Assembly (NCBI GenBank): GCA_029339505.1
Contig: JAQISU010000155.1
Span: forward strand, 15,887,501-15,951,500
Length of the DNA stretch: 64,000 nt
Reading direction: 5' to 3'
Source of the DNA: Unio delphinus
Lineage: Eukaryota; Mollusca; Bivalvia; Unionida; Unionidae
Shown: in pieces, positions 1 through 64,000 of the stretch
Layout of the letters: every line of letters begins with the position of its first letter
Position numbering within the stretch: position 1 is the first letter of the stretch
Notes under the pieces: model-generated
Told to the model about the DNA's origin: nothing
The model's input: the letters and a program-made list of their open reading frames with translations, nothing else
The model's database searches: none
Made by a program: the position numbers and the translations under genes

Positions 1-612
1 CTGGACGCCACTCTGCGCTGTTATTCAGGGGACTGCTCAAAATGCCGGCGTTATTCCAAGGTTTGTGGGGGAGGAAGTACTAACAACTGGTGGATGCGAT
101 CAGCATACCTAGGCCCTCATAAAGTGACTCATCTTAACATGACAGAAAATGATAAGACAATCCTGTTAGAAGTTCTCAAAATGAAACTCTCCTGTGATGC
201 TGTACAAAGACTGCGACTGAATACAAACACACAGAAATGTGAGGCTATGAACAGATCAATCAGTGTTTCCTTACCCAAAAATGTGAACTATTCCAGAAAC
301 TTTGAGGCAAGAGTGCATTCAACAATACACAGACTCAATAATAGCTTGGGATCATCACTGAAAGCCAAGGTGACACACTTGAAAGGTCAACTGTCATCAA
401 GGACTTTGCGATCACTGGATACAATGGATAAACGATGCACTTACCATCAGTTGTATCAAAAGAGTCCACAAACTAGGCGACGTCTCCTAGCAAGACGAGG
501 AAAAATGATCCAGGCTCATCTGAGGTACAGGACTCAGCAAGGCAGTAGAAAGTCTGACTACTGCAAAGGACTTCTGGACAAAAAGGATGATCACTCCTAT
601 GCACAGGTTTAG
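1..612 (+). CDS. Mutator-like transposase, copy 0 (3' part only)
   Basis: The window starts in frame inside the gene, so only about the last 203 residues are visible. They include the Cys-rich stretch near the start (CYSGDCSKCRRYSKVC) and the basic C-terminus. The visible part has no break and ends at the same TAG as the other copies. Whether the missing upstream part is intact cannot be judged here. Confidence 0.85.
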   Translation: MDATLRCYSGDCSKCRRYSKVCGGGSTNNWWMRSAYLGPHKVTHLNMTENDKTILLEVLKMKLSCDAVQRLRLNTNTQKCEAMNRSISVSLPKNVNYSRNFEARVHSTIHRLNNSLGSSLKAKVTHLKGQLSSRTLRSLDTMDKRCTYHQLYQKSPQTRRRLLARRGKMIQAHLRYRTQQGSRKSDYCKGLLDKKDDHSYAQV

Positions 613-776
613 CCAAGGGACACTGCAGAGAGAAAAGATTGATTTAATTCCATGTGCAACATGAATGTTGTTAAAAGACACAAAAAAGAACACATGGTAC
701 AGAAGGGAAAATTGTAGTGGGGAAATCCGTAGGTAACACAACGCATGTTATGTGCAGTTGTGTTACTTACTACCAC

Positions 777-814
777 CTGATGAGACCTATGGAGGGGTCG
801 AAACAGTTTTTCTG
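777..814 (+). promoter_or_regulatory. Hammerhead-ribozyme-like motif in transposase 3' UTR (all copies)
   Basis: The core CTGATGA is followed by a 4-bp stem (GACC / GGTC, 8-nt loop) and GAAA, the order of the catalytic core of a hammerhead ribozyme. A short CAG/CTG stem with a T5 loop follows. The motif recurs exactly 165 nt after each transposase stop: 5210, 9637, 14066, 18497, 22952 and 27407. Copy 3 (14066) reads CTGATGG instead. The nucleotide after the last stem is A, where a working hammerhead needs U, and I find no clear stem I. It is therefore a hammerhead-like relic or a look-alike. An AATAAA at 829-834 follows about 15 nt later. Confidence 0.35.
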
Positions 815-828
815 ACTATGAAGACACA

Positions 829-834
829 AATAAA
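829..834 (+). terminator. Polyadenylation signal AATAAA of transposase transcript
   Basis: AATAAA lies about 217 nt after the transposase stop and is conserved at the matching place in the other copies. The stretch following it is low-complexity A/T. Confidence 0.5.
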
Positions 835-1204
835 GAAATTAAAAAGCAAAATAAATAAATAAATAAGTAAATCAATCAATCAATCAATAAATAAATAAAT
901 CTGTAACAAAATTCTAACATAAAATATAAATAATAAAGAATGAATGAATGAATGAATTAATGAATGCATGAAGGAAGGAAGGAAGGAAGGAAGAAAGAAA
1001 GGAAGAAAAGAATGAATGAATGAATGAATCTAACACAGCACTTTTATACCAGCATGAATGACATACTAAAATAAAGACTACTCTCTCTTTTCTCCTCCTT
1101 ACTCACTACATCCATCCATCCATCCATCTTTCAATGCCAGGCATAATTCAACATGGATGTGGGTGGGTGTACAGGATATATAATGATACCTGTATTATTC
1201 ATTG

Positions 1205-1582
1205 TTATGATTTCAACTTCATCATGCAGTCTGGAAAGTCACCATGGCCAATGCAATGCCCATAACCTTTGCAGCACTGCCTATTATTATTGATGGAATG
1301 CGGTTCTAGATTTAGATGATCCGCATTCACACACAAACTATTATGGCATATATGGGATGCATCAAGCACCTTTGGAATAGTCAGACTTCTTAACTTGACC
1401 ATTAATGCCAGTCTGTGGACCTGCTTTTTCTTCCATGTGTTTGTCTCAGGGTCCCTTTATGATAATAGGCCATATAATCCATTAGAAGTTACATTTCCAG
1501 TCCATATTCGACAATCACTATTATGTGCTAGGACAGAATTTAAAGAAATTTTGGCTGACAAGTTTTGAAAAAAAGCCTCCAT
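1205..1582 (-). pseudogene. Zinc-binding-loop His-Me (HNH-like) endonuclease, copy 0, nonsense-broken
   Basis: This is the same 126-codon frame as the intact copies (see 5634-6011). A TAA at 1457-1459 replaces the Tyr codon found in every other copy (TCA TAT AGG became TCA TAA AGG). The remaining downstream ORF starts at an internal Met (1402) and keeps the SHIC...C...H zinc-binding block. This is the only copy interrupted by a stop codon. Confidence 0.75.
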
Positions 1583-3050
1583 TGCAACTTTAATTTGGTG
1601 TAGGAATACATTGCTGCTAATACTAATGAGTGATCTCTCCGTCAGATGCCATTTCTGTACATTTAAAGGGTAAAAATAACTTTTTAAAAAAAAAAAATTA
1701 AAAATTAATTTAAAAAAAAAATTAATTTAATTTTTTATTTTTTTTAAAAAATTTCCAATTTCTACAGTGAATATACACCAGGTGTCAAAATTTCAGCTGT
1801 CTATCATTAATAATAAAATTTTTATAGCATATTAAAGTTTCAGCAATACTGCCTGTACAGGACATAGACCACAATTAATTTTACTATATGTTCTCTGCAT
1901 ATATTTCTCAGTACTGACCTTTCCACAGTGTGACAATCAATACAAATCATATGTTAATCTAAAATACCTCCAAAGATGACTTCACGGTGAAAATCTTGTC
2001 AGGGGTTGATCGGCATTTTTTTGAGCTGCAGCACTGTAAACATAGCAGCATGTAAACAGAACACATATTTCACTTCCGGATCATCACCAAGGCCTTATTA
2101 CTCCATTTGCACTGTCGCCAAATTACACACTGACAACCACTCTCTCTGCTCATATTCTCAAGAATAAACAATTACCTTTAAATCCCTACCAAATATGGAT
2201 CAATATAACTCTTCTATCACCACCAAAATGAGAGAGGAAAAAAGGTTCTAAAAATAGACTGGAACTACATTCGTGGGTACTGAACTGGAAGTATTAATAA
2301 TGGTGCGATTCCTAACAGGGTTAGACAATTTCACCTCAATGGACAAAACTTCCATCCATGATCAAATCAATATGTCTGAAATACTTCTGCAAAGTTAGAA
2401 GGAATTTCATCAATGAATAGAATAGTTACAGGCTTTTAGCTGACACCACTGTAACACAAAAACCAGCCCATTCCAAATGGCCGCATGGCAAAAATGCTCA
2501 AAACTTAAAGTTTAATTGTGAGTTTATTAATCAAGATAATCACTTCAAATAAACTGTAATTAGTTTTTAGTTCTAGCAACAATCTGGAAATTACTAGAAA
2601 TTAAGCTTCACTGTGAAACTTTCTTAGAAAATGTAATTTTAAAAAATGATACATATTTTTATAAAAAAATTTAAATTTAATTTAAATTTTAATAAAAACT
2701 TGAAGCTAAAAGTTGACAAAGTTTGTTCTATGTCAAAGTCTCTCCATTCCTTTATTATAAACATCAAGGGTTTTCCTTATCAGTTGTGATGCAATAAAAC
2801 CAGGGTCTGTCAATCAAATGTAACACCCTGAAATCTGAAATCATCAAAACAAAGGTAGCTAGGGGTACTTAACACCTATATGACAATATATACAGTCATG
2901 AAGGGGAGGAACCCTTATGGTAGGCTTCCAATCAGATTGAAGAGTTGGTGCAGGAATCTAAAACCTAGCAAGCTTGCCTTTTCCTAGTTATAAAACTGAT
3001 GGAAAGAGGATAATTCTTGTCATTTACATGCAGTTATTGTAACGGAAACC

Positions 3051-5045
3051 ATGAAGGGGTACAAGAAGAGGCAGAAAATTTATTTTAAACCTGGAAATAT
3101 TCCACATAACAAAGGAGTCAGATATCTGACGGATGATACTCTACCAATTTCCAGTGCTGCATCAGTCCCAGTGACCAGAAGAATGGAAGCAGACAAGTTC
3201 TCACTGATAGCAGTGACAAAGCCGACAAATGGGTCTCTTTCATCTGCTCAGGTTCCAGACTCTAATACCAAACCGGGGTCTGCAAAAACTCTACAACCAT
3301 TATCCAAATCAAAACTGGACCTGAAAAAGATAGAATTAAATGAGCAAGATGGAACACGAATCATATGCATGAAAAAAAATGTTGAAATGTGGAATGATAT
3401 CATTCATCGCCATGGTCATCAATTCGACATGTGTGACAGGCCAGAGTTCCAAATTGCTGATGAAATAAAATGGGGACTTGCTTGGAAGCAGACTATGATG
3501 TGTAAAAACTGCAGTTTTAAGTCACCAGAGTACAAGTTATATGAGGAGATAAAAACAGATAAACCTGGGCCAAATCCTGCTGCTGTTAATCTGATGTTTC
3601 AAGCTGGACTACAAGATACCCCTATGGGCAACACCAGAGCTAGATACTTGCTTGCAGCCACTGACATTCCACCACCTAGCAGATCAACTATGCAAAGAGC
3701 ATCCAACATTGTAGGCAAAGCAACCGTTGAGCTCAATGAAATTGATATGACAAACAAACTTAAACTAGTCCGACAGGTTAATGTCATGCGTGGTGTTCAG
3801 CATCCTGAACAAATAAATGTTGCTTTTGATGCCAGATATAATGCCTTTAGCTTTGGACATGAAAAGAAACCTGGCCAAAGTTCATCACAAGCTGTTGGAA
3901 TTGCCTGTGAAACTGTAACAGAGAAACAGTACATAGTGGGTTGTACAGTAGAAAACAAGCTCTGCTGGACTGGAGCATGGCTGAAGGGGAAAGGTTTTGA
4001 TGTGAAATGTCCAGGAGGCCATGTTGACTGCACATCAAATCTGTCACCAGTTGCACCACATTCTGAGTATTAGATGGCAAAAGAAATTGGAAACAAATTT
4101 GTGCTGCAAGAGATTCTCATTAAACATGTAACTACAGATGGAGATGCACAGGGTGCTGCTGGCTTCCAAGCTGCTTACAGCATTCTGCATCCAATGTGGA
4201 AAGTAGAAAGACTGTCAGACCCCATCCATCTGGGTCGTTCACAGTTCAAACGGTGCAACTCTGCAGTATTTAGTGCCGAAATGTTTCCAGGAATAACAGC
4301 AAGAGAAGGAAAAAGGCTCAAACAGAAAATTATCAGTCAAGACATCAAAGCTCGGTGCAGTTTGATCTTCAAACAACTGATGGAGGATAACAGAGGTGAT
4401 GTTATAAAAATTAAAGGTCAACTTCCACAAGTACTGGATGCCACTCTGCGCTGTTATTCAGGGGACTGCTCAAAATGCCGGCGTTATTCCAAGGTTTGTG
4501 GGGGAGGAAGTACTAACAACTGGTGGATGCGATCAGCATACCTAGGCCCTCATAAAGTGACTCATCTTAACATGACAGAAAATGATAAGACAATCCTGTT
4601 AGAAGTTCTCAAAATGAAACTCTCCTGTGATGCTGTACAAAGACTGCGACTGAATACAAACACACAGAAATGTGAGGCTATGAACAGATCAATCAGTGTT
4701 TCCTTACCCAAAAATTTGAACTATTCCAGAAACTTTGAGGCAAGAGTGCATTCAACAATACACAGACTCAATAATAGCTTGGGATCATCACTGAAAGCCA
4801 AGGTGACACACTTGAAAGGTCAACTGTCATCAAGGACTTTGCGATCACTGGATACAATGGATAAACGATGCACTTACCATCAGTTGTATCAAAAGAGTCC
4901 ACAAACTAGGCGACGTCTCCTAGCAAGACGAGGAAAAATGATCCAGGCTCATCTGAGGTACAGGACTCAGCAAGGCAGTAGAAAGTCTGACTACTGCAAA
5001 GGACTTCTGGACAAAAAGGATGATCACTCCTATGCACAGGTTTAG
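3051..5045 (+). pseudogene. Mutator-like transposase, copy 1, one nonsense codon
   Basis: The full 1995-nt frame is present. A TAG at 4071-4073 stands where the intact copy has GAG, truncating the product to 340 residues. A downstream ATG immediately follows (4074), so a 323-residue C-terminal fragment could in principle be read. The truncated product would keep the first presumed catalytic Asp region but lose the DGDA block and the Cys cluster. Confidence 0.9.
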
Positions 5046-5633
5046 CCAAGGGACACTGCAGAGAGAAAAGATTGATTTAATTCCGTGTGCAACATGAATG
5101 TTGTTAAAAGACACAAAAAAGAACACATGGTACAGAAGGGAAAACTGTAGTGGGGAAATCCGTAGGTAACACAACGCATGTTATGTGCAGTTGTGTTACT
5201 TACTACCACCTGATGAGACCTATGGAGGGGTCGAAACAGTTTTTCTGACTATGAAGACACAAATAAAGAAATTAAAAAGCAAAAAAAATAAATAAATAAG
5301 TAAATCAATCAATCAATCAATAAATAAATAAATCTGTAACAAAATTCTAACATAAAATATAAATAATAAAGAATGAATGAATGAATTAATGAATGCATGA
5401 AGGAAGGAAGGAAGGAAGGAAGAAAGAAAGGAAGAAAAGAATGAATGAATGAATGAATCTAACACAGCACTTTTATACCAGCATGAATGACATACTAAAA
5501 TAAAGACTACTCTCTCTTTTCTCCTCCTTACTCACTACATCCATCCATCCATCCATCTTTCAATGCCAGGCATAATTCAACATGGATGTGGGTGGGTGTA
5601 CAGGATATATAATGATACCTGTATTATTCATTG

Positions 5634-6011
5634 TTATGATTTCAACTTCATCATGCAGTCTGGAAAGTCACCATGGCCAATGCAATGCCCATAACCTTTG
5701 CAGCACTGCCTATTATTATTGATGGAATGCGGTTCTAGATTTAGATGATCCGCATTCACACACAAACTATTATGGCATATATGGGATGCATCAAGCACCT
5801 TTGGAATAGTCAGACTTCTTAACTTGACCATTAATGCCAGTCTGTGGACATGCTTTTTCTTCCATGTGTTTGTCTCAGGGTCCCTATATGATAATAGGCC
5901 ATATAATCCATTGGAAGTTACATTTCCAGTCCATATTCGACAATCACTATTATGTGCTAGGACAGAATTTAAAGAAATTTTGGCTGACAAGTTTTGAAAA
6001 AAAGCCTCCAT
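5634..6011 (-). CDS. Zinc-binding-loop His-Me (HNH-like) endonuclease, copy 1
   Basis: A 125-aa protein convergent with the transposase, starting 589 nt beyond its stop. An N-terminal Cys (near DCRIWTG) and a HVHRLAL segment are followed by a compact Cys/His block: SHICHNSLCVNADHL, then CCKGYGHCIGHG and a final Cys. This spacing is that of the zinc-binding loop of His-Me finger homing-type endonucleases (zf-His_Me_endon family). The role is presumably DNA nicking or cleavage for the transposon or an associated selfish function; that is inference. Copies 0 and 1 have SHICHN, copies 2-6 have SHLCDN. Confidence 0.72.
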   Translation of the reverse strand: MEAFFQNLSAKISLNSVLAHNSDCRIWTGNVTSNGLYGLLSYRDPETNTWKKKHVHRLALMVKLRSLTIPKVLDASHICHNSLCVNADHLNLEPHSINNNRQCCKGYGHCIGHGDFPDCMMKLKS

Positions 6012-7477
6012 TGCAACTTTAATTTGGTGTAGGAATACATTGCTGCTAATACTAATGAGTGATCTCTCCGTCAGATGCCATTTCTGTACATTTATAGGGT
6101 AAAAATAACTTTTTTAAAAAAAAAAATTAAAAATTAATTTTAAAAAAAATTAATTTAATTTTTTAATTTTTTTTTAAAATTTCCAATTTCTACAGTGACT
6201 ATACACCAGGTGTCAAAATTTCAGCTGTCTATCATTAATAATAAAATTTTTATAGCATATTAAAGTTTCATCAATACTGCCTGTACAGGACATAGACCAC
6301 AATTAATTTTACTATATGTTCTCTGCATATATTTCTCAGTACTGACCTTTCCACAGTGTGACAATCAATACAAATCATATGTTAATCTAAAATACCTCCA
6401 AAGATGACTTCACGGTGAAAATCTTGTCAGGGGTTGATCGGCATTTTTTTGAGCTGCAGCACTGTAAACATAGCAGCATGTAAACAGAACACATATTTCA
6501 CTTCCGGATCATCACCAAGGCCTTATTACTCCATTTGCACTGTCGCCAAATTACACACTGACAACCACTCTCTCTGCTCATATTCTCAAGAATAAACAAT
6601 TACCTTAAATCCCTACCAAATATGGATCAATATAACTCTTCTATCACCACCAAAATGAGAGAGGAAAAATGGTTCTAAATATAGACTGGAACTACATTCG
6701 TGGGTACTGAACTGGAAGTATTAATTGTGGTGCGATTCCTAACAGGGTTAGACAATTTCACCTCAATGGACAAAACTTCCATCCATGATCAAATCAATAT
6801 GTCTGAAATACTTCTGCAAAGTTAGAAGGAATTTCATCAATGAATAGAATAGTTACAGGCTTTTAGCTGACACCACTGTAACACAAAAACCAGCCCATTC
6901 CAAATGGCCGCATGGCAAAAATGCTCAAAACTTAAAGTTTAATTGTGAGTTTATTAATCAAGATAATCACTTCAAATAAACTGTAATTAGTTTTTAGTTC
7001 TAGCAACAATCTGGAAATTACTAGAAATTAAGCTTCACTGTGAAACTTTCTTAGAAAATGTAATTTTAAAAAATGATACATATTTTTATAAAAAAATTTA
7101 AATTTAATTTAAATTTTAATAAAAATTTGAAGCTAAAAGTTGACAAAGTTTGTTCTATGTCAAAGTCTCTCCATTCCTTTATTATAAACATCAAGGGTTT
7201 TCCTTATCAGTTGTGATGCAATAAAACCAGGGTCTGTCAATCAAATGTAACACCCTGAAATCTGAAATCATCAAAACCAAGGTAGCTAGGGGTACTTAAC
7301 ACCTATATGACAATATATACAGTCATGAAGGGGAGGAACCCTTATGGTAGGCTTCCAATCAGATTGAAGAGTTGGTGCAGGAATCTAAAACCTAGCAAGC
7401 TTGCCTTTTCCTAGTTATAAAACTGATGGAAAGAGGATAATTCTTGTCATTTACATGCAGTTATTGTAACGGAAACC

Positions 7478-9472
7478 ATGAAGGGGTACAAGAAGAGGCA
7501 GAAAATTTATTTTAAACCTGGAAATATTCCACATAACAAAGGAGTCAGATATCTGACGGATGATACTCTACCAATTTCCAGTGCTGCATCAGTCCCAGTG
7601 ACCAGAAGAATGGAAGCAGACAAGTTCTCACTGATAGCAGTGACAAAGCCGACAAATGGGTCTCTTTCATCTGCTCAGGTTCCAGACTCTAATACCAAAC
7701 CGGGGTCTGCAAAAACTCTACAACCATTATCCAAATCAAAACTGGACCTGAAAAAGATAGAATTAAATGAGCAAGATGGAACACGAATCATATGCATGAA
7801 AAAAAATGTTGAAATGTGGAATGATATCATTCATCGCCATGGTCATCAATTCGACATGTGTGACAGGCCAGAGTTCCAAACTGCTGATGAAATAAAATGG
7901 GGACTTGCTTGGAAGCAGACTATGATGTGTAAAAACTGCAGTTTTAAGTCACCAGAGTACAAGTTATATGAGGAGATAAAAACAGATAAACCTGGGCCAA
8001 ATCCTGCTGCTGTTAATCTGATGTTTCAAGCTGGACTACAAGATACCCCTATGGGCAACACCAGAGCTAGATACTTGCTTGCAGCCACTGACATTCCACC
8101 ACCTAGCAGATCAACTATGCAAAGAGCATCCAACATTGTAGGCAAAGCAACCGTTGAGCTCAATGAAATTGATATGACAAACAAACTTAAACTAGTCCGA
8201 CAGGTTAATGTCATGCGTGGTGTTCAGCATCCTGAACAAATAAATGTTGCTTTTGATGCCAGATATAATGCCTTTAGCTTTGGACATGAAAAGAAACCTG
8301 GCCAAAGTTCATCACAAGCTGTTGGAATTGCCTGTGAAACTGTAACAGAGAAACAGTACATAGTGGGTTGTACAGTAGAAAACAAGCTCTGCTGGACTGG
8401 AGCATGGCTGAAGGGGAAAGGTTTTGATGTGAAATGTCCAGGAGGCCATGTTGACTGCACATCAAATCTGTCACCAGTTGCACCACATTCTAAGTATGAG
8501 ATGGCAAAAGAAATTGGAAACAAATTTGTGCTGCAAGAGATTCTCATTAAACATGTAACTACAGATGGAGATGCACAGGGTGCTGCTGGCTTCCAAGCTG
8601 CTTACAGCATTCTGCATCCAATGTGGAAAGTAGAAAGACTGTCAGACCCCATCCATCTGGGTCGTTCACAGTTCAAACGGTGCAACTCTGCAGTATTTAG
8701 TGCCGAAATGTTTCCAGGAATAACAACAAGAGAAGGAAAAAGGCTCAAACAGAAAATTATCAGTCAAGACATCAAAGCTCGGTGCAGTTTGATCTTCAAA
8801 CAACTGATGGAGGATAACAGAGGTGATGTTATAAAAATTAAAGGTCAACTTCCACAAGTACTGGATGCCACTCTGCGCTGTTATTCAGGGGACTGCTCAA
8901 AATGCCGGCGTTATTCCAAGGTTTGTGGGGGAGGAAGTACTAACAACTGGTGGATGCGATCAGCATACCTAGGCCCTCATAAAGTGATTCATCTTAACAT
9001 GACAGAAAATGATAAGACAATCCTGTTAGAAGTTCTAAAAATGAAACTCTCCTGTGATGCTGTACAAAGACTGCGACTGAATACAAACACACAGAAATGT
9101 TAGGCTATGAACAGATCAATCAGTGTTTCCTTACCCAAAAATTTGAACTATTCCAGAAACTTTGAGGCAAGAGTGCATTCAACAATACACAGACTGAATA
9201 ATAGCTTGGGATCATCACTGAAAGCCAAGGTGACACACTTGAAAGGTCAACTGTCATCAAGGACTTTGCGATCACTGGATACAATGGATAAACGATGCAC
9301 TTACCATCAGTTGTATCAAAAGAGTCCACAAACTAGGCGACGTCTCCTAGCAAGACGAGGAAAAATGATCCAGGCTCATCTGAGGTACAGGACTCAGCAA
9401 GGCAGTAGAAAGTCTGACTACTGCAAAGGACTTCTGGACAAAAAGGATGATCACTCCTATGCACAGGTTTAG
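7478..9472 (+). pseudogene. Mutator-like transposase, copy 2, one nonsense codon
   Basis: The 1995-nt frame is uninterrupted except for TAG at 9101-9103, where other copies have GAG just after the LNTNTQKC segment. The product would be 541 residues, keeping the transposase core and Cys cluster but losing the basic C-terminal 123 residues. It is therefore the least damaged of the broken copies. Confidence 0.9.
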
Positions 9473-10063
9473 CCAAGGGACACTGCAGAGAGAAAAGATT
9501 GATTTAATTCCATGTGCAACATGAATGTTGTTAAAAGACACAAAAAAGAACACATGGTACAGAAGGGAAAACTGTAGTGGGGGAATCCGTAGGTAACATA
9601 ACGCATGTTATGTGCAGTTGTGTTACTTACTACCACCTGATGAGACCTATGGAGGGGTCGAAACAGTTTTTCTGACTATGAAGACACAAATAAAGAAATT
9701 AAAAGCAAAATAAATAAATAAATAAGTAAATCAATCAATCAATCAATAAATAAATAAATCTGTAACAAAATTCTAACATAAAATATAAATAATAAAGAAT
9801 GAATGAATGAATGAATTAATGAATGCATGAAGGAAGGAAGGAAGGAAGAAAGAAAGAAAGGAAGAAAAGAATGAATGAATGAATGAATCTAACACAGCAC
9901 TTTTATACCAGCATGAATGACATACTAAAATAAAGACTACTCTCTCTTTTCTCCTCCTTACTCACTACATCCATCCATCCATCCATCTTTCAATGCCAGG
10001 CATAATTCAACATGGATGTGGGTGGGTGTACAGGATATATAATGATACCTGTATTATTCATTG

Positions 10064-10441
10064 TTATGATTTCAACTTCATCATGCAGTCTGGAAAGTCA
10101 CCATGGCCAATGCAATGCCCATAACCTTTGCAGCACTGCCTATTATTATTGATGGAATGCGGTTCTAGATTTAGATGATCCGCATTCACACACAAACTAT
10201 TATCGCATAAATGGGATGCATCAAGCACCTTTGGAATAGTCAGACTTCTTAACTTGACCATTAATGCCAGTCTGTGGACATGCTTTTTCTTCCATGTGTT
10301 TGTCTCAGGGTCCCTATATGATAATAGGCCATATAATCCATTGGAAGTTACATTTCCAGTCCATATTCGACAATCACTATTATGTGCTAGGACAGAATTT
10401 AAAGAAATTTTGGCTGACAAGTTTTGAAAAAAAGCCTCCAT
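10064..10441 (-). CDS. Zinc-binding-loop His-Me endonuclease, copy 2
   Basis: An intact 125-aa ORF in the same place and orientation as copy 1. It carries the SHLCDNSLCVNADHL form of the zinc-binding block. See 5634-6011 for the domain description. Confidence 0.72.
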   Translation of the reverse strand: MEAFFQNLSAKISLNSVLAHNSDCRIWTGNVTSNGLYGLLSYRDPETNTWKKKHVHRLALMVKLRSLTIPKVLDASHLCDNSLCVNADHLNLEPHSINNNRQCCKGYGHCIGHGDFPDCMMKLKS

Positions 10442-11906
10442 TGCAACTTTAATTTGGTGTAGGAATACATTGCTGCTAATACTAATGAGTGATCTCTCCG
10501 TCAGATGCCATTTCTGTACATTTATAGGGTAAAAATAACTTTTTAAAAAAAAAAATTAAAAATTAATTTAAAAAAAAAATAATTTAATTTTTTATTTTTT
10601 TTTTAAAATTTCCAATTTCTACAGTGAATATACACCAGGTGTCAAAATTTCAGCTGTCTATCATTAATAATAAAATTTTTATAGCATATTAAAGTTTCAT
10701 CAATACTGCCTGTACAGGACATAGACCACAATTAATTTTACTATATGTTCTCTACATATGTTTCTCAGTACTGACCTTTCCACAGTGTGACAATCAATAC
10801 AAATCATATGTTAATCTAAAATACCTCCAAAGATGACTTCACGGTGAAAATCTTGTCAGGGGTTGATCGGCATTTTTTTGAGCTGCAGCACTGTAAACAT
10901 AGCAGCATGTAAACAGAACACATATTTCACTTCCGGATCATCACCAAGGCCTTATTACTCCATTTGCACTGTCGCCAAATTACACACTGACAACCACTCT
11001 CTCTGCTCATATTCTCAAGAATAAACAATTACCTTAAATCCCTACCAAATATGGATCAATATAACTCTTCTATCACCACCAAAATGAGAGAGGAAAAAAG
11101 GTTCTAAATATAGACTGGAACTACATTCGTGGGTACTGAACTGGAAGTATTAATTGTGGTGCGATTCCTAACAGGGTTAGACAATTTCACCTCAATGGAC
11201 AAAACTTCCATCCATGATCAAATCAATATGTCTGAAATACTTCTGCAAAGTTAGAAGGAATTTCATCAATGAATAGAATAGTTACAGGCTTTTAGCTGAC
11301 ACCACTGTAACACAAAAACCAGCCCATTCCAAATGGCCGCATGGCAAAAATGCTCAAAACTTAAAGTTTAATTGTGAGTTTATTAATCAAGATAATCACT
11401 TCAAATAAACTGTAATTAGTTTTTAGTTCTAGCAACAATCTGGAAATTACTAGAAATTAAGCTTCACTGTGAAACTTTCTTAGAAAATGTAATTTTAAAA
11501 AATGATACATATTTTTATAAAAAAAATTAAATTTAATTTAAATTTTAATAAAAATTTGAAGCTAAAAGTTGACAAAGTTTGTTCTATGTCAAAGTCTCTC
11601 CATTCCTTTATTATAAACATCAAGGGTTTTCCTTATCAGTTGTGATGCAATAAAACCAGGGTCTGTCAATCAAATGTAACACCCTGAAATCTGAAATCAT
11701 CAAAACAAAGGTAGCTAGGGGTACTTAACACCTATATGACAATATATACAGTCATGAAGGGGAGGAACCCTTATGGTAGGCTTCCAATCAGATTGAAGAG
11801 TTGGTGCAGGAATCTAAAACCTAGCAAGCTTGCCTTTTCCTAGTTATAAAACTGATGGAAAGAGGATAATTCTTGTCATTTACATGCAGTTATTGTAACG
11901 GAAACC

Positions 11907-13901
11907 ATGAAGGGGTACAAGAAGAGGCAGAAAATTTATTTTAAACCTGGAAATATTCCACATAACAAAGGAGTCAGATATCTGACGGATGATACTCTAC
12001 CAATTTCCAGTGCTGCATCAGTCCCAGTGACCAGAAGAATGGAAGCAGACAAGTTCTCACTGATAGCAGTGACAAAGCCGACAAATGGGTCTCTTTCATC
12101 TGCTCAGGTTCCAGACTCTAATACCAAACCGGGGTCTGCAAAAACTCTACAACCATTATCCAAATCAAAACTGGACCTGAAAAAGATAGAATTAAATGAG
12201 CAAGATGGAACACGAATCATATGCATGAAAAAAAATGTTGAAATGTGGAATGATATCATTCATCGCCATGGTCATCAATTCGACATGTGTGACAGGCCAG
12301 AGTTCCAAACTGCTGATGAAATAAAATGAGGACTTGCTTGGAAGCAGACTATGATGTGTAAAAACTGCAGTTTTAAGTCACCAGAGTACAAGTTATATGA
12401 GGAGATAAAAACAGATAAACCTGGGCCAAATCCTGCTGCTGTTAATCTGATGTTTCAAGCTGGACTACAAGATACCCCTATGGGCAACACCAGAGCTAGA
12501 TACTTGCTTGCAGCCACTGACATTCCACCACCTAGCAGATCAACTATGCAAAGAGCATCCAACATTGTAGGCAAAGCAACCGTTGAGCTCAATGAAATTG
12601 ATATGACAAACAAACTTAAACTAGTCCGACAGGTTAATGTCATGCGTGGTGTTCAGCATCCTGAACAAATAAATGTTGCTTTTGATGCCAGATATAATGC
12701 CTTTAGCTTTGGACATGAAAAGAAACCTGGCCAAAGTTCATCACAAGCTGTTGGAATTGCCTGTGAAACTGTAACAGAGAAACAGTACATAGTGGGTTGT
12801 ACAGTAGAAAACAAGCTCTGCTGGACTGGAGCATGGCTGAAGGGGAAAGGTTTTGATGTGAAATGTCCAGGAGGCCATGTTGACTGCACATCAAATCTGT
12901 CACCAGTTGCACCACATTCTAAGTATGAGATGGCAAAAGAAATTGGAAACAAATTTGTGCTGCAAGAGATTCTCATTAAACATGTAACTACAGATGGAGA
13001 TGCACAGGGTGCTGCTGGCTTCCAAGCTGCTTACAGCATTCTGCATCCAATGTGGAAAGTAGAAAGACTGTCAGACCCCATCCATCTGGGTCGTTCACAG
13101 TTCAAACGGTGCAACTCTGCAGTATTTAGTGCCGAAATGTTTCCAGGAATAACAACAAGAGAAGGAAAAAGGCTCAAACAGAAAATTATCAGTCAAGACA
13201 TCAAAGCTCGGTGCAGTTTGATCTTCAAACAACTGATGGAGGATAACAGAGGTGATGTTATAAAAGTTAAAGGTCAACTTCCACAAGTACTGGACGCCAC
13301 TCTGCGCTGTTATTCAGGGGACTGCTCAAAATGCCGGCGTTATTCCAAGGTTTGTGGGGGAGGAAGTACTAACAACTGGTGGATGCGATCAGCATACCTA
13401 GGCCCTCATAAAGTGATTTATCTTAACATGACAGAAAATGATAAGACAATCCTGTTAGAAGTTCTCAAAATGAAACTCTCCTGTGATGCTGTACAAAGAC
13501 TGCGACTGAATACAAACACACAGAAATGTGAGGCTATGAACAGATCAATCAGTGTTTCCTTACCCAAAAATTTGAACTATTCCAGAAACTTTGAGGCAAG
13601 AGTGCATTCAACAATACACAGACTCAATAATAGCTTGGGATCATCACTGAAAGCCAAGGTGACACACTTGAAAGGTCAACTGTCATCAAGGACTTTGCGA
13701 TCACTGGATACAATGGATAAACGATGCACTTACCATCAGTTGTATCAAAAGAGTCCACAAACTAGGCGACGTCTCCTAGCAAGACGAGGAAAAATGATCC
13801 AGGCTCATCTGAGGTACAGGACTCAGCAAGGCAGTAGAAAGTCTGACTACTGCAAAGGACTTCTGGACAAAAAGGATGATCACTCCTATGCACAGGTTTA
13901 G
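11907..13901 (+). pseudogene. Mutator-like transposase, copy 3, one nonsense codon
   Basis: The 1995-nt frame is broken by TGA at 12327-12329, a G-to-A change of the TGG Trp codon that follows ADEIK. The truncated product is only 140 residues. A 516-residue ORF from an internal ATG (12351) covers the rest of the catalytic region. Confidence 0.9.
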
Positions 13902-14493
13902 CCAAGGGACACTGCAGAGAGAAAAGATTGATTTAATTCCATGTGCAACATGAATGTTGTTAAAAGACACAAAAAAGAACACATGGTACAGAAGGGAAAA
14001 CTGTAGTGGGGAAATCCGTAGGTAACACAACGCATGTTATGTGCAGTTGTGTTACTTACTACCACCTGATGGGACCTATGGAGGGGTCGAAACAGTTTTT
14101 CTGACTATGAAGACACAAATAAAGAAATTAAAAAGCAAAATAAATAAATAAATAAGTAAATCAATCAATCAATCAATAAATAAATAAATCTGTAACAAAA
14201 TTCTAACATAAAATATAAATAATAAAGAATGAATGAATGAATGAATTAATGAATGCATGAAGGAAGGAAGGAAGGAAGGAAGAAAGAAAGGAAGAAAAGA
14301 ATGAATGAATGAATGAATCTAACACAGCACTTTTATACCAGCATGAATGACATACTAAAATAAAGACTACTCTCTCTTTTCTCCTCCTTACTCACTACAT
14401 CCATCCATCCATCCATCTTTCAATGCCAGGCATAATTCAACATGGATGTGGGTGGGTGTACAGGATATATAATGATACCTGTATTATTCATTG

Positions 14494-14871
14494 TTATGAT
14501 TTCAACTTCATCATGCAGTTTGGAAAGTCACCATGGCCAATGCAATGCCCATAACCTTTGCAGCACTGCCTATTATTATTGATGGAATGCGGTTCTAGAT
14601 TTAGATGATCCGCATTCACACACAAACTATTATCGCATAAATGGGATGCATCAAGCACCTTTGGAATAGTCAGACTTCTTAACTTGACCATTAATGCCAG
14701 TCTGTGGACATGCTTTTTCTTCCATGTGTTTGTCTCAGGGTCCCTATATGATAATAGGCCATATAATCCATTGGAAGTTACATTTCCAGTCCATATTCGA
14801 CAATCACTATTATGTGCTAGGACAGAATTTAAAGAAATTTTGGCTGACAAGTTTTGAAAAAAAGCCTCCAT
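14494..14871 (-). CDS. Zinc-binding-loop His-Me endonuclease, copy 3
   Basis: An intact 125-aa ORF with the SHLCDN form of the zinc block and one private change near the C-terminus (FPNCM instead of FPDCM). See 5634-6011. Confidence 0.72.
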   Translation of the reverse strand: MEAFFQNLSAKISLNSVLAHNSDCRIWTGNVTSNGLYGLLSYRDPETNTWKKKHVHRLALMVKLRSLTIPKVLDASHLCDNSLCVNADHLNLEPHSINNNRQCCKGYGHCIGHGDFPNCMMKLKS

Positions 14872-16275
14872 TGCAACTTTAATTTGGTGTAGGAATACAT
14901 TGCTGCTAATACTAATGAGTGATCTCTCCGTCAGATGCCATTTCTGTACATTTATAGGGTAAAAATAACTTTTTAAAAAAAAAAATTAAAAATTAATTTT
15001 AAAAAAAAATAATTTAATTTTTTAATTTTTTTTTAAAATTTCCAATTTCTACAGTGAATATACACCAGGTGTCAAAATTTCAGCTGTCTATCATTAATAA
15101 TAAAATTTTTATAGCATATTAAAGTTTCATCAATACTGCCTGTACAGGACATAGACCACAATTAATTTTACTATATGTTCTCTACATATATTTCTCAGTA
15201 CTGACCTTTCCACAGTGTGACAATCAATACAAATCATATGTTAATCTAAAATACCTCCAAAGATGACTTCACGGTGAAAATCTTGTCAGGGGTTGATCGG
15301 CATTTTTTTGAGCTGCAGCACTGTAAACATAGCAGCATGTAAACAGAACACATATTTCACTTCCGGATCATCACCAAGGCCTTATTACTCCATTTGCACT
15401 GTCGCCAAATTACACACTGACAACCACTCTCTCTGCTAATATTCTCAAGAATAAACAATTACCTTTAAATCCCTACCAAATATGGATCAATATAACTCTT
15501 CTATCACCACCAAAATGAGAGAGGAAAAAAGGTTCTAAAAATAGACTGGAACTACATTCTCGGGTACTGAACTGGAAGTATTAATTGTGGTGCGATTCCT
15601 AACAGGGTTAGACAATTTCACCTCAATGGACAAAACTTCCATCCATGATCAAATCAATATGTCTGAAATACTTCTGAAAAGTTTGAAGGAATTTCATCAA
15701 TGAATAGAATAGTTACAGGCTTTTAGCTGACACCACTGTAACACAAAAACCAGCCCATTCCAAATGGCCGCATGGCAAAAATGCTCAAAACTTAAAGTTT
15801 AATTGTGAGTTTATTAATCAAGATAATCACTTCAAATAAACTGTAATTAGTTTTTAGTTCTAGCAACAATCTGGAAATTACTAGAAATTAAGCTTCACTG
15901 TGAAACTTTCTTAGAAAATGTAATTTTAAAAAATGAAACATATTTTTATAAGAAAATTTAAATTTAATTTAAATTTTAATAAAAATTTGAAGCTAAAAGT
16001 TGACAAAGTTTGTTCTATGTCAAAGTCTCTCCATTCCTTTATTATAAACATCAAGGGTTTTCCTTATCAGTTGTGATGCAATAAAACCAGGGTCTGTCAA
16101 TCAAATGTAACACCCTGAAATCTGAAATCATCAAAACAAAGGTAGCTAGGGGTACTTAACACCTATATGACAATATATACAGTCATGAAGGGGAGGAACC
16201 CTTATGGTAGGCTTCCAATCAGATTGAAGAGTTGGTGCAGGAATCTAAAACCTAGCAAGCTTGCCTTTTCCTAGT

Positions 16276-16282
16276 TATAAAA
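16276..16282 (+). promoter_or_regulatory. TATA-like box upstream of transposase
   Basis: TATAAAA lies 62 nt before the ATG and is conserved before every transposase copy. It is the only good TATA match close to the gene. The promoter role is inferred from position. Confidence 0.4.
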
Positions 16283-16337
16283 CTGATGGAAAGAGGATAA
16301 TTCTTGTCATTTACATGCAGTTATTGTAACGGAAACC

Positions 16338-18332
16338 ATGAAGGGGTACAAGAAGAGGCAGAAAATTTATTTTAAACCTGGAAATATTCCACATAACAAA
16401 GGAGTCAGATATCTGACGGATGATACTCTACCAATTTCCAGTGCTGCATCAGTCCCAGTGACCAGAAGAATGGAAGCAGACGAGTTCTCACTGATAGCAG
16501 TGACAAAGCCGACAAATGGGTCTCTTTCATCTGCTCAGGTTCCAGACTCTAATACCAAATCGGGGTCTGCAAAAACTCTACAACCATTATCCAAATCAAA
16601 ACTGGACCTGAAAAAGATAGAATTAAATGAGCAAGATGGAACACGAATCATATGCATGAAAAAAAATGTTGAAATGTGGAATGATATCATTCATCGCCAT
16701 GGTCATCAATTCGACATGTGTGACAGGCCAGAGTTCCAAACTGCTGATGAAATAAAATGGGGACTTGCTTGGAAGCAGACTATGATGTGTAAAAACTGCA
16801 GTTTTAAGTCACCAGAGTACAAGTTATATGAGGAGATAAAAACAGATAAACCTGGGCCAAATCCTGCTGCTGTTAATCTGATGTTTCAAGCTGGACTACA
16901 AGATACCCCTATGGGCAACACCAGAGCTAGATACTTGCTTGCAGCCACTGACATTCCACCACCTAGCAGATCAACTATGCAAAGAGCATTCAACATTGTA
17001 GGCAAAGCAACCGTTGAGCTCAATGAAATTGATATGACAAACAAACTTAAACTAGTCCGACAGGTTAATGTCATGCGTGGTGTTCAGCATCCTGAACAAA
17101 TAAATGTTGCTTTTGATGCCAGATATAATGCCTTTAGCTTTGGACATGAAAAGAAACCTGGCCAAAGTTCATCACAAGCTGTTGGAATTGCCTGTGAAAC
17201 TGTAACAGAGAAACAGTACATAGTGGGTTGTACAGTAGAAAACAAGCTCTGCTGGACTGGAGCATGGCTGAAGGGGAAAGGTTTTGATGTGAAATGTCCA
17301 GGAGGCCATGTTGACTGCACATCAAATCTGTCACCAGTTGCACCACATTCTGAGTATGAGATGGCAAAAGAAATTGGAAACAAATTTGTGCTGCAAGAGA
17401 TTCTCATTAAACATGTAACTACAGATGGAGATGCACAGGGTGCTGCTGGCTTCCAAGCTGCTTACAGCATTCTGCATCCAATGTGGAAAGTAGAAAGACT
17501 GTCAGACCCCATCCATCTGGGTCGTTCACAGTTCAAACGGTGCAACTCTGCAGTATTTAGTGCCGAAATGTTTCCAGGAATAACAACAAGAGAAGGAAAA
17601 AGGCTCAAACAGAAAATTATCAGTCAAGACATCAAAGCTCGGTGCAGTTTGATCTTCAAACAACTGATGGAGGATAACAGAGGTGATGTTATAAAAATTA
17701 AAGGTCAACTTCCACAAGTACTGGATGCCACTCTGCGCTGTTATTCAGGGGACTGCTCAAAATGCCGGCGTTATTCCAAGGTTTGTGGGGGAGGAAGTAC
17801 TAACAACTGGTGGATGCGATCAGCATACCTAGGCCCTCATAAAGTGACTTATCTTAACATGACAGAAAATGATAAGACAATCCTGTTAGAAGTTCTCAAA
17901 ATGAAACTCTCCTGTGATGCTGTACAAAGACTGCGACTGAATACAAACACACAGAAATGTGAGGCTATGAACAGATCAATCAGTGTTTCCTTACCCAAAA
18001 ATGTGAACTATTCCAGAAACTTTGAGGCAAGAGTGCATTCAACAATACACAGACTCAATAATAGCTTGGGATCATCACTGAAAGCCAAGGTGACACACTT
18101 GAAAGGTCAACTGTCATCAAGGACTTTGCGATCACTGGATACAATGGATAAACGATGCACTTACCATCAGTTGTATCAAAAGAGTCCACAAACTAGGCGA
18201 CGTCTCCTAGCAAGACGAGGAAAAATGATCCAGGCTCATCTGAGGTACAGGACTCAGCAAGGCAGTAGAAAGTCTGACTACTGCAAAGGACTTCTGGACA
18301 AAAAGGATGATCACTCCTATGCACAGGTTTAG
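16338..18332 (+). CDS. Mutator-like transposase, copy 4 (intact, 664 aa)
   Basis: This is the only full-length open copy in the window. The N-terminal 110 residues are basic and low in complexity. Residues of about 115-480 match the invertebrate Mutator-like transposase domain as I know it: HRHGHQFDM, CKNCSFKSPEYKLYEE, MGNTRARYLLAATDIPPPSR, and VAFDARYNAFSFGHEKK with an acidic residue near 260. The TTDGDAQG block near 362 and the HLGRSQFKRCN segment follow. A Cys cluster (CYSGDCSKCRRYSKVC, near 465) may bind zinc. The last 120 residues are basic with RRRLLARRGK. The Asp near 260 and Asp near 362 are my guess for catalytic residues. The ATG was chosen because all copies share it, with stops upstream. 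It should mobilise elements of this family in the nucleus. Confidence 0.88.
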   Translation: MKGYKKRQKIYFKPGNIPHNKGVRYLTDDTLPISSAASVPVTRRMEADEFSLIAVTKPTNGSLSSAQVPDSNTKSGSAKTLQPLSKSKLDLKKIELNEQDGTRIICMKKNVEMWNDIIHRHGHQFDMCDRPEFQTADEIKWGLAWKQTMMCKNCSFKSPEYKLYEEIKTDKPGPNPAAVNLMFQAGLQDTPMGNTRARYLLAATDIPPPSRSTMQRAFNIVGKATVELNEIDMTNKLKLVRQVNVMRGVQHPEQINVAFDARYNAFSFGHEKKPGQSSSQAVGIACETVTEKQYIVGCTVENKLCWTGAWLKGKGFDVKCPGGHVDCTSNLSPVAPHSEYEMAKEIGNKFVLQEILIKHVTTDGDAQGAAGFQAAYSILHPMWKVERLSDPIHLGRSQFKRCNSAVFSAEMFPGITTREGKRLKQKIISQDIKARCSLIFKQLMEDNRGDVIKIKGQLPQVLDATLRCYSGDCSKCRRYSKVCGGGSTNNWWMRSAYLGPHKVTYLNMTENDKTILLEVLKMKLSCDAVQRLRLNTNTQKCEAMNRSISVSLPKNVNYSRNFEARVHSTIHRLNNSLGSSLKAKVTHLKGQLSSRTLRSLDTMDKRCTYHQLYQKSPQTRRRLLARRGKMIQAHLRYRTQQGSRKSDYCKGLLDKKDDHSYAQV

Positions 18333-18924
18333 CCAAGGGACACTGCAGAGAGTAAAGATTGATTTAATTCCATGTGCAACATGAATGTTGTTAAAAGACA
18401 CAAAAAAGAACACATGGTACAGAAGGGAAAACTGTAGTGGGGAAATCCGTAGGTAACACAACGCATGTTATGTGCAGTTGTGTTACTTACTACCACCTGA
18501 TGAGACCTATGGAGGGGTCGAAACAGTTTTTCTGACTATGAAGACACAAATAAAGAAATTAAAAAGCAAAATAAATAAATAAATAAGTAAATCAATCAAT
18601 CAATCAATAAATAAATAAATCTGTAACAAAATTCTAACATAAAATATAAATAATATAGAATGAATGAATGAATGAATTAATGAATGCATGAAGGAAGGAA
18701 GGAAGGAAGGAAGAAAGAAAGGAAGAAAAGAATGAATGAATGAATGAATCTAACACAGCACTTTTATACCAGCATGAATGACATACTAAAATAAAGACTA
18801 CTCTCTCTTTTCTCCTCCTTACTCACTACATCCATCCATCCATCCATCTTTCAATGCCAGGCATAATTCAACATGGATGTGGGTGGGTGTACAGGATATA
18901 TCATGATACCTGTATTATTCATTG
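18333..18924 (+). repeat. 3' non-coding segment of the unit: hammerhead-like motif, AATAAA and microsatellites
   Basis: No gene is seen. After the hammerhead-like motif (18497) and AATAAA come AAAT/CAAT runs, a (GAAT)n tract, (GAAG)n, (GAAT)n again, a CTCTCTCTTTTCTCC stretch and (CATC)n. Equivalent segments are 613-1204, 5046-5633, 9473-10063, 13902-14493, 22788-23378 and 27243-27833. They separate the two convergent genes. Confidence 0.85.
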
Positions 18925-19281
18925 TTATGATTTCAACTTCATCATGCAGTCTGGAAAGTCACCATGGCCAATGCAATGCCCATGACCTTTGCAGCACTGC
19001 CTATTATTATTGATGGAATGCGGTTCTAGATTTAGATGATCCGCATTCACACACAAACTATTATCGCATAAATGGGATGCATCAAGCACCTTTGGAATAG
19101 TCAGACTTCTTAACTTGACCATTAATGCCAGTCTGTGGACATGCTTTTTCTTCCATGTGTTTGTCTCAGGGTCCCTATATGATAATAGGCCATATAATCC
19201 ATTGGAAGTTACATTTCCAGTCCATATTCGACAATCACTATTATGTGCTAGGACAGAATTTAAAGAAATTTTGGCTGACAA
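18925..19281 (-). pseudogene. Zinc-binding-loop His-Me endonuclease, copy 4, N-terminal frameshift
   Basis: One A is missing from the A-run just inside the gene (GTTTTGAAAAAAGCC here, seven A in other copies). The usual ATG is therefore out of frame with the rest. The frame is otherwise open with the SHLCDN block. A product would have to start at a non-ATG codon or at an internal Met that loses the N-terminal Cys. This lesion sits in the unit whose transposase is intact. Confidence 0.7.
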
Positions 19282-19319
19282 GTTTTGAAAAAAGCCTCCA
19301 TTGCAACTTTAATTTGGTG

Positions 19320-20793
19320 TAGGAATACATTGCTGCTAATACTAATGAGTGATCTCTCCGTCAGATGCCATTTCTGTACATTTATAGGGTAAAAATAACT
19401 TTAAAAAAAAAAAAAAAAAAAATTAATTTTAAAAAAAATTAATTTAATTTTTAATTTTTTTTTTCATTTCCAATTTCTACAGTGAATATACACCAGGTGT
19501 CAAAATTTCAGCTGTCTATCATTAATAATAAAAATTTTATAGCATATTAAAGTTTCATCAATACTGCCTGTACAGGACATAGACCACAATTAATTTTACT
19601 ATATGTTCTCTACATATATTTCTCAGTACTGACCTTTCCACAGTGTGACAATCAATACAAATCATATGTTAATCTAAAATACCTCCAAAGATGACTTCAC
19701 GATGACAATCTTGTCAGGGGTTGATCGGCATTTTTTTGAGCTGCAGCACTGTAAACATAGCAGCATGTAAACAGAACACATATTTCACTTCCGGATCATC
19801 ACCAAGGCCTTATTACTCCATTTGCACTGTCGCCAAATTACACACTGACAACCACTCTCTCTGCTCATATTCTCAAGAATAAACAATTACCTTAAAATCC
19901 CTACCAAATATGGATCAATATAACTCTTCTATCACCACCAAAATGAGAGCGGAATAAAGGTTCTAAAAATAGACTGGAACAAAAAAGGTTCTAAAAATAG
20001 ACTGGAACTACATTCTCGGGTACTGAACTGGAAGTATTAATTGTGGTGCGATTCCTAACAGGGTTAGACAATTTCACCTCAATGGACAAAACTTCCATCC
20101 ATGATCAAATCAATATGTCTGAAATACTTCTGAAAAGTTTGAAGGAATTTCATCAATGAATAGAATAGTTACAGGCTTTTAGCTGACACCACTGTAACAC
20201 AAAAACCAGCCCATTCCAAATGGCCGCATGGCAAAAATGCTCAAAACTTAAAGTTTAATTGTGAGTTTATTAATCAAGATAATCACTTCAAATAAACTGT
20301 AATTAGTTTTTAGTTCTAGCAACAATCTGGAAATTACTAGAAATTAAGCTTCACTGTGAAACTTTCTTAGAAAATGTAATTTTAAAAAATGAAACATATT
20401 TTTATAAGAAAATTTAAATTTAATTTAAATTTTAATAAAAATTTGAAGCTAAAAGTTGACAAAGTTTGTTCTATGTCAAAGTCTCTCCATTCCTTTATTA
20501 TAAACATCAAGGGTTTTCCTTATCAGTTGTGATGCAATAAAACCAGGGTCTGTCAATCAAATGTAACACCCTGAAATCTGAAATCATCAAAACAAAGGTA
20601 GCTAGGGGTACTTAACACCTATATGACAATATATACAGTCATGAAGGGGAGGAACCCTTATGGTAGGCTTCCAATCAGATTGAAGAGTTGGTGCAGGAAT
20701 CTAAAACCTAGCAAGCTTGCCTTTTCCTAGTTATAAAACTGATGGAAAGAGGATAATTCTTGTCATTTACATGCAGTTATTGTAACGGAAACC
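19320..20793. repeat. AT-rich non-coding segment of the unit (transposase 5' side)
   Basis: No ORF of interest is seen. It contains an A-run/T-run block able to form long A:T hairpins (about 19400-19465), a conserved CACTTCCGGATCATCACC segment, and the TTTAAATTTAATTTAAATTT palindrome-rich block near 20412-20433. Equivalent segments: 1583-3050, 6012-7477, 10442-11906, 14872-16337, 23757-25248 and 28212-28964. Confidence 0.8.
19953..20008 (+). repeat. 28-bp internal duplication marking the right-hand units
   Basis: Two adjacent 28-nt copies ending in AGACTGGAAC. Units further left have a single copy. The same duplication occurs at 24408-24463 and 28863-28918. It accounts for the longer period (about 4455 instead of about 4430) of the last units. 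Confidence 0.9.
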
Positions 20794-22787
20794 ATGAAGG
20801 GGTACAAGAAGAGGCAGAAAATTTATTTTAAACCTGGAAATATTCCACATAACAAAGGAGTCAGATATCTGACGGATGATACTCTACCAATTTCCAGTGC
20901 TTCATCAGTCCCAGTGACCAGAAGAATGGAAGCAGACAAGTTCTCACTGATAGCAGTGACAAAGCCGACAAATGGGTCTCTTTCATCTGCTCAGGTTCCA
21001 GACTCTAATACCAAATCGGGGTCTGCAAAACTCTACAACCATTATCCAAATCAAAACTGGACCTGAAAAAGATAGAATTAAATGAGCAAGATGGAACACG
21101 AATCATATGCATGAAAAAAAATGTTGAAATGTGGAATGATATCATTCATCGCCATGGTCATCAATTCGACATGTGTGACAGGCCAGAGTTCCAAATTGCT
21201 GATGAAATAAAATGGGTACTTGCTTGGAAGCAGACTATGATGTGTAAAAACTGCAGTTTTAAGTCACCAGAGTACAAGTTATATGAGGAGATAAAAACAG
21301 ATAAACCTGGGCCAAATCCTGCTGCTGTTAATCTGATGTTTCAAGCTGGACTACAAGATACCCCTATGGGCAACACCAGAGCTAGATACTTGCTTGCAGC
21401 CACTGACATTCCACCACCTAGCAGATCAACTATGCAAAGAGCATCCAACATTGTAGGCAAAGCAACCGTTGAGCTCAATGAAATTGATATGACAAACAAA
21501 CTTAAACTAGTCCGACAGGTTAATGTCATGCGTGGTGTTCAGCATCCTGAACAAATAAATGTTGCTTTTGATGCCAGATATAATGCCTTTAGCTTTGGAC
21601 ATGAAAAGAAACCTGGCCAAAGTTCATCACAAGCTGTTGGAATTGCCTGTGAAACTGTAACAGAGAAACAGTACATAGTGGGTTGTACAGTAGAAAACAA
21701 GCTCTGCTGGACTGGAGCATGGCTGAAGGGGAAAGGTTTTGATGTGAAATGTCCAGGAGGCCATGTTGACTGCACATCAAATCTGTCACCAGTTGCACCA
21801 CATTCTGAGTATGAGATGGCAAAAGAAATTGGAAACAAATTTGTGCTGCAAGAGATTCTCATTAAACATGTAACTACAGATGGAGATGCGCAGGGTGCTG
21901 CTGGCTTCCAAGCTGCTTACAACATTCTGCATCCAATGTGGAAAGCAGAAAGACTGTCAGACCCCATCCATCTGGGTCGTTCACAGTTCAAACGGTGCAA
22001 CTCTGCAGTATTTAGTGCCGAAATGTTTCCAGGAATAACAACAAGAGAAGGAAAAAGGCTCAAACAGAAAATTATCAGTCAAGACATCAAAGCTCGGTGC
22101 AGTTTGATCTTCAAACAACTGATGGAGGATAACAGAGGTGATGTTATAAAAATTAAAGGTCAACTTCCACAAGTACTGGATGCCACTCTGCGCTGTTATT
22201 CAGGGGACTGCTCAAAATGCCGGCGTTATTCCAAGGTTTGTGGGGGAGGAAGTACTAACAACTGGTGGATGCGATCAGCATACCTAGGCCCTCATAAAGT
22301 GACTTATCTTAACATGACAGAAAATGATAAGACAATCCTGTTAGAAGTTCTCAAAATGAAACTCTCCTGTGATGCTGTACAAAGACTGCGACTGAATACA
22401 AACACACCGAAATGTGAGGCTATGAACAGATCAATCAGTGTTTCCTTACCCAAAAATGTGAACTATTCCAGAAACTTTGAGGCAAGAGTGCATTCAACAA
22501 TACACAGACTCAATAATAGCTTGGGATCATCACTGAAAGCCAAGGTGACACACTTGAAAGGTCAACTGTCATCAAGGACTTTGCGATCACTGGATACAAT
22601 GGATAAACGATGAACTTACCATCAGTTGTATCAAAAGAGTCCACAAACTAGGCGACGTCTCCTAGCAAGACGAGGAAAAATGATCCAGGCTCATCTGAGG
22701 TACAGGACTCAGCAAGGCAGTAGAAAGTCTGACTACTGCAAAGGACTTCTGGACAAAAAGGATGATCACTCCTATGCACAGGTTTAG
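20794..22787 (+). pseudogene. Mutator-like transposase, copy 5, frameshift plus nonsense
   Basis: One A is deleted from an A-run (21027-21030), ending the first frame after 90 residues. A 500-residue ORF from 21111 continues the normal frame until TGA at 22611-22613, where the intact copy has TGC. Both lesions are shared with copy 6, so they predate the duplication that made the two copies. Confidence 0.92.
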
Positions 22788-23378
22788 CCAAGGGACACTG
22801 CAGAGAGAAAAGATTGATTTAATTCCATGTGCAACATGAATGTTGTTAAAAGACACAAAAAAGAACACATGGTACAGAAGGGAAAACTGTAGTGGGGAAA
22901 TCCGTAGGTAACACAACGCATGTTATGTGCAGTTGTGTTACTTACTACCACCTGATGAGACCTATGGAGGGGTCGAAACAGTTTTTCTGACTATGAAGAC
23001 ACAAATAAAGAAATTATAAAGCAAAATAATAAATAAATAAGTAAATCAATCAATCAATCAATAAATAAATAAATCTGTAACAAAATTCTAACATAAAATA
23101 TAAATAATATAGAATGAATGAATGAATGAATTAATGAATGCATGAAGGAAGGAAGGAAGGAAGGAAGAAAGAAAGGAAGAAAAGAATGAATGAATGAATG
23201 AATCTAACACAGCACTTTTATACCAGCATGAATGACATACTAAAATAAAGACTACTCTCTCTTTTCTCCTCCTTACTCACTACATCCATCCATCCATCCA
23301 TCTTTCAATGCCAGGCATAATTCAACATGGATGTGGGTGGGTGTACAGGATATATCATGATACCTGTATTATTCATTG

Positions 23379-23756
23379 TTATGATTTCAACTTCATCATG
23401 CAGTCTGGAAAGTCACCATGGCCAATGCAATGCCCATGACCTTTGCAGCACTGCCTATTATTATTGATGGAATGCGGTTCTAGATTTAGATGATCCGCAT
23501 TCACACACAAACTATTATCGCATAAATGGGATGCATGAAGCACCTTTGGAATAGTCAGACTTCTTAACTTGACCATTAATGCCAGTCTGTGGACATGCTT
23601 TTTCTTCCATGTGTTTGTCTCAGGGTCCCTATATGATAATAGGCCATATAATCCATTGGAAGTTACATTTCCAGTCCATATTCGACAATCACTATTATGT
23701 GCTAGGACAGAATTTAAAGAAATTTTGGCTGACAAGTTTTGAAAAAAAGCCTCCAT
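23379..23756 (-). CDS. Zinc-binding-loop His-Me endonuclease, copy 5
   Basis: An intact 125-aa ORF. It has HASHLCDN (His replacing Asp just before the zinc block), shared only with copy 6. See 5634-6011. Confidence 0.72.
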   Translation of the reverse strand: MEAFFQNLSAKISLNSVLAHNSDCRIWTGNVTSNGLYGLLSYRDPETNTWKKKHVHRLALMVKLRSLTIPKVLHASHLCDNSLCVNADHLNLEPHSINNNRQCCKGHGHCIGHGDFPDCMMKLKS

Positions 23757-25248
23757 TGCAACTTTAATTTGGTGTAGGAATACATTGCTGCTAATACTAA
23801 TGAGTGATCTCTCCGTCAGATGCCATTTCTGTACATTTATAGGGTAAAAATAACTTTAAAAAAAAAAAAAACAAAAATTAATTTTAAAAAAAATTAATTT
23901 AATTTTTAATTTTTTTTTTCATTTCCAATTTCTACAGTGAATATACACCAGGTGTCAAAATTTCAGCTGTCTATCATTAATAATAAAAATTTTATAGCAT
24001 ATTAAAGTTTCATCAATACTGCCTGTACAGGACATAGACCACAATTAATTTTACTATATGTTCTCTACATATATTTCTCAGTACTGACCTTTCCACAGTG
24101 TGACAATCAATACAAATCATATGTTAATCTAAAATACCTCCAAAGATGACTTCACGATGACAATCTTGTCAGGGGTTGATCGGCATTTTTTTGAGCTGCA
24201 GCACTGTAAACATAGCAGCATGTAAACAGAACACATATTTCACTTCCGGATCATCACCAAGGCCTTATTACTCCATTTGCACTGTCGCCAAATTACACAC
24301 TGACAACCACTCTCTCTGCTCATATTCTCAAGAATAAACAATTACCTTAAAATCCCTACCAAATATGGATCAATATAACTCTTCTATCACCACCAAAATG
24401 AGAGCGGAATAAAGGTTCTAAAAATAGACTGGAACAAAAAAGGTTCTAAAAATAGACTGGAACTACATTCTCGGGTACTGAACTGGAAGTATTAATTGTG
24501 GTGCGATTCCTAACAGGGTTAGACAATTTCACCTCAATGGACAAAACTTCCATCCATGATCAAATCAATATGTCTGAAATACTTCTGAAAAGTTTGAAGG
24601 AATTTCATCAATGAATAGAATAGTTACAGGCTTTTAGCTGACACCACTGTAACACAAAAACCAGCCCATTCCAAATGGCCGCATGGCAAAAATGCTCAAA
24701 ACTTAAAGTTTAATTGTGAGTTTATTAATCAAGATAATCACTTCAAATAAACTGTAATTAGTTTTTAGTTCTAGCAACAATCTGGAAATTACTAGAAATT
24801 AAGCTTCACTGTGAAACTTTCTTAGAAAATGTAATTTTAAAAAATGATACATATTTTTATAAGAAAATTTAAATTTAATTTAAATTTTAATAAAAATTTG
24901 AAGCTAAAAGTTGACAAAGTTTGTTCTATGTCAAAGTCTCTCCATTCCTTTATTATAAACATCAAGGGTTTTCCTTATCAGTTGTGATGCAATAAAACCA
25001 GGGTCTGTCAATCAAATGTAACACCCTGAAATCTGAAATCATCAAAACAAAGGTAGCTAGGGGTACTTAACACCTATATGACAATATATACAGTCATGAA
25101 GGGGAGGAACCCTTATGGTAGGCTTCCAATCAGATTGAAGAGTTGGTGCAGGAATCTAAAACCTAGCAAGCTTGCCTTTTCCTAGTTATAAAACTGATGG
25201 AAAGAGGATAATTCTTGTCATTTACATGCAGTTATTGTAACGGAAACC

Positions 25249-27242
25249 ATGAAGGGGTACAAGAAGAGGCAGAAAATTTATTTTAAACCTGGAAATATTC
25301 CACATAACAAAGGAGTCAGATATCTGACGGATGATACTCTACCAATTTCCAGTGCTTCATCAGTCCCAGTGACCAGAAGAATGGAAGCAGACAAGTTCTC
25401 ACTGATAGCAGTGACAAAGCCGACAAATGGGTCTCTTTCATCTGCTCAGGTTCCAGACTCTAATACCAAATCGGGGTCTGCAAAACTCTACAACCATTAT
25501 CCAAATCAAAACTGGACCTGAAAAAGATAGAATTAAATGAGCAAGATGGAACACGAATCATATGCATGAAAAAAAATGTTGAAATGTGGAATGATATCAT
25601 TCATCGCCATGGTCATCAATTCGACATGTGTGACAGGCCAGAGTTCCAAATTGCTGATGAAATAAAATGGGTACTTGCTTGGAAGCAGACTATGATGTGT
25701 AAAAACTGCAGTTTTAAGTCACCAGAGTACAAGTTATATGAGGAGATAAAAACAGATAAACCTGGGCCAAATCCTGCTGCTGTTAATCTGATGTTTCAAG
25801 CTGGACTACAAGATACCCCTATGGGCAACACCAGAGCTAGATACTTGCTTGCAGCCACTGACATTCCACCACCTAGCAGATCAACTATGCAAAGAGCATC
25901 CAACATTGTAGGCAAAGCAACCGTTGAGCTCAATGAAATTGATATGACAAACAAACTTAAACTAGTCCGACAGGTTAATGTCATGCGTGGTGTTCAGCAT
26001 CCTGAACAAATAAATGTTGCTTTTGATGCCAGATATAATGCCTTTAGCTTTGGACATGAAAAGAAACCTGGCCAAAGTTCATCACAAGCTGTTGGAATTG
26101 CCTGTGAAACTGTAACAGAGAAACAGTACATAGTGGGTTGTACAGTAGAAAACAAGCTCTGCTGGACTGGAGCATGGCTGAAGGGGAAAGGTTTTGATGT
26201 GAAATGTCCAGGAGGCCATGTTGACTGCACATCAAATCTGTCACCAGTTGCACCACATTCTGAGTATGAGATGGCAAAAGAAATTGGAAACAAATTTGTG
26301 CTGCAAGAGATTCTCATTAAACATGTAACTACAGATGGAGATGCGCAGGGTGCTGCTGGCTTCCAAGCTGCTTACAACATTCTGCATCCAATGTGGAAAG
26401 CAGAAAGACTGTCAGACCCCATCCATCTGGGTCGTTCACAGTTCAAACGGTGCAACTCTGCAGTATTTAGTGCCGAAATGTTTCCAGGAATAACAACAAG
26501 AGAAGGAAAAAGGCTCAAACAGAAAATTATCAGTCAAGACATCAAAGCTCGGTGCAGTTTGATCTTCAAACAACTGATGGAGGATAACAGAGGTGATGTT
26601 ATAAAAATTAAAGGTCAACTTCCACAAGTACTGGATGCCACTCTGCGCTGTTATTCAGGGGACTGCTCAAAATGCCGGCGTTATTCCAAGGTTTGTGGGG
26701 GAGGAAGTACTAACAACTGGTGGATGCGATCAGCATACCTAGGCCCTCATAAAGTGACTTATCTTAACATGACAGAAAATGATAAGACAATCCTGTTAGA
26801 AGTTCTCAAAATGAAACTCTCCTGTGATGCTGTACAAAGACTGCGACTGAATACAAACACACCGAAATGTGAGGCTATGAACAGATCAATCAGTGTTTCC
26901 TTACCCAAAAATGTGAACTATTCCAGAAACTTTGAGGCAAGAGTGCATTCAACAATACACAGACTCAATAATAGCTTGGGATCATCACTGAAAGCCAAGG
27001 TGACACACTTGAAAGGTCAACTGTCATCAAGGACTTTGCGATCACTGGATACAATGGATAAACGATGAACTTACCATCAGTTGTATCAAAAGAGTCCACA
27101 AACTAGGCGACGTCTCCTAGCAAGACGAGGAAAAATGATCCAGGCTCATCTGAGGTACAGGACTCAGCAAGGCAGTAGAAAGTCTGACTACTGCAAAGGA
27201 CTTCTGGACAAAAAGGATGATCACTCCTATGCACAGGTTTAG
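25249..27242 (+). pseudogene. Mutator-like transposase, copy 6, frameshift plus nonsense
   Basis: It carries the same two lesions as copy 5: one A missing at 25482-25485 and TGA at 27066-27068. The predicted 90-aa and 500-aa pieces are identical to those of copy 5. This points to a recent unit duplication or to gene conversion. Confidence 0.92.
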
Positions 27243-27833
27243 CCAAGGGACACTGCAGAGAGAAAAGATTGATTTAATTCCATGTGCAACATGAATGTTG
27301 TTAAAAGACACAAAAAAGAACACATGGTACAGAAGGGAAAACTGTAGTGGGGAAATCCGTAGGTAACACAACGCATGTTATGTGCAGTTGTGTTACTTAC
27401 TACCACCTGATGAGACCTATGGAGGGGTCGAAACAGTTTTTCTGACTATGAAGACACAAATAAAGAAATTATAAAGCAAAATAATAAATAAATAAGTAAA
27501 TCAATCAATCAATCAATAAATAAATAAATCTGTAACAAAATTCTAACATAAAATATAAATAATATAGAATGAATGAATGAATGAATTAATGAATGCATGA
27601 AGGAAGGAAGGAAGGAAGGAAGAAAGAAAGGAAGAAAAGAATGAATGAATGAATGAATCTAACACAGCACTTTTATACCAGCATGAATGACATACTAAAA
27701 TAAAGACTACTCTCTCTTTTCTCCTCCTTACTCACTACATCCATCCATCCATCCATCTTTCAATGCCAGGCATAATTCAACATGGATGTGGGTGGGTGTA
27801 CAGGATATATCATGATACCTGTATTATTCATTG

Positions 27834-28211
27834 TTATGATTTCAACTTCATCATGCAGTCTGGAAAGTCACCATGGCCAATGCAATGCCCATGACCTTTG
27901 CAGCACTGCCTATTATTATTGATGGAATGCGGTTCTAGATTTAGATGATCCGCATTCACACACAAACTATTATCGCATAAATGGGATGCATGAAGCACCT
28001 TTGGAATAGTCAGACTTCTTAACTTGACCATTAATGCCAGTCTGTGGACATGCTTTTTCTTCCATGTGTTTGTCTCAGGGTCCCTATATGATAATAGGCC
28101 ATATAATCCATTGGAAGTTACATTTCCAGTCCATATTCGACAATCACTATTATGTGCTAGGACAGAATTTAAAGAAATTTTGGCTGACAAGTTTTGAAAA
28201 AAAGCCTCCAT
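27834..28211 (-). CDS. Zinc-binding-loop His-Me endonuclease, copy 6
   Basis: An intact 125-aa ORF identical in predicted protein to copy 5, including HASHLCDN. See 5634-6011. Confidence 0.72.
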   Translation of the reverse strand: MEAFFQNLSAKISLNSVLAHNSDCRIWTGNVTSNGLYGLLSYRDPETNTWKKKHVHRLALMVKLRSLTIPKVLHASHLCDNSLCVNADHLNLEPHSINNNRQCCKGHGHCIGHGDFPDCMMKLKS

Positions 28212-28964
28212 TGCAACTTTAATTTGGTGTAGGAATACATTGCTGCTAATACTAATGAGTGATCTCTCCGTCAGATGCCATTTCTGTACATTTATAGGGT
28301 AAAAATAACTTTAAAAAAAAAAAAAAAAAAAAATTAATTTTAAAAAAAATTAATTTAATTTTTAATTTTTTTTTAATTTCCAATTTCTACAGTGAATATA
28401 CACCAGGTGTCAAAATTTCAGCTGTCTATCATTAATAATAAAAATTTTATAGCATATTAAAGTTTCATCAATACTGCCTGTACAGGACATAGACCACAAT
28501 TAATTTTACTATATGTTCTCTACATATATTTCTCAGTACTGACCTTTCCACAGTGTGACAATCAATACAAATCATATGTTAATCTAAAATACCTCCAAAG
28601 ATGACTTCACGATGAAAATCTTGTCAGGGGTTGATCGGCATTTTTTTGAGCTGCAGCACTGTAAACATAGCAGCATGTAAACAGAACACATATTTCACTT
28701 CCGGATCATCACCAAGGCCTTATTACTCCATTTGCACTGTCGCCAAATTACACACTGACAACCACTCTCTCTGCTCATATTCTCAAGAATAAACAATTAC
28801 CTTTAAATCCCTACCAAATATGGATCAATATAACTCTTATATCACCACCAAAATGAGAGCGGAATAAAGGTTCTAAAAATAGACTGGAACTAAAAAGGTT
28901 CTAAAAATAGACTGGAACTACATTCGTGGGTACTGAACTGGAAGTATTAATTGTGGTGCGATTC

Positions 28965-29228
28965 TATTTGTATGGGCTGAGTTTGTGGTACTTTATCGGT
29001 CGTAGGGGTGGGTGGTTGGTATGTTGGAGTATCAACACGTGGCTGGTTTTCATGGTCAATCCCTACAGCATCGGCTGTGTTGATAATGTTGATTCCTAAT
29101 GGTTTTTTAGTTTGTTTTGTTAGAAAGGACATAGTTTCTTCTGTTAAATTGTCATTTAAAAAGTTATCCCCCAAATTAAATCTGATGGGAGACAATGGAT
29201 TTAATAAGTCAGCCTGCTGTTTTCGCAT
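28965..29228 (-). CDS. Unrecognised ORF fragment abutting the array
   Basis: An open frame of about 88 codons that runs on into the array sequence, stopping at 28947. The peptide is polar and Pro/Thr-rich toward its end. I do not recognise it. It may be a piece of a retroelement ORF1, or chance. Its reading into the array shows that the junction cuts whatever was here. Confidence 0.2.
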
Positions 29229-29845
29229 GTGGTATTCTAGCGTGGAGAGGAAGTTTAGTTTCTTAATATGTACAGGTCTTTTATTAAACTGGTGTCTATG
29301 ATTCCAGTTTTCATGGCTGGGTTACGGTTGACAGGTTTAGTAACAGCTGTCTTAGCTAGAATTGCTAGTCTGGCATTATTTAGATACATTGTTGCGTGGC
29401 GGTTTTTGTTTTAATTAAAAATTTATGTAATTGATATCTAATTTAATGTAAGGGTTGTAATTTCTTAAGGTTTGGTGTTACAATAATATTTATGAAGTAT
29501 GTTAAATGAAGGTTTTAGAGTTACAATTAAATTTATGCAGTAGATATAAAGCTATTGGCACTCAATTCGGACCCGTAGGTTTAAGAAAAATAATACCTTG
29601 ATAAAGCGTAGTTTGAAGCTGGATAAGTTGAAGCTGGATGAAATATCCGTATGGCAATGCAATCCTCATTGAAATAACCTGGGTAGTTGAATGGAGACGT
29701 AGCTATCAGTGATTCTCTGTGAAATCGCGGTGATCCGAAAACAGGTAATAGGTGCCTCTACTGCGTGCGTGGTTTTCTTAGCGGAGCTTCGAAAAGACGT
29801 CTGTACAGTACAGAGCGGGGAGCGCAAGTGTGATGGTCAGACTGA
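29229..29845. other. Non-coding flank, nothing recognised
   Basis: I see no ORF, repeat family or RNA gene that I can name. A short (GAAT)n run ends it, near 29845-29860. Confidence 0.4.
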
Positions 29846-29859
29846 ATGAATGAATGAAT

Positions 29860-30145
29860 TATGGTTTTAAGTGAAACCGGCCACAAAGGGTCATTTGTTC
29901 ACTATTTTACACTACCAATTAATATGGTAGTGATTTAGATTTTCCCGTGACTGGCTGGCTGACTGACTTGAGTTTTTTAAAGTTATCACCGTCCCGAGGG
30001 ACATTTGGACAACTTTTATAGCTACCATATCGGTAGCCATTTAGGTGGGAGGGGATGTTACTCCCTCCCTTTAGAGTGCTTAATTGCACTATCAATTAAG
30101 GCGTTCCCCTGAATTACTAAAAAGTAACTATCAGGGGAAATGAAG
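29860..30145. repeat. Hairpin-rich non-coding block
   Basis: Several short inverted repeats follow each other: GCTACC/GGTAGC (about 30021-30038), GGGAGGGG with CTCCCTCCC (about 30047-30072), GTGCTTAATTGCAC, and TTCCCCTGA with a matching CAGGGGAA (about 30105-30140). The role is unknown. It could be a structured UTR of a retroelement or a folded repeat. Confidence 0.45.
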
Positions 30146-30399
30146 GCCTATATTGGGTGGGTAGGAATAGTACCCACACACACCCACCCCTATCAACCAA
30201 TCGAAAATACTGTAAGGTAGCGAGGGGAAATGTTTCCTCATTTCGCTAGTAATTTAGTCAAGTTGGAAGCGGAAAAGGCGGAAAAGGTCCAGGTCCAGGA
30301 GGCGCGGGCGACACAGCAGCACACACCAGAGCACGCAAAGAGACAGACAGCAAGGCCACGAATGCAGCATACACCTGAAACGAAAGAGCCCTACTTATT

Positions 30400-31175
30400 T
30401 CAAATTTAGTCCAGTTTTACTAATGGACAAACCTAACTTCCAATAATGTGTTAGCCACCTGTGCAATTATTCAAATATAAGAGTTGAAGAATTGTTATTT
30501 ATTATCCTATCATTCTAAAAAATCTAGTACATAAGCGTACATATAATAAGTCCCTAACAAATTTAGAAAATTAAAAATGTCTAAGCGACATATAATAGTG
30601 TAGTCAATGATAGGTAATTTTGGTCTTGAATTTTATTGGAGGCGGTACCAATAAGGTCAAATTAGCTTTTTAGGGCCACAGAAAGTTGTTCAATGAGGGG
30701 TACTCGTAACCAAATGAGTCCCCTATAATTCAGGCAAGTGAAATGGCAATGTGAAATCACATCTTGCTCCGCAGGCATCGCAGAGGCAGCAAGCAGAAAC
30801 GCACAATCGGCCCCCAACGAAGAAACCCGAGGCGTTCACACCCTAGGTATTTTGTTGTTATACAACTCCATAGGACATGTACAAAGTGTAAATGCTATAT
30901 TTGTTGTGTTGTGGAATATTTTGAAGTTATTTTTTTTGTTTCTTTAGTACTGCAACATTGTGTTGCGGGGGACTGATAGTCCTGGATTAAGACTACCTTA
31001 TATTTTCTACAAAGGTCATATGTGTATATGTATGCTTGTATTGTCCATGGAGTTGTAGTCCCTTTGACTTATTTCAATTGAGTCCAGTTGTAGTAAAGGA
31101 TGTTCTACTATACCAATGATGTGAGAGCCACCTGTGCAATTAAATCAAGGTGAGCAAGTTGCAAGAGTTTTGTTT
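30400..31175. repeat. Diverged direct repeats about 670 bp apart
   Basis: The segment near 30400-30500 (AGTCCAGTT, then GCCACCTGTGCAATTA) recurs near 31070-31150 in the same orientation. The sequence between holds two short overlapping ORFs (about 70 codons) that I do not recognise. It may be an old duplicated non-coding unit. Confidence 0.4.
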
Positions 31176-32100
31176 TTTGTGTGAATCTTAGCAATATCCC
31201 TGAATAAGTACAGAGTGTACTGTATAAGTCACCACCGTCCTATAATCCGATGAAAATCACTTCTTTCGAGTGAAATTCATCCTAAGAAAAAACAAAATAC
31301 CTATTTTAAGTGTCAGATTGACTATTAGAGTTGGTCAAGTAAGGTTGTTTTATGGTTATAAATTTGGTTGGGTGTGTCCAAAAGATCATATCTGTGTTCG
31401 CTGTTTGGTTGAATGTGAATGAAAAAACATGAAACAAAAGACTGAGATTTTAGAAGTGTGAGTGAGAAATGGGTCAACACCAGCTTCCCTAAGAGGCTGA
31501 TTGGGTTGTGCACAGTGGTGTACTGGGCTGTATACTTGTGCGTCACCAATCCAGGCTACGACCTGTGCCCCCACTGTTCCACTGGTCTTCCCCTATTCCC
31601 AAGAGATACAGTAGGTGAGGAATAGTTACGTGACAGACCAACAAACATATATCCCCCCCACCTTTTTTTTTTTTTTTTTTTGATTTAGTAAAATGTTAAT
31701 AAGAGATAGAGAAAAATAAAATAAAAGCAAAGTAGAAATTATAAGAATAAGGATAGGTTAATATTAATTATAATAATTAGAGGTTAAAAGATAGGAAAAG
31801 TGAGAGAGAGAGAATTAGTACAACATGGAGTACTTAAATAGAGAAATGGGAATTAGTACGGCATGCAAAATAAGGAAAAACAGTAAGCCCTTAAAAGGAC
31901 TGTTTGGGTAGTCTGGTCCTCTACGTTTTCCCTCGATGTCAGTGATAGCTCCAATGGCTCCATTGGTTATCCTTGGAATATGAGAAATCCATTTGAGTGT
32001 CCATATTTGTTGTTTGGATAATTTGGAATATTGAGCGCCATTAGCTTTTATTCTGACAGTTAGGTTATGTTGCTAAAGGATTTTATCAGACTATATTTAT
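31176..32100. other. Non-coding, AT-rich, with poly-T tract
   Basis: No gene is seen. A run of about 19 T near 31663-31681 could be the tail of a minus-strand retroposed copy. Short ORFs at 31325-31574 show no recognisable motif. Confidence 0.4.
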
Positions 32101-32129
32101 TTGTTAATTATTGAGCGATTAACTCTGCC

Positions 32130-32545
32130 AAGTCCGTAAAAATCAATGAATGTAAATTTGTAGGCCCGTAGAGTGTTGTAACTCCATATCGATATTCATC
32201 AATATCACGAAACGGACAGAGTATTAGGCTGCAATTAGCGGTAATCTCTGCAAGTTATGTGTGCAAAATGAGTGTAGATTCGTAAGTCACGTAGGGTCTA
32301 TTGGATCCTATATCGACACCCGTTTGGCACAGATTTCCAACAGAGGCACTGGCTGATTCATTAATTTTTGCTTTTTGTGTGTACTGAGATTTTTTAGTAT
32401 TAAATTAAGAGTTAAGTAGTGGTAATCTCTGCAGGTGGTTTAAACAAAAGTGAGTATAGACTCGTAAGTCACGTAGGGTTCATCAAACCCCATATCTATA
32501 CCCACCTGCTTAACCACGGCAACAGAGTCACAGGCTAATTTGCTA
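32130..32545. repeat. Imperfect tandem repeat, 3 units, in retroelement 3' region
   Basis: Three diverged units share GTAAGTCACGTAGGGT, followed by CCATATC-type blocks, at about 32151, 32280 and 32462. The spacing is roughly 130 and 180 bp. They lie directly after the stop of the minus-strand RNase H/zinc ORF, so they fit 3' UTR repeats of that retrotransposon. Confidence 0.55.
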
Positions 32546-32569
32546 TATAGGTATTGTTTCCTACGAATA

Positions 32570-33110
32570 TTATATTTTGTCTATTAATTTGGAATTAATA
32601 AGAAAATCAATTATATTTTTGGCCGCTAATTGTTTGTTTGTTTGTGTTAAATTAAGTATGTTTGGGTATAAGTTTGCTGAGGTTCCTATTTTTTGTTTTG
32701 TTTTAAGTATATTCCTGTGGACAGTATTGTTTGTGCATTTGTTAAAAATGTGATCTAAATCTTCTGGTTGTTTGCATTTAAAGCAGTTAATGTTATGGGT
32801 AAATGGACCTAGATATTTACCGAAGCTGTTAGCCAACTTTGTTTTTCCTACCATGATCCTATTCATTTTAATTTGTTCTGTTCTTGTGTTGCCTAATATG
32901 ATTGCTTTTCTTTTAATAGTGTTAATAGTATTATATAGTACTCTCCCCTTTGTTGATAAATTCCAGTTAGTTTGCCACATACTGTTAGTCATGTCATATA
33001 TAAATTTGAAGATTTCAGTATGACTGTACGGTATTGGTTCATAATGTAATTCATTTAATTTATCATTTGCTACTTTGTCTGCCAATTTTGTTTCTTCTAA
33101 GGTTATGGAT
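32570..33110 (-). mobile_element. 3' end of non-LTR retrotransposon (RNase H tail plus CCHC-like zinc-binding C-terminus)
   Basis: The frame opens upstream of its first Met with TKLADKVAND, like the end of a retroelement RNase H domain. It continues through a W...LSTKGRVLY segment, then KMNRIMVGKTKLANSFGKYL and a Cys/His cluster CFKCKQPEDLDHIFNKC. This arrangement is typical of the C-terminus of RNase H-bearing non-LTR reverse transcriptases (R1/I-like). Everything upstream of about 33110 is missing. The sequence breaks into the flank of the Polinton-like element, which suggests the Polinton lies in or beside it. Confidence 0.65.
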
Positions 33111-33299
33111 CGCGTGACTGGAGACTACCCCTGCTTTATATTTTTCAAGCGCGGACGTGATGGAAAACACCCCTCGACGGTTAAGGGTTGGAAACGTTTA
33201 GATAGTTTGATGTGAGGGATAGAAGAAAAGTCAAAGAGCATTGATATGAATACAAATGTAAAACAAACGACAGACGCATTGGTTTCAAAACACACCATT

Positions 33300-33305
33300 T
33301 TTATT
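33300..33305 (-). terminator. Polyadenylation signal for the protease end of the element
   Basis: AATAAA on the - strand, about 75 nt beyond the protease stop. It is a plausible 3' end of the late minus-strand transcripts. I see no gene in 33111-33379. Confidence 0.45.
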
Positions 33306-33379
33306 CAAATAACAAAACAACTCACAAAACACAATTTTTTCAAATAACAAACATTTTTTTCTTCCATAGCACTAATACA

Positions 33380-33979
33380 TTATCTTTGACATGGTTGACA
33401 ACGTTGCGAATTAAATTGAGATTTCCACTGTTGAAAGTCATTGGGACATTGATGTACACTACGTTTCCTAGCTAAAGACAACAGATAGCCATAATGGTCA
33501 CAAAACCATCGATCTACTTTGTCATCGTTTCGAGACGAATGACGATCAAAATAAGTCACTAAATGTTCTAAAGAATATCCAAGACTGCGATGATGCAGAT
33601 AATAGACACAATATTGTCCACACACCATAGAATCTGCGCTTTGTAATTTCACATTATTGAATCGTGTCGTCTGGGCATTTCTTCTCATAAAGTCAATGAT
33701 ATTATCTTCGAAAGGGGGTAATCCATACGAATCAAAATATTCCACACAACCCTCTTGAGGAAAGTAGACAGCTACCCAGTGAGTTCCTGGAAGATGACTG
33801 TCATCTGTGTTGATGACATAAGCTTGATTCTCTTGAAGTTTGCGATGAGGTAGTTCATCTTTAGCACACACCACAGGATTCCAAGAAGCAGTGTACGAAC
33901 TACGGTTGAAAAGATAATAAAGTTTCCAGGTATCCAATTGTTTCTTGTGTAGCCTTGTTATTTTTTTTCCTTTCTTCAC
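33380..33979 (-). CDS. Adenain-like cysteine protease (maturation protease)
   Basis: A frame of 199 residues, the usual size for this family. The catalytic His is in GTHWVAVYF, an acidic residue is in EYFDSYG, and the Gln plus nucleophile Cys are in QSADSMVCGQYC. These are the blocks of adenovirus-type proteases, which cleave capsid precursors during virion maturation. The frame has no ATG at its start: it opens with GTG at 33977-33979 after an upstream in-frame TAA. The end of the preceding gene overlaps it here. The true start may use another codon or splicing, or have been lost. The catalytic body itself is unbroken. Confidence 0.85.
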   Translation of the reverse strand: MKKGKKITRLHKKQLDTWKLYYLFNRSSYTASWNPVVCAKDELPHRKLQENQAYVINTDDSHLPGTHWVAVYFPQEGCVEYFDSYGLPPFEDNIIDFMRRNAQTTRFNNVKLQSADSMVCGQYCVYYLHHRSLGYSLEHLVTYFDRHSSRNDDKVDRWFCDHYGYLLSLARKRSVHQCPNDFQQWKSQFNSQRCQPCQR

Positions 33980-34473
33980 AGGTGATTATAAGTCATCAAT
34001 TCGATCCAGACTTTTTGCTTGAAACGGTCTGACAAGTAACTGATGGTTTGCTTCGTCTCTTTACTCTTGGCTAAGAGAGCTTCGATGCGATCAATTTTTC
34101 GAGCAAACAATGGAGGAGAGGAATGATCACGTAAGCCTTTATACCACTGAAGTAACACGGCTTCTTCTGAGATGAGACTCCAAGCTTCGTTCAGATAATT
34201 GTCCAATTTTTCTTCTTGACTCATCATCATACATTTATCGTGTTGAATGTGACTGGGATGATCGATTTGACATCCATAACAATCTTTTTTAATCATGTCC
34301 CTCATTTTATCTTCTAAGTGTTGTGCAAAACAGGAGACTAACTGTTGTTCCTGTTCTGGCCACCTGGATTGCATGATCACTACTTCTTCTTTTTGGTCTT
34401 GGGGATCTGCTTTTACTGTAACCTCCCATTCCATGGATTCTCCACTATTCAAAGAAGGACAAGGGTCTTCCAT
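33976..34473 (-). CDS. Conserved Polinton protein with Cys/His motif
   Basis: 165 residues, intact. The N-terminal third is acidic. The middle has DCYGCQIDHPSHIQHDKC, a C-x2-C...H...H...C arrangement that I recall from uncharacterised proteins of invertebrate Polintons and that may bind zinc. The rest is helical and charged. It lies between the protease and the major capsid gene in a tightly packed series (5-nt gap to MCP), so a virion or assembly role is possible but inferred. Function unknown. Confidence 0.6.
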   Translation of the reverse strand: MEDPCPSLNSGESMEWEVTVKADPQDQKEEVVIMQSRWPEQEQQLVSCFAQHLEDKMRDMIKKDCYGCQIDHPSHIQHDKCMMMSQEEKLDNYLNEAWSLISEEAVLLQWYKGLRDHSSPPLFARKIDRIEALLAKSKETKQTISYLSDRFKQKVWIELMTYNHL

Positions 34474-34478
34474 AGTGT

Positions 34479-35813
34479 CTAATAGTCTAGAATGACTTCT
34501 CTCAAACTGTTGATTTCTATGGCATTATCGAATTCAGCATACAGAATGATATTCACCGTTTCGGTAAGAGGTCCTGCAAACTGAAGTTCCACACGCAGTT
34601 GCCCAGATTTTATAGGGTGGAAATGTCCCTCATCGCTGCCTTGGTCTGGAGTGAAATCAAAAGCCCACAAAGTGTAACCTCTTGCATAGTCGTCGTAGGA
34701 AATACCGTGACTGGTGTTGGTTACTAACTGTCCTGTGGCTTCGTACAGCGATAAGTACGACCTCAAGTAATTCTTCTGTTCGCCAAAGTCGGGTTCGAAG
34801 GGTCTGGTACACAAAATTTTGCCATCGCGACTGACTTCGATTTTGGATACTCTGCTGTGCTTAAACTGGAAAGGATTTTCATCGTGGGCACCGTTGAGGG
34901 CTGCATTGCAGACGATACCGATGAATAAACGTTTGGGTAACTGTCCTTGGAACAGATGATCTTCGATATTAGATCGGAGTCCAGCGGTAATGGTGAAAGT
35001 TTTGACTTCCACGCGTCGTATCGGATACTTGGCTGTCGTTCTGCTCAAAGTGTGACTGATATCATTTCCCACTTTAGGTAACACTTCCACACGACGCACG
35101 TATAACCTGGCTTCTTGGATAATGGTTTTGTATTCGTTGGTATGAGCCATCAAATGGAAAGCAGCACTGCTACGATTCAGTCTCAAGCGAATATCTACTC
35201 CGTTCAGCAAATACTTTTCTTGAAACCACATGTCCAAATGCAAACGATCGAACAGTTATAAACTACGTCCTTGCAAAATTTTCTTTCGACGGTCGTTAAA
35301 ACATTCATTGTGAGGATCGGCAGGATTGACACCCTCAGCTGCTACGGGCAAGGCTGTGTCGTTAAACTTATCTGCTGTGTCAGGTTTCCATACCACGCAA
35401 GCATCTAGATGAGTGTTCTTGGCTTCTTTTCCGTACGTCAAGAGATTTTCGAGGTACGCTCGGTAAGGGTAAGTATCCATGCTACTGCTGATCAGTTTTT
35501 TATTCATGTACAAATCCACATCGCTGAACAAGGAATGCATGAAATTGTTGACAGGAGCTACTCTATCATTGGCTCCTGGATTGGTGTTGTCCGTTTTGGT
35601 TAATTTCACTTTCAAATACAAGTAACTGTTGTTGAGATCGATGTAATCTTCTGGTTGTCCTTTGATTTCACACTCGATGGGAGCTGAATCTGTCAAAGAG
35701 GAGACGGGATGAAATTCGACCCATTGGGCTTTTTGCATGGTCATCATCGTGGGTGGCATGGCAAAGAGATCCAGTTCCGACTTGGAACAGGCACAAGATT
35801 CTTGATGCATCAT
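34479..35813 (-). pseudogene. Major capsid protein (double jelly-roll), one nonsense codon
   Basis: Two consecutive ORFs in the same frame (35256-35813, N-terminal 185 aa; then to 34479, 254 aa) are separated by a single TAA at 35256-35258. The total of about 440 codons is right for a Polinton/adintovirus hexon-type capsid protein. N-terminal landmarks are QWVEFHPVSSLTDSAPIECE and DYIDLNNSYLYLKVKL. The second part has QLPKRLFIGIV and NPFQFKHSRVSKIEV. Such proteins form the icosahedral shell. Apart from the stop the reading is clean, so the break is probably recent. Confidence 0.88.
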
Positions 35814-35859
35814 TTCTTATTCTCAGTCTCTATGTTTTACTTTTAATAATCAAAAATGT

Positions 35860-36228
35860 CTAAGTCTCGAGTGGTTCTTTTTTCTTTGTCTTCCGAACTT
35901 TAGAGATATGGAGACTTTTGGAAGGGTGTCTTCGTCGACGCTTTCTACCTTGTCCTTGCTGTGTCCTCAGGGAAGCGAGAATGCCAGACTCGGTACCGTT
36001 CAGAGCATTTATAGGACTTTCTCTTCGACCCAAAATCTCTTTACCCGTTTGAAGCAAGACATTTTTGCCTGCTCTCAAAAAAGCTTCTTTAGGGTTTTGT
36101 TTGTCAATGAGAACATTTTGAAGAAAATCTTTGCCGTGAGTCAATGCGGCATCTTTTAAGGCGTGCAATCCTCGTGTCACCATCGGTTTTAAAACAGGGA
36201 CCACGGAACGAAAGGCTGATTTAAACAT
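35860..36228 (-). CDS. Small basic virion-type protein
   Basis: 122 residues, intact. The N-terminal half is amphipathic and hydrophobic (FRSVVPVLKPMVTRGL). The C-terminus is strongly basic with GRKRRRRHP and KVRKTKKK. Position between the capsid genes and the basic tail resemble adenovirus-type minor core/cement proteins. That assignment is inference from context, not from sequence similarity I can verify. Confidence 0.5.
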   Translation of the reverse strand: MFKSAFRSVVPVLKPMVTRGLHALKDAALTHGKDFLQNVLIDKQNPKEAFLRAGKNVLLQTGKEILGRRESPINALNGTESGILASLRTQQGQGRKRRRRHPSKSLHISKVRKTKKKEPLET

Positions 36229-36289
36229 ATCTCATAAACCATGTCCTCGTTGTCGAGTGACTCCTTGGTACACAGGATACATCACTTTT

Positions 36290-37219
36290 TCAGTTGTTGG
36301 AGAATCGTTTTTGAAAATGGAGTTTCACTGTGACTTTCCCTTTGGTAAATGGAATATTTTGACCTAGCTCTCCTTTTATAGTAATGTTGACACTGTCGAA
36401 ATACGACTTTCTGACGGGTAAATAATGAGGATGCACAAATTCGCGGTGAACGTGATAGGTATTTCCACCTTCCTCGTCAGCGGTAGTGGTATCCACTTTG
36501 AAAGGAATGACACGCAGTAACGGTACAGAGGTGTGTCCTACCACGTTGTACTCCACCACATCGGAGTACACAAACATCAAGTTGAGTCCTTGGTTCATTT
36601 CTACAGGGAATCGAAAACTATTTTGTAAAATCCAAGTTACTTCTTATGCCTGGTATTTCTTTTTTTGTTCGGGAGCATCTTGAGGTCTCCACCTAAAATA
36701 TCATACAATTCAGGGCAAAAGGTAATGGCTATTATTTTCTTCTCTGAAAATTTGATCATGAGGCGACGAGCCACTTTAATGTTCTCAAAGGTAATACTTT
36801 CTTTGATTTTTCCAGGGGTTTACCAAACACAACATTGAACCTGGTTGCAATCGTAGTCACTAAATGTTGACCGCTAAAATAGTAGCCTGCAGGAATGGTG
36901 AACAATGAGTGGACAGTTGTTTAGTTGTGGGTTCATTTGATTTCTTGGTGTCAATGCCAGTGATGCCTCGTTCATCTAAGGCTTGTTGCAATAGCTTGTC
37001 ATACACTTCAACTGTGAAAAAGTTTTGATTTTCGACGATGTTTTTGATTTGTGTCGGGTGTATTATTTCCACTAAAGCTGCTTCCCAATGATCATCTTGA
37101 TCCAAATGCATGGCTTGAGGTAATTTAGACGTGTAACAACACAATGTGTTGTTAGGAAACACCTCCATGGAACTGTCACTAGGTAACGTTAAGTAAAATT
37201 GGTTAATAGTGTTGTTCAT
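36290..37219 (-). pseudogene. Minor capsid (penton-like, single jelly-roll) protein, frameshifted
   Basis: The N-terminal part (start ATG at 37217-37219, open to 36860) has NQFYLTLPSDSSMEVFPNNT and HWEAALVEIIHPTQ. The C-terminal part (about 36640 to 36290) has FVYSDVVEYNVVGHTSVPLL, PHYLPVRKSYFDSV and a final KVTVKLHFQKR. Both are hallmarks of the penton-like protein of invertebrate Polintons. Between about 36860 and 36640 the reading moves between frames with stops, so the gene is broken at least twice. Its start overlaps the end of the two-TM gene by 17 nt. The role is the capsid vertex. Confidence 0.78.
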
Positions 37220-37634
37220 ATTTCCAATGTTCTTCTGTCGAGGAGTCACTCGAGGTTAAAGGAGTGTCTAAAAGAGGATTGTGATTGGAAGTGTGACTGT
37301 CAGGAGAAGGACTAACGTTGGACGCAAGACTCCCAATATTGTTACTGTTGTTCCCGTTGTAAGAGTATTTCAGGGAAGGATTGGGAAGAAGATACCCGAT
37401 GCAACTACTGAGTAAAATAGTCCACAATTGTTTGTCTCCTTGTTGCAAACTCAAATTAGCAAAGGCTGCACCAATGACACAATACACCACAAAGATTTGA
37501 CAGAAAAAAACGATTTGCGTTTTAGGGACACGTTCTCCACACCACACCCACAAGGGTTGCTTTTGTAAATCTTGCAGAGAAGAAGTGGGTGAAGGAGTAG
37601 TCACTGTGGTTGCTGAAGCTGTATTGAAGGGCAT
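37203..37634 (-). CDS. Two-transmembrane Polinton protein
   Basis: 143 residues from the ATG at 37632-37634 (a longer frame starts at a non-ATG codon). After VPKTQ comes a hydrophobic segment IVFFCQIFVVYCVIGAAF, then QLWTILLSSCIGYLLPNP, and a Ser/Asn-rich tail. I recall similar short two-TM proteins in other invertebrate Polintons. A membrane location is visible; the function is unknown. Intact. Confidence 0.6.
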   Translation of the reverse strand: MPFNTASATTVTTPSPTSSLQDLQKQPLWVWCGERVPKTQIVFFCQIFVVYCVIGAAFANLSLQQGDKQLWTILLSSCIGYLLPNPSLKYSYNGNNSNNIGSLASNVSPSPDSHTSNHNPLLDTPLTSSDSSTEEHWKYEQHY

Positions 37635-37639
37635 GATGG

Positions 37640-38732
37640 TCACTTCTTTTTATAGTCGATGACTTGTGCAGCGTCAATCCAAGAATCAAAACTAGGAGGA
37701 TATCCTTTCCAACGTACTTTGACTTCTTTGACACGACGTTTTCCTATTTTACGGGTTCTTCGTTCGAGAATGCTGTCAATGTCGTACACGTCGTCTTCCT
37801 TTTTGGTGACACGTTGTAACTCAGGCAAGAAAACGTTCCTTTTAATACTTCTCCGTTCATGTCTTCCAATTTATAGACGGTAGGATGACGATCACGCACT
37901 CGTCCAGAAACACGAAACAATTCGGTGGTCCAGTTGGGTAAGTAACCTTTGTCGAAAGTAAGTTTGGTTTTACCAATGCGTACCCAATCTCCCGGGGTTA
38001 ACACTCCTCTACCTTTCTTGGGGACAGCCCTCGTCCGGGACGTACCAAACAGACGCTCAAAAACAGTCACTTCGTTGTCAGGTGTCACCTCTTGTGGGGC
38101 ACGTCCAATGCTTCTATGGTAAGATTGATTGTAGGCTTGGACTAAGTGCAGTAAGACGTCGATGTACTTGAGAGTGTGTTGATGCGTAAAATATTTCCAC
38201 ATGCGTTCTTTCAAGGTACGTTGAAAACGTTCCACGATACTGGCTTTGGTTTCAGGATCTTCGGTGGTAAAAAAATGAATGTCTCGTTTCTTTAAATCAG
38301 AAATTCGGTGCCTTTGTCGGTTTGCCATCGAAGAGGGTGACGACCACTTTGTTTAAACACCAGTTGCAAAGCTGGTACTAACTCTCCGCTCGATTTGGAT
38401 GTCAACGGTACGACCCAGGCAAATTTAGAAAAGACGTCGATGATACAAAACAAATATTTGTAGCCGCGATTGTAGGTGACTAAATGAGAGACATCGGCTA
38501 AATCGGCTTGCCATTGATGATCGATGCCTTCCACTTGAGTGCGACTTCTGTGAAATTTTCGTCGAATGGGTTTGTGTAAAGCGTACGTCGCTTGTTCTTG
38601 TAACCATCGTTGTACTGCTGGTAAACGGAGCTTTTTCAGGCGAGCTTTTGCAGCACGATACAATTTCTGAATGCCTCCGTAACCTGCAGGGTGAGCTGGA
38701 TCGTAGTAAATGCTGGCTAATACCTTCTCCAT
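37640..38732 (-). pseudogene. Retroviral-type integrase with C-terminal chromodomain, two frameshifts
   Basis: The N-terminal part (ATG at 38730-38732) has YGGIQKLYRAAK and the first catalytic Asp in WQADLADVSHL. IIDVFSKFAWVVPL follows, and the second Asp is in QTDKGTEF. The frame then shifts near 38292-38328. The third acidic residue is in ASIVERFQRTLKERM, followed by AYNQSYHRSIGRAP. A second shift near 37744-37828 moves into the chromodomain-like end, DIDSILERR...VRWKGYPPSFDSWI. Family members integrate the element's DNA into the host chromosome. All three catalytic acidic residues are present, but in two frames. Confidence 0.88.
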
Positions 38733-38752
38733 GGTTGTTGTTAATAAGGTAC

Positions 38753-39466
38753 TCACTCTTCGATGATATTGCTTTGGGTGGGACGTAATGGGGGCTGTTT
38801 GGAAACGGTGTTACGTGTCTGATGTGCCACAGGAGTTGACGTCGAGGGTACTAATGGAGGTGGTAATGGGATAGCTTCTTTGGCCTTCTTTTCTTTTCTC
38901 ACTTCTGGTTTCCTTTCTTTCTTTTTCACATCTGTTGAAGAAGGAGTAGCCATCATCTTTTTAACCCAAGTTTTGAGTTCTTCTCGTGGGGGAGTGGGGG
39001 AGGGGGTTAACAAAGAAGCGGCAATCTTACTCGGAAGGGGAGTGGTAGTAGGTGTTTGAAAGAGATCATGGGGTTCTTCTTCCTTGGGTAATGGTGGGGT
39101 AACGTCTGTTTTGACCACTGTAGAGGGTGAGGGCGACGGCCTATTCATTAGAGCCTTAAAATCGGACAAAGTGGGTAGAGCTGTTTGTTCTGCAGCTTTC
39201 TGATGAAAGAGTTGTAGTCGTTTCAAGAGTTGACCGTACTTTTGCGATTTTTCGGTTTCGGATAAATCGTGGCGATGAATCAAGGATTGCAATTCGTGTT
39301 GTAATTGGGACATCTCGGCCAAATTAGGATTGGGTGGTAAATGGGGGGGGGGGGTTCGTTGTTCTTGCCAATGATGGTATTCCATCCATCGTTTGTAAGG
39401 AACCAAAGTCAGTTTTCGTCCTTCCATGGGCTTCCAAAGGTTATGTCTGAGATTGTGGTGCTCCAT
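38753..39466 (-). CDS. Pro-rich coiled-coil protein of Polinton type, function unknown
   Basis: 237 residues, intact, ATG at 39464-39466. The N-terminus has KLTLVPYKRWMEYHHW. A helical, Gln/Leu-rich stretch (residues about 50-95, likely coiled coil) follows, then a long Pro/Ser/Thr/Lys linker. It sits directly upstream of the integrase on the same strand (20-nt gap). I recall proteins with the LVPxxxW start in Polintons but know no function. Confidence 0.5.
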   Translation of the reverse strand: MEHHNLRHNLWKPMEGRKLTLVPYKRWMEYHHWQEQRTPPPHLPPNPNLAEMSQLQHELQSLIHRHDLSETEKSQKYGQLLKRLQLFHQKAAEQTALPTLSDFKALMNRPSPSPSTVVKTDVTPPLPKEEEPHDLFQTPTTTPLPSKIAASLLTPSPTPPREELKTWVKKMMATPSSTDVKKKERKPEVRKEKKAKEAIPLPPPLVPSTSTPVAHQTRNTVSKQPPLRPTQSNIIEE

Positions 39467-39475
39467 AGTGTCCTT

Positions 39476-39918
39476 TTATCTTCTACCCATTCCTTGGGGA
39501 AACCCTTGGGATATCCCTTGATTCATCCCTTGTGTCATCCCTTGTATCAAACCTGGTATTAAGCTTGTCAACATAGGAGCAAGAATGGGTAAAAATCCTC
39601 CGCGTTGCACCAACATCTTTTTTTTTGACGGACGGATATTTTCTTTTGGACCATTTGACGAAGAACGTGTCGATGTTTGGCGAAGCATTTTTTCTGGTGT
39701 GGAGACAAAGTTATTGTGCCTTTCAAAACATTCAAACAACATTCACACATGGTATCGATGACATCTTTGGAGGCTGTTTTAATGATTTGTTTTCGCATGG
39801 GTGGAGAGGCTTTGGACAGGACGGACAACATATCTCCGTGTTTGGCTAAACGAGGAGGTAGTCCTTTCCTTTTCTTTCCTTTGTGGGGTGAATAAGAATG
39901 TTTTTTGCGAGGTGACAT
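39476..39918 (-). pseudogene. Small basic protein with hydrophobic C-terminus, frameshifted
   Basis: The start ATG is at 39916-39918. The body has KASPPMRKQIIKTASKDV, CECCLNVLKG and LSPHQKKCFAKHRHVLRQM. The expected tail, LVQRGGFLPILAPML followed by a Gly/Gln/Met-rich repeat, is in another frame. The switch lies near the run of nine T at 39618-39626, a likely slippage site. This is a protein type I recognise from many invertebrate Polintons (Arg/Lys-rich body, then a hydrophobic GGFL helix). It is proposed to be a minor virion or membrane-active peptide; that is inference. Confidence 0.65.
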
Positions 39919-40085
39919 CTTTGCTTGTTCGTTCCAGAAATACACTGGCGTCAAAGACTTGATACACACCCTCTTTTATCTTCTTTTTTTATTGGCTTCT
40001 CAAAAAGGTAGCGGCATTCCTCGCTAAATCATCAAAAGCAGGGCTAAAGATGCCAGTACGGTTATTAGCTGAATTGATTAATTAA

Positions 40086-40262
40086 TTAAAGATCCCCCCT
40101 TAGGTGACTTCTCTTTTTCTTTGGATGACTGTGTCTTTTTACGAGAGGACGTCGTTGTTTGGTTTTTGAGCGTTTTGTAGGATGACGAAATTGTCTTTTT
40201 CCTTTTCCTTTTTGGACTGTAGAACGTCGAGGGTTGTGGTGTGCACGTTTTTGAGGAGGCAT
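40086..40262 (-). CDS. Protamine-like 58-aa protein
   Basis: ATG at 40260-40262, TAA at 40086-40088. The protein is extremely basic: it starts MPPQKRAHHNPRRS and contains RSKTKQRRPLVKRHSHPKKK, with hardly any acidic residue until the last few. The size and composition resemble small DNA-condensing core proteins of adenovirus-like virions. It lies in the late-gene series between two other small basic proteins. The role in packaging DNA is inferred. Confidence 0.6.
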   Translation of the reverse strand: MPPQKRAHHNPRRSTVQKGKGKRQFRHPTKRSKTKQRRPLVKRHSHPKKKRSHLRGDL

Positions 40263-40323
40263 CCTTGAGTGTTCAGCAGTAGCACAGAAAATACTGATTC
40301 ACGTCGTGGTCTTCAAGTCAATT

Positions 40324-40887
40324 TTATACTGGAATGCGTCGCCACTGATTATCTTTGCGTCGTATCAACTTCATGGCAGGTAACACACGTCGTGAAGGGG
40401 TTCTCAATGGACTCAATCGGGACAGTTCTTGTTTGGACAAATCTAGTAAACTCTTTAACATACCAGATCTTTCTTGGACTTTGACTTTGGGGGCAGGTAC
40501 TTTGTGAGCAGCTGCTACTGCCGCTAATGTGGACGAGGGTGTCACCGGTGGAGGAGACGTTTTGGGAGACGCAGATTTCCAATGTTTCATCATATTAGGA
40601 AAAACGGGTTTGGCTGGCATCACCCGCAACGGAGAAGTGGAAGCATCAGAGGCTACTGGCAACGTAGTCCCTACCAAACGTCCTTGTAGATCTTCTCTTA
40701 TAGGTCGTGGTTGACGAATGTAAGGTTGTGTCCTGGCCGAAGTGCCTTTTTTGCGGGTGACCGCTTTAGTCTGTGGACTTTTCTTTTTCTGTGTTTTGGT
40801 CTTGCCACCCTTGTTCTTTTTCTTAGGGGTTTGTTTGGCTTTTTTGTTTTCTTCTTGGGGTGAACTTTGGGAGTATTGGGATCCCAT
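40324..40887 (-). CDS. Lys-rich basic protein, function unknown
   Basis: 187 residues, intact, ATG at 40885-40887. Residues 10-50 are dominated by Lys/Thr/Gln (KKKNKGGKTKTQKKK), and a Pro/Ser/Ala-rich second half ends in RRKDNQWRRIPV. It overlaps the end of the next upstream gene by 190 nt in another frame, and both frames are Lys-rich there. It is therefore uncertain whether this is true gene overlap or the product of an old frameshift. A candidate DNA-binding core protein by composition. Confidence 0.45.
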   Translation of the reverse strand: MGSQYSQSSPQEENKKAKQTPKKKNKGGKTKTQKKKSPQTKAVTRKKGTSARTQPYIRQPRPIREDLQGRLVGTTLPVASDASTSPLRVMPAKPVFPNMMKHWKSASPKTSPPPVTPSSTLAAVAAAHKVPAPKVKVQERSGMLKSLLDLSKQELSRLSPLRTPSRRVLPAMKLIRRKDNQWRRIPV

Positions 40888-41210
40888 TTTAAAAGGGAAC
40901 GAATGATGACACCTCCTAGAGAACCACTACCTCCAGGTTTCAATATGATTTGCTTTTTGATTTGAGTGTCGATGCAAGGATCGGCCAGTTGCGTCAAGGC
41001 TACTTTGTTTCTGTCAAAAAAGCGTTTGGTTTGATGTGGAATGTGAATGATGCCTTGCAGTATTTGACGTGCGGTCACCGTAAACCATCGTAAGACTTCT
41101 TTGAGACTGGCTTCTAAGACGTGAGCACGTATTTGTGGATTTTTTTCGCGACTGATGCCGTACAAGGCACGAATCAATTTGATGGGAAGATGAGACTGAA
41201 GGGACGTCAT
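40698..41210 (-). CDS. Second small basic protein of the CECxxN/GGFL type
   Basis: 170 residues from the ATG at 41208-41210 (an earlier non-ATG start adds 12). The pattern IKLIRALYGIS, VLRWFTVTARQILQGIIHIP, QTKRFFDRNKVALTQLAD, KQIILKPGGSGSLGG follows the same order as the protein at 39476-39918: helix, Cys/Ala helix, His/Lys helix, then a Gly-rich hydrophobic end. The two look like diverged paralogues. The last 60 residues are Lys/Arg-rich and overlap the next gene. Confidence 0.5.
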   Translation of the reverse strand: MTSLQSHLPIKLIRALYGISREKNPQIRAHVLEASLKEVLRWFTVTARQILQGIIHIPHQTKRFFDRNKVALTQLADPCIDTQIKKQIILKPGGSGSLGGVIIRSLLKWDPNTPKVHPKKKTKKPNKPLRKRTRVARPKHRKRKVHRLKRSPAKKALRPGHNLTFVNHDL

Positions 41211-41279
41211 GTTGACAATGTATGAGAGAAGGTCAAAGTAACCCAAGGTTTTTATAGATTGTTTTAGTGCTTCATATGG

Positions 41280-42011
41280 TTATGTCGACGACGAGGACGT
41301 GTACACGACAGGTCCTCCGTCTTGACACCAGTCGTGACACAAATCGGTACGAAATCGCAAATAATCAGGGGTAGTGGGTTTTAAATCCACGAGTAAATAG
41401 GCGTGTGGCGTTTGAGTGGCATCATCGTACGCATGAGTCAGCCAAGGTGTTCCTAACTGTTTGGCTAATACTTGCACTTGTGATTTATCTCGAGGACTTT
41501 TAAACAAGACCACGTAATGAGCATTGAGACTAATGGTACGATGGGCTTTACTTTGTTGAAATAAATTTTGTGTAATGTAAATGACACTGGCATTAGGATG
41601 ATGCCTTTTACGTGTAAACTACAGTTTAATTTCTTCTTCATCTTCTCCTAACATGTCGTCAAAAATGACCCAATGAGTTTGACTAGGGTCAGACACGATC
41701 CCCTCGTCTTCTTTAGGAATGCCTGCTACAAACACAATGGAATCACCTTGACTTTCTTGCAAAAGGCTGTATGCCGATCGCCACTCTTTGTAACACCACA
41801 CGATGCGTTGAGGTGGACGATCGATCAAATGATGTTTATGTTCGATCAAACGTTTGATAAATTCGGTTTTGCCTTAACCACTCGGTCCAGCAATTAACAT
41901 GTTAAAAGGATGACGAAGATACAAGGCCTCCCAACTAGCCTGATCTAAGTGTTCGTCAATGACTTTGAATGTCGAGGAGGAAGGAGTAGTAGAAATAGCA
42001 GAGTGAGCCAT
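41280..42011 (-). pseudogene. FtsK/HerA-type DNA packaging ATPase, two nonsense codons
   Basis: One continuous frame from the ATG at 42009-42011 to 41280 is interrupted by TAA at 41874-41876 and TAG at 41619-41621. The first stop falls inside the Walker A loop: GPSG, stop, GKTEF. Walker B is visible as THWVIFDDML. The C-terminal part has SPRDKSQVQVLAKQLG and YLLVDLKPTTPDYLRFRT, matching the capsid-packaging ATPase of Polintons. The product would pump DNA into the capsid; this copy cannot. Confidence 0.85.
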
Positions 42012-42104
42012 AGTCGTGTAGTGGTATGACACGATTGACACAAAAAACAGACAAGACAAGAGGTTTTTATACTTTTTTCAAGACACGTTTATTTCAATGC
42101 ATGT

Positions 42105-42530
42105 TTAAATTCGAACAACACGAAAGACAAAAATACATAAAAGCCAAATGGATAAATACAGGGATAAAATACTTAGGGAAACGATCAAAGTGGCATATAA
42201 ACAAGTCACTGTACAACATTGTTTGGGTAACGAAGTTGTCCTAGAGGTAGTGTGCAATGTTCTTATAGTCTCCTCTACATGGGGTATAGTCACATACGTG
42301 TCTTCTCGAAAGGGTCTTTGTGGGGAAATGTCTATGACAGTTCTGTCTTGAACAGAGGGATTGTCCTGGGTGACAGATTCTTTCTCTTCTTCTTCTGGTA
42401 CTGTCACTAACACAGGTTTAAAAGTGACTTTTTTCACTCGATGATGTATTTTACGAACACAACGCTTGGGCATAATGGAATGCTTCGTTTGTCCAAGCCT
42501 CAAAATCCCAACTTTTCCAGTCACGTACAT
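42105..42530 (-). CDS. Single-pass membrane protein, unrecognised
   Basis: About 141 residues from the ATG at 42528-42530, or 122 from 42473. The first two thirds are hydrophilic and contain an acidic PEEEEKE stretch. The C-terminus is a long hydrophobic segment (LYATLIVSLSILSLYLSIWL) ending in FRVVRI, so a tail-anchored or single-pass protein. I recognise no family. It is the first gene beyond the ATPase and belongs to the accessory set with 42451-43335. Confidence 0.4.
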   Translation of the reverse strand: MYVTGKVGILRLGQTKHSIMPKRCVRKIHHRVKKVTFKPVLVTVPEEEEKESVTQDNPSVQDRTVIDISPQRPFREDTYVTIPHVEETIRTLHTTSRTTSLPKQCCTVTCLYATLIVSLSILSLYLSIWLLCIFVFRVVRI

Positions 42531-42921
42531 CTGTCCAATGAGGGTGTAAGTCACAAGCTACACACACATCTTCGTACACCACTTCCGTACGTAAAAGTTG
42601 ACGAATCTTTTGTTTCCTGTAGAGGTCGAGACGTATCCAGATGAAAGCGTAAGGCTTTGAACAGAATAAGTCTCTCGTGGACATTTAAAGGAGTCACCAT
42701 ACTGTCTTTTTTGGTAGGTAGTGATCGTAAAGTGTCCACAAGGAATCGACAGGTAAACGAAATCCCAGAAAACAAGTCACTAAAACACACACTACACGTC
42801 GACCCCAATTCATAGGGCACAGTTCTTGCAATATGTGTTCGTAATCTTTCACCGTGTGAATCTTCTCATTGATATCCTTCCACGGAATCTGTTGGATCAC
42901 AAGTGATAAAGGTTGTGGCAT
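42451..42921 (-). pseudogene. Unrecognised accessory gene, probably frameshifted
   Basis: Three overlapping minus-strand ORFs (42694-42921, 42551-42820, 42451-42684) cover the stretch in two frames. The first and third are in the same frame, separated by two stops, and the second bridges them. The most economical reading is one gene of about 150 codons with a frame change out and back. No motif is recognised beyond an N-terminal MPQPLSLVIQQIPWKDIN and a Cys pair CVACDLHPHW. Confidence 0.35.
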
Positions 42922-42972
42922 GGTTGTTCTCTTTTAACTTCTTTTTTAGGTCGAAGAACATCAGTGTATATT

Positions 42973-43335
42973 CTACAGAGAATCAAATCTCCTCCAAAAG
43001 CGACAGTGATTAATATAACGTGTAATTTCGTCCCACTGCCATTCAGGGTAACGGTCAAGAACGATCAAAACATCTTCAGATGTAAACGTACTAAATTGGA
43101 AACAGAGCAAAAAAATACCCTTGATCCAGAGAAATCTGACACGTTGGTTAATTTTTGTCACTTTCCTCTTGTGAATTTCACGACACAAAAGTTCTACAGT
43201 CACCCATTGAGATTTTTCTTTAGCAAGACCTTGCCAAACGTCCTTGTAGATCTTCTCTTGCAATTCGTGTGGTAATCCTTGAATATTATGTTTTAGAGAG
43301 GGCTTATATACTGGTCTAGGTTTGTTACACGACAT
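42973..43335 (-). CDS. Unrecognised 120-aa accessory protein
   Basis: Intact, ATG at 43333-43335. The start contains IQGLPHELQEKIYKDV, which resembles the first helices of an F-box (LPxEL...I). The match is short and I would not assign it. It ends with YINHCRFWRRFDSL. It sits next to the BIR gene on the same strand. Function unknown. Confidence 0.4.
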   Translation of the reverse strand: MSCNKPRPVYKPSLKHNIQGLPHELQEKIYKDVWQGLAKEKSQWVTVELLCREIHKRKVTKINQRVRFLWIKGIFLLCFQFSTFTSEDVLIVLDRYPEWQWDEITRYINHCRFWRRFDSL

Positions 43336-43347
43336 GGAGCAGTAGTG

Positions 43348-44013
43348 TCACTTCCTATCACTAGGTCCTACTAAAGGTAGGTATTGACAATTCGGAGACC
43401 ATCGAGCATGTTCCAGGTAAGCGGAGTCTTTCTGTTCCCACTCGTAAATGGACACACCACAACTGAAACAATTGACTTTATCCCCTTCGCCCAAGTAGAA
43501 AAATCCGGCTCTGGCTAATTCTTCAGGAGTTGGTCCAGGCAGATATTTTGGCCATTTATCTTTGAAGGTTTGGAATCGACTTTTAAAGTGACAGTATTCA
43601 GGCAAACTTGTCGGGAACGAATATTTGACTCTCCTCACTTCTGTTCGATGTAGGTACGATGAAATTCCTAGGAGTCCACGATAACGTGTGGCACCGCTTT
43701 CGCATCCCTCAGGTTTAACACGCACAGCATCACTTTCCAGGGTAGATATAGGGGTAATAGTCATAGCAACGTTCCCACGATATCCTGCTGAATCACTAAG
43801 GTCACAGCGTCTGGCATCACTACAATCGTAAGGTATATCATCGCACTCTGTAACGCAATTACAGTGCATACCGCAAGGACACTTACAGTTTCCTTCCGGA
43901 CAACTTCCGTTGCAATGCATAGGTCTTATCCATCCAGTACGTTTCACACTTGGGAAAGGTACATTTGTTTTACAATCCCCAAGCTTGAATGATGTCTGTT
44001 TAAATGGATTCAT
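43348..44013 (-). CDS. BIR-domain (inhibitor-of-apoptosis type) protein
   Basis: 221 residues from the ATG at 44011-44013, intact. The N-terminal half holds a Cys cluster (CNGSCPEGNCKCPCGMHCNC). The C-terminal 75 residues form a BIR domain: RFQTFKDKW, the GFFYLGEGDKVNCFSCG block with its CxxC, W and D (YEWEQKDSA), and the distal zinc ligands in EHARWSPNC. No RING finger follows. BIR proteins bind and inhibit caspases or their activators, so the likely role is blocking host cell death during element replication. It is one of the few large genes left open. The domain looks host-derived, but the source cannot be told from here. Confidence 0.85.
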   Translation of the reverse strand: MNPFKQTSFKLGDCKTNVPFPSVKRTGWIRPMHCNGSCPEGNCKCPCGMHCNCVTECDDIPYDCSDARRCDLSDSAGYRGNVAMTITPISTLESDAVRVKPEGCESGATRYRGLLGISSYLHRTEVRRVKYSFPTSLPEYCHFKSRFQTFKDKWPKYLPGPTPEELARAGFFYLGEGDKVNCFSCGVSIYEWEQKDSAYLEHARWSPNCQYLPLVGPSDRK

Positions 44014-44048
44014 CTTCTTTTCGCTTGACCGTTGTAGTGACAAATGAA

Positions 44049-47000
44049 CTATTGGTCTTGGACGATGTCCCTTTTTATATGCTGCCCAATTTCGACGTGA
44101 CCGTACGGTAGAGTAAAGTGATTGGGAAGTCGTACTCTTTTTTGGTACACGATTTGATAGACTTTTTCCAAAGGTCGGCTAACGATTTGGTGTGTGGGTA
44201 AACGGACAATCTTGTGCGGTTCTTGGGTAGTCACTTTAAACGTTTCATCCTGTCCCGACTGTAAGACTTCTTGAAGCACGTCAAAGTTCACCACTCGACT
44301 GGTGCGATAATTGAGAGTCAATCCTTTCACTTTACATTCGGTGTGTATTTCTCCTTGACGGTCTCGGTATTCGTAGCCGTAATGTTTACGACCGCCACTT
44401 GCAAAACATAGAATCTTGTCGTTGGGATGTTCATCGTTCCAGGCTCTTAAACGGTCTCTTTCGATGACAGGGTTACACTGGTTCGGTCGGTGAATGTAGA
44501 TGCAACTGTCCGTGTCAAAATACAACACACGATCTCCTAACAGTTCTAACACTTCGTACAATTTTAAGCGAGCGTGGGCTGTCACGTAAGCCGCAATGAT
44601 GACATTTCCAAATTTGTCGGCTTCTACAAAGTCTAGTTCTTCTTCGTAATTGACTAAGATCAAGTCCTCACGAATTACGTCCACGTGTTTCATGACTTTG
44701 GTTTTGTCGTGAATCATCTGTAAGTAGCGAGACGGCTCGGACAAATACTCCGTCTCGGGTAAAGAGGGTAGTTGTGCCATTTTACCCCACAAGCAATTGA
44801 GCAGCACTTTGGCAAACGATCGCCTTCCTTCGTTTTTCTCGATGTGGTCTAAAGTGATGCCTTCCTGCTCCCGATATTTTTCTTTGAATATCTTTTGGTC
44901 TTCTTGAGTGTGACACCAGGAAGGATAACCTCTAGCTTCTTGTTTTAGTTTTAAAAAGGCATCCACGTAGTCTGCAAAAATACCTTTCTGTCTCTCGTCG
45001 CCCTTGCGGTATTGTTGTGTCTTGGGAAAGTGGTAAATTTCGTACACATCTAACAGTCGATATCCCAGGTCCAGAGCTTTAAACAATTCCACGCTCACCC
45101 ACGTTCCTGTCAAGGCACGTTCTTCCAGGGTGTGATGACAAGGTTGGTCTTGGTTTCACGTTTCGGCACATGTGCGACACAAAGGAAACATCAGTTTTCC
45201 TTGGCAATGGTGAGGTAAAACGGGATGGTACAAGTCTGTGGGTGGTAAGACTTTACACTTGATCAATCCTTCATACTGTCGAATGTGGTCCAAGTCAGTG
45301 TGTTCTGTCATCAATTCTGGATGCCCTACGGGAAAGTGACAATATTTGCACACGTAAGGATAAAGCGAACACACGTCCAAGTATTTGATTTCTTCTCCTT
45401 TCTCTTCGTCCACCTGGTACAGCAAACAGGTAGCATTCGTTCGTCCTCCGTACAAACTATCCCGAGGGTTCAGGGGGTCCACCAACTTGTAACTTTCTAC
45501 AATGCGTTTAAAGTCGGGATCGGTTTTCAAACGCAGATCGTACTCGTGTTACCACATTTCCACCACCTGGTATCCTTGCTGTTCTAACTTCAAACTTCGC
45601 TGACAAGTAGTCTGGTACAAGTCTTCCAAGGTTCGTTGTAAAAACTGATTTTTGGTGTTACGCTGAGGGTAGCATAGGGGACATCCGTGAAATAAACATC
45701 CGTTAAACTCGTACATGATCTGAGGGTTTTCTAAGTCCCATCCATCTACCGAATACGTTCCGATGGTCTTTTCGCCTCCTCCGTTGCGAGTGTGTTGGAT
45801 CCATTTGTCTTCCTTGTCGCACAAGTAATGGAGCCAGCGTAGGGCTTTGACCGAGTATTGACGTTTGACAAAATTTGTCGTTTGAGGACTGATGACAGCT
45901 AGAGTATTTTCGGGCATGAAGCGTTTTCGGTACACTAAGGAACATGCTTTGGCAATGGTACGAGCTTCTTTCAAAGGATCGATCCCACCGTATTCCATGA
46001 ACAATTCTCGAAATTTTCCACAGCAGCGTCGTAAAATGTCCACGTCAGATCGACATTACTTTAAAATTTCTTCTTGAAAGTCAAAGGGGTCCGAGGCGTG
46101 AGTCTGGTACCAAGCATGGAAAGCTTCTCGTTGTTCGGTGCGCATGTTGTCGGGGTCGTAGTCGTCAGCCTCAGGCAAATGGGGTAGAACGGGGTGTTGA
46201 TTGGCTTTGGTATTAAAAAAGTGTGGAAAATAACCTTTAGCCATTTTTGTCATTCCAAACGTTTTAGGCATGCGACTCAAAGGCATGGCCAAGTAACACA
46301 TCGAATCTTTAAACTGTACTTGTCCTACTTGCATAGAAATGATTTTGGCTCCGTTCAAAGTCACTTGAGGCCGTTCGGTACTTTGTTCCGCATAGTATCA
46401 AAGCAGAAATTGCCCATCGTATCCCGAGAAATTGTGAGCCATGACCGTGGCATGGCGATGACACTCTCCGTAACGTTCGATGTCTTCTGGACTCCACGTC
46501 TCGTCGATGGGGTTTAGGATCCATTGTGCAAAATCGGCTCGCGTGTTTGACCCTCAAAAGATTTTTCACGTCCTCCAGGAATCTTGCTGCAGTGAGGGCA
46601 ATGACTAAAGATAGGTTCTTGTATACACTGCTCGCACGCACGGTGAGCCACGCAGAAATTAGGAATGTGAATACCAGTTTCTTGCATGCATTCGAAATCA
46701 AAAAAGATAAAATTCCCTTTCTTCTGGGTATCTTCTGGTTGGGGTTGATATTTTTGAATGAAGCATTCGTGCTCCAAGTCCACGATTTGGTGACAAATGT
46801 GACATCGTTTCTTCCCTCGACAAACGTGTAACTTAACACTATTGGTACGTATGCCTTGTCCACAAGTAGGGCACAATCTCAAAAGCTGACAAGTATTTTT
46901 CTGCTGTGAACCTTGCATCTTCAAATGTTGTTGGTAACAGGTAGGACTGACAAAAGTGCGCTGACAAACATGTTAAAAAATCCACAATATCTAAGTTAAA

Positions 47001-48148
47001 CAAAAATGCACTCTTTCTTGTCCTTTGTCCAGACAAGGTTGAGAGGCCAAACATCCCTCACATTTCGATCCACAATGTTTGTGTTGTTCTCGATTGTTAT
47101 AACCATAATCACATTTTTCACAGTAGTAACTGTATCCCAGGAATCCAGTGATACTGGTAATGGTATCAAAATGACCATCGTGATGATAGACGTGAATGTA
47201 TTTTCCGTCTTTGAAATGGTGGCCTCGAAACAAAAGAGGTCCACGCACTTCTTGAGGGTGTACTTTTAAGGTGTAACGTGAAGCCAAGACGTCTTGCAAT
47301 TTTTGCATTTCTGGAATGCCGCAAGGGCTGTCTCTGGATATCCCCGCTTGCTGTAACAGGAGTTCTGCTTCACTTCGTTGTTTGGCTCGGTCCGATTGTC
47401 AAATAGTTTTCCAGGCTCTTTTCCATTCTACCGTATCGTTCTTGTTGGCATACGTTCGTCCCACGACGACAGCACGGGCTAAACACATCTGGTCTTGAGG
47501 ATTGTTAATTCGGACGAGGCTTAGTTTGGTGTTGCGATGGTTGTCGACCAATAATACTTTTTTGCGTCCGGTCCCCTGGGGAAGAGACACGTGGGTCATG
47601 AACAGTGTGGCTTTTCCATCGGTGATGTGAAACTTGTCGTTGGATTGTTGCACATGTTGAATTTTGTCAATGACTTTGGAAGGTGTTAATTGTGATGGGT
47701 TAGTAAACTCGATCCAAACGGGAGACTTTAAATTATCGTGATGAATAGAAAGTCTCAAGCGATCGTCTTCTTTGGCTTGACATTGCTGTTTCAATGCAGT
47801 TAACACAGAATCCCACACCTCGGTAATGAACCCTTCTGTATTCTCCAAAGGTACATTGGACTCGAAATCTTTAAACTTTACGGCATACGTGTAAGCCGTT
47901 GTTCTAAATTTTCGAGAGGAACGCTTTTCCGTCTCTCGAATGTGACAGTAATTTTCAGGGTTTACTAATGGTGGTGCATTTTGCTTGGACGTCGATTGCC
48001 TGGGTGTAGATTCGGGCTCACTCATGTCATCTTCAAAATCACTGGCATGAATCTGAGCCAAGACTTCAGCTACTGTGCTAGGCGATACATTACGTTTCTG
48101 TCTCTTACTGTTTTCTCCTTTCTCCACAACATGATGCGGTCTTTTCAT
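44049..48148 (-). pseudogene. polB: Protein-primed family B DNA polymerase, multiply broken (copy 1)
   Basis: About 1,360 codons from the ATG at 48146-48148. An N-terminal extension is followed by zinc-binding segments (CPTCGQG, CHICHQI near 46.8 kb), exonuclease motif I (FDFE, about 46.69 kb), AHNFSGYDG (about 46.43 kb), motif A-type DVCSLYP (about 45.37 kb), motif B-type LLNCLWGKM (about 44.79 kb) and motif C YFDTDS (about 44.51 kb). Breaks: TGA at 47399-47401, an insert with a stop at 46966-47005, a frame change near 46.5 kb, TGA 46398-46400, TAA 46056-46058, TAA 45549-45551 and TGA 45156-45158. After the single frame change all remaining breaks are in one frame. It would have copied the element from a protein primer; it is now inactive. 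Confidence 0.9.
46970..47000 (-). repeat. 31-nt sequence duplicated from the 49.56-kb gene, inserted in PolB
   Basis: The 31 bases here are identical to 49556-49586, in the same orientation. PolB copy 2 (59837-59842) shows the uninterrupted sequence: five bases there are replaced here by 35. The net change is +30, keeping frame length but bringing in a stop. See findings. Confidence 0.9.
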
Positions 48149-48281
48149 CTTGTCTGCAAAAAGTCAAATGACTACCTTTTAAAGACCATAACCCCTATAT
48201 ATTCATGACCGATCCGTGCATATATAAAGGGTTAGTGTCTAACCCTTCAGTATTCATTTCACTCTCACATTGACCAGAACG
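48149..48281. promoter_or_regulatory. Divergent promoter between PolB and the zinc-knuckle gene
   Basis: 133 bp separate the two start codons. On the + strand TATATAAAG lies at 48221-48229. For the - strand an A/T box (reverse of CTATATATTC, about 48195-48204) faces PolB. A perfect 7-bp palindrome, GGGTTAG-TGT-CTAACCC, sits at 48229-48245, overlapping the TATA end. It could be a factor site or transcript hairpin. Early-gene co-regulation is inferred. Confidence 0.55.
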
Positions 48282-48758
48282 ATGAAAGAACCTACAGAAG
48301 TGGAACTTCTCATCAGAGCTTTACGTGGGGTCATACGAAAGTTTTCTTCAGACAAGCCTACGGACTACTATCCTTCCTTTCGAGATAAAAGTCAAGATAC
48401 TTGCTATATCTGTAAGAAGAAAGGACATTGGGCTACAGAATGTTCAGATCGTGACAAAAATAAAAAAGGTACCAATAGAGACAAAAGTCAAGATACCTGT
48501 TATTATTGTAAAGAGAAAGGACATTGGTCTCCAAACTGCCCTAAGAAACAACAGGAGCAGGAGGAGGAGGAGGAGGAGGTGGAGGAGGAAAGAAATTCTG
48601 AACACTAGGAGGAAGAGGTACCCTCTCCCAAGGAAGAACCCCGACACGTTCACAAAGACAAGAAAAGAAGACGAAACGAAACTGACGAAGAAAAAGAAAA
48701 AGCTGTGACAGTAAAGAAAATGAAAAAACAGAAAGAGGGAAACAGAAGAAACCTATGA
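48282..48758 (+). pseudogene. Two-zinc-knuckle (CCHC) protein, one nonsense codon
   Basis: From the ATG at 48282 the frame is open to TAG at 48606-48608, then continues open to TGA at 48756-48758. Two near-identical zinc knuckles (CYICKKKGHWATEC and CYYCKEKGHWSPNC) are separated by a charged linker that repeats DKSQDTCY. They are followed by a run of Glu, and after the stop by a Lys/Arg/Glu-rich tail. CCHC knuckles bind single-stranded nucleic acid. This would be a nucleic-acid-binding protein divergently paired with PolB. The duplicated 30-residue module suggests internal gene duplication. Confidence 0.7.
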
Positions 48759-49009
48759 ACTTTTTAAAAATGGTATTGTGTTATGTTATGTTGTGATATT
48801 GAATTGTAACGTTTGTACTAGAATATACCAGAGAGAAAAAAACGTAAGTCTCTCTTGGTTTTGATTTTATAGAATAAGAACCTACACTCATACATTGCTT
48901 CACTCACACGTATATCATGGGTTTAAAAAAAAATAATAATAAAAAGGACTTTTGAGTTTTCATTGAATTAAGCAATTGAAATAGTATTTCTTTTCGAAAT
49001 AATTGGAGT
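48759..49009. other. Non-coding spacer between convergent genes
   Basis: An AT-rich stretch holding 3' ends of the zinc-knuckle gene (+) and the coiled-coil gene (-). An imperfect hairpin, ACCAGAGAGA with TCTCTCTTGGT, lies near 48828-48861. No ORF is seen. Confidence 0.4.
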
Positions 49010-49025
49010 GGCCCTGAAAAGGACC
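49010..49025 (-). terminator. Histone-type 3' end stem-loop (minus strand)
   Basis: On the - strand the sequence reads AAC, then GGTCCT-TTTC-AGGGCC, then ACT: a 6-bp stem with one G-U pair and a 4-nt TTTC loop. This is the layout and near-consensus sequence of the stem-loop of replication-dependent histone mRNAs. It starts 33 nt after the stop of the 49059 gene. A purine-rich block (TCGAAAAGAAA) follows, as a histone downstream element would. Confidence 0.8.
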
Positions 49026-49058
49026 GTTGGTGTTTTGTGTGTTTAAAACAAAACAAAA

Positions 49059-49703
49059 TCAGAAACGGGACGAAATCCTCTTGAGCTGACTTAAGCCTTT
49101 GCCACGGCCAAGGCCTACTTCGGGACTGGTAGTTCCTGTCAATGATTTGGTAGAAATCACTAACGGTGGTATGGCAGACGCAGTCACAGAGAGATCGGGT
49201 TGTTTAGCTCGAGAAGGTCTTTTTCTCTTCGGTCTTGATAAAGAAGTCTGATACATTTGTTTCAGACTCCTTAACTCAGCTAAAATATCTAAAAGTACCG
49301 TCGTGACCATTTGATTTTCACTATTTTCTTTCTGTCCTTGGTCTTCTTTCTTCTCGGTTGCTGCTGCTGCTACTGTTTCTTCCTGGTGTTTCCTTCTTGC
49401 TTCTTCTTCCTGCTGTTGAATAAGAAAAGCTTGTTCTTCTACTTTCTGTTGTTGTAAAAATCGCTCCAATTCTTCTTTTTGTCTCTGCTTAAAATCATTG
49501 ACGTGTACATAAGAAGAAGCAAAAGGTAAAGAAGGTTCCGGAATAAACTCTTACGATGTTAAAAAATCCACAATATCTAAGTTAAAATCAACTTCTTCTG
49601 GATGTAGATTTGTCATGACTACTAAAGTCACTGCTGGCCCATGACTTGCTGTCTCTACTCCTGTCTCACCCCAATTCATCGTCTTCTTAGTGTCCGCCAT
49701 CAT
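49059..49703 (-). pseudogene. Coiled-coil Gln/Glu-rich protein with histone-type 3' end, one nonsense codon
   Basis: ATG at 49701-49703. The frame runs to 49059 with one TAA at 49551-49553, about 214 codons in all. The middle is a Gln/Glu-rich helix (FLQQQKVEEQAF, LIQQQEEEARRK), likely coiled coil. SRPKRKRPSRAKQ, a bipartite-like basic stretch, follows, and then PEVGLGRGKGLSQLKR at the end. I recognise no family, and it is not a histone. It is transcribed away from the + gene at 49920 and ends with a histone-type stem-loop. Confidence 0.55.
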
Positions 49704-49919
49704 TGACAACTCTGTCTCATCGATTGACTGCGCACAGGCGCTAGTACCTCTATATAGAAAAGGTGACGTCACAGACCGCTCTCTTCCGATTGGATGACTG
49801 TGACTGACTTTTGTAACGCGTGTTTGGATTGGTGGATAAACTCAATCCGTTTCAATCCGCTCTTCCCCTATAAATAACCGCAGTACACGGCATTCGCTTC
49901 ACCTGTTTCTCATTACAAA
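49704..49919. promoter_or_regulatory. Bidirectional histone-like promoter
   Basis: Between the divergent start codons are a minus-strand TATA box (49750-49757), a perfect TGACGTCA cAMP-response/ATF site (49764-49771) and two inverted CCAAT boxes (ATTGG at 49789-49793 and 49828-49832). A plus-strand TATAAATA (49869-49876) is followed by CATTCG (49891-49896), close to the CATTC cap-site motif known from invertebrate histone genes. CCAAT plus TATA in a short divergent spacer is the layout of H2A-H2B gene pairs. Confidence 0.65.
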
Positions 49920-50153
49920 ATGTGGACTAATGTAGAATCTTCTACCCTTGTGTCTACCATGCTGTTTCGGACTGACATACCCATGTATGTCAGATCATCG
50001 TGGAGTGTCATTCATATGACGGATACAGCCTTTTGGAAGAGAAGGGTATACGTAGAAAGACAAGGTTGCTTAAAGAGAGTTCTCTTCTATGGACCCACAG
50101 TGAGGAGAAGTTTAAGGAAGAGAAGAAGATCTGTGAGATGTCCTCTATGTTAA
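49920..50153 (+). CDS. Unrecognised 77-aa basic protein with histone-type 3' end
   Basis: ATG at 49920-49922, intact, TAA at 50151-50153. The N-terminal half is uncharged and Ser/Thr/Val-rich. The C-terminus is strongly basic (RRSLRKRRRSVRCPLC). It is not homologous to a core histone as far as I can see. The mRNA would have a TATA/CCAAT promoter 5' and a histone stem-loop 27 nt after the stop. Nuclear or DNA-binding function is possible from the basic tail; unproven. Confidence 0.6.
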   Translation: MWTNVESSTLVSTMLFRTDIPMYVRSSWSVIHMTDTAFWKRRVYVERQGCLKRVLFYGPTVRRSLRKRRRSVRCPLC

Positions 50154-50180
50154 CAAAATACTGTTAACATTACACATAAC

Positions 50181-50196
50181 GGCCCTTTTCAGGGCC
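50181..50196 (+). terminator. Histone-type 3' end stem-loop (plus strand)
   Basis: AAC-GGCCCT-TTTC-AGGGCC-ACT: a perfect 6-bp stem and 4-nt loop, matching the histone mRNA 3' stem-loop consensus. It begins 27 nt after the stop of the 77-aa gene. A purine-rich TCGAAAAGATA follows 9-12 nt later, where a U7-pairing element is expected. Family knowledge: such mRNAs are cut and left without poly(A), and are made in S phase. Confidence 0.85.
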
Positions 50197-50284
50197 ACTC
50201 ATAGGTCTCGAAAAGATATTAGCTTTCATTGCCACCATTTTTCCCCTTGTCGCTCTACAGTTCCCTATACCCATACAAATCATA

Positions 50285-50520
50285 TTCCCCATGTTCCATT
50301 TCCCTTGAGGCTAGATAGGCCCAAATAGTTCCCATGTTCAATTCCCCTTGAGGCTAGATAGACCCACTATGTTCAATTTCCCTTGAGGCTAAATAGGCCC
50401 AAATAGTTCCCCATGTTAAATTTCCCTTGAGGCTAGATAGACCCACCATGTTAAATTCCCCTTGAGGCTAGATGTGCCCAAGCCCTGTTTGACTGGATTT
50501 TCTATTGAGGCTAGAGTGCC
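50285..50520. repeat. Minisatellite with CCCTTGAGGCTAGATAG core
   Basis: Six to seven imperfect units carry the core TCCCTTGAGGCTAGATAG, alternating short (about 32 nt) and long (about 45 nt, with CCCAAATAGTTCCC) spacers. It lies about 90 bp beyond the histone-type stem-loop, at or just outside the right end of the Polinton-like element. No ORF. Confidence 0.85.
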
Positions 50521-50524
50521 CCCT

Positions 50525-50660
50525 ATTCCTACTTGCATGAGTTCGAATCTAAGATTCGGCTAATGTAGTTATGTGACAAAGCTTCTCGTGGGTCGGTAGT
50601 TCTTTTCGGGGGGTTTCCTGGGTTCTTCCTCCACCAATAATAATGGCCGCCAGAGCTAGA
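50525..50660 (+). repeat. SINE fragment
   Basis: GAGTTCGAATCT resembles a tRNA B box. It is followed by GTCGGTAGTTCTTTTCGGGG, a GGTTTCCTGGGTTCTTCC stretch and CCTCCACCAATAATAATGGC. I associate this central domain with widely spread invertebrate SINEs. The A-box part is missing. Confidence 0.45.
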
Positions 50661-51345
50661 TCCGCGGTTTTCTCGCCCAATCGGGCTTCTTTTTAAATTT
50701 GATTGCGGGAAATATTTCCAGATTGCGGGTTGCGGTGTTTTGGGTTGGTTTCTGATTTGTGTCGCCGTACTTTTCGCTGCATCAAACTGCTATTAATTTA
50801 TCCTCATTCAGTTTCACATTGGCGCTAGTGACGATAATATATAACAATTCTTAATGAATCCATTATTCTGGATGTATCTCCATAGATTTATCTCACATTG
50901 TTAATTTTTTTGCTGAAATTGCGAAACATGAAGAACGATGCGCGCTTCAAATTTCAAATTTCAATTAAGATAGCATATCCATAGCATATCAATTCTGGTA
51001 ACTGTAGCATATAGGGCAGAGGCACTATTATCACTTTATCACTGTTATAATATTTTTTTACAACTTACATGTTTGGTATTTGGTTCTTATTGCTCTTCAG
51101 ATTATAATCTTCAAATTGGGCGGTTTTAGGCTGCTTTTTAAAGGTACACGGGCGGGAATTGAAAAAAGTATCTGGCAACACTGCTGACCGCCATGTATAG
51201 CATATCGTGTGCTGAAAATGGCGTTAAATCCTACAACAACAACATTACTTTTTTTTAGAAGATACACATTGTTTTGTCTTCTGTGTAATTGTATCGTTGG
51301 TATAGCTACAATGTCAGTCACTCCAGTAATAGCCAAATACGTAAT
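50661..51345. other. Non-coding, nothing recognised
   Basis: No supported gene. Short ORFs at 51097-51336 (-) and 51209-51412 (+) overlap on opposite strands and run into the (GT)n tract; I treat them as chance. Confidence 0.4.
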
Positions 51346-51347
51346 TA

Positions 51348-51349
<2 letters not shown>

Positions 51350-51392
<43 letters not shown>
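51350..51392 (+). repeat. (GT)n microsatellite
   Basis: About 20 uninterrupted GT dinucleotides. Confidence 0.98.
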
Positions 51393-51398
<6 letters not shown>

Positions 51399-51429
51399 CG
51401 ATTTTAACGTAGCTTCAGTAAGTTTTATC

Positions 51430-51712
51430 TCATATGGCCACAATGTTTGAACGGAGGCAGTTTATTGTGATGTCTAGTACCGGGGCATCATGCAATAGAC
51501 ATGTAACATAGTGCCACACCCAGTCACATTATTCTGACATCAGGCCGACCATGCATAACATTGACCTCAACATGTTGAGCGCCAAACGAGGCAGATGCAA
51601 GTACCATTTGTATAAGTCTTTGGCATGAATCGGCCGCAGTTTGAACTTGCGACCTTCAGCATCAAAAACGGACGCTCTAACCACTTCGGCCACAGAGGTG
51701 GTCACATGAGCG
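51430..51712 (-). repeat. tRNA-derived SINE
   Basis: On the - strand a tRNA-like head has an A box (GTGGCCGAAGTGGTTAGAG) and a B box (GGTCGCAAGTTCAAACT) at normal spacing. A tail with TGACTGGGTGTGGCACTATG follows. The head resembles Leu/Ser tRNAs, but the cloverleaf is not complete. The total is about 280 nt, typical of a full SINE. Confidence 0.7.
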
Positions 51713-52330
51713 GTCACTTAAATTGGTAATATTCTAATACAAAACGCAAGTTCTTTAAGAGTGGCACCAAAGTATACTACGATAATAGCACTTACCAATA
51801 TTTCCGTTCTGGTCATGCTCGAATTCCAGAAATTTAGCTGACAATGTAAGAAACTTCGTCATGTGATTGTGAAGGAAGAAAATGCGCCTTATACAATACA
51901 AATGCCTTTTTCCCGCGTAATTGAAATTTACTCGTAAAAGATATAACTAGACCTATTGGTGAACATTTTACGTACCATTGGTTCTGGACTATATTCACTC
52001 TGATGTAAGTTTCTTCTCTTTTCGGAATCAAATTCTAACACAAGTAAGTAGATGTCTTATTAAGTTCGGTTGACATATATTGCCGTGTGCTGAAAAGGAC
52101 GGTAATCGTGGAATGCAAAAGTCAGTTAAAGTAGCGTTCAGTTTCATTCACGAAATGAAGCTATTCTATCGCGTTCAACAACATGCATGTTTTTATTCAA
52201 TTCGTTAGAAAAGTATATCCCATCTAAAACTGAAAGCCGAACGTCACCCACAACGCTGTTTATTTTGAAAGTAAGACGTGGACCGAAAATAAAATATCAA
52301 AGTAGATGTCTGACATTGTAGGACTAGAAT
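51713..52330. other. Non-coding, nothing recognised
   Basis: No ORF with support, and no repeat that I can name. Confidence 0.4.
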
Positions 52331-52334
52331 GTAT

Positions 52335-52505
52335 CATGACAGTCTACTTGTACATAGAGAAACTATAAGAATACAAGAATGTGTGAAAACAATATACGTG
52401 TACAATTGAGAAATACGAGAGTACTGCAATGTGTGATAACATTCTACTTGTTCAATGGGGAACAACAAGTGTACTGTAGAGTGTGATAACAATATACTTG
52501 TACAA
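52335..52505. repeat. Short tandem repeat, period about 51 bp
   Basis: Four imperfect units are marked by ATACTTGTACAA-like blocks near 52345, 52395, 52446 and 52493, alternating with GTGTGATAACA. Confidence 0.7.
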
Positions 52506-53160
52506 TTAAAACTTTTAAATCAAGAAGTAAAATACATTCTCTGTTCTTTATCCATGACTGATTAAAAACTGGTATTCTCGTGACTGCCGTTCTCTGCACT
52601 TGGAAATTTGATATTCAATAATACAAAGTGAATTCCATGCTTATGACAAATAACATCATTAAAATTTCTTAAAGATTAACGTTATTTCACCTTTGAAAGC
52701 ATTCAGCTTTTCAGGTAGCTCTTCCACATCGCTGTAGTCGGGGTTTTCTATAACTTCCTGAAAAACATATATACAAACATGTGCAACAAAATGAAAAGGC
52801 AATTATTTGTCATCATTTGAGTAGATCGTCTCAATTTGCATCTCTGATCAGGAAACATGTTCTTTAGAACCAAGCAGACACAATAACAGGTCTTCTCGTG
52901 AATAAGCAGTGTTGATGTGACTTTCAGTTTAGAAGTAGAAGCGATGAATGTTTCCAAGACGGCTTTCATGGCAGCAACATATAATGTCAGATAAGCACCA
53001 TTTTCATTCAGAGTCGAATATACATCATTAACATTTTGATGAAAACCCTTTGTCCATATATCCATCCATCTAGAAGTAATTTGGATAACAAAGATATCGA
53101 GATCACGGTACCATTTTCATAACACCAATAAGACATTATTATCGCCATGTGGTGAAAATC
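52506..53160. other. Non-coding, nothing recognised
   Basis: A 105-codon minus-strand ORF (52748-53065) shows no motif and has no start context or neighbours to support it. I see no other feature. Confidence 0.35.
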
Positions 53161-54779
53161 GCATGTCGACATGGATTCCGTTCAGAAGAAGTAGCATTAG
53201 AAAATCTTTACAGATGGTAACCATGTCAACCAAATTGAATGGGCATTGGTCTTTTTTATATAGTAACTTGACTTCGAAAGAAGTCTTTCAGCAAAAACCT
53301 CAAGATGATATTACTATACCAGAATTTCCAAGATGGCCGCTGTGACTGGCATATATTTTGTCCGAATAGGACCATTTTCATTTAGAAACAAGAGCATCTT
53401 ATGATGAATCTGTAGAGCTCAAACAGGTGTTCGTTCAATACACCAGCCTACATTTTATATAGTATACATCAAACGTGACACGGGTTTAACACGGTGAACT
53501 CTGACTGGCTCCAAGATGAAAAGCGTTTCAGGATGTGTAAGTGCATGACTTTGTTTTAAGTATTTGGATTATTTGTAGTCATTTGCAAACAAAAGGTACA
53601 AACATGTGAAGAATGCGTGCGAACTGTTGTTCTCTAGTTTACATTCCTAACAAACGTCTGAACATTACACGATCAGTGACATAATCAAAATAGGAGGAAG
53701 GAATAAACGTGCATGCTAATTACGGTCGTAATTGCGAATGTTATATTCAAGCCGTTGGCATTACTCTCCCGCAACCTACCTTTCGAGAATGCTTCCGTCG
53801 AACATTTGAGAAAACATTTCATCGAATGCACACCACAAATGCACCATAAAGGAAGATGAAAGATGCAAAGCATCGATTCCCGGCAAGACAGTTTGTCATT
53901 GAGTCTAGTAAATTAATAAATGTTCGTTTTGACATGGATCCCGTCCCGTCTTATTAAAAATTGAGTTTGATAGTCTAGTCTGATTGAACATATCAGCATA
54001 TCATACAAATATAAGCAATAAAAACATTTTGAAGTTTGTACAGCACGTTAAAGGAGATGTGTAAACATGATATTTGGCTAATCTGAGCAAACACTGGATA
54101 TAAAATAGAAAAGAAATACGTAAAGAAGCATTTAAATAATGTTAATTATGAATGTCCCATAATCATGTATACATTTTAAAGAAGAGTCGTAATCGTGTAC
54201 ACGTTTTAAATAATTTCACACAAAGTCATAACTATTTAAATAATGCAAACTACAAAACGTATCATAATCATGAATACATTTTTAACAAGAGTTCATCGAC
54301 TGGACTGGTTCAATAATACTGGATTATTAAAAATTCAGAGAGATCAACGAAAGACCATTTCTTTCTTTTAAATGCTGAGTGTTGACATCATCGTTGACAT
54401 TATTCAGCGATAACCGGATTTTCAAATTAATTGATGTGTTGGATATATTGGATATCAGCTTGGCACCATTCATTATGCTGAATGATTTTATTAACTTTCT
54501 TCTTCCTACAAGATGTATTTTCATTGGTTAATTCGAAGGTCACCATGACATGACCCCATAGCGATCTATGTCAGATTTTCATGTAGGAAGAAAAAGGTTT
54601 CATAAGAAGTCGTCTGGTGGAAAACCCTTGTTGATATTACTTTCTGTTGTCGATGAGTAAACATAACATAACAAGATTTTCAATATATAAGCAATTAGGA
54701 CAAGGTTCGAACCAATTCTTTCTTAGTTCCAGCTATATATACATCATAAGAAGTCAGTTGGTGAAAGCATAATGTCGAT

Positions 54780-57200
54780 ATAATAATAATAGTAATCAGT
54801 ACTTTGTATAGCGCCTAATCTGTCAAAGCTCTAAGCGCTTTACACCATCAATAATGGTATAACTACACTACAGAATAACAATGACAAAAACAATGAAATT
54901 AGAAAACATAAAAACATGCTGAAAACATATAAGATATAAAACATGATTAGGTCGCTAAGGTTGTCCCTGCAGTCGAAACAGGTGAGTCTTGAGAATACTT
55001 TTAAAAGGGACCACTGCGTCTTTGTGTCTAATTTCAACGGGCAATTCGTCTTTGTGTCTAATTTCAACGGGCAATTCGTTCCACGTCGCTGGGCGCTGGT
55101 GTGCAAAAGAACGTTGTCCATATGACTTTGTTTGCACCTTGGGAACAATGAGTATACGATTATCAGAAGAAGAATGTAAAGATCTAGCTGGTGTATACAC
55201 ATGAGTAAGGCTGGATAGGTATGTTGGACTGGAGTCTGTCATTGAAATATAGCACAGAGAACAAATTTTGTGTTTGATTCTGTATCGAACTGATAGCCAG
55301 TGTAGGGTACATAGCAGTGGAGAGGTGTGCTCTGATCGAGGTGCTCTAAAGATGATCCGTGCAGCTGTGTTTTTAACTTTTTGAAGTTTCTGGAGTAAAT
55401 ATTGTGATGAACCAGACAGAATTCAGTTACAATAGCCACGTCTTCAAAGTACTAATGAACACACAAGTGTTTTCGTAAAATCCACTGAGAGATATTTACG
55501 AATGAAACTGATGCATCTCAATTCAAGATATGCAGCCCTGCAGATGTTCATGACATGTAGGTGCAACGTGAGAGTACTGTCTGTAACGCCTAGATTCAGC
55601 GCTGACGGTGATAATTTAATGTTGGTGGTGCTGATATTTATTGTCTGAGGTAAAGGATGTGAATGAGAAAGTCTTTGTGTTGTGATCAGAATAGCCTCAG
55701 TTTTATCATCATTCATCTGCAGCTTGTTACATGTCATCCATGATTTCACATCCGAAATGCACTTCTCTACTCCATTGATGGTAGCATCAACTTCAGTTGG
55801 GTGGCTAGACTTGTATATTTGGGTGTCATCAGCATACATTTGGTGCGACACTGGGTGATGATCTATGACACTTGAGAGCGGCTGAGTGTACAGAATGAAG
55901 AGAACAGGTCCAAGAACAGATCCCTGCGGAACACTACAACATACGCCAGCTGGACTGGAGTGTATTCCATGTGCTGATATAAGTTGTGACATGTTGACTA
56001 AGTAGGACTTGAACCACTATAAGGCGATAATATGAATGCCAAATACATGCTAGGGTCGGTGAAGTAATATATCATGGTCTATTATGTCAAATGCTGCAGA
56101 TAAATCCAGGAGAGTGAGGACTGTAATTTTTTCCACTATCTAAAGCAGAGAGAATGTCACTAAATACTTTCAGAAGAGTAGTTTCCGTACTGTGGCAAGG
56201 GCGATATGCAGACTGTACATTGCTTGAAAGACTGTTTGAATTTATATGAGATACAAGTTGAGTTAGAACAACCTTTTCTAAGATTTTTGATATAAAAGGG
56301 AGATTAGAAACTAAGCGGTAGTTCTTTAAATCGTTATGGTCCAGTGTTGGTTTCTTCAACAGTGGCTTTACGATCGCAGTTTTGAAAAATGAGAGATTTC
56401 TCGTGATGAGAGAGATATATTAATAACATCAGTTAGTGAATTTAATAGTGGATATAAGCACTCAAGCAGCAGTGATGTCGGGATTGGATCAAGTTCACAA
56501 GATTTTGGTCCACTTTTCATCACGATTGTCCGTACTAAATCTATAGAAACTGGTCCAAATGCTCCTAACTGTTGTCGCTGAAATTCTGCATCATACCTGT
56601 ATGGTGACTAATCAGTTGAAATTGTGCTGTCAAGCGAATCTCTAATGGTTTGAACTTTGTCATCGAAGAAATTTGCAAATTGGTCCAGGTAGGTCTATTG
56701 GAGAGAAGGTCGTTGAAAGTGGTGTACATTTGTTCCTTGACATTCGCATGTTAGTTATCTCGAAGAGCTCTTTGCAGCTGGAACTCTTCGTGACCTTAGT
56801 ACTGTAGTGGGATGATTTGGCTTTATGGACTATGTTTGTGACGTTCTTCTTAGCGGATTCGTAGATTTGTTTATGAATAGTTAGTCTGGTGGAAAGCCAA
56901 AGCCTCTCTGCTTTTCGGCGATGTATTTTAGCAGTACAAAGCTGGTGCCTAACCCTCCTATACAAAGGAGAACACTTTTTTTAATAGTCACTCTGCATTT
57001 AAATTCTGGGGCATGTTTTTCAAGCAATGGACGCAGGCAATTATCAAGTTGTTCCGCTGTAGGATGTAAGAAAGTTGTTAGGTTTTCTTGGATGTCATGC
57101 ATGAATTTGGTTCTATTTATCATACGGAGGTTTCTCTTAGTAGCAAATAGAGATGGAGGGTTAGGGACTGATACGTCAAGATGGCATACATGGCAGAGGT
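54780..57200 (-). mobile_element. 5'-truncated non-LTR retrotransposon, decayed reverse transcriptase
   Basis: Read on the - strand. A linker segment (QLDNCLRPLLEKHAPEFKC, about 57.0 kb) leads into RT fragments: KNYRLVSNLPFISKILEKVV and SAYRPCHSTETTLLKV (56.1-56.4 kb), then PQGSVLGPVLFILYT and the catalytic YADD in QMYADDTQIY (55.8-55.9 kb). NKLQMNDDKTE follows, and later the conserved end (YGQRSFAHQRPATWNELP, SILKTHLF at 54.95-55.2 kb). Several stops and frame changes break it. The 3' tail is an (AAT)n-like run beside a GCGCCTAATCTGTCAAAGC motif. The endonuclease part is absent. The type is CR1/L2/Jockey-like; the clade is not decided. Confidence 0.85.
55019..55078 (-). repeat. 30-bp tandem duplication inside the retroelement ORF
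   Basis: A 30-base segment (starting TTTGTGTCTAATTTCAACGG on +) is present twice with no difference, duplicating ten codons (DELPVEIRHK) in frame. Confidence 0.9.
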
Positions 57201-58397
57201 GATTCGATGCACACGGAACAGCCAATGTATGATGAAACACAACAATGTAGACGATGACAGAAAACAAGCACAAATGTCACAAATATAGTACTAAATCGGA
57301 AGATCCACGCAGTCAAAGCGATGGCAGCCATCTTTCCGGATTTCCGGATATGGCCAACCATTTAGAAAATGTAGTGCTAACAATATTTCAAGATGGCCAC
57401 GGTGGAAGTCATATTAGAGGTTGGATCGGCACCATTTATATTTATGACTCCAAAACATAATAATTACATTTACAGTGAAATCCCAATCTGATATCAGTAT
57501 TCATCCAGAAGAAACAGTGATAATAAGAATTCAAGATGGCCACATTGGCTGGCATATTGAACTTAGGACCAACCAGACATCAAACAAAGTTATTTAATAA
57601 AAATCACCTGCTGATACGACAATCCATTCAGGAGGAATATATGAAACGATATTTTCAAAGTTGCCGTTCTTGTGACCATATTGGACATCAGACAGTCATC
57701 ATTGTTATTTCGACCAACTATAATTCATAAGAAGTCTTCTTGAAAAAACATTACTTTCCCTTCAGAATGATTGGCAATAATATATTCACAATGTAGCACC
57801 TTTGGTTGCAATATTGGCTAACTGATCAGTGCAATTTTCATTAAGATTAATTAGGCATAATAAGATGTCATCTAGTGGACATCACGTGGCAATATTGCAT
57901 TCCGTTCAGGAGAAGTAGCCATATCAAAGTTGTCATGATCACTGCTTTGGCAGATATGCTGGATATCAAATCGGCGATATTTTCCTTTTAGAAATCATAA
58001 GAAATCTTTTGTTAAAATTCCATGTTGATATAACCACCCATTTACGTGGAGTAGAGATAACAAAGTTGTATAGATGACCGCTGTGGGCCATATTTGATCT
58101 CAGATTGTCTTAATGTTCATCTGCGACCAAGCAGACAAGATGTCTTTTGGTGAAAGCACCATGTTAATATGCCTTCGTATTTAGAAGAAGTATCGATAAC
58201 AGGAGTATGTGGTGGCTATATTGAACATAAAATAGGCACTATTTTCATTTAGGCCCAAAGAGACGGTTGAATGAGTGTGGGGGCAAACTTTCCTGGCAAT
58301 TCTTCAATTAGTTTATGAGAAATAACATTAACAATCTTGTGCTATTAGGCGGACAAGCGACGGACGACCAGCAACAAATACATCCGATAAGCTCTAC

Positions 58398-58495
58398 CAA
58401 GCCCCGGGTGGCGAAGTGGTCTGAGATGATCGTCTATACAGATCACTGATATTTTAGTTCTGTCCGCATGGGTTCGAGTCTCGGATCAGCCAACG
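58398..58495 (+). repeat. tRNA-like SINE head
   Basis: GGTGGCGAAGTGGTC (A box) and GGGTTCGAGTCTC (B box) with matching ends GCCCCGG/GGATCAGCC. The length of about 92 nt and the loose arms argue against a working tRNA gene. It is best read as the promoter head of a SINE whose body is decayed. Confidence 0.55.
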
Positions 58496-58499
58496 TTGT

Positions 58500-59090
58500 A
58501 ATATGAAACATCTTGCCAGTAGCTTCTTATGATTAGGTGATATCTTGCTGAAGTCTTCTTTCATCAAAGAAACTGGTCGCCATTTATGAAAAATGGAGCT
58601 CCACCTATTCAACCACAAACACATATGCCGGTATAGCCTATAATTAGTCGAGCAAAACCATACACTTATCAAATAGATGTAGTGCCCATCTACCATCCCC
58701 TATCCTGCCTCCACCCCGCCTCCCCGAAAAGCAAATTTACTGTAAGGATCACCTTATTTATGTCATCTGGAGCAGCCCCCCTCTTGGATACCAGTTGGCC
58801 ACCTTAAGAAAAAACTATAGAAAATAAACCAAACTGTTGTCATTTTAGGCAGATCACATAAAATCTTGATAAAATATAATCATGTCGCAAAATTATTTAT
58901 TGAATTGTGATTTAGAAAATGGTGAAGTCTATTTCTGTTAGTTCTTGTAAAGTTATAATCTAGCAGTAAAGCCTGAAGTTGGTATCACAACGTCTACTAA
59001 AGCTGGACAGAAACTAATCGCAAAATGTGTGGGGATTGGGGGATAGGGATGTCGATAGAGTAAGACATAATCGTAAAAAAAGACTGTCTA
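58500..59090. other. Non-coding, nothing recognised
   Basis: No supported ORF or repeat. The PolB-like sequence begins abruptly at about 59093. Confidence 0.4.
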
Positions 59091-59092
59091 TA

Positions 59093-61197
59093 ATGACCAT
59101 GACCCACGTGTCTCTTCCCCAGGGCACAGGACGCAAAAAGTATTATTGGTCGACAACCATCGCAACACCAAACTAAGCCTCGTCCGAATTAACAATCTTC
59201 AAAACCAGATGTGTTTAGTACATGCTGTCGTCGTGGGACGAACGTATGCGAACAAGAACGACACGGCAGAATGGAAACGTGCCTGGAAAGCTATTCAACG
59301 ATCGGACCGAGAAAAACAAAGAAGTGAAGCAGAACTCCTGTTACAGCAAGCGGGGATATCCGAAGACACCCCTTGCGGCATTCCAGAAATGCAAAAATTG
59401 CAAGACGTCTTGGCTCCACGTTACACGTTGAAAGTGCACTCTCATCATAATGTCACCATCAGACGAGGACATACTGCATTACATTGCGATCAAGCAATTG
59501 TTGAACAATTTAATCGGACACTTGCTGAGCGGTTATTTGGATCTCAAGACGCGAAGGAATTTATTCAGGATAAACGATCTCGTGAATGGGTCAGAAGTGC
59601 GTGGACCTCTTTTGTTTCGAAGCAACGATTTCAAACACGGAAAATACATTCACGTCTACCAGCACAATGAGTATTTTGATACCATTACCAGCATCACTGG
59701 ATCCTGGGGTACGGTTACTACTGTGAAAAATGTGACTATGGTGATAACAATCGAGAACAACACAAGAGTTGTGGATCAAAATGTGAAAAATGTTAGGGAT
59801 GTTTGGCGTCTAAACATTGTCTGGACAAAGGACAAGAAAGAGTGCATTGCCCTGTTTGTCAGCGCACTTTTGTCAGTCCTACCTGTTACTAACAACATTT
59901 GAAGATGCAAGGTTCACAGCAGAAAATTGCTTGCCAACTGCTGAGATTGTGCCTTTCTTGTGGACAAGGCATACGTACCAATAGTGTCAAGTTTCACTCT
60001 TGTCGAGGTAAGAAACGATGTCACATTTGTCGCCAAATCGTGGATTTGGAACACGAATGCTTCATTCAAAAACATCTACCCCAACAAGATGACCAGAAGC
60101 AAGGAAATTTTTATCTTGTTTGATTTCGAATGCATGCAAGACACCAGTAATCTCATTCCTAATTTCTGCGTGACTCACATTATTTGTGTGACAAGGAAAA
60201 CAAATGTATCAAACACGCCCACAAGATAGGAGGCGAAAAGACCATTGAAACGTATTTGGTGGATGGCTGGGCTTTAGAAAACCCTCAGATCGTGTGCGAG
60301 TTTAACGGATGCTTATTTCACGGATGTTCCATGTGTTACCCTCAACGTGACACAAAAAATCAGTTTTTACAACGGATCATGGAAGCCTTATACCAGACTA
60401 CTTGTCAGCGGCGTTTGAAGTTAGAACAGCAAGGATACCAAGTGGTGGAAATGTGGGAACATGAGTACGATCACTGATTGAAAACCGATCCCGAGTTTAA
60501 ACGCATTGCGGAAAGTTACAAGTTGGTGGACCCATTGAACCCCGGGATAGTTTGTACGGAGGACGAACGAATGTCACCTGTTCTCTGTACCAGGCGGTTG
60601 AGGAGAAGGGAGAAGAAATCAAATACTTGGACGTGTGTTCGCTGTATCCTTACGTGTGCAAATATTGTCACTTTTCCGTAGGGCGTCCACAATTGATGAC
60701 AGAACACAATGACCTGGACCACATTCGACAGTACAAAGGATTGATCAAGTGCAAAGTCTTGCCTCCTACGGACTTGTACCATCCTATTTTACCTCACCAA
60801 TGCCAAAGGAAACTGATGTTTCCTTTGTGTCGAACTTGTGCCGAAACGTGCAACCAAGACCCAAATTGTCAGCACAGCCAGGAAGAACGCGCCTTGACAG
60901 GAACGTGGGTTAGCGTGGGATTGTTTAAAGCTCTTTACCACTTTGCCAAGACACAACAATACCGCAAGGGAGACGAGACATGGAAAGTTATTTTTGCAGA
61001 CTACGTATATGCCTCTTCGAAACTAAAACAAGAAGCTAGCGGCTATCCTTTCTGGTGCCACACTCCCGAAGACCAAACGAATTTCAAAGAAAAATATAGG
61101 GAGCAGGACGGTATCGCTTTAGACCACATCGAGAAAAACGAGGGAATGCGATCGTTTTTGCCAATGTGATGTTAAATTGCTTGTGGGGTAAATTGGC
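59093..61197 (+). pseudogene. polB: Second PolB fragment with internal deletion and integrase patch (copy 2)
   Basis: Homologous at the DNA level to copy 1 from about 47610 down to about 44790, in opposite orientation. It starts within the N-terminal region and stops just after the motif B-type LNCLWGK equivalent, so motif C is absent. About 0.8 kb is missing between the exonuclease I region (about 60175) and the LCDKE... segment (60184), corresponding to roughly 46640-45825 in copy 1. A 151-bp stretch of foreign integrase sequence sits at 59443-59593. There are several frame changes (59.6-60.0, 60.1-60.2, 60.48-60.55 kb). DVCSLYP is visible at about 60.63 kb. It is derived from a related but not identical element. 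Confidence 0.85.
59443..59593 (+). repeat. Integrase-derived 151-bp patch within PolB copy 2
   Basis: It matches 63038-63188 in the second element's integrase at equal length and the same strand, with roughly ten differences by eye. Flanking PolB sequence continues normally on both sides, apart from about six bases replaced relative to copy 1. Confidence 0.9.
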
Positions 61198-61199
61198 AT

Positions 61200-61478
61200 A
61201 GAGATCGTCTTTACCCAGGACGGAGAGCGGCAGGGAGGGCGAATCCGACAACCTTTTAAAGATTCGTCTATTTGGTAAACCACGGCTTCCTCCAAAATTG
61301 TAAAAAAAGTGCGTCCATTTAGCAAACCAAGGCTTGCTCGAAATCGTAGAAAAAGGGACGCAAAGTCGTTGTCGCACCCTCACTGCTGCTATGGGTTTAA
61401 ATGTTTTTATAGGATTTGAACCGAATATCTTATCAGGTCCGGTACAATATTTTGATCTCGTGTGATGCAAATTTATCT
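61200..61478. other. Spacer between PolB copy 2 and the second element's ATPase
   Basis: No clear gene. It has a short repeat: GGTAAACCACGGCTTCCTCC and GCAAACCAAGGCTTGCTCG at about 61274 and 61321. ORFs here on the - strand (61084-61470) run over the PolB fragment and look like chance. Confidence 0.35.
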
Positions 61479-62078
61479 TTATAAATCCATGTGGGATTCA
61501 CTGAGCATGACTAAAGAAATTTCTAAAGAATTATAATCCATATCACCGCCGCACCAAGTCTGCCAAATATTTCGTAGCGTATGTGTGTCAACTCCGTTGA
61601 ATACAGCAAGAATATTGCAGTTTTCTCTGATCACTTTTGGTATTTGAGTGTATCGTTGAGTGACATATATCACATCGGTATTTTGATGCCTGCCTCTGGA
61701 AAATATCCTAGCAGGATTCTTTTGATTGTCTAACATGTCATCATCATAGACGACTAAATTATTAATACTTCCATCAATATCATCAATACTCGGTGTTTCC
61801 TCAATATCGGATATACACTCAATAATATCCTCATCGATTTCCGATTTTGCTTTCTCGTTAAAATCCTTTAACACCTCGTAACATCGCTGATCGTCCACAC
61901 TCGGGGATCCTAAATACAACATGTCCCATTTCATCCATCTCGTTAACAAATTAAGTAGCAGTTGTGTCTTGACACTTCCAGATGGTCCGATTATTATCAT
62001 GCGAACAGAACTCGGTAGCGCTACATGGTGTTTACCTGGTTCTCGTGCTTTTGTCGCCGAAAAATCAATTACATTCAT
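61479..62078 (-). CDS. A32-like DNA packaging ATPase with altered Walker A
   Basis: 199 residues, open, ATG at 62076-62078. MIIIGPSGSVKTQLLLNLL is the Walker A loop, but the Gly before Lys-Thr is Val (GSVKT instead of the family's GxGKT). Walker B is NLVVYDDDML. IFSRGRHQNTDVIYVTQRYTQIP and NCNILAVFNG follow, typical of A32/FtsK-HerA packaging ATPases of Polintons and poxviruses. The sequence is different from the ATPase at 41280-42011, so it belongs to another lineage. The frame ends at TGA near 61481 and may be truncated at the C-terminus. The Walker change would probably abolish ATP binding. Confidence 0.8.
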   Translation of the reverse strand: MNVIDFSATKAREPGKHHVALPSSVRMIIIGPSGSVKTQLLLNLLTRWMKWDMLYLGSPSVDDQRCYEVLKDFNEKAKSEIDEDIIECISDIEETPSIDDIDGSINNLVVYDDDMLDNQKNPARIFSRGRHQNTDVIYVTQRYTQIPKVIRENCNILAVFNGVDTHTLRNIWQTWCGGDMDYNSLEISLVMLSESHMDL

Positions 62079-62095
62079 GTTATTATAAATAAATT
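62079..62095. promoter_or_regulatory. 17-bp divergent spacer
   Basis: Only 17 bp (TTATTATAAATAAATT-like) separate the ATPase start (-) from the zinc-ribbon start (+). This is too short for two normal promoters outside the coding parts, so leaders must be leaderless or overlap, or one start codon is further in. Confidence 0.4.
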
Positions 62096-62606
62096 ATGGA
62101 TCTATATTGCGTGAAATGTAAGAAGCGAACTAACACAAACGACTTGACGATTACAACGAAAATAACATATCAGCACTTGCTGGTAAGTGTGTAGAATGTA
62201 GTCCAAAGAAATTTAAATTTGTTTCTATGAAATCTGCAGATGATTTTTAAAAAAACGAGGAGGTGATATTGCAGCTAAATTAGTAAAACTCCTAGGACCA
62301 CCATGTGCGAAGTATCCAGTGAAAAACACCTTCCGGGATATAGTTATTATGGACCGAAGACCAGACTCGATATCCGATCAAAACCAACGCCGACCGGGTG
62401 AATATCCAATAAACTCCATTGATAAGGCATGTCATGCGCATTATGTTGCTTGTAAAATCAGCAATCTGCAGCATAGACATATCGCAGATGCAAAATTGAT
62501 TCATGCTTTAAATTCTATCACTGATAAATCCTTCATGTTAAAATTAGCTTCATGGTTGATAAAATCGGTGATGAAAAGTAAATTGATGTTGGGTGCTGGT
62601 ATTTAA
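62096..62606 (+). pseudogene. Zinc-ribbon plus phospholipase A2-like protein, frameshifted
   Basis: The start MDLYCVKCKKRTNTND gives the first CxxC. The second (GKCVEC, about 62190) is in another frame. The downstream part (62220-62606) carries a KRGGD... segment and then a PLA2-like block: PGEYPINSIDKACHAHYVAC, with a helical end WLIKSVMKSKLMLG. In the family the active site is a His-Asp pair; here the position after His is Tyr. A fusion of this zinc ribbon and a parvovirus-VP1-type PLA2 domain is a protein I recognise from Polintons. In parvoviruses the domain acts on endosomal membranes. This copy is broken by frame changes and has lost the catalytic Asp. Confidence 0.62.
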
Positions 62607-62613
62607 TGACATC

Positions 62614-63544
62614 ATGGAATATATTTATTATTCTCAAAGAGGATACTTGAGGGGTAAAGCATCAATCAGTAAACTTGCTAGCTCCGCAATGGTGAAAAAT
62701 ACCAGTGCAGCGGATTGGTTATCCAAACAGGCGACATGGCAAATTTATCTACCACCTCCTAAACAAATTACCTACTCGCATTTTGATGTCAGCGCACCTA
62801 ATGAAGTTCATCAGGCTGATATATTATTTCTGCGCATGATGACTTTTACAAGTATGCGCTAACGTAGTTGATGTTGCGAGTCGATACAAACAAGCAGAAC
62901 CGCTAAAGACAAAATCATCAACTCAAGTGGCTTCTGCGTTTGAAAGGATTTATCCACGAGGTCCTCTGCATTGGCCAAATCTATTACAAGTTGATCGTGG
63001 CACGGAATTTCAGGGTGCTGTGTTATCAACAATGAAGCATCATAATGTCACCATCAGCCGAGGACATACTGCATTACATCGCGATCAGGCAATTGTTGAA
63101 CGATTTAATCGGACACATGCTGAGCGGTTATTTGGATATCAAGACGAGAAGGAATTTATTCAGGATAAACGATCTATTGAATGGCTCAAGAGAATGCCAG
63201 GCGTGATTACCCCGCTAAATAATGAGATTACTCGAACAATCAACATGAAACCTAACAACGCTATTAGAAAGAAGTATATACCCAAACAACCGCAAAATGA
63301 TGTTCCAAAACAACCGATGTCACCGTTATATATTTATATGAACCAGGAGAACTCGAAGGTGGCAAAAAAAGCTACTGATCCTATCTGGAGTGTCACCACG
63401 CATAAAATATCTAGCATAGCACGATCCAAGGGTAGACCAGCAATCTATAGATTGGATTAAACTGCTCCTCAGCGAGGATTTACTCGTGAACAATTAAAAG
63501 TGATACCCGAGGATATTCAATTACCGCAATGTGGTCTTAACTAG
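62614..63544 (+). pseudogene. Polinton-type integrase of a second lineage, broken
   Basis: ATG at 62614. GYLRGKASISKLA and a WLSKQATWQIYLP segment lead to the first catalytic Asp in HQADILFL. Reading then changes frame between about 62820 and 62927 (DVASRYKQAEPLK lies in another frame). The second Asp is in LQVDRGTEFQGAV and the Glu in AIVERFNRTHAERLFG. A TAA at 63458-63460 precedes a further open stretch to TAG 63542-63544, containing a FTREQLKVIPEDIQLP end. This is the F54H12.3-like integrase type found in many Polintons. It is clearly different from the one at 37640-38732. It is the source family of the patch in PolB copy 2. Confidence 0.82.
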
Positions 63545-63768
63545 AAATTATTTCTTTTTCACTCAAGACAAGTCAGCATCACATTATCTCTACTATGACC
63601 AATACTGCTATTTGTCTGTCTATGGTAAATTGGTGAGAATCTTTATCCGACCAGCACCAACTCATTGTACAATTGCAACTCGCGCAGTGATTATTCTGTT
63701 GTTGTTTCAGTGTAATTATTAATTCAGCATCAATGTCAAATTCTCTATTATTTGTTTGATCCTGTTGT
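63545..63768. other. Spacer between convergent integrase and helicase
   Basis: No gene seen. A 63-codon + ORF at 63531-63722 has no recognisable motif. Confidence 0.4.
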
Positions 63769-64000
63769 TTATAACCAGAGAAATTTTTTGATTATGTCAA
63801 CATTGACAAGATAATTGATTGTTGTGTCATTATAATCTAAAAGAACTCTTCGAAGTTGATTTATTCTTCGTACTCTGGATATCGCAAGATAAACTAAATT
63901 CGACCACTCGATGTTATTATCTATGATCCAAACAATTGTATCGTATATAGTCAATCCCTGTGGATAATGTATTGTCGCTGCGTAACCTAGCGTCCATGGG
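63769..64000 (-). CDS. C-terminus of an SF1 (Pif1/RecD-like) helicase, runs off the window
   Basis: The frame is open from the stop at 63769 to the window edge. LGYAATIHYPQGLTI matches helicase motif V (the TxHxxQG signature) and VYLAISRVRRINQL matches motif VI (ALSR-type with Arg finger). That pair is specific enough for a superfamily 1 DNA helicase. It would unwind DNA for replication of the second element. The N-terminal motifs are outside the window. Confidence 0.72.
   Translation of the reverse strand, partial: PWTLGYAATIHYPQGLTIYDTIVWIIDNNIEWSNLVYLAISRVRRINQLRRVLLDYNDTTINYLVNVDIIKKFLWL

Follow-up and report, generated by a model that had tools for sequence, protein, structure and literature searches.

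Histone messages provide the classic example of a 3' end formed without polyadenylation, and this end counts as the mark of replication-dependent histone genes; among viruses, bracoviruses carry histone H4. In animals, SLBP binds the stem-loop, U7 snRNA base-pairs with the downstream element, and CPSF73 cleaves between stem-loop and downstream element, which yields an mRNA without poly(A) (PMC9756948, PMC7026596, PMC1924863). The core of the mouse downstream element, AAAGAG, pairs with CUCUUU of U7 (PMC7026596). A preprint on virus gene transfer deals with histone-related 'Histoid' genes of adomaviruses and mentions viral proteins that resemble histones; the term 'stem-loop' does not occur in its text (PMC11071296).

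We analysed a stretch of 64,000 nucleotides from Unio delphinus (hereafter the window), in which two divergent genes of a Polinton-like element, here called A and B, are followed by histone-type hairpins. The likeness to the metazoan histone 3' end lies in a 6-bp stem, a 4-nt U-rich loop, AC-type flanks and a purine block shortly behind, with the signal just past the stop codon of single-ORF genes. Genes A and B differ in that they encode no recognisable histone and sit in a virus-like carrier, and their processing is predicted from sequence. Compared with the adomavirus 'Histoid' genes and bracovirus H4, the common point is a virus that borrows from the histone system; there the protein was borrowed, whereas here it is an mRNA 3'-end signal on non-histone genes. 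The element resembles Polinton/Maverick elements and adintoviruses in its PolB (DNA_pol_B_2), its rve integrase, small accessory genes near the polymerase start and a presumed capsid-like block on one strand (with a weak Capsid_N match), and differs from them by an extra A/B cassette, whose divergent genes have histone-type 3' ends, and by a BIR gene. The original prediction knew of no report of such 3' ends for Polintons or adintoviruses; among the matches listed in the literature searched, we likewise found no account of them on Polinton/adintovirus genes, and novelty is limited to that literature.

Hairpins behind genes A and B

To locate structured RNA signals, the 64 kb of the window were searched on both strands against 4227 Rfam families. 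The covariance search returned two matches to RF00032 (gathering score 34 bits), one on the plus and one on the minus strand; up to E 5, the window gave no third. Site B (50176-50220, plus strand) scored 35.0 bits (E 2e-6), above the gathering score, and was the sole match in the window over a curated cut-off in the complete Rfam library. Site A (48985-49030, minus strand), detected at a permissive threshold, scored 29.8 bits (E 1.8e-4), below the gathering score. The stem-loop of gene B, GGCCCTTTTCAGGGCC (50181-50196, plus strand), begins 27 nt past the TAA, and that of gene A, GGTCCTTTTCAGGGCC (49010-49025, minus strand), 33 nt past the TGA, so that both lie in sense orientation shortly 3' of a stop codon. 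Each has a 6-bp stem and the loop TTTC, and a single difference, a C-G pair replaced by a U-G pair, separates GGCCCTTTTCAGGGCC from GGTCCTTTTCAGGGCC. The RF00032 matches thus agree with the earlier claim of histone stem-loops at these distances behind both divergent genes, and the flanks claimed as AAC and AC were found as AAC...ACTC at both hairpins.

A purine-rich block had also been predicted behind each hairpin. Blocks are present at both sites within the RF00032 matches, as candidate histone downstream elements of gene A (GAAAAGAAATA, 48985-48995, minus strand) and gene B (GAAAAGATATT, 50210-50220, plus strand), but the block is short: its GAAAAGA begins 13 nt (B) or 14 nt (A) 3' of the stem. 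The 3' ends of A and B align with each other over about 60 nt, stem-loop and TCGAAAAG included. AATAAA and ATTAAA were absent on the plus strand from the gene B stop to 51500, where the scan ended, and on the minus strand from gene A to 42093; the AATAAA at 48938 belongs to the adjoining zinc-knuckle gene. A host histone cluster adjoining the element was considered as a source of the signals and rejected, as the window held no further RF00032 match and no histone turned up in the 20 ORFs scanned out of 21 in the cassette.

To assess how often such hairpins arise by chance, we applied a relaxed hairpin rule to the window and to 100 first-order Markov sequences. The window contained three hairpins, whereas the Markov sequences averaged 0.25 and never had more than 2; the third, at 60284 on the minus strand, was without histone flanks. 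An exact 18-nt histone-like core was found in nine IMG/VR loci (loop TTTC in three, TTTA in six), and none of the nine gave an RF00032 match (three searched at E <= 0.1 and six at E <= 0.05), so that the core alone is insufficient. From a reading of their ORFs, the three contigs with the TTTC loop look like phage DNA. Two of the six contigs with the TTTA loop (L008 and L009) hold tRNA genes, and L008 also holds a tmRNA. Six matches to the Norovirus CRE family, all below cut-off and one per unit of a tandem transposon array elsewhere in the window, were taken as chance.

Traces of the 3' ends in relatives

To compare the 3' ends with those of related genes, we back-translated read-through protein tails into degenerate code, aligned them to the window and scored the alignments against 200 peptide and 200 DNA shuffles. 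Tails past the usual stop occur in one of the 22 gene A relatives (P0021) and one of the two gene B relatives (P0002, without the stop that P0001 and the window keep); the comparison draws on these two proteins, the other relatives being uninformative at this place. On the A end of the window, the P0021 tail scored 63.6 (best peptide shuffle 31.5; best DNA shuffle 27.5), in an alignment that spans the stem-loop, the purine block and about 25 nt further, and the purine block GAAAAGAAATA is compatible with the back-translated tail. On the B end, the same tail scored 42.2 (27.3 and 28.2, respectively). The P0002 tail scored 54.0 on the A end (34.1 and 41.2) and 40.7 on the B end (30.5 and 34.6). 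In ungapped comparison, the hairpin letters of P0021 were compatible with A at 14 of 16 positions and with B at 15 of 16, and those of P0002 with B at 15 of 16 and with A at 14 of 16. Three of the six stem pairs of P0021 are certain from the protein, and the rest hinge on codon bases; the P0002 tail forces an A opposite C in the outermost stem pair, which allows at most five of the six pairs. Both read-through tails are compatible with the 3' ends of the window over the stem-loop and purine block.

The tails also bear on whether the hairpins could be chance structures without function in one decayed element. The window copy is indeed broken and site A falls under the gathering score, but matches with E values of 2e-6 and 1.8e-4 lie within 1.2 kb of each other, both rightly placed, and the tails of two relatives score over all shuffles. 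We consider such an accident very improbable, and these values, with the Markov control, bear out the earlier judgement that chance occurrence was very unlikely. The mutual alignment of the two ends could instead reflect an inverted repeat of about 60-70 bp that flanks the A/B cassette and acts at the DNA level (as cassette ends, in inversion or in replication), with the hairpin incidental and the likeness maintained through gene conversion or recombination. In favour of this, the ends are inverted copies that align beyond the hairpin, and the tail of the gene B relative P0002 fits the A end better than the B end, as if exchanged. However, at both ends the stem, the loop, the flanks and the downstream block all conform to the histone model, a fit that a DNA-level repeat does not need, and both stand just past stop codons in coding orientation, which leaves a purely DNA-level role quite unlikely. 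Judged from the sequences of the window and of these relatives, genes A and B of the Polinton-like element bear real histone-type 3' ends, of which traces are found in relatives. The proposal that the element borrowed the histone 3'-end system gained support in part, from two signals that are correctly placed and oriented and from traces in one relative per gene.

Genes A and B and the predicted processing of their messages

Gene A (49059-49700, minus strand), delimited by tblastn of relatives and by stop-to-stop ORFs, encodes a protein for which a long helix is predicted and which contains the basic stretch PKRKRPSRAK, and the window copy has an in-frame stop at 49551-49553. By tblastn, P0003 aligned to window positions 49679-49062 at 81% identity and P0006 to 49700-49065. 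A single-sequence search (254 candidates) recovered 19 relatives with 61-93% identity, and a profile search (7993 candidates scored) recovered 22. The PKRKRPSRAK residues were invariant or nearly invariant in the 19 aligned relatives, and the protein also has a short acidic-hydrophobic motif, VNWDxVDFLSSQEF. AlphaFold placed a helix at residues 58-107 of P0003; the gene A model was confident in the helices only, with a mean pLDDT of 64.5. These features suggest a helical regulator that probably acts in the nucleus. Gene B (49920-50153, plus strand), read from its translation as a single ORF, encodes a 77-aa protein with a basic C-terminus; its structure model was of low confidence (mean pLDDT 54.6), and both of the two candidates searched were relatives, P0001 (84% identity) and P0002 (83%). 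Gene A is intronless over its coding part, as P0003 aligns over its full predicted length to contiguous window DNA, and gene B is one uninterrupted ORF; both may have introns in their untranslated regions.

The parent contigs of P0001 (gene B) and P0019 (gene A) are listed as equally long (1455) and from the same sources, so that they are probably one contig and the A/B pair has probably been kept together. In P0023, the beginning of gene A is fused to part of a polymerase, which ties gene A to such elements elsewhere. With 22 gene A and two gene B relatives, the sequences indicate that the cassette is not private to the broken copy in the window. A PDB sequence search gave no match for gene A (E <= 0.1) and one match for gene B, at E 0.5. 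In IMG/VR, a search that mostly reaches close relatives returned no loci related to gene B or to the gene A alignment, and a GTDB search of the same reach returned no contigs related to gene A.

The start codons of A and B are separated by a presumed divergent promoter (49701-49919), in which a motif scan found TATATA at 49751, TGACGTCA at 49764, ATTGG at 49789 and 49828, and TATAAA at 49869. The TGACGTCA at 49764-49771 is a perfect palindrome beside the two ATTGG motifs, and we take it to be of CRE type. The upstream part of P0001 back-translated onto the B-side promoter, TATA box included, with a score of 96.0 (best shuffle 33.3). On the A side, the upstream stretch of P0007 was marginal (31.6; best shuffle 30.2), and that of P0010 (18.3; best shuffle 24.7) did not support promoter conservation.

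A divergent pair of single-ORF genes with TATA boxes, TGACGTCA and ATTGG between them is the layout of histone pairs. This fits the second origin put forward in the original prediction, namely that the element captured a histone gene pair whose coding parts were replaced. Alternatively, these parts could have changed too far to be recognised; in either case the 3' ends would be leftovers that may or may not still function. The layout stood up, but the proteins showed no likeness to histones: Pfam detected no histone similarity in the gene A or gene B protein, nor a histone in the 20 stop-to-stop ORFs scanned out of 21 in 48900-50700, as expected from the claim that neither gene encodes a histone. 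In addition, the tail of P0021, whose gene A is 61% identical to that of the window, still fits the signal, which argues against mere leftovers. We regard the replaced histone pair as unlikely when set against a working signal; as an account of origin it is possible, and compatible with processing by SLBP and U7.

As the stem-loop, flanks and purine block occur in the right order on both A and B, the best explanation is that the host SLBP/U7 machinery would cut both messages to ends without poly(A), likely tying their expression to the host S phase, a reading to which we assign a probability of about 0.7. SLBP would bind the A and B hairpins, U7 would pair with GAAAAGA (by sequence match), and cleavage would fall about five nt past the stem. 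With 3' ends formed in this way, both messages would be stable during S phase, when they would be translated, and would be lost rapidly once it ends. Given that gene A looks like a regulator, the cassette may let the element make this regulator at the time of host DNA replication. The signal likely arose by capture of a histone 3' end from the host, which would then have become common to both genes through duplication or gene conversion. The broader proposition, that an animal Polinton lineage put regulatory genes under the host histone 3'-end system, so that SLBP/U7-processed viral messages without poly(A), confined to S phase, serve as an S-phase sensor, we hold to be slightly favoured. If true, the histone 3' signal would be movable and usable to time non-histone genes, a way for a Polinton to sense S phase would be suggested, and poly(A)-selected RNA-seq would miss such viral transcripts.

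The carrier element and its surroundings

The carrier had been called a Polinton-like element, and its polymerase and integrase bear this out. The DNA polymerase B gene lies in pieces at 44049-48148 on the minus strand, with Pfam DNA_pol_B_2 matches of 4.1e-14 (45156-45548) and 3.2e-8 (44049-45155); the remaining pieces, which gave no meaningful Pfam match, are presumed polymerase from their position. The integrase gene is in two pieces (37744-38732, minus strand), of which 38292-38732 matched rve at 7.4e-9 and 37744-38328, without a meaningful Pfam match, was assigned by position. A zinc-knuckle (CCHC) gene at 48282-48608 on the plus strand (zf-CCHC 5.5e-12) converges on gene A. Capsid support amounted to Capsid_N at E 0.05, below cut-off, and the protease and further capsid genes that we name in the element are assumed, having no Pfam support; an ATPase was seen only near a second fragment (Pox_A32 1.3e-11). 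The minus-strand gene set is taken as being of Polinton/adintovirus type. The PolB piece had no match in the PDB sequence search (E <= 0.1), and no loci related to the PolB piece, the integrase piece or a 116-aa protein were found in IMG/VR by a search that mostly reaches close relatives. To look for terminal repeats, we compared 28001-37500 with 49001-56000; the best inverted match was an A+T-rich pair of 19/20 (30487-30506 and 50833-50852; E 0.077), too short to establish terminal inverted repeats, and the best of 30 Markov pairs was 18/20.

The window copy is decayed, as shown by the polymerase and integrase in pieces and by the in-frame stop of gene A. An exact 31-bp copy links 46970-47000, at a polymerase frame break, with 49556-49586 in gene A, just before its in-frame stop, and resembles a templated insertion. 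Another exact pair, of 26 bp, lies at 40674-40699 and 43234-43259. The element also contains a BIR (inhibitor of apoptosis) gene at 43348-44013 (Pfam 2.8e-23). Close behind the gene B 3' end, a minisatellite at 50288-50481, with units of about 35-43 bp and a higher unit of 79 bp, possibly marks the element edge. The ORF at 55444-55992 looks like that of an animal retrotransposon.

The second Polinton fragment (59098-61225 and 63038-63188) is more decayed and in opposite orientation, and its polymerase pieces are 86-92% identical to those of the first. It gave no RF00032 match and no match to gene A or B except the polymerase part of P0023; the Pox_A32-type ATPase ORF near it lies at 61479-62078. 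At the other end of the window, positions 1-29000 consist of units arrayed head to tail, in which six landmarks recur every 4427-4455 bases. The units contain an ORF for a Mutator-like transposase (Pfam Mutator 6.5e-72, from the single unit searched); an ORF on their opposite strand has the zinc-binding region of a homing endonuclease (zf-His_Me_endon 2.3e-8, again from a single ORF searched).
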